From a virus: a stretch of 42,347 bases of DNA. Under the pieces are notes generated by a model. That model did not search any database and was not told the DNA's origin. It saw only the letters and a program-made list of their open reading frames with translations. Shown in pieces: positions 1-42,347 of the stretch. The DNA lies in the IMG/VR virus record IMGVR_UViG_3300008267_000295, positions 1-42,347 of that record. One strand, written 5' to 3'. The translations under genes were made by a program, and so were the position numbers. Each line of letters starts with the position of its first letter. The stretch's first letter is position 1.

Positions 1-437
1 TTTTCACCACCTATCTTTAGTGGATTCTTACCTCCACCACCAAATGGTGCATCGTATGCTCCTGAAGAACTCGCATCTGTTGCTTCATCAATATCAGATT
101 CCTCTTCTTTTAAATTGTGAATTACAGTTATCTTTCTTTTAATTGGTGTTGAACCGAAAGCCGGTTCAAAAGCACCAGCAGAATCCGCACCGGTAGATTC
201 TTTTGTTTCTATTTTTTTTAATTTAGTATAGTAATTTGGGTCTTCCCATAAATGGTCCATAGCAATTTCCTTTGCGGTGGATTTATTGTTGGTGTGTTCC
301 GTTTCAACTTTGGTACCCATACTAAGTTGAGTTTCAAGATGTCTTAACATTTCACCCTTACTACCTTTTTTCGTGTGTTTTAACACTAAATCTCTCAGAG
401 TTTTTTTATCTGACAACCCATTCTTTAATTTATCCAT
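1..437 (-). CDS. Virion-type hypothetical protein with DUF5661-like segment (C-terminus off left edge)
   Basis: The reading frame starts at the ATG at 437-435 and is still open at the left edge, so only the first 145 residues are visible. Residues 55-73 (AKEIAMDHLWEDPNYYTKL) resemble the DUF5661 family. Residues 118-136 carry a Ser/Gly-rich stretch (DEATDASSSGAYDAPFGGG), a type of segment I associate with proteins of T4-like phages from water samples. The start codon overlaps the stop of the upstream gene by one base (TAATG), which argues for translational coupling. The function is unknown; a virion or prohead role is a guess from family resemblance only. Confidence 0.7.
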   Translation of the reverse strand, partial: MDKLKNGLSDKKTLRDLVLKHTKKGSKGEMLRHLETQLSMGTKVETEHTNNKSTAKEIAMDHLWEDPNYYTKLKKIETKESTGADSAGAFEPAFGSTPIKRKITVIHNLKEEESDIDEATDASSSGAYDAPFGGGGKNPLKIGGE

Positions 438-676
438 TATCTAACACTTTTTAATGAAGTCTCCCAAAAAGACTTACGTTGCCATAGTGTTTTAAATAAC
501 TCAACAACTACTTTAGATGATAGGTCAACTATCCTTTCATCGACAGACCTAGCACCAATTTCTTTTTGAATTATTTTCATAACTATGTTATGAGCTTGAG
601 TTGTCTCCAAGAAATCTTTCATTTCCTTTTTAGCAATCTTTTCAATCTCTTTTATGTCTGAATTTGTAAGTGCCAT
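437..676 (-). CDS. Small hypothetical protein, 79 aa
   Basis: This short protein is highly charged and probably all-helical, with a Lys/Glu-rich N-terminal half and a Trp-containing C-terminus (LWQRKSFWETSLKSVR). I see no membrane segment, signal peptide or catalytic motif. It is joined to both neighbours by one-base TAATG overlaps (at 437 and 676), so it belongs to the same coupled translation unit. I do not recognise the family. Its place between an acidic protein and the DUF5661-like protein suggests a small virion or assembly factor, but nothing in the sequence proves it. Confidence 0.65.
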   Translation of the reverse strand: MALTNSDIKEIEKIAKKEMKDFLETTQAHNIVMKIIQKEIGARSVDERIVDLSSKVVVELFKTLWQRKSFWETSLKSVR

Positions 677-1212
677 TATGAACTCATTCTATCTCTAATT
701 AATGGCTCCATAGCCGTAACAAATGTTGGGTAAAACTTAGATATCTTTTCCAACATTTGAATAGTTTCGTTTTCAATCATCAACATATCACTGTTGATAT
801 ATAAACCAGCCTCTTCACCCGCAATTAATACGAAGTTAATTTCCAAATCGGTGATTGAACCATCCATTCTAACTTGTTTTTCGGAAATTGTGAAACCAGG
901 GTCTAATTCCGCAATTTGTGATACTTGTTGTCTAAAAGAATCGATAATTTGTGTAATCCCATTCTTTTCTTCAGGTTTAAGTTCTATATCTTCTTTGTCA
1001 GTCGATACAAGTTTAATCTCAACATCATTAACAACTTCAATATTATCGTACTGTTCTTTATCGACATCAGTATTTACTTCATCTGGATTCGTGTTCGTAA
1101 CTTCTTCGTTTTCGTTGATTTGTGACTTATTGATATGTCTGGATTCATTTAGATTCCTAATTGTATTCAACATACCTTTTATTTCGTCATATCCTGTATT
1201 TTTATTGTTCAT
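676..1212 (-). CDS. Acidic hypothetical phage protein, 178 aa
   Basis: The first ~75 residues are Asn/Glu/Asp-rich and probably disordered. The C-terminal ~110 residues look folded and contain an amphipathic helix (IDSFRQQVSQIAELDPGF) followed by strand-like segments (LEINFVLIAGEEAGLYINS). The gene overlaps the start of the left neighbour by one base and the end of the amidase-like gene by 11 bases. No catalytic motif is visible. A TATTTATA element lies inside the upstream gene near 1252. I recall no named family; a small virion or assembly-associated protein is possible from context. Confidence 0.65.
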   Translation of the reverse strand: MNNKNTGYDEIKGMLNTIRNLNESRHINKSQINENEEVTNTNPDEVNTDVDKEQYDNIEVVNDVEIKLVSTDKEDIELKPEEKNGITQIIDSFRQQVSQIAELDPGFTISEKQVRMDGSITDLEINFVLIAGEEAGLYINSDMLMIENETIQMLEKISKFYPTFVTAMEPLIRDRMSS

Positions 1213-1807
1213 GTTTAAAAATTTGTCTAAAATTAAATGATGGGTTTATATCTGTATAAATATTTGAAAAATTAGATTTACACACAACCCCATCAAAGTT
1301 TACCGCATTTTCCAAATATCCTTGGGATGGGACGATTTTTTTAGGGATACTATATGATTCACATAAATGAGTGCACAAGTTAGATATAATTGAAATTTGA
1401 TTTTCATCATACCTATCCCAATAATGATAATTTCTCCAATTTCTTATGAATGGTTCTGACCTATATGGGTCACCTATCCAATTACTCAAAAACCCCGTAA
1501 TGGTGTTTTTATTTAGCCATCCGAGGTTTTCAATTGCAATTTTGATGAATTGTTTGTCTATTAATGGTTCATCAAATGTGTTAGAATAATAGTTTGTATC
1601 GTATAATTGATAAATCGTCCCAAGTTTAGTAACAATAAAATGTGGTATTTCATTGTATTTACCACACTTTCTGTACTTTAATTTGTTGATAAAATCGTCA
1701 GTTCTTCTACCAGTATCATAAAGTAAAATTTGACTTTTTTTTGTTTTTCTTCGAACAATATTTAAACTTTTATTATCTAAACCTTCTACGTTGTGTATTT
1801 CCAACAT
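1202..1807 (-). CDS. Amidase_2-fold protein with apparently lost zinc ligands (pseudo-endolysin)
   Basis: The 201-aa protein keeps the outline of an N-acetylmuramoyl-L-alanine amidase (Amidase_2/PGRP fold). It has the central hairpin PHFIVTKLGTIYQLYD (55-70), the helix DENQISIISNLCTHLCESY (134-152) and the closing IYTDINPSFNF (183-193) that corresponds to the family's DPGP-x-FxW ending. The zinc-binding histidines are not where expected. The first-ligand strand reads ILLYDTG (Tyr30), the second region reads YYSNTF (73-78), and the VxxH of the third-ligand region reads VVCKSNF (Lys177). The fold assignment is fairly safe. Loss of hydrolytic activity is inferred from these substitutions, so it may bind peptidoglycan or act structurally rather than as a lysin. 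Confidence 0.6.
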   Translation of the reverse strand: MLEIHNVEGLDNKSLNIVRRKTKKSQILLYDTGRRTDDFINKLKYRKCGKYNEIPHFIVTKLGTIYQLYDTNYYSNTFDEPLIDKQFIKIAIENLGWLNKNTITGFLSNWIGDPYRSEPFIRNWRNYHYWDRYDENQISIISNLCTHLCESYSIPKKIVPSQGYLENAVNFDGVVCKSNFSNIYTDINPSFNFRQIFKHEQ

Positions 1808-1942
1808 TTCTAGTTAATTTTTTTCTAATAACAGAAGAGACTCCGTTGTCTCCCTCTGTTATGTTATTTTCTTCCTCTTCCCCATTCTCCGAACCATAGT
1901 TTACTAACGACTCCGTTGGTTGTGGGTACTCTTCCTCTATTA
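1773..1942 (-). other. Shifted-frame C-terminal extension of the membrane protein
   Basis: This interval would otherwise be a gene-poor gap of about 130 bases. In the -1 frame relative to the upstream ORF it encodes about 57 codons without a stop: first an acidic stretch (EEEYPQPTESLVNYGSENG), then a basic end (RKKLTRNVGNTQRRRFR). It has no start codon of its own near its beginning, and its acidic half matches the composition of the preceding tail. It overlaps the amidase-like gene by 35 bases. I read it as the true C-terminus of the neighbouring gene, reached by ribosomal slippage on the A-run or restored by a one-base correction. Confidence 0.6.
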
Positions 1943-3067
1943 TTTTTTTTTTTCGTCATCATCATTTTCTGTGATGATTTCAGTATTATCTTCTAGTTCT
2001 ATTGGTGTTGGTTCTTCAATTAGTTCAGATGGAACAATTTCAACATCTAACTTACCAAAAAACTCATTTTCTAATTCTTCCAAACTTTCACCCGGTTGAT
2101 TTAATTCTTCAATAACAACAGGTTGTTCTTCGATTACAACTGGTTGTTCTTCAAATACAGGTGGTGGTACGTTTAATAACCCATCGGTTACAATAACCGG
2201 TTCTTCTTCGGCCACAAGTGTCTCCTCAACCACAATCGTCTCTTCTGTGGCAGGTTCTTCAACTACGGGTACTTCCTCCAGAACAGGTTGTTCTTCAACA
2301 ATTGGTTCTGGTATCTCTTCAATAACTTGTGGTTGTTCTTCAACAATTTCAGTTGGTTCTATTGATGTTTCTTCATCTTTCTGTGAATCTAAAACGTCTT
2401 TATAATGGTCAGCAGCGTTTTTTAATGCTTCATTTGGGTTTGGTGGGTTGTTTAGAATTTTCTCAAGAGTCTCCAAATCATTTTCTGATAATCTTATTCT
2501 TGAAACTTCACCCACAACATCTTTAGCATCAACTACAGGTATTTCTTCCTCAATTTTTTCTTCTACTGTTTTTTTTTCGGGTTCTTGTGATGTTGCTTTT
2601 TTATCTTCTTGTGTGAATTTCACTAACATGTGTAAGAATGAAAGTGAGATTATTGGTAACATACCACCAGCAAAAAATGCTAAGAATCTTTTATGTCCAA
2701 TATAATCATTTGGGTCAACCCCCATGAATTCAACTAATGGTGAAACTAATTCAACCCAAGATGTGAAAGATTGACTATTAATGTCGATATATGAATATGC
2801 AAAGTAAATGTTACCAATGAACTGTATCAAAGTAACAATACCAAATGGGAAATATACTTTTTTACCCATATTTGCAGATATTGCTGCCAATGCTGATAAT
2901 GCCGCAATTTCAATACCAACAGAAAGGTAAATTGACCAAGTTACCGGGTTTGATATCCCGTACCATTTTGTTACGTGTGAAATAGAAACTAACGCAACCG
3001 TAATGATTGGGATTAAAAACGCTAATATTATTATTGTTTTATAATTCTTACTGAACCAATTTTTCAT
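1940..3067 (-). CDS. Four-helix membrane protein with acidic Pro/Glu-rich tail; frame broken at A11 run
   Basis: Four hydrophobic segments lie at about residues 11-30, 44-66, 72-94 and 128-150. After residue 155 comes a long cytoplasm-type tail of Glu/Pro/Val repeats (EEQPVVIEEQPVVIEE and similar), probably disordered. The frame stops just after an A11 homopolymer (minus strand, 1943-1953), giving EKKK then stop. A -1 shift there continues in phase as KKKIIEEEYPQPTESLV, with the same acidic composition, to a stop at 1773-1775. The start overlaps the upstream gene by 4 bases (ATGA). I do not recognise a family; a phage inner-membrane protein is the safe call. Confidence 0.7.
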   Translation of the reverse strand: MKNWFSKNYKTIIILAFLIPIITVALVSISHVTKWYGISNPVTWSIYLSVGIEIAALSALAAISANMGKKVYFPFGIVTLIQFIGNIYFAYSYIDINSQSFTSWVELVSPLVEFMGVDPNDYIGHKRFLAFFAGGMLPIISLSFLHMLVKFTQEDKKATSQEPEKKTVEEKIEEEIPVVDAKDVVGEVSRIRLSENDLETLEKILNNPPNPNEALKNAADHYKDVLDSQKDEETSIEPTEIVEEQPQVIEEIPEPIVEEQPVLEEVPVVEEPATEETIVVEETLVAEEEPVIVTDGLLNVPPPVFEEQPVVIEEQPVVIEELNQPGESLEELENEFFGKLDVEIVPSELIEEPTPIELEDNTEIITENDDDEKKK

Positions 3068-3351
3068 TTAATACTTTTTTCTAACTTATTTATTTCTTCG
3101 TCAATTTGTGTTTGACGATTAACATCTAAAATTTTTCTATCTGTTGATTGAATCATTCTTTTTTCGGATTTTAATCCTTCAATTTTTAATCTCAAATCCA
3201 TTTCTTCTTTAGTGTAGGTTGAGTCTTTGATTGTTTCAATCTCTTTTCTCATTTTAGATAATTCTCTACCATCACCACAACTTTTAAAAAAACCTAAAAG
3301 TGCAATGACTAAAACAATAATTGTGAAATTTTTTTCAATAAAGTTTTTCAT
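3064..3351 (-). CDS. Small membrane-anchored coiled-coil protein, 95 aa
   Basis: An N-terminal membrane segment (about residues 9-25, FTIIVLVIALLGFF) is followed by a charged, heptad-like helix for the rest of the protein (KMRKEIETIKDS, EEINKLEKSIK). A Cys at about residue 25 sits just after the hydrophobic stretch (FFKSCGDG), but the context is not a convincing lipobox. It overlaps the following membrane-protein gene by four bases. The topology matches inner-membrane spanins and many small phage envelope proteins. No specific family is recognised. Confidence 0.6.
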   Translation of the reverse strand: MKNFIEKNFTIIVLVIALLGFFKSCGDGRELSKMRKEIETIKDSTYTKEEMDLRLKIEGLKSEKRMIQSTDRKILDVNRQTQIDEEINKLEKSIK

Positions 3352-3361
3352 ATATTTTTAA

Positions 3362-4174
3362 TTATAAATAGTTTAATAAACCGTAACTATCATTACGGAG
3401 TTTTTTTAATGCCTTATCTCTAAGTTGTCTTATTCTTTCTTTTGTGCAACCAAATTCCTCACCTAAATCCTCGAGATTCATCTCAACACCATTTAGTCCA
3501 TATGATTTTTCAATTATAACTTTTTCTCTGTCGTCAAGAATAGATAACATGGCAGATACTCTTTTTTTAATTTCATCTGATGTGTTTAATATATCTTCAG
3601 GATTATCGGCATCAACATTAATTATTGTATCAAATAATTGGTCACCATCTTCATTTATCTCATCAAAAAGATTTACACAGTATGGTAAAACAATATCACC
3701 AATACTATCATCATAGTTAATAAAAAATTGGTCATCTATTGCAACCTGTCCATTTTTTCTTCTTTTTTGATTTTCTTGGATGATGTTTGATGGTAATCTT
3801 ATTGTTCTAGAATTATCATTAAGTGATGCCATGATAGACTGTTTAATCCACCACACGGCGTAAGAAATGAATTTGTTTCCGCTATCTGGGTCGAATCTTT
3901 CCGCTGCACGAATTAAACCGATGTTACCTTCCGATATTAAATCAATTAAGTCCATACCGTTATTTTGGTAGGACTTTGCAACTGTTATGACGAATCTCAA
4001 ATTACCAAGAACCATCTCATTTAAGAGTTCGGTCTTTTCCTTCTTTGTAATTTCTTTATCTTTGAGTCTTTTAAAAATTTCATCTTGCCTTTCGTGGGTG
4101 ATGACTTTGATTTTACGGATGTCTTTGATGTAATTCTGTATCTCTTCCGTATTGATTAGTATTGATTTACTCAT
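3362..4174 (-). CDS. Phage RNA polymerase sigma-70 factor
   Basis: The 270-aa protein has a near-complete primary-type sigma-70 layout. A region 1.2-like segment spans about 12-39. Region 2 spans about 54-124, with NLRFVITVAKSYQ, DLIDLISEGNIGLIRAAERF and the region 2.3/2.4 core FISYAVWWIKQSIMASL. Region 4 spans about 208-262, with a helix-turn-helix LEDLGEEFGCTKERIRQLRD. The middle (135-200) is divergent and acidic, in place of a clear region 3. It should redirect host core polymerase to phage promoters, probably late ones, since it lies beside envelope and virion genes. This is much closer to RpoD than T4 gp55 is. A candidate target motif (TATTTATA) is listed separately. Confidence 0.9.
   Translation of the reverse strand: MSKSILINTEEIQNYIKDIRKIKVITHERQDEIFKRLKDKEITKKEKTELLNEMVLGNLRFVITVAKSYQNNGMDLIDLISEGNIGLIRAAERFDPDSGNKFISYAVWWIKQSIMASLNDNSRTIRLPSNIIQENQKRRKNGQVAIDDQFFINYDDSIGDIVLPYCVNLFDEINEDGDQLFDTIINVDADNPEDILNTSDEIKKRVSAMLSILDDREKVIIEKSYGLNGVEMNLEDLGEEFGCTKERIRQLRDKALKKLRNDSYGLLNYL
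3363..3370 (-). promoter_or_regulatory. TATTTATA element upstream of the 95-aa membrane protein gene
   Basis: The minus strand reads CTATTTATAATTAAAAATAT before the ATG at 3351. The octamer lies 11 bases from the start and overlaps the last codons of the sigma-factor gene. Confidence 0.3.
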
Positions 4175-4218
4175 GAGAAATTGATTTGTGGTTCGTTGGT
4201 AAAAATAATGAAAAACTT

Positions 4219-4680
4219 TTAATTTTTAAAGTCATCCAAAAATTTTTTTTCTTCAGGATTAAGGCTCTCTATTCCATGCTGTTCTATTTTTTCTAGTATA
4301 ACATCTAAGTCCATTTTGGGCTCATCATCGTCACTTTCCTTGTTCTTATTGTATTCCAACCTAAGTGATGTGTGTTCATCAGAGGGTTTAAAAATAAAAT
4401 CTTTAACCTGTATAGGTAGATTAGCACTATACATACTTTCTCTCTCGAATAAAAAGTAAAACTTCACATCCTCCATAGAAATGATATTGTGAAGTTCTTC
4501 CGAGAGTTCTTTTCTGTTTGATTCCGATTCAAATATAATAATTATACTTTTAGATGAATCTTCAATCACAAACCTAACTTTAGAAATTACGGTACTTGCA
4601 CCTAAAACATCTAAACAGAAGAATTCAACATCTTCATGGTCTTGGAAATTTGAAAATAAAAACAGTAAGTATGTTTTCAT
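4219..4680 (-). CDS. Hypothetical protein with DUF6576-like C-terminus, 153 aa
   Basis: Residues 1-110 look like a small alpha/beta domain (KTYLLFLFSNFQDHEDVEFF at the start, SIIIIFESESNRKELSEEL in the middle). After an acidic linker, the last ~28 residues (LDVILEKIEQHGIESLNPEE, then KKFLDDF) resemble the helical DUF6576 tail found at the C-termini of Bacteroidota rhomboid-family proteins. That tail supports a Bacteroidota host but does not identify a function. The gene sits between the sigma factor and the small envelope-type genes with short gaps on both sides. Confidence 0.65.
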   Translation of the reverse strand: MKTYLLFLFSNFQDHEDVEFFCLDVLGASTVISKVRFVIEDSSKSIIIIFESESNRKELSEELHNIISMEDVKFYFLFERESMYSANLPIQVKDFIFKPSDEHTSLRLEYNKNKESDDDEPKMDLDVILEKIEQHGIESLNPEEKKFLDDFKN

Positions 4681-4690
4681 ATATTGTTTA

Positions 4691-5092
4691 CTATATCAAT
4701 AAAGCTAAAATAATTAAAATTGTTCCCCCACCAATTATTTTCTTATTGTTGGATTTGACCTTTTTTATTACCTTATCTTTTTCACCGATAACACCATCTT
4801 TTAAGACAACGGTCTGATTGAGATTATCGATGTTTGATGTTAAAATTTTATTAGTTTCAGTCTTGGTTGTGATTAGACTATCTTGAGATGAAACAATTTT
4901 TGACAAAACTGTAACAGAATCTCTAGCATCCATTAATTCCAATTTACAAACCTCAAAGTCACTTTTCATCTTTAGTGCGTTCCTTAATTGAGACACAGGA
5001 ACACATCTAATTGAATCATTTGAACGACTCTGAGAAAAGGTCGGTAATGTCATCATTAGACATACTATTGTAACGAGCAGATTCTTTTTCAT
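4691..5092 (-). CDS. Secreted coiled-coil protein with C-terminal membrane anchor (spanin-like)
   Basis: The 133-aa protein starts with a classical signal peptide (MKKNLLVTIVCLMMTLPTFS, then Q). The TFSQ ending is typical of Bacteroidota exported proteins, and no lipobox cysteine is present. The body is a predicted coiled coil with repeated SQDSLITTKTETNK-type polar heptads, and the last ~17 residues (GGTILIILALLI region) form a membrane segment. Its first 77 bases lie inside the 3' end of the upstream gene in another frame, as in nested Rz/Rz1 pairs. A spanin or similar envelope-linking lysis role is inferred from topology only; sequence similarity to known spanins is not visible. Confidence 0.55.
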   Translation of the reverse strand: MKKNLLVTIVCLMMTLPTFSQSRSNDSIRCVPVSQLRNALKMKSDFEVCKLELMDARDSVTVLSKIVSSQDSLITTKTETNKILTSNIDNLNQTVVLKDGVIGEKDKVIKKVKSNNKKIIGGGTILIILALLI

Positions 5093-5360
5093 ATTTTCTT
5101 TTTAATTCTTTATTTTTATTTGAGACTTGGGACAACTCATTTTTTAAGTTCTTAATATTATCCATTTGTTTGTTCTCAACAATGGATAATGAGTCAAGTT
5201 TTTTATTATTTGCAGTAATGACATTACTTAACGAATCAATTTTTTGATTGTATATGTCAATATTAACGTTACTTTCGGTGTTATTAAAAAATAAAAAGAA
5301 TATTACCACACCAATTAGTACAACATTTAATATTAAAGAAATTTGATTTTTGTTAATCAT
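5016..5360 (-). CDS. N-terminally anchored coiled-coil protein (i-spanin-like), 114 aa
   Basis: One membrane segment occupies about residues 8-25 (ILNVVLIGVVIFFLFF), followed by a long polar coiled coil (IDSLSNVITANNKKLDSLS, KNELSQVSNKNKELKRKYEK). This is the topology of an inner-membrane spanin: cytoplasmic N-terminus, one helix, periplasmic coiled coil. Its 3' end overlaps the secreted partner gene by 77 bases in a different frame. No holin or active endolysin is evident nearby, although the degenerate amidase-like gene lies about 3.5 kb downstream in the same direction. The lysis assignment is therefore tentative. Confidence 0.55.
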   Translation of the reverse strand: MINKNQISLILNVVLIGVVIFFLFFNNTESNVNIDIYNQKIDSLSNVITANNKKLDSLSIVENKQMDNIKNLKNELSQVSNKNKELKRKYEKESARYNSMSNDDITDLFSESFK

Positions 5361-5396
5361 TTTTTTATTAAGTTAGGTATTAATAAATATATTTTT

Positions 5397-6071
5397 TTAT
5401 GATTTATTTCTAATAATTTCATCGATGATACCGTACTCTAACGCCTCATCTGATGATAACCACAAGTCTCTTGTTGCATCTTTCATAACTTGTTCTCCGG
5501 GTTTATTACAGTATTCTCCAAGTAAAGAAAATAATGTTTTATTCAGTTTATCCCATTCTTCCATGTTAATTCTCGCATCCTGAATGTTACCGTGGAAACC
5601 ACCTGAAGATTGGTGTAACATAGTTCTCGAAAAACGTAATGAACATCTTTTACCTCTTGTTCCTGCACCTAATAATATTGAACCCATTGATGCTGCCATA
5701 CCTGTATTAACAGTTCTAATGTCGGATTTAATGTAGTCCATTACATCTACCATTGATAAACCAGACTTAACCGAACCTCCCGGACTATCAATGTGCATTG
5801 TTATGTCAGTACTATCTATACTATCCAAAAACATTAATTGAGCTTGAACAATTGTGGACATGTTATCATTAACAACACCCGCAACCCAAATAATTCTTTC
5901 CATCATCAATCGAGAAAAGACATCCATTACTGTTACGTTCATTTGTCTTTCCTCAAGGATATATGGTGTTAAACTATCCTCAACCTGTTTATTAAAATAA
6001 TGAAGATTTAAACTGCTAATTCCTTGGTCTTTGGCATATAAACCAAAATCTTTATATTCTTTTGAATTCAT
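5397..6071 (-). CDS. clpP: ClpP-family serine protease
   Basis: This is a 224-aa ClpP-type (crotonase-fold) peptidase. Counted from the ATG at 6071, the nucleophile is Ser128 in TGMAASMGSILLG, the base is His153 in TMLHQSSGG, and the acid is Asp202 in ATRDLWLSSDEALEYGIIDE. The oxyanion loop HIDSPGGSVKSG is also present. The frame stays open to an earlier ATG at 6155, but that would add 28 residues without similarity to the family and would overlap the gp46-like gene by 47 bases, so I chose 6071. With no unfoldase gene in view it may use the host ClpX/A or act alone, for example in capsid maturation; that part is inference. Confidence 0.88.
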   Translation of the reverse strand: MNSKEYKDFGLYAKDQGISSLNLHYFNKQVEDSLTPYILEERQMNVTVMDVFSRLMMERIIWVAGVVNDNMSTIVQAQLMFLDSIDSTDITMHIDSPGGSVKSGLSMVDVMDYIKSDIRTVNTGMAASMGSILLGAGTRGKRCSLRFSRTMLHQSSGGFHGNIQDARINMEEWDKLNKTLFSLLGEYCNKPGEQVMKDATRDLWLSSDEALEYGIIDEIIRNKS

Positions 6072-6108
6072 GATATTGTTTTTTAAAGTATACGAAAATA
6101 ATTTGACA

Positions 6109-8454
6109 TTACGAAATTTTAGGGGTGATAAAATCAATTGAACTGATGTTATCATCTTTTTTAACCATAACTAAATTATCAGACCAGTTTCTAATCAATG
6201 TGTTATGTGAAATAACAAAAATGTGTTCAAAATAATCTTTAATCTTCTTAAAGAACTCACCAACCATTTCTAAATTCTCATCCGCAATTTTACCAAAAAC
6301 CTCATCCATTACAACAATGTTTGGTTTTGGTAATGATGATATTTTCGTTAACACACTTCTTAGTGCTAAAGATGAAATTGTCTTTTCATATCCTGAACCA
6401 GAGACTAACGGTTTTACCACTCTTGTCTCGGTATCAATCATAATAAATTCAACCTCATTTTTATCGTTAATGTTTAATTCAAGAATGAAATAACAACTAT
6501 CAACCAATAGACGATATAATTCTTGGTTGATTAATGGAACCATGTTCTTTAAAATCACTTTAGATACACCATTTTTACCAAATACCGTAAGATATACTTT
6601 GAAAATAGATTGCGTTTCATTTTCAACTTGAATTTTACGAATTAAGTCTTTATTGGTGTTGATTTTTTCTAATAAAGTTTGATTTTGTGACTTCAATCTT
6701 TCAATGTTTGTTGTACATTGTCTGATATATGAATTTGCGGACTCTATTTGTGTTTTAACACTTACTAATTCCGCATCAATTTTTTGGTTTTCCTCAAGTT
6801 TTTGTTTGTTGCGGTCATAGTTGTCAAGTTTAAGTTGCAACTTGTCAATTTCCATTTGTTTTTGTTCAACTTCAAGTTCATACTTAGTTTTCTTTAGTTT
6901 GTTTTTTTCATATTCATCAAACTCTTTTTTCAAACTTGAGTAGACCTTTTCTTTTTCACTTAATTTGTCATTTTTTTTCCTATTTTCAACCTGCAATGTC
7001 TTGATTGATTCAACTGTTTCAATGATACGATTAATTTCTTCAGTGTGGTCGACACTATCTAATGCTCTATTACATGTTGGACATATTTGACCGTCCTGTA
7101 GTTGTTTAACCAACCCTTCATTTCTGGTAATCGATTCCGCATTTACCCGACCATCAACCACAAGTGTATTCATAGAATCCTTTAATACTTGATGTTCGTC
7201 TTCTAAGTAATCAACCAATTTAACGTTATTTAACGCCTCGTCTTTGAATCTATTTAATTTACCAATATCATTCTTTATTTGGTCAACGTTTATTCGTATC
7301 AATTCTTGGTCAACATCGTTGTTTCTTTTAGATAAGAAATCATCACGTTTTGATTCAAGTGTTTTTAGATTTTCTTGATTTTTAGACATCTCCTTGTCTA
7401 ATCTTCCAATCTCTTCTTCGTTAGATTTAACACCATCATTAAAAGATTCCATTTCAATTTCTAAATCCTTAATATTGTGGTTATTGGAGATTAATTTTTT
7501 ACTCCATTCACTTTGAATGGTTTTACAAATTTCCTCCTTTTCTTTTAGTATTTCTAATCCCAAAAATTTAGTGAGAATTAATCCCCTTGCGGTTGGTTTG
7601 GAATCAATTAACTCTTCTAAATTATAACCCGTAGTTAAAATTGTTGATAAGAAATCATCTTTCGTACCAATGGCTCTATTGATAAACTCTTCAGTTTCTC
7701 TACGTTGTTCACCTGTTAGATTTTCAGTAGTACCGTCGGAGTTTATTTTATAAAATTCCAATTTATTGGTAACTGTATAATCACCAGTCTTGGTTTTTTT
7801 ACGTGTACTTATTCTTTCAATAATATAATCTTCATTATCAATAGATAAATAACCCTTAACCCTTACCTCATCATCATTACTAAAACGATTAAAAATTTCA
7901 GAATTGGTTTTAGTTTTAGTGGTCTCATTGAAAAACAAATAAAGTAATAAATCCACAGTTGCGGTTGACTTACCCCCAAAGTTTTTTGGTGTGGACTCAA
8001 CCACCGTGATTCCGGGTAGTTCGGTGAAATCGATTTCATTATTCTTACCATAAGACAAGAAGTTTGAGAATTCTACTTTTTTGATATACCACTTTGTGTA
8101 TTTGATTTTATCCCCATTATTTTTAATAAACTCTTCATTTACTTTATTATCGAGGTTGTTTAGTCTTTCAAAAGAAATGTCAATTTTATTTTCTTCAACA
8201 AAATCTTTCATCAAGATTTTTTGATATTGTAAATCGGAAATGTTTTCAGAAATATCCAAAGATGCCAACTTAGTGTTGTCTTCATTGGAAATTATTTTTG
8301 TGATTATTTGAACATGTTTTGTGTTGTATTTTTTTTGAAAATACGATTTAACACGGTTAATTTTCTCTGAGGTAAAATTCTCATGAGTGTCCTGCCATGT
8401 TACTTTGATGTAGGGATTTTTGTATGTGTTCATTTTTTTCTGTGTAGTCTCCAT
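6109..8454 (-). CDS. 46: SbcC/Rad50-type ATPase, recombination endonuclease subunit (T4 gp46-like)
   Basis: The 781-aa protein has the split ABC ATPase of Rad50/SbcC. The Walker A is PKNFGGKST (156-164), with Pro where the first Gly is usual. A long coiled coil follows, with the CPTC zinc hook at 458-461, then a second coiled coil. The signature motif is VSGSGYEKTISS (about 684-695), Walker B is NIVVMDEVFG (about 712-721), and the H-loop is VISHNTLIRNW. With the gp47-like phosphoesterase at 9850-10656 it should form the exonuclease complex that resects DNA ends for recombination-dependent replication. About 120 extra residues precede the usual start of the ABC domain. An alternative ATG at 8433 gives an ATGA overlap with the upstream stop and may be the true start. 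Confidence 0.92.
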   Translation of the reverse strand: METTQKKMNTYKNPYIKVTWQDTHENFTSEKINRVKSYFQKKYNTKHVQIITKIISNEDNTKLASLDISENISDLQYQKILMKDFVEENKIDISFERLNNLDNKVNEEFIKNNGDKIKYTKWYIKKVEFSNFLSYGKNNEIDFTELPGITVVESTPKNFGGKSTATVDLLLYLFFNETTKTKTNSEIFNRFSNDDEVRVKGYLSIDNEDYIIERISTRKKTKTGDYTVTNKLEFYKINSDGTTENLTGEQRRETEEFINRAIGTKDDFLSTILTTGYNLEELIDSKPTARGLILTKFLGLEILKEKEEICKTIQSEWSKKLISNNHNIKDLEIEMESFNDGVKSNEEEIGRLDKEMSKNQENLKTLESKRDDFLSKRNNDVDQELIRINVDQIKNDIGKLNRFKDEALNNVKLVDYLEDEHQVLKDSMNTLVVDGRVNAESITRNEGLVKQLQDGQICPTCNRALDSVDHTEEINRIIETVESIKTLQVENRKKNDKLSEKEKVYSSLKKEFDEYEKNKLKKTKYELEVEQKQMEIDKLQLKLDNYDRNKQKLEENQKIDAELVSVKTQIESANSYIRQCTTNIERLKSQNQTLLEKINTNKDLIRKIQVENETQSIFKVYLTVFGKNGVSKVILKNMVPLINQELYRLLVDSCYFILELNINDKNEVEFIMIDTETRVVKPLVSGSGYEKTISSLALRSVLTKISSLPKPNIVVMDEVFGKIADENLEMVGEFFKKIKDYFEHIFVISHNTLIRNWSDNLVMVKKDDNISSIDFITPKIS

Positions 8455-8936
8455 TTGTCGTTTTTTAAGTTGTATGTCTGTACGTGTTCTTTCCTAAATG
8501 ACATCCATTTTTCAATTTCCTCACTATTATTTGGTTTAAATTCAGTGAAGAGTATTTTTTCTTTATTTTTAATTGTTGCCGGTTTAATTACAATTACTTG
8601 TGTGAATTTTTTATTAGTTCGTATAAAAAGATGTTTGTTTTTGTTTGGAAACAATTCACCATCTTTCTTATCGTACCAATATTTTGTTTTCCTAATCGGT
8701 ATGTTTACTGTTCTGAACTCCTCACCACTAATTAGTGAATAATCATTCTCCCAAAAGTCTCCATACCAACCACCCTTTTCGAGTTCAATCCCAAAAGTGT
8801 TATCTTCTACATTAATCAAATCTATTCCCCTTAAATTTTTGTGTGATTCAAAATTAAGGTTAAAAACATCTTTTACAAATTTTTTTGCGAATTCTCTAAC
8901 TTCAGAATCATCGTAGTACCTTTTAATATACCCCAT
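8430..8936 (-). CDS. Hypothetical protein, possible PD-(D/E)XK-like fold, 168 aa
   Basis: I do not recognise a named family. The segment GIDLINVEDNTFGIELEKGG (37-56) followed by WYGDFWENDY has the spacing of a D...ExE/K nuclease core. A strand-rich basic region comes next (FRTVNIPIRKTKYWYDKK, then HLFIRTNKKFTQVIVIKPA). The gene lies directly before gp46 and after the gp47-containing genes, so a DNA-metabolism role fits. Its 3' end overlaps the gp46-like gene. The nuclease idea rests on a short pattern and is weak. Confidence 0.6.
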   Translation of the reverse strand: MGYIKRYYDDSEVREFAKKFVKDVFNLNFESHKNLRGIDLINVEDNTFGIELEKGGWYGDFWENDYSLISGEEFRTVNIPIRKTKYWYDKKDGELFPNKNKHLFIRTNKKFTQVIVIKPATIKNKEKILFTEFKPNNSEEIEKWMSFRKEHVQTYNLKNDKWRLHRKK

Positions 8937-8966
8937 TTACAATTTTTAATATTAATCATATGCTGA

Positions 8967-9314
8967 TTATTTATTGATTCTACTTTCCTCAAAGAATTCA
9001 ACAATAGCGTTTATTGCCCAAACTGAGCCAGCGGTGAACATTCCATCAAAAAAAATTGACGGTAACCAGTGTATGTTTAAGTGTGAAGACGTTAACCCAC
9101 CGATTGTAATTGAAAAGAAAAAACCAACCCACGTTGAGGTACATAACATACAACCGATAAGTCCTGATATGAATTTACCGAGACCTTGGAATGGTGCGTG
9201 TTCATAATTACCCCATTTATGAATTGAGTTTCTTAAACTATCGAAAATTGAACCGTAAACAATAATTGTGGTCATACCATATGCCGCAATCATCCAAATA
9301 AGAACTTGTGTCAT
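8967..9314 (-). CDS. Small membrane protein with CxxC, 115 aa
   Basis: Hydrophobic segments at about residues 4-24, 47-70 and 78-104 suggest three membrane helices. The middle one contains a CMLC pair followed by TSTWVGFFFS, a pattern resembling DUF1360-type small membrane proteins. The gene is flanked by short gaps and sits between the nuclease subunit genes. Its function is unknown; an anchor for the replication complex or an unrelated envelope protein are both possible. Confidence 0.62.
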   Translation of the reverse strand: MTQVLIWMIAAYGMTTIIVYGSIFDSLRNSIHKWGNYEHAPFQGLGKFISGLIGCMLCTSTWVGFFFSITIGGLTSSHLNIHWLPSIFFDGMFTAGSVWAINAIVEFFEESRINK

Positions 9315-9339
9315 TTTTTTATGTAAAATATAATTAAAA

Positions 9340-9357
9340 ATTTTGATTATTCAAAAT
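9340..9357 (-). terminator. Weak AT-rich hairpin with T-run
   Basis: The minus strand reads ATTTTGA, a 4-base loop, TCAAAAT, then TTTTTA, directly at the stop codon of the 174-aa gene. The stem is perfect over 7 bp but contains only one G-C pair, so it would be at best a partial terminator for the transcript coming from the gp47 side. Confidence 0.3.
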
Positions 9358-9881
9358 CACTCATCATATAATGATGAAAGATTACTATCCCTCATTAGTT
9401 TACCCTTTTTACCAAATGATTCTAAGGATGTTGTTATTTTTTCTAACTCGGATTTTAATTTTTGATTTTCTTCCTGTAGTCTTAAAATTTCTTCATTATT
9501 GAACACTTCTTTTGTCACTTCAACAATTCTCTCAACCGGCACTTCTTTGATAATTTCTTTAATGATAACCTGAGTATCTCCTTTTATTTCTACGGGTACT
9601 TCTTTAATCACTTCAACAATTCTCTCAACCGGTACTTCTTTGATTACCTCAACAATTTTCTCAACAACCTTTTCTACAGGTACTTCTTTAATTATTTCTT
9701 TGATAACCTCTTTCTCGACTATTTTTTCGGAAGAAAATCCCATGGGGGTCTCACCATATTTTATAATAGTGAAACCCTTTTGAAATATATCTTGTGCAAA
9801 TTTTTGTACATCGTGAATTTTATTTAATTCACAATATTTTAAAAATTCGTTATCTAATATTAAGTAATTTTTCTGATTCAT
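9357..9881 (-). CDS. Val/Glu/Lys-repeat coiled protein, 174 aa
   Basis: The N-terminal 50 residues form a small domain ending in FTIIKYGETPMGF. Residues 55-130 are degenerate repeats of the unit IVEVIKEVPVER, about six half-copies, with alternating Val/Ile and Glu/Lys, compatible with an extended beta or rod-like structure. A true coiled coil follows (ILRLQEENQKLKSELEKI). The first 32 bases overlap the end of the gp47-like gene, so the two are translated together. No enzymatic motif is visible. It could be a scaffold between the gp46/gp47 subunits or an unrelated structural rod; the sequence does not decide. Confidence 0.65.
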   Translation of the reverse strand: MNQKNYLILDNEFLKYCELNKIHDVQKFAQDIFQKGFTIIKYGETPMGFSSEKIVEKEVIKEIIKEVPVEKVVEKIVEVIKEVPVERIVEVIKEVPVEIKGDTQVIIKEIIKEVPVERIVEVTKEVFNNEEILRLQEENQKLKSELEKITTSLESFGKKGKLMRDSNLSSLYDE

Positions 9882-10656
9882 TTTCTATATCGGATATGTC
9901 TGAAATTGAAAAGTGTAAAAATGGTTGTTCATTTTCAATATCAAAAGTTTGATATTCATTTGTTTCAACATCATATATTCCATATCCATGGTGATTCACG
10001 GTTTCACCGAAATTTTGTTGTATAAGTGAACCAATCATGATTGCCTTACCATTATTTGGTAACGAAAACATTTGTCTCTTATGGATGTCTCCACATAGTA
10101 ATAAATCTAACCCAACAAAATTCAAGGGTGAATATGCGTTTTCAAATTCAAACCCTAAGTCGGTTGATAATCCCTGTATTGGACCATGGAATAACCCAAC
10201 GTGTAATTTATTATCTTCCCTTACAAATTCAGGTCTCTGATTATGTTGGTAAAGTGAATATACCACCCAATTTACATTTTCGTCTTCATATACACCACTA
10301 TCCCTAAAATATACGAGATTATTGTTGTCAAGTAATTCAACTATGGGTGTTATACTATCTAAACGATTGGTGTTATTTTCCAAAAAATCGTGGTTACCCG
10401 GAATGATTATAACTTTACCTATTTTTTCAAACAATTGAGTTATAAACCAAGAGGTTAACATCATTTGCTCATTTGAAATGTTAATTTTTTGGTGTGCAAT
10501 ATCACCAGTAATCACCACCCTAACCTCATCGTAATTGTAAGATGATGTTTGTTCTTTTAGATTCTCAACGAGTAACCTAAATTGTCTTCTATACATATCA
10601 TGCAACTGAAACGTTCTAATATGTAAATCCGAAATATGTACTATTTTTTTTATCAT
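9850..10656 (-). CDS. 47: SbcD/Mre11-type nuclease, recombination endonuclease subunit (T4 gp47-like)
   Basis: This is a calcineurin-type metallophosphoesterase of 268 aa with all expected metal-binding motifs in order: SDLHIR (Asp10, His12), TGDIAHQK (Asp52), PGNHDF (Asn88, His89), LFHGPI (His157) and CGDIHKRQ (His192). These correspond to Mre11/SbcD motifs I-V. It should be the nuclease partner of the gp46-like ATPase, cutting and resecting DNA ends. Three small genes separate the two subunits. The start overlaps the stop of the upstream PD-(D/E)XK gene by four bases (ATGA), so the block is co-translated. Confidence 0.9.
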   Translation of the reverse strand: MIKKIVHISDLHIRTFQLHDMYRRQFRLLVENLKEQTSSYNYDEVRVVITGDIAHQKINISNEQMMLTSWFITQLFEKIGKVIIIPGNHDFLENNTNRLDSITPIVELLDNNNLVYFRDSGVYEDENVNWVVYSLYQHNQRPEFVREDNKLHVGLFHGPIQGLSTDLGFEFENAYSPLNFVGLDLLLCGDIHKRQMFSLPNNGKAIMIGSLIQQNFGETVNHHGYGIYDVETNEYQTFDIENEQPFLHFSISDISDIENESEKLLNIR

Positions 10657-11507
10657 TTCAAATATTGTTTAACATTCATTTGTAATATTGAATTTGTCAC
10701 ATCCGACGGTACTTTATACTCGGTAAACGAACCATTATCTTTTAAGTGTGTGATTACACAACCCAACAGTTTGGTGTTATCGAACTTAGTTCCTTGTAAC
10801 ATCTTTAATAACAACTTACCGTATAAAGGTAACTGAATAAAGTAATGAGTCAAAGCGGTATCAAAATAATTTTCAAAAGGATGTAACATTTTAGATGTGT
10901 ATGGTTGTATTTGAAAGTTTTTTTCCTGATTCGTCTTCCAATCTGTAACCACAATACCAAAATTATCCTTTTGTTTGTTCATCATTAACCAACATTTGTC
11001 GGGTTGTCCAACATACCCCAATTCAGGGTCACCCAAAACCATTTCAGTATCTAATAACACCGCACCTCTTTCGTGCATTAATTCAAGAAATTCCTTTCCC
11101 GCCTCAATCATTTGATTACTTCTTTTTATTTGAGTATCATCACACTCGAAAATAGGTTGTCTAACCTCTTTATATTTACCATATTGGTCAACTAAATTAG
11201 ATTCTAACACATAGTGAACTCGACTACCTAAGTTTGTTGAGTAATCACCCGCCTTTTTCCATTTTTCAAGTAATAATTTAGTTTCTTCTTCATCCCCATC
11301 AGTCATCTGATGAGCCTTAGATTCGGCATCAAACGGAACATAAAATTTTTTAATTACTTTTGAAACTGAGGGAAAATCGTTACGATATTTTCCATCAACA
11401 TCTCTCATGAAGTAAATGTGTTCATCCTCAAAGAACGTTAGTTCGAGTTCTTTTTTTCTTGTTTCAAGAGTTTCTCTTATTTCTTCAGCAATTTCTGTTA
11501 AATTCAT
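10653..11507 (-). CDS. PD-(D/E)XK (RecB/Cas4-like) nuclease
   Basis: The 284-aa protein shows the RecB-family nuclease motif series: an early His in LGSRVHYVLE (His98), Glu155 in LLDTEMVLGD, Asp170 in YVGQPDKCW, the DWK core VVTDWKTNQ (Asp189, Lys191), and a Q-x3-Y motif FIQLPLYGKLL (Gln225, Tyr229). This fits a single-domain exonuclease that processes DNA ends. It lies immediately before gp47 (4-base overlap) and immediately after the primase gene, consistent with a replication/recombination operon. No Cys cluster for a 4Fe-4S site, as in Cas4, is visible. Confidence 0.82.
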   Translation of the reverse strand: MNLTEIAEEIRETLETRKKELELTFFEDEHIYFMRDVDGKYRNDFPSVSKVIKKFYVPFDAESKAHQMTDGDEEETKLLLEKWKKAGDYSTNLGSRVHYVLESNLVDQYGKYKEVRQPIFECDDTQIKRSNQMIEAGKEFLELMHERGAVLLDTEMVLGDPELGYVGQPDKCWLMMNKQKDNFGIVVTDWKTNQEKNFQIQPYTSKMLHPFENYFDTALTHYFIQLPLYGKLLLKMLQGTKFDNTKLLGCVITHLKDNGSFTEYKVPSDVTNSILQMNVKQYLK

Positions 11508-12446
11508 TTAGTCTAATTTATATTCTTTGTATTCTGTTAAATCACCACATAAATCCGCAATATCTTTATCTTTAGGTAATTTAACAACATTAATTTTCCC
11601 CATCAATTTACCACAATTCATTCTATGGTAAAGATTTTCCGCATCATCCCAAGCGTCTCCATCTAATACAATTGTTACTTCACATTTCAAATCATATATT
11701 TTATTGAAAAGGAGGTCACTTATGTATTTTCCTAACATTGGTATTGAATTATCCAAAAAAATGGAATCAAAAACACCCTCAACCAGATAAATTTTCTTAG
11801 TCCAATCGATTAGACTTTCATTAAAAATTATCATTTCTTTTTGAATATCAGGATTTTTATATTTCATTTTTGGTTTTGATAAATAAGAACGAGCAACAAA
11901 ATAGTTTATCTTTCTTCTCTCGTCATATGAGGGAACAATGACTCTATTTGCGTATGCTCCATCGTATGCAAAACCTATATTATATTTTCTAATAATTTTG
12001 TCAGTTACGTTTCTATTCTTTAGATATGACATAACTTGTCTGTAGTGATGTGTCATTTTAAAACCATCACTAACAAGATTTAGTGGTACAAATTCTTTTG
12101 GGAGTTCAACCTCTTTTTTTGGTTTTATTACGAATTCAGCCTCATCGGGTTTTAATAACTCAAATCTTTTAAGGTGTTTTTCATTTCCATATTTTTTTAT
12201 GAGTTTGTAAATTGAACCTTGAGTGTTGTATGTTTCAGCACATGACCAACACTTAAAAACAAATTTTTTATAATTTATTTCTAAATTACCCTTACCGTCA
12301 CCGTGGTCTAAACCTTTGATTTCATGGGAACAAACGGGACAATCAAACGCAATTTGACCTTTATAATCATTGTGCATTCGAGTGTCACCAAAAATATCTT
12401 CCAGAATTTCAATAATCGGTTTATACTCAAGTGAGACGGTTGCCAT
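11508..12446 (-). CDS. DNA primase, zinc-finger plus TOPRIM (DnaG-type)
   Basis: From the ATG at 12446 the protein is 312 aa. The N-terminal zinc finger uses Cys36/Cys39 (CPVC) and Cys66/Cys69 (CWSC). The TOPRIM domain has the catalytic Glu223 in IYLVEGVFDS and the metal pair Asp262/Asp264 in TIVLDGDAWDDA. There is no room for a helicase domain, so it is a stand-alone primase like T4 gp61 rather than a T7-type fusion. A longer frame from a TTG at 12491 would add 15 hydrophobic residues and run into the terminator hairpin, so I rejected it. Its stop abuts the start of the PD-(D/E)XK nuclease gene. Confidence 0.87.
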   Translation of the reverse strand: MATVSLEYKPIIEILEDIFGDTRMHNDYKGQIAFDCPVCSHEIKGLDHGDGKGNLEINYKKFVFKCWSCAETYNTQGSIYKLIKKYGNEKHLKRFELLKPDEAEFVIKPKKEVELPKEFVPLNLVSDGFKMTHHYRQVMSYLKNRNVTDKIIRKYNIGFAYDGAYANRVIVPSYDERRKINYFVARSYLSKPKMKYKNPDIQKEMIIFNESLIDWTKKIYLVEGVFDSIFLDNSIPMLGKYISDLLFNKIYDLKCEVTIVLDGDAWDDAENLYHRMNCGKLMGKINVVKLPKDKDIADLCGDLTEYKEYKLD

Positions 12447-12489
12447 ATGTAAAGTATAAGAAAAAAAAGAATAAAAACCAAACCAGCAC

Positions 12490-12526
12490 AAAAAAAGGTG
12501 GGGGTTACACCAAAACCACCCACCTT
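12490..12526 (-). terminator. Intrinsic terminator between structural and replication genes
   Basis: On the minus strand the sequence is AAGGTGGG, a 16-base loop, CCCACCTT, then a run of T (complement of 12490-12496). The stem is perfect over 8 bp with G-C pairs in the middle, and the U-tract follows directly. It lies about 90 bases downstream of the tail-tube gene stop and about 45 bases before the primase start, so it should end the structural transcript. Confidence 0.65.
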
Positions 12527-12555
12527 ATATCAAAATACTAATGCTATTTTGATAT
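12527..12555. promoter_or_regulatory. Perfect 11-bp inverted repeat
   Basis: ATATCAAAATA and its exact complement are separated by a 7-base loop (CTAATGC). It directly abuts the terminator stem on the upstream side of the transcript. It has no T-run of its own on the minus strand, so it may be an operator, an RNA-stabilising hairpin or part of a compound terminator. Confidence 0.5.
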
Positions 12556-12616
12556 CTTATTTTATATTAACTTAAACTTCTTTCAAAAGATAAGAAAGAA
12601 AATTGAAAAAACAAAA

Positions 12617-13096
12617 TCAATAATTTAAAATTGCATTGGAAATTGACATTGTCATCTTAATTTCTGCCAAATCATCGTTACTGTAATCTAAATTACCAAA
12701 GTCTACTGAGGTAATTCTTCCCCATATTGACCAATCTGAAACTACAGTACCTACCGGGTCTAACATTTGAAGTTTAACAACAATTGGACTATAGATTTCA
12801 TCAGAATTAATTAATTCAAATATTCTTCTTGATGATGATGGTTCTATTGCATCAATTAAATTAAATTCAATATCATCCCATGAATGAGCATTACCATTTC
12901 TATTAAATGATAAACTTGGTCTTCTAGTACTTCTAATGAAGTATGGGGAGATATTAAAAGATTCGGGGAAAATGACAAAGAACCTATTCACTCTCATGGG
13001 TTCATATGCCAGGTTAGTGGGTAAAACCTGTCTGTTTGTAGGTTGTTCTATTTGGGATTCGTCTTTATATCCTCGTATAAATTTAAAATCGCTCAT
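12617..13096 (-). CDS. Tail tube protein-like (T4 gp19-like)
   Basis: The 159-aa protein ends with the pattern typical of phage tube proteins: VKLQMLDPVGTVVSDWSIWG, then RITSVDFGNLDYSND and DLAEIKMTMSISNAIL. The N-terminal part (NRFFVIFPESFNISPYFIRS, RRPSLSF) resembles the receptor or core strand region of gp19-like proteins. It should polymerise into the tail tube or a tube-capping ring. Its start codon overlaps the resolvase stop by one base at 13096. A related baseplate protein of the same fold is the main alternative. Confidence 0.6.
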   Translation of the reverse strand: MSDFKFIRGYKDESQIEQPTNRQVLPTNLAYEPMRVNRFFVIFPESFNISPYFIRSTRRPSLSFNRNGNAHSWDDIEFNLIDAIEPSSSRRIFELINSDEIYSPIVVKLQMLDPVGTVVSDWSIWGRITSVDFGNLDYSNDDLAEIKMTMSISNAILNY

Positions 13097-13704
13097 TATT
13101 CTTTAATACCCAAATTTTGCATATTAACATAACCAATAACCGCAGCTGCGGCATCGCTCATATCATAATTCTCTTTCATTAATTTTCCTGTTTTACCATA
13201 TAACCACTTAACTTCAGGACAAACTGAATTTACATTTTCCCATATGATATGTTTTTTGTCGATATCTTTTGGTAATCCCCCAAATAAGACATTTTTACCT
13301 TTATCGTTCTTACCAACTAAACTAGGAAATGCATATTTTCTTGCATTGTATGTACTAATAAAAGTTGGGACGATTCCCAAGATTTCATAACAAGATTTTA
13401 AAATCATCGTGTTATAACGGAGTAGTGTACCAACAGTATAAATGTTATTTGAATTCAATAGAGGTTCTTCGATTACCACTTTTGTGATTCCGATGTCTTT
13501 ATAATCCTCTAAATGTTTTTTGAATGCTTGAGCCTTTAATAACAACTCCTCAATTTTTTCTTCGGGTTGAGGTTTTATTTTAGGTGAAAAATGGGTCAAT
13601 TCTAATAGTTTTGATGAATTTACATCAAACAAAGCCCATCCTATTGTTTTTGTTGATATATCTAAACCTAAAATTTTAGGCGCGTTTTTAAATTTTGTAC
13701 TCAT
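13096..13704 (-). CDS. RuvC-like Holliday junction resolvase
   Basis: The RNase H-like fold is clear from ILGLDISTKTIGWALFD (catalytic Asp15), TKVVIEEPLL (Glu79/Glu80) and the C-terminal NYDMSDAAAAVIGY (Asp181/Asp184), the acidic residues expected for RuvC-type nucleases. The length of 202 aa is slightly above bacterial RuvC. It probably resolves branched DNA before packaging, the job done in T4 by endonuclease VII (gp49). It is translationally coupled (TAATG) to the tail-tube gene, so the resolvase is made with late structural proteins. Confidence 0.8.
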   Translation of the reverse strand: MSTKFKNAPKILGLDISTKTIGWALFDVNSSKLLELTHFSPKIKPQPEEKIEELLLKAQAFKKHLEDYKDIGITKVVIEEPLLNSNNIYTVGTLLRYNTMILKSCYEILGIVPTFISTYNARKYAFPSLVGKNDKGKNVLFGGLPKDIDKKHIIWENVNSVCPEVKWLYGKTGKLMKENYDMSDAAAAVIGYVNMQNLGIKE

Positions 13705-13744
13705 ATAAAAATATATAAGACATATTTTGTAAAATGTAAATGAT

Positions 13745-15892
13745 TTAAAAATCTATTTTTAATGCGAAGACTTGTGTTCCACTTCTTTTGATTGGATTCG
13801 CGGTTTTACCGATAACAAGAACTTCTTTGTTTTCATTCAATAAAGCAACCTCAGTGACTCTTTTATCTTGTCCTGTAGTATATGTTGGATTTTGACTAAC
13901 ATTGAATTGACTTGCTGGTAGATTTATTAAGAAATTCATTTTCTCAATGTCGGTTGCTCTAACCAATTTAACACTACCGGGGAATGGTTGTTCATCACCA
14001 AATTGAGGGTCGGTAGACGGTTCGTTAGGTATTTCACCAATGAACGTTTCCAAATCAAAAATAGACGTATCATTTTCAAACATGTCAAATGTTATTTGGA
14101 ATGAATAATCTACTAAATTTGATGGATTGATAGTATTACCAACAGTGTGATTTGGTATGTAAGAAGTCATATCCAAAAGTTTCCATTGATTAGGTGATGG
14201 TAAATCACCAAAATCGGTTACTTGTATTAATAATTGGAATTGATTTGCAATGAATCCATTCGCAAAATTACAAGTTGTACCTGTGGTCATTTTTGAAAAA
14301 TAACCATCATTAAATTTAACAAATAATTGAGAAGGAATTTGATAATATGTACTACCTATTGTGGTTTCAATTTTTGTATAATAATTACACGGTAATCCAT
14401 TTAATTGGGTATCACCGGTATAATTTAACATATAAGTTACCCACGTAGTTTGTTGTGTTGACCCCGAATAGAATGATTGAGCCGCTGGTAAATCGCTTGG
14501 GATAAGATTTAATTTAGGTGCAGGTAAAGTGTATTTTCTATTCGATTTATAGTCCATAACAGCAACCAATTCTTGGTCATCAATTACCACTACTTTATTA
14601 TTTACGAAAATTTTACCAACTTTTGCGTTCGTTTCATCAAGTAGATATCTAAATTTTATTTTTTGATATGCGTTTTTACTTGAGCTTACATAATAATCTG
14701 TGGTGTCCATTGTCAGTAAAACACCTATTGTTGTACCAGTATTTCTATGATATTGTACAAACGGTATGTAAACTTCAAAATATTCTAAATCGGTAATCGT
14801 GTTACCAACCGAATCTTCTAATAACGCACTTGCTTCAACATTATTAGTACTGATGTAATCGTCGTATTTAAAGAATCTTTCTGGGTCATTTTTTAAATCC
14901 CCTAATTCAGAATAGTGAATAACCGCAATACATCTTTGTTCTTCAGGTTTTACCTCAACTTGTTCATTATATGAGTTATAATATGAGGTTGGGTAACTTA
15001 TCGTACCACCTGTGGTATTAGTAAATGTTTGACCACTTGATGTGGTATAACCTAAATATTGTTTTGTTGATACGTGTTTATTTGATGTAAAACCTGTTAA
15101 ATTTTCATCCAAACCATTAACATCAAAACCTATTGGTTTCATATCCCAAACCACATTCATTGTCCACGGATTGAGTTGTTGTGATGGGTCAATTTCTGAT
15201 GGTCTACAATTCGGATTAAATTCTACTTCAACCGGATATTCATTTTCACAAGAATTACATATAACTTGTGCTGGACCACTACAACCTGAAAAATTAGGTG
15301 TAAACCTATCTAAATAAAGAGTGTTTCCTGTAACACCAGTTATTCTATAAATTAAACTATTTGTTTCTCCTGTAATAACAGGGTGATTAGGGTCTGTACC
15401 GCAAAAACCACCGAACACTATCGTAATAAATTCACAGTCATTAAAACTTGCACCTGTCGGTACTATTACTGTGTTTGTTCCCGTTAATCCCGATAAAGAT
15501 ATTTGTTGAGTTTCACACTCAATACTTGTACCCGTACAATCATCACTATCATATTCCACATATTGACTAACAAACCCAGCAGGACCCATTATATTTCTTA
15601 ATGTATCTGTAGTTGATGATTCAACAGGTATTCCATAAACAGTTGAATTAGATGAACTATCTAATTTGTATGGATATTTTATACCTCCCTCTTTATCTAA
15701 AGGTGCAAATACCGATTGAAAAGGTATTGAATTTAAACCAGTTAAATTATCAAATGGTGATGTATAATCAAATTCGGAATCTCCAATTTGAAAATAGGAA
15801 ACGTTAAAACTTCCTTTTGCAATAGAATTTCTACCCTTTTGGGTGATTCTTACAGATAAAAATTCCGAATTATTATTACTTAAAAAACTCAT
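13745..15892 (-). CDS. Large virion structural protein (tail/baseplate or fibre-linked), 715 aa
   Basis: The N-terminus (LSVRITQKGRNSIAKGSF, then FQIGDSEFDY) and C-terminus (VTEVALLNENKEVLVIGK, then FALKIDF) match a family of tail-associated proteins seen in T4-like phages of Bacteroidota; the C-terminal pattern is like tail-collar fibre domains. The middle is strand-rich with many Thr/Asn/Gly and a few Cys (CSGPAQVICNSC). No signal peptide or membrane helix is present. It precedes the fibre cluster and has none of the Thr-Pro-Ser linkers, so it may be the part to which the fibres attach. A TATTTATA element lies 8 bases before its ATG. Confidence 0.65.
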   Translation of the reverse strand: MSFLSNNNSEFLSVRITQKGRNSIAKGSFNVSYFQIGDSEFDYTSPFDNLTGLNSIPFQSVFAPLDKEGGIKYPYKLDSSSNSTVYGIPVESSTTDTLRNIMGPAGFVSQYVEYDSDDCTGTSIECETQQISLSGLTGTNTVIVPTGASFNDCEFITIVFGGFCGTDPNHPVITGETNSLIYRITGVTGNTLYLDRFTPNFSGCSGPAQVICNSCENEYPVEVEFNPNCRPSEIDPSQQLNPWTMNVVWDMKPIGFDVNGLDENLTGFTSNKHVSTKQYLGYTTSSGQTFTNTTGGTISYPTSYYNSYNEQVEVKPEEQRCIAVIHYSELGDLKNDPERFFKYDDYISTNNVEASALLEDSVGNTITDLEYFEVYIPFVQYHRNTGTTIGVLLTMDTTDYYVSSSKNAYQKIKFRYLLDETNAKVGKIFVNNKVVVIDDQELVAVMDYKSNRKYTLPAPKLNLIPSDLPAAQSFYSGSTQQTTWVTYMLNYTGDTQLNGLPCNYYTKIETTIGSTYYQIPSQLFVKFNDGYFSKMTTGTTCNFANGFIANQFQLLIQVTDFGDLPSPNQWKLLDMTSYIPNHTVGNTINPSNLVDYSFQITFDMFENDTSIFDLETFIGEIPNEPSTDPQFGDEQPFPGSVKLVRATDIEKMNFLINLPASQFNVSQNPTYTTGQDKRVTEVALLNENKEVLVIGKTANPIKRSGTQVFALKIDF

Positions 15893-15900
15893 GGTTCTAT

Positions 15901-15908
15901 TATAAATA
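15901..15908 (-). promoter_or_regulatory. TATTTATA element upstream of the 715-aa structural gene
   Basis: The minus strand carries TATTTATA eight bases before the ATG at 15892. The same octamer lies before three other genes (see 3363, 21519 and 27221). It could be a promoter core or an A/T-rich ribosome-loading signal. Confidence 0.35.
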
Positions 15909-15982
15909 CTTTATTATGTATTATCAACTTATAACTTATAAAAATTGTGTAACTTCCGTTATATACTATGTTATATATTTTA

Positions 15983-18900
15983 TTAAATTGGTATATATGT
16001 TTGTGTTCCACCACCACCACTGTTTTGTGTTAAACTAAGTGATGAAACTTGTGTACTTGTTTGGTCAATACATTCCAAATGAGATAATGAGATATTATCA
16101 AAATTCCACATAAACGCAGTTCCACTTGCAGTTGTAATAGTGTTTTGTACAACACCGTTATTATATATAGTTAGAGCGTTTGGTGGTGTTAATACCGTTG
16201 ATGGGAAATATATTGGATTATCAATATTTGTACTCAATGGATGGAGTGATGTTGTGTTACCCATTAAACTACCTTGAGCAATGTAGAATTTAGAATCATT
16301 TAATGAATTATAATCTCCAATATGTGGATAAGTATCAGGTTGTTCGTATGATTTTAACTGAAGTTGTACCCCATTCCAATATGCCAATGTACTACCAGAC
16401 GCTGAACTCACAACTAATGAATTGTCGTGGGTTATTACGATGTTTGAAAATCTATCAGTATTTAATGTCGTACCAAAATTACTAATATCCCACATTTTTG
16501 ATGCAACAATACCAGTTATCGTGGCGTTTGTGTCAGAATTAATAGACCATGTCCATTTCGCGGTTCTACCCATATCATCTAACATCCAAACAACTAAATC
16601 ATTTGTTAATGTTACACCTGATGTATATTCAACCGCAATTGTTAAATTCGTTAGTGACGTATCAGGATATGAGCCAATTACGTCAGGTACACATATAGAA
16701 ACTAAATTTGAAACAAATGTGTCGTTTGTTGGTAATGAAGTGTATTCAAATTGAGGTAATCCCCATACTGAATATGACCAATTCACTGTTGTATAGTCAA
16801 GTACGTTTGTTCCAACTTCTGTTGATAAACTACTTGATGTTGAAAGGAAGTTATCTCCCCCACCTTGGTTAACACTAGGTGGTGCCCAACTATTTGGTTG
16901 GTAATAATACTCATTTATTATTGGTGTATTAGATGGTGATGGTTGTGGTGTACTAGTTGGTGATGGTTGTGGTGTACTAGTTGGTGTAACAGAATTGGTA
17001 ACACTTGGAGTTACTGATGGTGTGACACTTGGAGTCACCGATAGTGTAACAGAACTAGTTGGTGTGATAGACAAAGTGACTGTTGGTGTAACTGATGGTG
17101 ATGCACCAATACTTGATGATGGTGTGGGGGTCGGTGTTATTGATGGTGTGGGGGTCGGGCTGGATTGAGTATTATCACAACAATCATCTAAGTTTACTCT
17201 AAATGTTTGTTCACAACAACCCTCACAATCGATTTTAATGTAAATTTCTAAAAGTGTAGCATCAATACCCGTTAAATCACAAAATTCACCATAAGTCATA
17301 CCACTACAGGATGTTGTACCTGTAATTGTATTGGAAGTTAATCCTGTATAAACAGTACAATTTGTATATTCAGAATCCGAATTGAAAGATATTTTTACAC
17401 CTTTAGGTGTTACCGTATCATTTACACATGGACCTCCTGTAGTTGAGGATGGTGTTGGTGTAACAGAGATTGTTGTTGTAACCGATGGTGTAACAGATGG
17501 TGACACACCTAAACTACTACTTGGCGTAACAGATGGCGTAGCACTTGGAGTTTCACTCGGTGTAACAGATGGAGTTAATGAACTAGTTGGTGTAACCGAT
17601 GGTGTGACACTTGATGTTGGAGTTGGAGTTTCGCTTGGTGTAACCGAAGGTGATGCACCTAAACTACTACTTGGAGTAACAGATGGTGTAACACTTGGAG
17701 TTTCGCTTGGTGTTAATGATGGTGTTACACTTGGTGTTGAAGTTGGAGTTTCGCTCGGTGTAACCGAAGATGTTGGTGTAACAGATGGTGTTTCGCTCGG
17801 AGTAACCGAAGGTGATGCACCTAAACTACTACTTGGGGTAACAGATGGTGTAACACTTGGAGTTTCGCTCGGTGTAACCGAAGATGTTGGTGTAACAGAT
17901 GGAGTAACCGATGGAGTTGGTGTTGGTGGTAATGTTGGGATTGGTTCGCCACAATCTTCTTGACTACAACATGGACTTTCGGTACAGGTTGCACCTAATG
18001 CTCCACCAGTTGCTGGTGACCAAGGAAAAGTATAGGATTCATATAGTTCATCGTTGTTCCAAAAATATGCTCTAACTAATTGACAATCAAATGTACAAAT
18101 TGATAATGTTGATGGTGAACTATGAACAATTGTGGTAAATTCATTATTACAGTTATAAAACTCATAAAATGCTTGATTATTAGGATTTACTGAGTTTCCT
18201 GTTGCATATGCTGGTAAATCAGAATCTATAAGAAGACAAGTACAATTACATGGACTGACTGATGGTGTTGGTGTTAATGATGGAGTCTCAGTGACACTTG
18301 GAGTAACTGAGGATGTTGGTGTAACTGACGGAAAATCATTAGGTTGAGTACTTGACGGTGTCGGTGTACTAGTTGGTGCCGGTGTGGTTGAACTAGTTGG
18401 GGTTAATGATGGTGTCGGTGTACTAGTTGGGGTCGGTGTAACCGATGGTGGTGGTGTTATATCACAATCACCGTCCGTCGTACATGATGTGTTGTTGTCA
18501 ACCCAAAAACTATTACTTGCACCGACTTGAATATCAATAACAAAATAATACTGTCCGATTGGGGGTATTTGGTCATCATTTAAACATAATGAGTAATCAC
18601 CCGCAGTTGTTGTTGAACCCGTTATTTCGGTAGTTAATACTCCACATGGTGTATATGGAAAAAAGACTTTACCATCTAATGATGGGTCGGTATTTCCGGT
18701 TGCACTATCTAAATCAGATTGTGAAACTGTAAAAGTCCAACAACCACAGTTATCATCGGGTGTTGGAGATGGGGTTGGTGTTGGAGTTAGTGATGCCGGT
18801 GGTGGAGTCGTTGTGGGTGTGGGGGTTGGACTTGGACATGACGGACATTCTCCGTTTGAACAATCGGGTATTGATACCCATATGGTAATATCGTCAACTA

Positions 18901-19525
18901 TTTGAGTTGATGGGCCATTTAAAGTTGCTGTATAACAACCAGTTGACCCTAAATAAGTTTGACCAACAGTGTAATCATTACCACTTTGACCACTATAAAT
19001 AACACCACCAATATCACAACAATTATAAAAATTCTTTGTTTTAGGTGCACTACTTGGAGTCGGTGTCATTGTAGGTATTGGGGTTGGACTTGGACATGGT
19101 TCTACACATTCTTCACAAGTTGTACCATCAATACTAGATGGTGTTAGTGTTCCTGCAATCCCTGTAATTCCTGAATAAAAATTACCGGTAAACGCCCAAC
19201 ATTCACCATTATGTGTGATAATCGCTCCCGACGCAAAACTTCCAACATCACTATTAGCAATGGCGAAATGTAAAATTTGAGAACCATCACAACAACTTTG
19301 AAATTCCCAAGCGTTTTCATCCGAACTACAAGTTGAACAATCCACATATGGTCCGAAATCAGGTGTACCGGCAGGACCAGTTCCTGTTGATGATGTCATT
19401 TCCCAACATGTGGCACCATTTGTAAAAGAAAAAAGAACGTCACCAGCGGAGTAAACCGATGGATTTATGTCAAATTCTGCAGTAACAGATGGGTCTAAGC
19501 ATTGTTGAAAAATATATATCGCCAT
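15983..19525 (-). CDS. Modular Cys-rich fibre/adhesin with Thr-Pro-Ser linkers, 1180 aa
   Basis: The N-terminal ~150 residues (MAIYIFQQC, then CWEMTSSTGTGPAG and WEFQSCCDGSQILHF) are paralogous to the N-terminus of the gene at 23509-27201. Several Cys-rich beta-type domains follow, separated by Thr/Pro/Ser linkers: a CCDIGG module, a CGCWTFTVSQSDLDSATGNT module, a CNCTCLLIDSDLPAYATGNS module, and a further domain with DCEGCCEQTFRV. Two longer linkers contain [12 protein letters not shown] repeats (17443-17940 and 16925-17160). The last ~300 residues form a distinct Cys-poor beta domain ending in a Gly-rich GGGGTQTYIPI. It has no signal peptide. The role is most likely a virion-surface fibre that binds the host; this is inference from architecture and neighbours. 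Confidence 0.75.
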   Translation of the reverse strand: MAIYIFQQCLDPSVTAEFDINPSVYSAGDVLFSFTNGATCWEMTSSTGTGPAGTPDFGPYVDCSTCSSDENAWEFQSCCDGSQILHFAIANSDVGSFASGAIITHNGECWAFTGNFYSGITGIAGTLTPSSIDGTTCEECVEPCPSPTPIPTMTPTPSSAPKTKNFYNCCDIGGVIYSGQSGNDYTVGQTYLGSTGCYTATLNGPSTQIVDDITIWVSIPDCSNGECPSCPSPTPTPTTTPPPASLTPTPTPSPTPDDNCGCWTFTVSQSDLDSATGNTDPSLDGKVFFPYTPCGVLTTEITGSTTTAGDYSLCLNDDQIPPIGQYYFVIDIQVGASNSFWVDNNTSCTTDGDCDITPPPSVTPTPTSTPTPSLTPTSSTTPAPTSTPTPSSTQPNDFPSVTPTSSVTPSVTETPSLTPTPSVSPCNCTCLLIDSDLPAYATGNSVNPNNQAFYEFYNCNNEFTTIVHSSPSTLSICTFDCQLVRAYFWNNDELYESYTFPWSPATGGALGATCTESPCCSQEDCGEPIPTLPPTPTPSVTPSVTPTSSVTPSETPSVTPSVTPSSSLGASPSVTPSETPSVTPTSSVTPSETPTSTPSVTPSLTPSETPSVTPSVTPSSSLGASPSVTPSETPTPTSSVTPSVTPTSSLTPSVTPSETPSATPSVTPSSSLGVSPSVTPSVTTTISVTPTPSSTTGGPCVNDTVTPKGVKISFNSDSEYTNCTVYTGLTSNTITGTTSCSGMTYGEFCDLTGIDATLLEIYIKIDCEGCCEQTFRVNLDDCCDNTQSSPTPTPSITPTPTPSSSIGASPSVTPTVTLSITPTSSVTLSVTPSVTPSVTPSVTNSVTPTSTPQPSPTSTPQPSPSNTPIINEYYYQPNSWAPPSVNQGGGDNFLSTSSSLSTEVGTNVLDYTTVNWSYSVWGLPQFEYTSLPTNDTFVSNLVSICVPDVIGSYPDTSLTNLTIAVEYTSGVTLTNDLVVWMLDDMGRTAKWTWSINSDTNATITGIVASKMWDISNFGTTLNTDRFSNIVITHDNSLVVSSASGSTLAYWNGVQLQLKSYEQPDTYPHIGDYNSLNDSKFYIAQGSLMGNTTSLHPLSTNIDNPIYFPSTVLTPPNALTIYNNGVVQNTITTASGTAFMWNFDNISLSHLECIDQTSTQVSSLSLTQNSGGGGTQTYIPI
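16925..17940. repeat. Thr-Pro-Ser linker repeats (two blocks)
   Basis: Blocks at about 16925-17160 and 17443-17940 consist of 12-bp-period units coding SVTP, SETP and the variant [18 protein letters not shown]. The latter unit recurs four times (SSSLG with ASP or VSP). A Cys-containing globular domain lies between the blocks. Confidence 0.85.
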
Positions 19526-19543
19526 TTATTTATATCTATAATT

Positions 19544-19894
19544 TTAAATTATTTTTACCACATTGACACCAAATACACATGGGAAATAACAGTCATCACA
19601 TCTCAGGTCAACCAATGATAATTGGTATCCACCTTGTAATTTTGGGGATGAACTTGGTGTTGGGTTTATGTGTCCATCACAATGCTCAACAAACACAAAA
19701 ATTTGTGGAATCGTATCTAAAACACTCACATTAAATGTGTATGTGGTGGTGATTGGTATTAAACTCGCTGAACCATTTATATAATCAGCATCATCAATAT
19801 TATGGGTAAGACCTGTGTAGATATAATAACCTTCACATGGTGTTTTACCTGAAAAATTAGATATTGTAACTTGATACTGATTTATTGATGGCAT
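19544..19894 (-). CDS. Small Cys-containing fibre-associated protein, 116 aa
   Basis: This small beta-rich protein has the same flavour as the neighbouring fibre modules (YYIYTGLTHNIDDAD, then VFVEHCDGHINPTPSSSP, then LRCDDCYFPCVFGVNVV). It contains only a vestige of a Thr-Pro-Ser linker (NPTPSSSP). The phrase YTGLT is also found in a domain of the 1180-aa fibre (VYTGLTSNTITG), which suggests shared ancestry. It may be a short accessory fibre or chaperone-like tip protein. It lies 18 bases before the 1180-aa gene and after the propeller gene. Confidence 0.6.
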   Translation of the reverse strand: MPSINQYQVTISNFSGKTPCEGYYIYTGLTHNIDDADYINGSASLIPITTTYTFNVSVLDTIPQIFVFVEHCDGHINPTPSSSPKLQGGYQLSLVDLRCDDCYFPCVFGVNVVKII

Positions 19895-19935
19895 ATATCA
19901 TAAATATGAAAAATCTTATTTATTGTAAACTATTT

Positions 19936-19993
19936 TTAACATGGGTCAGCACCAACTGTACCATATTGTATTGGTGAACCAGTACTCACATCA
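19936..19993 (-). other. Shifted-frame C-terminus of the propeller fibre
   Basis: After the G7 run the alternative frame encodes about 20 residues ending YGTVGADPC and then TAA. This fills almost the whole gap before the next gene. Cys-terminated C-termini also occur in the neighbouring fibre genes (GDCI and CGTMC), which supports this as the real end. Confidence 0.55.
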
Positions 19994-21499
19994 TAAATTT
20001 CCCCCCCTAATGAAAAGAAACCTGTGACAACCACATTGTGGACTAATACAAGGTGATGTACATTCTTGTATTGTCCATGTTTTATATGAAATTGATGGTG
20101 TTGGGGTTGGAGTTAGAGTTTTTGTTGGAGTTGGAGTTGGTGTTGGTGTTGGACTTGAGGTTGGTGATGAAATTGAACCACAAATTTCATAAAGCGCGTT
20201 ATCATTTATACCATAAATTGTGTTAGTTGGAACATATAAAGGTTGAGAAATACCATCACCAATAATTTCGGTAAATACTCCTGTTGTTGGGTCTAAAACA
20301 CCTAAGAATCCGTCCGATGGTGATGAATATCTACTAATATAAAGTTTACCATTATCAGGATTATAAATCATTGACCTTAAAATAGTCGTATTCCAAGCAG
20401 CACCCGATATTGAATTTAAAATAAGTGTATTATTTGTTGCAACATCTATTTTATAAACCGTCGAAGCACTAACTAAATAAATAATGTTATTTGTTTCATC
20501 TAACGCAATTAAATTTGCGGATGTTATTGGTAATGTGGTTCCTTCTAATGTTATTGTATTTCCAGAACATGTATATATTCTACCGCCTTGGGCGAAATAT
20601 AATTTATTATTGTTTGGATTATATACTGTTGCATGACCACTTGCCAGTGTTATTCCTGTAATTTGATTTGTAAAAGTATCTGTTGACCCATCGATAACAC
20701 TTATTTGTGATATTGAAAAGTTACCAGCATTATTACTAAACGCATAAATTTTATTTAAAACAGAATTATATTCAATTTTCCCAAATCCCGTTGTTAATCC
20801 TGAAATTGATATTGATGATGTGGTATTAGTATTTAAATCTCTTATAAACATTCTAACAGGAACTGACCCTTCCCAACTGTATAATTTGTTATTGGTTGAG
20901 TTGTAACCTAATAAATAACTAGCTCCTGACCATGTAAATTCATTTGTCAATGTTGTTGAATTTGGGGCAAAAGATTGGACGGTATTTGTTGAATTTAAAA
21001 CATACGCCTTGTTATTTGATGATGAATAAATCATACCTTGTCTACCGACAGCGGTATATACATTTGTTGCCGCAAGTGTGTTCCTAATTGAATCACTACA
21101 TCCAAGTGAAGGTGTTGGTGTTAACGTTGGGGTTGGTGTTGGTGTTGACGATACAATTAATGATGATGTAGGAGTTGGGGTAACACTAGATGTTGGGGTT
21201 GGTGATAAACATAATGTCTCCACATCAAAACATATAGTATCATAACATGAGAATGCCTTACTATCGTGAGAATAAATATTTTTAATAATATACCTTCCAG
21301 TGGTCTCATCAGTCATTTTAATCCAATATTGTGTATCGAATGTTAATCCTGAGATTGTTATACTAGCATCTGTTAGTCCACTACCATAAAAAGTAAATGT
21401 AGAATCAATTGTCTCAGGATATGGGTAATCACCGGACTTATATCTTATGGAATAACTACCATCTGATATTATATTATATAATTTTACATTTAATCCCAT
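19991..21499 (-). CDS. Fibre with FN3-like domain and beta-propeller; frame broken at G7 run
   Basis: Residues 1-97 form an FN3-like domain (YSIRYKSGDYPYPETID, then ITISGLTFDTQYWIKM). A TPTP linker follows (98-132). About 300 residues of propeller repeats come next, with blades marked by YNSTNNKLYSW, YNSVLNKIYAFS, YNPNNNKLYFAQ, LDETNNIIYLVS and YNPDNGKLYISR, and then a second TPTP linker. The ORF ends RGGNL directly after a G7 run (20001-20007). Reading one G fewer gives GGEIYDVSTGSPIQYG and TVGADPC, with a stop at 19936-19938, a far more natural C-terminus. The propeller is a plausible receptor- or glycan-binding head. A TATTTATA element lies 19 bases upstream of the start. Confidence 0.75.
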   Translation of the reverse strand: MGLNVKLYNIISDGSYSIRYKSGDYPYPETIDSTFTFYGSGLTDASITISGLTFDTQYWIKMTDETTGRYIIKNIYSHDSKAFSCYDTICFDVETLCLSPTPTSSVTPTPTSSLIVSSTPTPTPTLTPTPSLGCSDSIRNTLAATNVYTAVGRQGMIYSSSNNKAYVLNSTNTVQSFAPNSTTLTNEFTWSGASYLLGYNSTNNKLYSWEGSVPVRMFIRDLNTNTTSSISISGLTTGFGKIEYNSVLNKIYAFSNNAGNFSISQISVIDGSTDTFTNQITGITLASGHATVYNPNNNKLYFAQGGRIYTCSGNTITLEGTTLPITSANLIALDETNNIIYLVSASTVYKIDVATNNTLILNSISGAAWNTTILRSMIYNPDNGKLYISRYSSPSDGFLGVLDPTTGVFTEIIGDGISQPLYVPTNTIYGINDNALYEICGSISSPTSSPTPTPTPTPTKTLTPTPTPSISYKTWTIQECTSPCISPQCGCHRFLFIRGGNL

Positions 21500-21518
21500 T
21501 CTTTTCTATATTATTTTT

Positions 21519-21526
21519 TATAAATA
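21519..21526 (-). promoter_or_regulatory. TATTTATA element upstream of the propeller fibre gene
   Basis: The minus strand reads CTATTTATA 19 bases before the ATG at 21499. The spacing is identical to that before the fibre gene starting at 27201. Confidence 0.35.
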
Positions 21527-21545
21527 GTTTAATCTTAATTGTTTA

Positions 21546-22763
21546 TTAAATACAGTCACCATCTAACGTACAAGGATTACCTGTTACTTGATATGATGAA
21601 GTTGTCGCAATTTGTGCTGTATCATTTTGGAAAATAAATAGTGATGCTCCTTGGAAATCCTCTATTGAGTATATACAAATACTGAAAGTACCTGCAGTAT
21701 CAAATACTCTTATGTCTGAAGGATATATACCATCACTACATTCATAAACCGTAAGAACAACTTTACCATCAGGACTATTAACGATGTGACCATTTATTGT
21801 ACCGTCTTGGGTATTACCATTTGCGTTATTCAAATCTTGTTGTGTTATTGTTACGTTCACACACTGACACGGTAGTTCTTGTGGGTTATATTCGGGACAT
21901 GGCACACAATCAACACATGAAACTCCTGTTGGTGTACAAAACCCTCCTGGGTTATCAATCATCTCGTCGACACATAATGTATCTGTTTGTCCCGGTGCGA
22001 AGAGTTTTTCTGTTGTTTGTCCACTACAATTTACATATACTATGTTTACTGGTTCATATGATGGACCGCAATTGTAACACTGAACCGCAATTGTTGATGG
22101 ACTTGGTGTTGGTGTAACGGTTCGAGTGACTGAAGGTGTTCGAGTAACACTCGGTGTAACTGATGGTTCGGCACTGCTCGATGATGGAGTAGATGATGGG
22201 GTTCTTGTTGGTGTTGGTGTTCTTGTTGGTGTTGGTGTTGGAGTCACTGAAGGACATGGGTATAATTCTTGGCACTGTACGCATGTTGTGAAAGGTCCAT
22301 ATGCAGGTGTACCTCCATTTTCTGAACCCACTTGAACATATGATTGAACAGTATAACAACAACCATTTAATGTAATTATATCACCAACTAATGAGTTAGG
22401 GTCAAATCCGGCTTCACATCCAAATTGTATTTCATATTCACCTATTAACCCACAACAAGCGTTACATGGGTTTAACACATATACATGAGATAAACAAGGA
22501 TTAGTTGTTGTACATGTTGCACAGTTATCGGGACTAAATAATGATGAATCGTAATATCCATCAACACCATTAAAATAAGGTGTACTTGGTGTAGATTGGT
22601 ATCCTTCAATAAAATAACAACAACCACCTATAACAATCGTATACCCTTGTCTTGATGTTGCTTGTAACCACGCTAAAGACGTGGTAACACTCAATGACAC
22701 TGAATTTGATGTTAATCCACCTCCATCACAACATGGTAAAAGGTAAACATAACCAATTGCCAT
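21546..22763 (-). CDS. C-terminal domains of the second large fibre (in-phase ATG is probably internal)
   Basis: From the ATG at 22763 this encodes 405 aa. It holds two linked CCDGGG/CC modules ([16 protein letters not shown], then [30 protein letters not shown] and NGCCYTVQSYV), a TPTPTRTPS linker, a CYNCGPSYEPVNIVYVNC module, and a final CQCVNVTITQQDLNNANGNT module ending CTLDGDCI. The frame is open well upstream of this ATG, through Thr-Pro-Ser repeats to about 23,518, where it meets the end of the 1230-aa ORF. The same [12 protein letters not shown] module is internal (after TPTPSPS) in the giant fibre. I therefore read 21546-27201 as one gene interrupted by a 5-bp loss, with about 1,880 codons. 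Confidence 0.75.
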   Translation of the reverse strand: MAIGYVYLLPCCDGGGLTSNSVSLSVTTSLAWLQATSRQGYTIVIGGCCYFIEGYQSTPSTPYFNGVDGYYDSSLFSPDNCATCTTTNPCLSHVYVLNPCNACCGLIGEYEIQFGCEAGFDPNSLVGDIITLNGCCYTVQSYVQVGSENGGTPAYGPFTTCVQCQELYPCPSVTPTPTPTRTPTPTRTPSSTPSSSSAEPSVTPSVTRTPSVTRTVTPTPSPSTIAVQCYNCGPSYEPVNIVYVNCSGQTTEKLFAPGQTDTLCVDEMIDNPGGFCTPTGVSCVDCVPCPEYNPQELPCQCVNVTITQQDLNNANGNTQDGTINGHIVNSPDGKVVLTVYECSDGIYPSDIRVFDTAGTFSICIYSIEDFQGASLFIFQNDTAQIATTSSYQVTGNPCTLDGDCI

Positions 22764-22779
22764 TGATGGGGAAGGTGTT

Positions 22780-25415
22780 GGTGTAACTGATGGGGTTACA
22801 CTTGGTATAACTGATGATGATGATGGTGTTCTTGAAGGTGTAACAGAAGGTGTTCTTGAAGGTGTAACGCTTGATGTTACGGAACTTGTAGGTGCCGGTG
22901 TAGTTGAACTAGATGGTGTTACACTTGGACTTAATGATGGAGTTACACTTGGTGTAACGGAACTAGTTGGTGCTGGTGTTAATGAACTTGATGGTGTAAC
23001 ACTTGGTGTAACTGAACTTGTAGGTACTGGTGTTAATGAACTAGTTGGTGTAACACTTGGTGTTAATGATGGTGTAACGGAACTTGTAGGTACTGGTGTT
23101 AATGAACTTGATGGTGTAACTGATGGGGTTCTACTTGGTGTGACACTAGGAGTTACGGAACTAGTGGGACTTAATGATGGTGTAACACTTGGTGTAACAC
23201 TCGGAGTTAATGAACTAGTTGGTGTAACACTTGGTGTAACGGAACTTGTAGGTGCCGGTGTGGTTGAACTAGTCGGTGTAACACTCGGACTTAATGATGG
23301 TGTAACACTCGGAGTTAATGAACTAGTTGGTGTAACAGAAGGTGTTAATGAAGGTGTGATGCTCGGTGTAACAGATGATGTTGGTGTAACAGAAGGTGTT
23401 CTACTTGGTGTAACACTCGGAGTTAATGAACTAGTTGGTGTAACAGAAGGTGTTAATGAAGGTGTGATGCTCGGTGTAACAGATGATGTTGGTGTAACAG
23501 AAGGTGTTCTACTTGGTGGATGCAGTTACAGATGGTGTAACACTTGGTGTAACTGATGGTGTAACGGAACTAGTAGGTACTGGTGTTAATGAACTAGTTG
23601 GCGTTAATGATGGTGTAACACTTGGTGTTACGCTAGATGTAACTGATGGTGTAACGGAACTTGTTGGTGTAACACTTGGACTTAATGATGGTGTAACTGA
23701 TGGTGTAACGGAACTAGTAGGTACTGGTGTTAATGAACTAGTTGGCGTTAATGATGGTGTAACTGAGGGTGTAACTGAAGGTGTAACAGATGATGTTGGT
23801 GTAACACTTGGTGTTACGGAACTTGTAGATGCGGGCGTAGTTGAACTTGTTGGTGTTAATGATGGTGTAACTGAACTTGTTGGTGTAACACTTGGACTTA
23901 ATGATGGTGTAACTGATGGTGTAACACTCGGTGTGACAGAACTAGTTGGGGTTACTGATGGTGTTATCGATGGAGTTACTGATGATGTAACTGAACTAGT
24001 TGGTGTAACAGATGGGGTTAATGAACTAGTCGGTGCTGGTGTGGTTGAACTAGTCGGTGTTAGTGACGGTGTAACGCTAGATGTGACACTCGGAGTTAAT
24101 GAACTAGATGGTGTTACACTAGGACTTAATGACGGAGTTACAGATGGAGTTACAGAACTTGTTGGTGTAACTGATGGGGTTTCTCCCGGTGTTAATGATG
24201 GTGTAACACTTGGACTTAATGATGGTGTAACTGAAGGTGTGACACTAGCAGTTAATGATGGTGTTACACTTGGTGTAACGGAACTAGTTGGTGTAACCGA
24301 AGGACTTAATGTTGATGTGACACTTGGTGTTATAGAAGGAGTAACTGAACTTGTTGTTGATGGTGTTACAGATGATGTGACACTTGGTGTAACTGAAGGT
24401 GTGACTGAACTTGTTGGCGTAACTGAAGGTGTTTCTCCCGGTGTTAATGATGGTGTTTCACTTGGTGTAACTGATGGTGTAACACTTGGACTTAACGATG
24501 GCGTAACTGAAGGTGTAACAGATGGAGTTAATGAACTAGTTGGTGTAACTGATGGAGTTAATGATGCAGTTACAGATGGTGTAACAGATGGAGTTAATGA
24601 ACTAGTTGGTGTGATGGATGGTGTAACACTTGCAGTTACCGATGGAGTTTCGCTCGGTGTAACAGATGGTGTAACAGATGGTGTTTCTCCCGGTGTTAAT
24701 GATGGTGTAACAGATGGACTTAATGATGGTGTGACACTTGGAGTTTCACTTGGTGTAACAGATGGAGTTAATGATGCAGTTACAGATGGCGTAACTGAAG
24801 GTGTTTCTCCCGGTGTTAATGATGGTGTTTCACTTGGTGTAACTGATGATGTAACTGAAGGTGTAACAGATGGAGTTAATGATGCAGTTACAGATGGTGT
24901 AACTGAAGGGGTTAATGAACTAGTTGGTGTAACTGATGGTGTGATACTCGGAGTTACAGAACTTGTAGGTACCGGTGTAGTTGAACTAGTCGGTGTAACT
25001 GATGGTGTTTCGCTCGGTGTAACAGATGGGGAAACAGAACTAGTTGGTGTAACAGATGGAGTTTCGCTCGGTGTAACACTTGGAGTTTCGCTCGGTGTAA
25101 CACTTGGCGTAACACTTGCGGTTACTGATGGTGTTTCTCCCGGTGTTACTGATGGTGTTTCTCCCGGTGTTAATGATGGTGTGACACTTGGTGTTAATGA
25201 TGGTGTGACACTTGGTGTTAATGATGGTGTGACACTTGGTGTAACAGATGGAGTTAATGATGGAGTTTCGCTCGGTGTAACACTTGGAGTTTCGCTTGGT
25301 GTAACAGATGGAGTTAATGATGGAGTTTCGCTCGGTGTAACACTTGGAGTTTCGCTCGGTGTAACAGATGGAGTTAATGTTCTAGTGGGTGTGGCTGTTG
25401 GTGTTACACTCGGAC
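22780..25415. repeat. Thr-Pro-Ser repeat tract of the second fibre gene
   Basis: About 2.6 kb of 12-bp-period units code, on the minus strand, for [25 protein letters not shown] and PTSSTTPAPTSS. Acidic SETPS/GETPS units are frequent and Arg units are rare. A shorter tract of the same kind lies at about 25637-25990 and another at about 26235-26540, separated by Cys-containing domains. The tract crosses the frameshift at about 23,518. Confidence 0.9.
23299..23514. repeat. Perfect 108-bp tandem duplication ending at a frameshift
   Basis: The bases 23299-23406 recur exactly as 23407-23514, and the match continues four more bases (GGTG) to 23518. The next expected bases (TAACA in the consensus GGTGTAACAGATG) are missing. 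The frame changes at this point. Confidence 0.85.
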
Positions 25416-27201
25416 ACAAACAACTTGGTTGATTACAAATATCCTCCACAACTTGACCTTGTGATACTATGTACGCATCAGGACTATTTAAACTTACTTG
25501 GTCAATATAGTAACAATTTTCTTCAAAAATAAATCCACCGTCTTGAACAATATTAACACCAGATGCAACCGCAACTGTTATTTGGTCAGAACCATCACAA
25601 CAATTAATAAATAAAAAATTATTGTAAACAGTTGACGGTGTTGGTGTAACTGAACTAGTCGGTGTAACAGTAGGACTTAATGACGGAGTTACAGATGGTG
25701 TTTCTCCCGGTGTTAATGATGGTGTTTCACTTGGTGTAACAGATGGTGTAACGGAACTAGTTGGTGTAACAGATGGTGTTTCTCCCGGTGTTAATGATGG
25801 TGTAACAGATGGTGTAACGGAACTAGTTGGTGTAACAGATGGTGTTTCTCCCGGTGTTAATGATGGTGTAACAGATGGGGAAACAGATGGTATTAACGAA
25901 ACAGAAACACTAGGTGTAGTTGTTATCGATGGTGTTATACTTGGGGTTACCGAACTAGTTGGTGTGGTTGTTGGTGTGGTTGTTGGTGTGGTACCAGGTG
26001 TTATAGTATCAACAACAAAGTTGAATACATTATTACAAGTACCTGTACTTTGTATTGTTCCACCCGTTATTGGTGCACATATGGTTGTTGTATATCCCGT
26101 TAATAATTGACTTAACGTTATACCAGTATTAATTAATATTGTTGACCCACCTGAAGTTGTTCCTGATAAGTCAAATGGACCCGCTTGAGTTAAATTATAT
26201 ACACTTTGTAGTGTAAAAATATATGTTGAACAACCCGGACTAACACTTGGAGTTGGGGTTATTGATGGTGATATACTTGGGGTTGGGGTAACTGATGAGG
26301 TTGTTGTAACACTAACAGATGGTGAAACTAAAGTCGAACTTGACGGTGTTGGAGTTAAAGAATTTGTGGGTGTAACTGATGGTGTAACAGAACTACTTGG
26401 TGTAATTGATGGTGTTACAGAATTTGTTGGGGTAATACTTGGTGTAATTGATGGTGTAACAGAACTTGTTCGAGTAACACTCGGTGTAACAGATGGTGTT
26501 CTACTTGATGTTGGAGTTGGGGTTGGAGTAACACTCGGACAAATAGATGTACATGGTGTACCAACATATACCGAAATACCATTATTTGGTAAAGAATAAT
26601 CAACACAAACACCTAAATATAAAGTTGTTCCAGATTGATAAATTCCACAACAATCGTAATAATCCCAACTTGTATTATCTGTTAAACCAGTATAACATAT
26701 TTTTGGTGTTGTTGATGGAGTGGGGGTTGGGGTTAAGGTGGGGGTTGGACTTGGACCTAATTGACATTCTGCACAATCATCAAAATATAAACCATTATTA
26801 ATTAGGTCTGAGACTGTAAAATTTTGTGTAGTTGTCCCTGTTCCGACTTCAAAATTTGTTGTGTATTCATAACAAATACCGTTAAAAGAAATCGTTGCTC
26901 CCGTGTTTGCAAAATAATCCCAAATTTCTCCATTTGGAAACGAAAATCTTTCAATTAATGATGGGTCATTACAATCAGTAAATTCCCACGTATTGTAATC
27001 AGCAATACATTCACCACAATCATCATAACCTGTAATCATCACAGTACCTGTTGGTCCTGAACCAACTGAACCTGTGGATTCCCAACATTTATAATCGGCA
27101 AAAATCGCCCTACCCGTTGTAACTATTGATGTGTCTACATCAAAGTCTTGAAATATTGTTGGATTTGAACAGAGTCTAAAAGTAATTGTTTGTATTGCCA
27201 T
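23509..27201 (-). CDS. N-terminal part of the second large Thr-Pro-Ser fibre, 1230 aa
   Basis: The start is MAIQTITFRLCSNPTIF. The first ~150 residues pair with those of the 1180-aa fibre (CWESTGSVGSGPTGT, then NTWEFTDC, then FANTGATISFNGICYEY), so the two proteins probably share an attachment or assembly domain. A Thr-Pro linker, a YDCCGIYQSGTTLYLG domain, a repeat tract, an STYIFTLQSVYNLTQAGPF domain, another repeat tract, an INCCDGSDQITVAVASG domain, and a long repeat tract follow. The ORF ends VTASTK at 23509 only because five bases are missing near 23,518; the other frame continues into 21546-22763. It is most likely a virion fibre or adhesin. A TATTTATA element lies 19 bases upstream of the ATG. 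Confidence 0.78.
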   Translation of the reverse strand: MAIQTITFRLCSNPTIFQDFDVDTSIVTTGRAIFADYKCWESTGSVGSGPTGTVMITGYDDCGECIADYNTWEFTDCNDPSLIERFSFPNGEIWDYFANTGATISFNGICYEYTTNFEVGTGTTTQNFTVSDLINNGLYFDDCAECQLGPSPTPTLTPTPTPSTTPKICYTGLTDNTSWDYYDCCGIYQSGTTLYLGVCVDYSLPNNGISVYVGTPCTSICPSVTPTPTPTSSRTPSVTPSVTRTSSVTPSITPSITPTNSVTPSITPSSSVTPSVTPTNSLTPTPSSSTLVSPSVSVTTTSSVTPTPSISPSITPTPSVSPGCSTYIFTLQSVYNLTQAGPFDLSGTTSGGSTILINTGITLSQLLTGYTTTICAPITGGTIQSTGTCNNVFNFVVDTITPGTTPTTTPTTTPTSSVTPSITPSITTTPSVSVSLIPSVSPSVTPSLTPGETPSVTPTSSVTPSVTPSLTPGETPSVTPTSSVTPSVTPSETPSLTPGETPSVTPSLSPTVTPTSSVTPTPSTVYNNFLFINCCDGSDQITVAVASGVNIVQDGGFIFEENCYYIDQVSLNSPDAYIVSQGQVVEDICNQPSCLCPSVTPTATPTRTLTPSVTPSETPSVTPSETPSLTPSVTPSETPSVTPSETPSLTPSVTPSVTPSLTPSVTPSLTPSVTPSLTPGETPSVTPGETPSVTASVTPSVTPSETPSVTPSETPSVTPTSSVSPSVTPSETPSVTPTSSTTPVPTSSVTPSITPSVTPTSSLTPSVTPSVTASLTPSVTPSVTSSVTPSETPSLTPGETPSVTPSVTASLTPSVTPSETPSVTPSLSPSVTPSLTPGETPSVTPSVTPSETPSVTASVTPSITPTSSLTPSVTPSVTASLTPSVTPTSSLTPSVTPSVTPSLSPSVTPSVTPSETPSLTPGETPSVTPTSSVTPSVTPSVTSSVTPSTTSSVTPSITPSVTSTLSPSVTPTSSVTPSVTPSLTASVTPSVTPSLSPSVTPSLTPGETPSVTPTSSVTPSVTPSLSPSVTPSSSLTPSVTSSVTPSLTPTSSTTPAPTSSLTPSVTPTSSVTSSVTPSITPSVTPTSSVTPSVTPSVTPSLSPSVTPTSSVTPSLTPTSSTTPASTSSVTPSVTPTSSVTPSVTPSVTPSLTPTSSLTPVPTSSVTPSVTPSLSPSVTPTSSVTPSVTSSVTPSVTPSLTPTSSLTPVPTSSVTPSVTPSVTPSVTASTK

Positions 27202-27220
27202 TTATTATTATTATTCTTTC

Positions 27221-27228
27221 TATAAATA
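27221..27228 (-). promoter_or_regulatory. TATTTATA element upstream of the second fibre gene
   Basis: The minus strand reads GTATTTATAGAAAG in the 47-base gap between the giant fibre stop and the ATG at 27201. It is the only AT-rich element of note in that gap. Confidence 0.35.
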
Positions 27229-27248
27229 CCTAAATCATTATTTTATAA

Positions 27249-29141
27249 TTAACACATGGTACCACAATTACATGTATATGTTCCACTACAACATGGTCCA
27301 GTTGAGGTAGCGGTTGAAAAGTTTGCTGGTACTAAATTTCCACCTTGGTATATTAATATACCAATCACCCTAGATATACAAAAATTTGTAATTCCCGGTG
27401 AAGCTAATGTTTCAATTCCAAAAAGACCATCACAACATTGGTAGTAAAAATAAACGAGTCCACCATCTGCCGCATTTATATCATCAATTGAAATATCCAC
27501 CTGCGTACATTGACATTCACCACAAGGACCCATTTTTGTTATACCACCAAAGAATGGTCCACCCACAACAACCGGGTTGGTACATGCACATAGAGTTAAT
27601 GTATTCGTATTTAACCAATAATTTACATCATTTAATGATTGAGCAAAACCATTACAGTCAGTGTAGTTAACAGTATGTGTTGGGTCTAAACCATCTATCA
27701 CATATTCACTACATGAACATGGTGATGGTGATGGAGTTGGAGTTGGTGATGGTGTTCTTGTTGGTGTTACCGATGCTCCCCCACCCGCACTTGTTGGTGA
27801 TGGTGTTCTTGTTGGTGTAACGCTCGGAGTTCTTGAAGGTGTAACACTTGGAGTTCTTGAAGGTGTAACACTTGGAGTTCTTGAAGGTGTCGGTGTAACT
27901 GACCTAGTTGGTGTTGGTGAAGGAGATGGACATGGATAGAAAGATTGACACTCAGGACAATCACCAAATGGACCAAATGTCACAACTCCAGCATTTCCTG
28001 ATGCTGGGCCAACATATGAAGTTACTTCATAACAACATCCACCTACTGACACAAATTCACCAACAAGTGAACTTGGAACAAAACCACTATCACACCCAAA
28101 TTGAATTGTTTGTATACCACTTGTCCCACAACAAAGGTCGCACGGTTCCATTGTATATGAATATGCCGGACATGGGTTACTTAACTTACATGTTGCACAG
28201 TTATCGGGACTAAATGAGTTAGAATCGATATATCCATCCGCACCCGTGAAATTAGGTGAACCGTATATTGCAGTATAACCTTCAATAAAATAACAACAAC
28301 CACCTATAACAACAGTCCACCCACCTCTTGATGCTGCTTGTAACCATACCAATGATGTGGTTACACTTAAAAATTGTGAATTTGAATATAAACCACCTCC
28401 ATCACAACATGGTAAAAGGTAAACATAACCAATTGCCATCGATGGAGAAGGTGTTGGTGTTCTTGTTGGTGTTACACTTGGTGTTAATGACGGTGTTTGT
28501 GTGACACTCGGAGTTCTTGATGGTGTGACACTTGGTGTTCTTGATGCTGATGGAGTAACACTTGCGGTTCTACTTGGAGTAACACTTGCGGTTCTACTTG
28601 GTGTTACTGATGGTGTTCTTGTTGGTGTTGGGGTCATTGATGATGTTGGTGTTGGTGTTACTGATGGACAGAAAACCAATGATTCCGAAATACAATCTTG
28701 ACATGTTCCATTATATAGGTTAGTAATAGTACCACCCGGACCTCCGAAAGATACTAATGTACCACACTGAAGAACATCAGGTAGATAAAATACCTGTCCT
28801 ATTATTGAACCGATAGGTACTCTACCAAAATAACTGGTAGTTACACCCGGACAACATGATTGAAATATCGCGTTTTGATATTGTGGACTTGGTGATGGTG
28901 TTATAGATTGTGTAGGAGTTACTGACCTTGATGGTGTAACTGATGCTGTTAAACTTGGTGTAACACTTGGTGTAACACTTGGTGTAACAGTTCTTGATGG
29001 TGTTATAGATGGTGTAACAGAACTAGTAGGAGTTACTGACCTTGATGGTGTAACTGATGCTGTTAAACTTGGTGTAACACTTGGTGTAACACTTGGTGTA
29101 ACAGTTCTTGATGGTGTTATAGATGGTGTTTGGTGTAACAC
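27249..29141 (-). CDS. C-terminal globular domains of the giant fibre (frame-shifted from the repeat ORF)
   Basis: Here 630 aa begin at a chance start ([11 protein letters not shown]) created by a shift at about 29,129; the natural upstream sequence is the giant repeat frame. In order come ~80 residues of repeats, an [20 protein letters not shown] domain, a linker rich in [11 protein letters not shown], a double CC module beginning [16 protein letters not shown] (Met codon at 28437-28439, internal), a linker, a [20 protein letters not shown] module, and a final [19 protein letters not shown] module ending CNCGTMC. The modules match those at the C-terminus of the second fibre, so the giant protein carries the same kind of head. 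Two linked genes split here by real evolution are possible but less likely. Confidence 0.75.
28912..29129. repeat. Perfect tandem duplication (114-bp period) ending at a frameshift
   Basis: The 104 bases 28912-29015 recur exactly at 29026-29129 with a 10-base spacer, and a partial third copy begins at 29130. At the 29129/29130 junction the consensus GGTGTAACACTTGG has lost AACAC and reads GGTGTTTGG, which moves the repeat frame by one. Confidence 0.85.
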
Positions 29142-32100
29142 TTGGTGTAACAGTTCTTGATGGTGTTATAGATGGTGTAACAGATGATGTTGAGGTAATT
29201 GATGGTGTTATAGATGGTGTGATACTTGGAGTTCTACTTGGTGTAACTGATGGTGTAACTGATGATGTTGGTGTTATACTTGGAGTTACTGATGGTGTTC
29301 TTGACGGTGTAACTGATGGTGTAACTGATGATGTGGGAGTAATTGAAGGTGTAACCGAAGGGGTGACTGATGATGTTGGTGTAATTGATGGTGTTATACT
29401 TGGTGTAACACTTGCGGTTCTACTTGGTGTAACAGATGGGGTTACGGAACTGGTAGGTGTTATACTTGGAGTTACTGATGGTGTAACACTTGATGTTGGT
29501 GTTATAGAAGGTGTTATTGATGGTGTAACACTCGCAGTTCTTGAAGGAGTTATTGATGGGGTTACGGAACTGGTAGGTGTTATACTTGGAGTTACTGAAG
29601 GAGTTCTACTTGGGGTAATTGAAGGTGTTACCGATGATGTTGGAGTTACTGATGGTGTTATAGATGGAGTAACACTTGATGTTGGTGTAATAGAAGGTGT
29701 TACAGATGGGGTCACCGACGCTGTTCTTGACGGTGTTATACTTGGTGTTACACTAGATGTTGGTGTTATACTTGGAGTTACTGATGGTGTTCTTGACGGT
29801 GTAACTGACGGTGTAACTGATGATGATGGTGTAACCGATGGTGTAACTGACGGTGTAACTGATGATGTTGGTGTAATAGAAGGTGTTATTGATGGTGTAA
29901 CACTCGCAGTTCTTGAAGGAGTTATACTTGGTGTCACTGATGATGTAGGTGTTATAGAAGGAGTAACACTTGCAGTTCTACTTGGTGTTATAGAAGGAGT
30001 TACGCTTGATGTTGGTGTAACTGATGGTGTTATAGATGGAGTAACAGAACTTGTCGGTGTAATTGATGGTGTTATACTTGGTGTAACACTCGGTGTAATT
30101 GATGGTGTGATAGAAGGTGTTACTGATGATGTAGGCGTTATACTTGGAGTAACACTTGCAGTCCTACTTGGGGTAATTGAAGGAGTTACAGAACTGGTAG
30201 GTGTAATAGACGGTGTAACACTTGGGGTAACAGAACTAGTTGGTGTCACCGATGGTGTTCTTGATGGTGTTACCGATGGTGTTACAGAACTAGTTGGTGT
30301 AATAGAAGGTGTTATTGATGCTGTTCTACTTGGAGTTACCGATGCGGTAAGTGATGGTGTAACACTTGATGTTGGTGTAATAGAAGGTGTTACTGATGCG
30401 GTTCTACTTGGTGTAATAGATGGTGTTACAGAACTAGTTGGTGTAATAGAAGGTGTAACTGATGGTGTTACAGAACTAGTTGGTGTAATTGACGGTGTAA
30501 CCGATGGTGTTACAGATGCAGTTCTACTTGGTGTAACTGAAGGTGTAACTGACGCTGTTGGTGTAACTGAAGGTGTAACTGAAGGTGTAACTGACGCTGT
30601 TCTTGAAGGAGTTACACTTGGTGTTATAGAACTAGATGGTGTTACTGAACTTGTTGGTGTAACCGATGGTGTTATTGATGGTGTAACCGAAGGAGTAACT
30701 GAACTTGTTGGTGTAACCGATGGTGTTATTGATGGTGTAACCGATGGAGTAACAGAACTTGTTGGTGTAACCGATGGTGTTCTACTTGGTGTAACCGAAG
30801 GAGTAACAGAACTTGTTGGAGTTACCGAAGGGGTTACCGAAGGGGTTATACTTGCTGTTCTTGAAGGAGTTATACTTGGAGTTACAGATGATGTTGGTGT
30901 AATAGAAGGTGTAACACTTGCAGTTCTACTCGGAGTAATACTTGGAGTTATAGAACTAGTTGGTGTTACTGACGGAGTTCTACTTGGTGTAATTGACGGT
31001 GTAACACTAGATGTTGGCGTAATTGATGGGGTTACTGATGGAGTAACACTTGGTGTAACTGAACTTGTTGGTGTGATAGATGGTGTAACTGATGGTGTAA
31101 TTGAAGGAGTTACGCTTGATGTTGATGTAACTGACGGTGTTATTGATGGTGTGACACTCGCAGTTCTTGAAGGAGTTATACTTGGAGTAACTGAACTTGT
31201 AGGAGTTACCGAAGGAGTAATTGACGGTGTTACCGAAGGAGTAATTGACGGTGTAATTGATGATGTTGGGGTAATTGACGGTGTAACCGAAGGTGTTACA
31301 GAACTTGTTGGAGTTACCGATGGTGTGACACTTGGTGTTACACTTGCAGTTCTACTTGGTGTCACTGATGGGGTTACTGATGATGTTGGTGTAATTGACG
31401 GAGTTACCGATGCTGTAACACTTGGTGTAACTGATGGTGTAACGGAACTAGTTGGTGTTACTGAAGGTGTAATTGATGGTGTTACCGATGGTGTAACAGA
31501 ACTTGTTGGGGTAATTGATGGTGTAATTGATGGCGTTCTTGTTGGTGTTACGGATGGTGTAATTGATGGTGTAACAGAACTAGTTGGAGTTACAGATGGT
31601 GTAACACTTGGGGTTACACTTGGTGTAACAGATGGTGTTACAGAACTAGTTGGGGTTACAGATGCCGTTACCGATGGAGTTACAGAACTAGTTGGTGTTA
31701 TTGAAGGTGTGACACTTGGAGTTCTACTCGGTGTTATAGAAGGTGTTACCGATGGTGTAACGGAACTAGTTGGTGTAATAGATGGTGTAACTGATGCGGT
31801 GACAGATGGAGTTATACTTGGCGTAACAGAGCTGGTGGGTGTGATTGATGGTGTAACACTTGGTGTGACACTCGATGTTGGTGTAATTGACGGTGTAACC
31901 GATGGTGTAACTGATGCTGTTCTACTTGGTGTAACTGAAGGTGTAACTGATGCGGTTCTACTTGGTGTAATGGATGGTGTAACTGATGCTGTGGGAGTTA
32001 TTGACGGTGTAACCGATGGGGTAACAGAACTAGTTGGTGTTATACTTGGAGTTACAGATGCGGTCACCGATGGTGTTACAGAACTTGTTGGTGTGATGGA

Positions 32101-35100
32101 TGGTGTAACCGAAGGGGTAACCGATGGTGTGACACTTGCAGTTCTACTTGGTGTTATTGATGGGGTTACGGAACTTGTTGGTGTAATGGAAGGTGTGACA
32201 CTTGGTGTTACTGATGGAGTAACTGAACTTGTTGGTGTAACAGATGGTGTAACAGACGGAGTTATACTTGGAGTAACACTTGATGTTGGTGTCACCGATG
32301 GTGTTCTACTTGGTGTTACAGATGCGGTAACTGAAGGTGTCACCGATGGTGTTACACTCGATGTTGGTGTAACTGAAGGTGTAACTGAAGGTGTAACTGA
32401 TGCTGTTCTACTTGGTGTAACACTTGGTGTAACAGAACTAGTGGGTGTAATTGAAGGGGTAACACTTGCGGTTCTACTTGGAGTTACTGATGGTGTAACG
32501 GAACTTGTTGGTGTTACCGATGGGGTTATAGAAGGTGTGATACTTGGAGTTACAGAACTGGTTGGTGTTATAGATGATGTTGGAGTTACTGATGGTGTTA
32601 CTGATGGTGTTCTACTTGGTGTAACTGATGGTGTTACTGATGATGTAGGAGTAACCGATGCAGTTACAGATGGTGTTATAGAAGGTGTTACTGACGGAGT
32701 TACAGATGCTGTCACCGATGGGGTTACTGAACTAGTTGGTGTAACTGAAGGTGTTACCGATGGTGTAACTGAAGGTGTAACTGAACTAGTTGGTGTGATA
32801 GAAGGAGTTATACTTGGTGTGATACTCGGAGTTACTGATGGAGTTACCGAAGGAGTTACACTTGCAGTTCTACTTGGAGTAATTGATGGTGTCACACTCG
32901 ATGTTGGTGTGATAGAAGGTGTTACAGATGGGGTTACGGAAGGTGTAACCGAACTTGTTGGAGTTACAGATGGTGTTATAGAAGGTGTTACTGATGGAGT
33001 AACTGATGCTGTTCTCGATGGTGTAACGGAACTAGTTGGTGTTACCGATGGGGTAACACTCGCAGTTCTACTCGGTGTAATTGACGGTGTAACACTAGAT
33101 GTTGGTGTTATTGAAGGGGTTACTGATGGAGTAACTGAACTTGTTGGAGTTATACTCGGTGTGACACTTGGTGTTATCGATGGAGTAACCGAACTTGTTG
33201 GTGTTACCGATGCAGTGATTGAAGGTGTTATAGAAGGTGTTATACTCGATGTCGGTGTAATTGATGGGGTAACAGAACTAGTAACCGATGGTGTAACAGA
33301 CGATGTTGGTGTTATCGATGGAGTTACTGAAGGTGTAATTGATGGAGTCACAGAACTAGTTGGTGTAACTGATGGTGTTCTTGACGCTGTTACTGAAGGT
33401 GTAACACTTGATGTTGGTGTAACACTTGGGGTAACAGATGCCGTTCTCGATGGTGTGACAGATGCTGTGACAGATGGAGTTACTGAACTAGTTGGTGTAA
33501 CCGATGGAGTCACAGATGGTGTAACCGATGGAGTCACAGATGGTGTAACTGATGAAGTAGGTGTAATAGAAGGTGTAACTGATGGTGTTACAGAACTAGT
33601 TGGTGTTATACTTGGTGTAACACTTGGTGTTATAGATGGAGTTACGGAACTGGTTGGTGTAATTGAAGGAGTAACACTTGCAGTTCTACTTGGTGTAACA
33701 GATGCTGTCACCGATGGGGTAACTGAACTGGTTGGTGTGACACTTGGCGTAACACTCGCAGTTCTACTCGGTGTAATTGACGGTGTAACACTAGATGTTG
33801 GTGTTACTGATGGGGTAACAGAACTAGTTGGTGTTATAGAAGGTGTTATTGATGGGGTTACTGATGGAGTTACCGATGACGTAGGTGTTACTGATGGTGT
33901 AATAGAAGGTGTTACTGAAGGTGTTACACTTGATGTTGGTGTAACACTTGGTGTTATCGATGGTGTTACTGAAGGGGTAACAGATGCCGTTCTCGATGGT
34001 GTTACAGAACTAGTTGGGGTTACGGATGGTGTAATTGACGGTGTAATTGATGGTGTTCTTGACGGTGTTACAGATGATGTTGGAGTTATGGAAGGTGTAA
34101 CTGAAGGTGTTACACTTGATGTTGGTGTGATACTCGGGGTTATTGATGGAGTTACCGATGGTGTAACTGACGATGTCACCGATGGTGTAACTGATGCGGT
34201 TCTACTTGGTGTAACTGATGGTGTGACAGAACTAGTTGGGGTGATAGATGGTGTTACTGAAGGAGTTACACTTGCAGTTCTACTTGGAGTAATTGATGGT
34301 GTGACACTTGCTGTTACCGATGGGGTAACTGAAGGTGTAACCGATGATGTGGGGGTAACCGATGGTGTTATAGAAGGTGTAACTGACGATGTTGGTGTTA
34401 CCGATGGGGTAACTGACGGTGTAATTGATGGGGTTATCGATGGTGTAACTGAACTAGTCGGTGTTATTGATGGTGTAACTGATGCAGTGACAGATGGTGT
34501 GATAGAAGGTGTTATGCTTGGAGTTACAGATGATGTTGGGGTAATACTTGGTGTAACTGAAGGTGTTCTACTTGGTGTCACTGATGGTGTCACTGATGAT
34601 GTAGGAGTAACCGATGCAGTTACAGATGGTGTTACACTTGATGTGATACTTGGGGTAACTGAACTTGTCGGTGTAATTGATGGTGTTCTACTTGGAGTAA
34701 CAGATGGTGTTACTGAACTAGTTGGTGTTACTGAAGGTGTAACAGATGCAGTGACAGATGGTGTTATACTTGGAGTAACAGATGGTGTTACTGAACTAGT
34801 TGGTGTTACGGATGCGGTTACTGAAGGTGTTCTACTTGGTGTAACTGATGGTGTAACTGATGTCACTGAACTGGTTGGTGTAACGCTTGGTGTAATAGAA
34901 GGAGTTACAGAACTAGTTGGTGTAATTGATGGAGTTATTGATGATGTAACTGAAGGCGTAACTGAACTAGTTGGTGTTATACTTGGAGTTACAGATGCGG
35001 TTACCGATGGTGTAACTGATGGTGTTACTGAAGGTGTTCTACTTGGTGTTACTGATGGTGTCACACTCGATGTTGGTGTGATAGAAGGTGTAACTGATGC

Positions 35101-38100
35101 GGTAACAGATGGTGTAACTGATGCCGTTACTGATGGGGTAATACTTGGTGTAATTGATGGTGTAACTGATGGTGTTATTGAGCTTGTTGGTGTAACTGAC
35201 GGTGTTACCGATGGTGTTACAGAACTAGTTGGTGTAATTGAAGGAGTTATACTTGGTGTCACCGATGGTGTAACAGAACTAGTAGGTGTAACTGATGCGG
35301 TAACCGATGGGGTTACTGATGCCGTTACCGATGGTGTAACACTTGGGGTTACAGATGGTGTTACTGATGGTGTAACACTTGATGTTGGAGTAACACTCGG
35401 TGTAATTGATGGTGTTATACTTGGTGTAACTGAACTAGTTGGTGTTATACTTGGGGTAACACTTGCAGTTCTACTTGGGGTAACAGAACTAGTTGGTGTT
35501 ACTGACGGTGTTACCGATGGTGTAACGCTTGCGGTTCTACTTGGGGTTATTGACGGTGTTACCGATGATGTTGGTGTAACTGATGCGGTGACAGATGGTG
35601 TTATCGATGGTGTAACTGATGGTGTAACTGAACTGGTTGGGGTAACAGACGGTGTTACAGATGGTGTAACTGAACTAGTTGGTGTAACCGATGGTGTAAC
35701 TGATGGAGTTACCGATGGGGTAACACTTGATGTTGGTGTTACAGATGGTGTAACTGATGGTGTAACTGATGGTGTAACACTAGATGTTGGTGTTATAGAA
35801 GGTGTTATTGATGCGGTGACAGATGGTGTTATACTTGGGGTAACACTCGGAGTAACAGAACTTGTTGGTGTTATACTTGGTGTGACACTTGCGGTTCTTG
35901 AAGGTGTTATTGATGGTGTTACTGAGCTTGTTGGTGTAATAGAAGGTGTAACAGAACTAGTTGGTGTAATAGAAGGTGTTACCGATGCAGTTCTACTTGG
36001 CGTAACTGAACTAGTTGGTGTAACCGATGGTGTAACTGATGGAGTTACCGACGGTGTAACACTAGATGTTGGTGTTATAGAAGGAGTTACCGATGGTGTG
36101 ATAGATGGGGTTACTGAACTAGTAACCGATGGTGTAACACTCGATGTTGGAGTTACTGATGGTGTAATAGAAGGGGTCACACTTGGTGTTACTGATGGTG
36201 TAACTGATGATGTAGGAGTAACTGATGCGGTTACAGATGGTGTAACTGAACTAGTTGGTGTAATAGAAGGTGTTATAGAAGGTGTTACTGACGGAGTTAC
36301 AGAACTTGTTGGTGTAACACTTGCAGTTCTACTTGGTGTGATAGTTGGCGTAACTGATGCCGTAATTGACGGTGTTATACTTGAGGTAACACTCGGAGTA
36401 ACTGAACTAGTTGGTGTTACTGATGGTGTTATACTTGGTGTGATAGATGGTGTTATACTTGGTGTTACAGATGATGTTGGTGTAATAGAAGGTGTAACAG
36501 ATGCTGTTACGGATGGTGTAACAGAACTAGTTGGTGTTATACTTGGGGTAACAGATGCGGTAACTGAAGGTGTAACTGAAGGTGTAATAGATGGTGTAAC
36601 GGAACTAGTTGGTGTTATACTTGGAGTTACTGATGCAGTTCTACTTGGAGTAATTGATGGTGTGACACTCGATGTTGGTGTAATTGAAGGAGTGATAGAT
36701 GGAGTAACAGAACTGGTTGGTGTTATCGATGGTGTTATCGATGGTGTTATCGATGGTGTCACAGAACTAGTTGGTGTTATGCTCGGAGTTCTACTTGGTG
36801 TTATTGAGGGTGTAACTGAACTAGTTGGTGTAACCGATGGTGTAACTGATGGAGTTACCGATGGTGTTACAGATGCTGTCACCGATGGTGTAACTGAACT
36901 TGTCGGTGTTACCGATGGGGTAACACTTGCGGTTCTACTTGGGGTAATAGATGGTGTAACAGATGATGTTGGTGTTATAGAAGGTGTTAATGATGGTGTA
37001 ACTGAACTAGTTGGTGTTATCGATGGAGTTATACTTGGTGTTATCGATGGGGTGACAGAACTGGTGGATGTTACCGAAGGTGTAACACTTGGAGTTACAG
37101 ATGCGGTCACCGATGGTGTTACTGAAGGTGTTCTACTTGGTGTAACTGATGGTGTAACTGATGATGTTGGTGTTATTGAAGGTGTTATAGATGGAGTTAC
37201 GGAAGGTGTGACCGAAGGGGTTACAGATGCGGTAACTGATGGGGTTATTGATGGGGTTACAGATGCGGTAACTGAAGGTGTTACTGAACTTGTCGGTGTT
37301 ACTGATGGTGTGACTGATGAGGTGACACTTGGTGTAATTGATGCAGTAACTGATGGTGTTAATGATGGTGTAACTGAGCTAGTTGGTGTTATAGATGGTG
37401 TAACACTCGCAGTTACCGATGGAGTAACTGACGATGTGGGAGTTACTGATGGCGTAACACTTGGTGTTACTGAAGGTGTAGTAGAACTAGTTGGTGTTAC
37501 AGATGGTGTAACACTTGCAGTTCTACTTGGTGTAACCGATGGGGTAACACTCGGAGTTACTGATGATGTTATACTTGGTGTTACAGATGATGTTGGAGTA
37601 ACAGAAGGAGTTATACTTGGAGTAACTGACGCTGTGACCGATGGAGTTACACTAGATGTTGGTGTTATAGAAGGAGTTACTGATGGTGTAACTGATGGTG
37701 TGATAGATGGAGTTATAGATGGTGTAACTGAACTAGTTGGTGTTATACTTGGTGTTATACTTGGTGTAACCGAAGGAGTAATACTTGGTGTTACAGATGA
37801 TGTTGGTGTTACAGATGGAGTTCTACTTGGAGTAACAGATGGTGTAACTGAACTTGTTGGTGTGATAGATGGTGTAACTGATGGTGTAACTGATGCTGTC
37901 ACCGATGGAGTAACAGAACTTGTTGGTGTTATTGAAGGTGTAATACTTGGAGTAACAGAAGGAGTAACTGACGCTGTGACCGATGGAGTTACACTAGATG
38001 TTGGTGTTACAGATGGTGTAACTGATGGTGTAACTGATGCCGTAACCGACGGGGTAACTGAACTTGTTGGTGTAATTGAAGGGGTTATACTTGGTGTCAC

Positions 38101-41100
38101 TGATGGTGTAACACTAGATGTTGGTGTAACACTTGGAGTTACTGATGGTGTTACTGACGGTGTAATAGAACTGGTAGGTGTGATTGATGGTGTAACACTC
38201 GGAGTTACTGATGGTGTAACGCTTGAAGTTGGGGTGATGGATGGTGTTATCGATGGGGTTACAGATGCAGTCACCGATGGTGTCACCGATGGTGTTACTG
38301 ATGATGTTACTGATGGTGTTACAGAACTTGTTACTGATGGTGTTATACTAGATGTTGGTGTAATTGAAGGTGTTATACTTGGAGTAACTGACGGAGTTAC
38401 AGATGCTGTCACCGACGGGGTAACAGAACTAGTTGGTGTAACTGAAGGTGTTACCGATGGTGTTACAGATGCTGTCACCGATGGGGTTACTGAACTAGTT
38501 GGTGTAACTGAAGGGGTAACACTTGCGGTTCTACTTGGAGTTACCGATGGTGTTACACTCGGGGTTATCGATGCTGTTACTGATGGAGTAATACTCGGTG
38601 TTACAGATGATGTTGGGGTTATTGAAGGTGTTATACTTGGTGTGATTGATGGTGTAACTGATGGTGTGACAGAACTAGTTGGTGTTATTGAAGGTGTAAC
38701 TGATGCTGTAACTGATGGAGTCACTGAGCTTGTTGGTGTTATACTTGGTGTGACACTTGCGGTTCTTGAAGGTGTTATTGATGGTGTTATAGAACTTGTT
38801 GGTGTAATAGAAGGTGTGACACTCGGAGTTACCGATGCTGTAACACTTGGTGTAACTGATGGTGTAACGGAACTAGTTGGTGTTACTGAAGGGGTTATCG
38901 ATGGAGTAACGGATGCCGTTATAGATGGTGTAACAGATGATGTTGGAGTTACCGATGGTGTTACTGATGGGGTAACTGAACTAGTAACCGAAGGGGTTAT
39001 AGATGATGTTGGGGTTACTGATGGTGTAACACTTGGTGTGACACTCGGAGTAATACTTGGAGTTACAGAACTAGTTGGTGTTACTGACGGAGTTCTACTT
39101 GGTGTGATGGATGGAGTAACACTTGATGTTGGTGTTATCGATGGTGTAACACTCGGAGTAATACTTGGAGTTACAGAACTAGTTGGTGTTACTGATGGTG
39201 TGACAGATGATGTCACCGATGGAGTAACCGAACTTGTTGGGGTAACTGATGGCGTAATTGACGGTGTTACTGATGGTGTTATACTTGGAGTTACAGAACT
39301 AGTTGGTGTAATAGAAGGTGTAACACTTGGTGTTATACTCGATGTTGGTGTTACTGACGGTGTTACAGAAGGAGTTATACTTGGGGTAACTGATGGTGTT
39401 ACAGAACTAGTTGGTGTAACACTTGGTGTGACAGATGCTGTTACCGATGGCGTTATACTTGGAGTTATTGATGGTGTGACACTTGATGTTGGTGTAATTG
39501 ATGGTGTAACGGAACTTGTTACTGATGGTGTAACGGAACTAGTGGGTGTAACACTTGGTGTTATACTTGGTGTAACTGATGGTGTGACACTTGAAGTGGG
39601 CGTTATACTTGGTGTTATACTTGGTGTAACTGATGGGGTAACGGAACTAGTAGGGGTAACACTTGGAGTCACTGATGCGGTAACACTTGGAGTCACAGAG
39701 CTAGTTGGTGTGATAGATGGTGTAACTGATGCGGTGACAGATGGTGTTATAGAAGGTGTTACTGAACTTGTCGGTGTTACTGATGGTGTAACTGATGCGG
39801 TGACAGATGGAGTTATACTCGGAGATACCGATGGGGTAATACTTGAAGTAGGTGTAACCGATGGAGTAACACTTGCGGTTCTACTTGGGGTGATAGAGGG
39901 TGTTACTGAACTTGTTGGTGTAATTGATGGGGTAACTGAACTAGTAACCGATGGTGTTACAGATGATGTTGGGGTTATTGAAGGTGTTATACTTGGTGTT
40001 ATACTTGGTGTTACTGAACTTGTTGGTGTTACAGATGGTGTAACTGAACTAGTAACCGAAGGGGTTATAGATGCGGTAACCGACGGTGTAATAGAAGGGG
40101 TTACTGACGGTGTTATTGAGGGTGTTACAGAACTAGTGGATGTTACTGAAGGTGTTATACTTGGTGTAACAGAACTAGTAACTGACGGTGTTATACTTGA
40201 TGTTGGTGTAACTGATGGTGTTATACTTGGAGTTACAGACGCAGTAACTGATGGTGTGATAGATGGAGTTATAGATGATGTTGGAGTTACCGATGGTGTT
40301 ACACTTGGTGTAACACTTGCTGTTACCGATGGTGTTACTGAACTTGTTGGAGTAACTGATGGAGTAACAGAAGGGGTTATCGATGCTGTTACCGATGGTG
40401 TTATACTAGATGTTGGTGTTACAGATGATGTGACACTTGGTGTAATTGATGGTGTAACAGAACTTGTTGGTGTAACTGATGGTGTTATACTTGTAGTTAC
40501 CGATGGGGTTACTGAAGGGGTTGGTGTGCTTGTTGGTGTTGGGGATGGTAATCTAGTATAATCAATATCACAAGACGGTGCAGGTGTCGGTGTTATACTT
40601 GGTGTTATACTTGGTGTTATACTTGGTGTAACAGAACTTGTTGGAGTTACTGATGGAGTTACACTCGATGTCGGTGTTAGTGATGGTGTAACAGAACTAG
40701 TAATCGACGGTGTTAGTGACGGAGTTACAGAACTGGTTGGTGTTAGTGACGGAGTTACAGAAGGTGTTACAGAAGGTGTTACAGAACTGGTAACTGATGG
40801 AGTAATACTGGATGTTGGTGTAACACTCGGAGTTACCGATGGAGTTACCGATGGAGTTATTGAACTAGTAACCGAAGGGGTCACAGAACTGGTAGGGGTT
40901 ACTGAAGATGTTATACTTGGTGTAACAGATGCTGTCACCGATGGTGTAACAGATGATGTTGGGGTTACCGATGGAGTTACCGATGCCGTAACACTTGGTG
41001 TAATAGACGCTGTTACTGATGGAGTAACTGAACTACTTGGTGTAACACTTGGTGTAATAGACGCTGTTACTGATGGGGTAATCGATGGGGTGACAGAACT

Positions 41101-42347
41101 GGTGGATGTTACCGAAGGTGTTATACTTGGTGTAATTGACGGTGTTACAGATGGTGTAACTGAACTTGTTACTGATGGTGTTACTGACGGTGTTACAGAT
41201 GGTGTAACTGAACTAGTAACTGATGGTGTTACAGAACTAGTTGGTGTAATTGATGGTGTTATCGATGCTGTTACCGATGGTGTTATTGATGGTGTTACAG
41301 ATGATGTCGGAGTAACAGATGGTGTTATTGATGGAGTAACAGATGGTGTTATACTCGATGTTGGTGTTATTGATGGAGTAACAGATGGTGTTACAGATGC
41401 TGTAACCGACGGTGTAACAGATGGTGTTATACTTGGTGTTACCGAAGCTGTCACCGATGGTGTTATCGATGATGTTGGCGTAACCGATGCGGTTATAGAA
41501 GGGGTTATACTTGGTGTAACTGAACTTGTCGGTGTAACTGATGCGGTAACCGATGGAGTGATAGAAGGAGTTACTGATGGTGTAACAGAACTACTTGGTG
41601 TAACACTTGGTGTAATAGACGCTGTTACTGATGGGGTAATTGAAGGTGTTATACTCGATGTTGGTGTTACTGATGGTGTAACAGAAGGGGTGATACTTGG
41701 AGTAACTGATGGTGTTACAGAACTAGTTGGTGTAATTGATGGTGTAATTGACGGTGTTATACTTGCAGTTACCGATGGTGTAACAGAACTAGTGGGTGTA
41801 ACACTTGGAGTGATTGATGGTGTAATAGATGGTGTGACACTCGGAGTAATAGATGGGGTAACGGAACTAGTAGGGGTGATTGATGGGGTAACTGATGGTG
41901 TAATTGACGGTGTTACTGATGGTGTTATACTCGATGTTGGTGTTACTGATGGTGTAATAGATGGTGTTACCGATGGTGTGACAGAACTTGTTACCGATGG
42001 TGTTATACTTGAAGTAACAGATGGTGTGATTGATGGTGTAACTGATGGTGTAACACTTGAGGTTGGTGTAACACTTGAGGTTATCGATGGTGTTATTGAT
42101 GGGGTTATACTCGGAGTAACCGAACTTGTTGGCGTTACCGATGGTGTTATACTTGGTGTAATAGACGCTGTTACTGAAGGTGTTATACTTGGAGTGACAG
42201 AACTAGTTGGTGTAATAGAAGGTGTAACAGATGGTGTTTCACTCGGTGTTACCGATGGTGTTACAGATGATGTTGGTGTAACCGAACTTGTTAATGATGG
42301 AGTTACACTTGAAGTAACTGACGGAGTAATACTCGATGTGGGGGTAA
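29023..42347 (-). CDS. Giant Thr-Pro-Ser repeat protein, stalk of the largest fibre (N-terminus off right edge)
   Basis: The repeat frame is open without a stop from the right edge down to 29023. The first in-frame start codon in the window is the GTG at 41454, but the same frame continues beyond it to the edge, so the gene is partial. The translation uses nearly only S, T, P, V, I, A, R and L in units [18 protein letters not shown] and SRTA/SRTP, with a strict 4-residue period. One exception, [17 protein letters not shown] near 40,550-40,580, holds its only Cys and Asp. The last ~35 residues ([18 protein letters not shown] and onward) are out-of-phase translation after the shift at 29,129. 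The natural continuation is 27249-29141. It is probably an extended adhesin stalk; no enzymatic feature is present. Confidence 0.8.
29130..42347. repeat. 13-kb minisatellite of 12-bp coding units
   Basis: Nearly the whole interval is built from degenerate 12-bp units (plus strand GGTGTWACWGAT, GGTGTWACACTT, GAACTAGTTGGTGTW and relatives). Unit order varies and third codon positions differ widely while the amino-acid pattern holds. The phase is constant over more than 11 kb: even the antisense frame is open from 29123 to 40561, where the CDIDYTRL island breaks it. The tract continues past the right edge. Confidence 0.93.

Follow-up and report, generated by a model that had tools for sequence, protein, structure and literature searches.

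A conserved A run with an abutting RNA hairpin points to programmed transcriptional slippage in a membrane-protein gene beside the putative endolysin gene of a large virus lineage

The 42,347-nucleotide viral sequence analyzed here in full (IMG/VR record IMGVR_UViG_3300008267_000295, positions 1 to 42,347; hereafter, the window) carries a gene for a helical membrane protein that very probably yields two protein forms through programmed RNA polymerase slippage at a run of 11 A residues (A11). The run, the relation by which one additional A opens the tail frame, the tail frame itself, the hairpin, and the gene order are all conserved.

The zero-frame open reading frame (ORF) of this gene (1940..3067, minus strand) encodes a short form of 375 amino acids (aa), comprising a predicted helical membrane domain, a TacA-like segment, and an acidic Glu/Pro region, and its 3' end, read from 3067 to 1940, is GAC-GAA-AAA-AAA-AAA-TAA. 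As the first-pass annotation of this DNA had pointed out, the A11 run runs straight into a stop (GAA AAA AAA AAA TAA, minus strand). The run itself, the putative slippage site, occupies 1943..1953 (minus strand), with A9 to A11 at this place in 42/42 slip-type sequences (defined below), and the zero-frame TAA directly 3' of it occupies 1940..1942 (minus strand). It is the only A run of at least 10 on either strand of the window. The 57 codons that the annotation saw regained by a −1 shift correspond to 56 residues and a stop (1773..1943, minus strand), reached via one extra A or a −1 shift; the resulting long form would have 431 aa. The window tail terminates in RKKLTRNVGNTQRRRFR, and a basic RNV..R end is found in 37 of the 42 slip-type tails. 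The end of the tail overlaps the start of the downstream amidase gene by 35 nt (1773..1807, minus strand), an overlap that follows from the positions given in the first-pass annotation without being spelled out there, and the zero-frame stop lies 132 nt ahead of that start.

Relatives were collected in four scans of viral contigs, which returned 227 usable entries including the window, many of them repeat fetches. These were reduced to 90 distinct gene sequences, again including the window, and two loci that lacked the membrane-protein part were excluded. The scripted classification required an amidase in the locus, which two of the 90 loci did not have. In 42 of the 90 sequences (slip type), the tail can be reached by adding one A to a run of A9 to A11; in none can it be reached by removing one. 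In four sequences (in-frame type; L029, L035, L095, and L126), the zero frame includes the tail and one or two A9 or A10 runs are present; in most of these four, stops occur soon 3' of the run in both shifted frames, so that slippage would truncate the tail. A short sister group (42/90) encodes proteins of 224 to 305 aa without the long tail, and 41 of its members have no A9 run. The remaining member, L147, has an A9 near the gene end (nt 679 of the membrane-protein gene), where deletion of a single A would join the membrane protein and the whole amidase in one reading frame; this is a single case. The first-pass annotation had looked to homologues for a decision and had named run-less relatives with an uninterrupted frame as evidence against a functional run. 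The run and the frame relation of the tail are kept in 42 of the 90 distinct sequences. Run-less, uninterrupted relatives do occur, only in the sister group that lacks the long tail, and the four uninterrupted relatives with a long tail all still contain A9 or A10 runs.

Among slip-type genes (n = 42), the zero-frame stop is located 102 to 417 nt ahead of the amidase start. The product reached by one extra A ends 32 to 38 nt inside the amidase gene in 37 cases, 1 to 4 nt before it in four, and, in L024, 21 nt short of it; amidase starts were set by tblastn, and single offsets (e.g., L018 and L019) may err by at least one codon. The run-less short genes (n = 41) themselves overlap the amidase start, in 30 of 41 by 23 nt. 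In a phylogeny built from residues 1 to 158 (85 distinct rows), for which the bootstrap had not fully converged, the long genes formed one group of 42 rows with support of 100/100, except for L145, a long branch among the short genes. A second tree containing about half of the short rows placed L145 in the long group (98/87). The in-frame state corresponds to four changes on the tree, two of them forced by starred branches; the in-frame L126, for example, has the slip-type L114 as its sister. Hence at least two switches of the frame arrangement took place, and the runs persisted through them. A distant homologue in the 462-kb phage LR756500.1 has no A9 on either strand of a 5.4-kb piece, and the ORF that follows it does not, by eye, resemble the amidase.

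Substitution patterns indicate that the tail frame is coding and under protein-level constraint. The median dN/dS of the tail frame was 0.34 (107 pairs with usable dS), compared to 1.09 and 1.26 for identical aligned codons taken in the two other frames; protein-level selection on an extension in a new frame is one of the marks of programmed slippage. Differences in the tail numbered 2429, 2174, and 3898 by codon position in 138 alignable pairs of 45 to 97% protein identity, which are not independent of one another and were aligned with the tail protein as a guide. The third-position excess is absent from the closest window-type pairs (e.g., 2, 8, and 2 in L001/L017). A [LI]Y[WFL]E motif was present in 26 of the 42 tails. 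The basic end overlaps the amidase start, and its conservation may therefore stem from the amidase.

The A run is under selection. In 45 loci (the 46 long genes minus the window), 45 A runs of at least 10 were counted in the membrane-protein genes, versus 0 in 200,451 bases of other coding sequence. The membrane-protein genes with the tail region (63,748 bases) contained 37 A10 and 8 A11 runs, while the other coding sequence of the same loci contained 40 A8 and four A9 runs and none longer. The slip set shows runs of 9, 10, and 11 in two codon registers, L095 adds a third register, and the run edges vary by substitution (AAT TAG versus AAA TAA) with the +1 relation constant. The lysine codon AAG is never used inside the run, whereas elsewhere in the loci it accounts for 1,372 of 5,471 lysine codons, and Glu-Lys-Lys triplets elsewhere take the pure form GAAAAAAAA in just 12 of 49 cases. 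The usual threshold for slippage has been given as a run of nine (PMC1088944). All 42 slip-type sequences have a run of the length expected for programmed transcriptional slippage (nine or more A's or T's, approximately, at the frame junction), and the conservation expected for it, that of the run together with its frame relation, is likewise seen among the relatives. As a separate observation, each of two close relatives carries an A9 in one other ORF, of similar length in both (L001, 7107-8433; L060, 5383-6646).

A predicted stem-loop lies directly 5' of the run in most slip-type representatives, as in hairpin-stimulated slippage. In the window, the hairpin (1956..1977, minus strand; −6.2 kcal/mol) ends 2 nt ahead of the run, with z scores of −3.0 (34-nt piece) and −3.7 (34-nt piece plus run). 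Dinucleotide shuffles indicated that the 60 nt preceding the run are more structured than expected (mean z, −1.29), and a second such comparison gave −1.32 there versus −0.64 to +0.06 elsewhere. The 34 nt before the run were then compared with synonymous codon resampling in 30 representatives of the 42 slip-type sequences that were less than 80% identical over these 34 nt. Abutting hairpins, i.e., those within 1 nt of the run and of −4 kcal/mol or better, were predicted in 18 of the 30, compared to 2.46 expected (mean z, −1.94) and to 2.13 under a position-based expectation for the same genes. Six control places gave mean z scores of −0.48 to +0.09, and the signal was gone when the 11-codon segment was shifted one or two codons off (−1.35, −0.44, and +0.20). 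A hairpin lies within 3 nt of the run in 25 of the 30 representatives, and a good abutting hairpin is absent from five (L019, L020, L022, L092, and L114). The arms differ between lineages, with the 3' arm touching the run (CTTTATCTG/CAGATGAAG, CATCATC/GATGATG, CATCATT/AATGATG, and CAATTAACTC/GAGTTAGTTG), and the pair types, which come from each sequence's own predicted fold, do not amount to independent evidence of covariation. Among the four in-frame genomes, six of seven runs are without a good abutting hairpin, the exception being the second run of L035 (−4.7 kcal/mol). Published work describes a hairpin immediately 5' of a slippery run as a stimulator of RNA polymerase slippage (PMC5009743, PMC6211511).

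Programmed −1 ribosomal frameshifting, in which the ribosome would slip back one base on A_AAA_AAA inside the run, is the rival that survives best, and we consider it improbable. This X_XXY_YYZ heptamer is present in every run, the tail occupies the −1 frame in every case, such uniform direction being a criterion for programmed ribosomal frameshifting in PMC3711429, and a weak, diffuse downstream structure exists. However, the ribosomal heptamer requires seven A's, whereas 9 to 11 pure A's are kept here in varied registers and free of AAG. A Shine-Dalgarno (SD)-like motif at stimulatory spacing was not consistently placed, and none was found before 24 of 24 window genes. Nor was there a localized 3' stem. 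The hairpin sits 5' of the run, and for −1 frameshifting a hairpin close upstream was reported to have an attenuating effect (PMC3639245). Downstream of the run, mean z scores were −0.50 and −0.32 with dinucleotide shuffles and −0.31 to −1.0 with synonymous shuffles, with up to 9 of 30 at a P value of 0.05 or less; a localized downstream stimulator was rejected because the structure excess is spread across the whole tail. The 5' hairpin, the pure runs in varied registers, the lack of an SD-like motif, and the lack of localized 3' structure thus favor transcript slippage over ribosomal −1 frameshifting.

Two further explanations are highly implausible. Under phase variation, the length of the DNA run would differ between virions and the tail would be switched on and off; A10 to A11 homopolymers are generally known to undergo replication slippage readily (see also PMC1088944), and rare run-length variants could be hidden in consensus assemblies. 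However, all 42 slip-type sequences need one more A and none needs one fewer, near-identical pairs share their run length, distinct sequences never differ solely in the run, and A11 and A10 differ via substitution rather than insertion. Alternatively, the tail could be a separate small gene translated by re-initiation and with no frameshift, in keeping with the tight packing of the genes in this cluster, where overlaps of 1 to 4 nt are common. Yet 31 of the 42 tails are without any ATG, 40 are without one in the first third, and in 18 ATG, GTG, and TTG are all absent from the first third; moreover, the four in-frame relatives encode membrane protein and tail in one uninterrupted frame. Finally, long homopolymers are error-prone, but sequencing or assembly error is excluded by the recurrence of this break in 42 distinct sequences, with its frame relation conserved and its tail constrained (and with the L001 sequence identical in 13 contigs of one scan). 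The A11 break is therefore a real feature, and among the readings that the first-pass annotation had left side by side (frameshifting, transcript slippage, or error), programmed slippage is the best supported and error has to be abandoned.

The membrane domain (aa 1 to 150; 2618..3067, minus strand) was modeled by AlphaFold2 with a mean pLDDT of 79 and a pTM of 0.55 and is conserved in alignments. Predicted helices span residues 2-36, 41-64, 68-93, and 122-160, with a shorter one at 99-113. Structure searches with this domain gave no informative match in PDB (best rows, E of 1.2 or worse) or VIA (rows with Z under 7), and a viral structure library returned two uncharacterized phage proteins (49% and 44% identity). 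Residues 180 to 223 (2399..2530, minus strand) resemble the C-terminal half of TacA (DUF1778) antitoxins (Pfam TacA1, E of 4.2e-8, over the cut-off; best E of 2.8e-4 against the DUF1778 antitoxin chains of PDB with phmmer), with a match in 18 of 41 aligned members. The TacA1 match covers just profile positions 36 to 79 of 80. A full TacA (DUF1778) antitoxin was rejected, as only the C-terminal half is matched and the rest is the membrane domain. This resemblance may reflect a membrane-tethered antitoxin mimic, or else chance or convergence. An NPPxPNE-like motif was found in 27 of the 42 slip-type genes and in 0 of the 41 run-less short genes. The membrane-protein gene of the window also contains a second run, an A9 (2569-2577, minus strand), 3' of the membrane domain, and an A9 is present at a comparable place after this domain in L015, L046, and L091. 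It has no abutting hairpin in the window, and the same is true of this run in L015 and L046; slippage here would truncate the membrane protein ahead of the acidic region.

Downstream, the overlapping gene encodes a 201-aa N-acetylmuramoyl-L-alanine amidase, the endolysin candidate (1202..1807, minus strand; Pfam Amidase_2, E of 4.8e-6, above the cut-off). Upstream, a gene for a small transmembrane (TM)/coiled-coil protein (3064..3351, minus strand; TM assigned by eye) overlaps the membrane-protein gene by 4 nt and has a weak Rz-like spanin match (phrog_739, E of 0.0044); it is preceded by an RNA polymerase sigma factor gene (3362..4174, minus strand; phrog_351, E of 9.9e-51). In tblastn searches of the 42 slip-type members, the sigma factor was found upstream in 41 and the small TM gene in 30, a 178-aa gene was found downstream in 42, and a 79-aa gene was found in 41. 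Elsewhere in the window, the minus-strand ORFs 5092..4691 and 5360..5016 overlap by 77 nt (5016-5092) in different frames, and two giant antisense ORFs (29123-40561, plus strand, 3812 aa; 29023-41454, minus strand, 4143 aa) share some 11 kb, which is unusual for chance and perhaps derives from repeats. The membrane-protein gene adjoins the endolysin gene, as phage holin genes do, and from this position alone we would guess that its product is a holin candidate; no holin family was matched in PHROGs or Pfam.

We infer from the conserved features that the polymerase is the actor and that both proteins are made. RNA polymerase, probably that of the host, would copy the A11 run while an RNA hairpin just behind it destabilizes the hybrid, and a fraction of the transcripts would gain one A (or lose two). 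Unslipped transcripts would yield the 375-aa short form, and slipped transcripts would yield the 431-aa form with the tail and its basic end. Slipped transcripts would also lead ribosomes to and beyond the endolysin start, whereas ordinary ones would have them stop 132 nt ahead of it. The slip frequency would thereby fix the ratio of short to long membrane protein and could tune endolysin output. Such coupling to the endolysin, with a role in lysis, is suggested by analogy and seems possible to us, at somewhat less than even chances. Rather more tentatively, the hairpin-stimulated stutter might act as a lysis rheostat, setting both the ratio of tailless to tailed holin-like protein and the proportion of ribosomes arriving at the endolysin start. 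In the same tentative reading, this arrangement would be conserved across a large-phage clade, and up to four branches would have taken up the inverse frame arrangement with the slippery run kept.

No gene for the RNA polymerase β' subunit was found in 10 of 10 records of the lineage, some of which are fragments; the control search gave hits in 14 of 14 genomes. Together with the evidence from the hairpin, the SD-like motif, and the 3' structure, this absence favors slippage by the host polymerase. The virus resembles the moraphages, which are large, mostly freshwater phages with a sigma factor, a prohead protease, and a primase and without RNA polymerase genes (PMC12619734); the likeness is one of published features. 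From this resemblance, this large bacterial virus is probably a freshwater one. Moraphage hosts are predicted to be mostly Bacteroidota, and the word "frameshift" has 0 occurrences in the main text of that paper (PMC12619734). Among the matches listed for the protease are Prevotella Lak phages and huge phages, which is in keeping with a Bacteroidota host, although not proof of one. A scan of bacterial genome contigs returned no relatives, and the window protein at 13745-15892 had no match in phage records.

If the proposed slippage occurs, a DNA phage would here provide a strongly conserved example of programmed transcriptional slippage, marked by a hairpin next to the run and located in an operon that also includes an endolysin gene; the mechanism is known, and its setting, a phage lysis-like operon, is new. 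Among open-licence PMC papers, no phage lysis-gene case of programmed slippage was found. The lineage also offers about 30 natural variants with which the effect of a nascent hairpin on RNA polymerase slippage could be studied, and gene callers will give the short protein in these genomes and miss the tail.

Several described systems share features with the proposed mechanism. The four in-frame relatives resemble dnaX of Thermus thermophilus, in which an in-frame A9 is accompanied by near stops in both other frames (PMC1088944); that gene differs in encoding a DNA polymerase component, with the long form in frame. An RNA stem-loop directly ahead of the slippery run has been described for IS1447, ahead of an A9 (PMC6211511), and for a Roseiflexus insertion sequence, ahead of a T5C5 run (PMC5009743), although these are transposase genes with another run and slippage direction. 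A parallel to the window is tssM1 of Citrobacter rodentium, where an A11 ends a membrane-protein ORF and slippage produces the long form, while tssM3 of Yersinia pseudotuberculosis parallels the in-frame relatives in that its long form is in frame and slippage truncates it (PMC4256274). Both length forms of tssM1 were reported to be needed (PMC4256274). In contrast to the phage gene, these are cellular secretion genes in which slippage was demonstrated by experiment, and the account of them in PMC4256274, in the part drawn on here, makes no mention of an abutting hairpin. In Shigella spa13 and spa32, the end of the C-terminal extension gained by slippage runs into the start of the next gene, whose expression the extension affects (PMC5009743); the proteins are different, and for the downstream endolysin we infer a comparable effect. 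By analogy with the tssM1/tssM3 and spa13/spa32 precedents, slippage at the A run may set both the ratio of long to short membrane protein and the translation of the endolysin.
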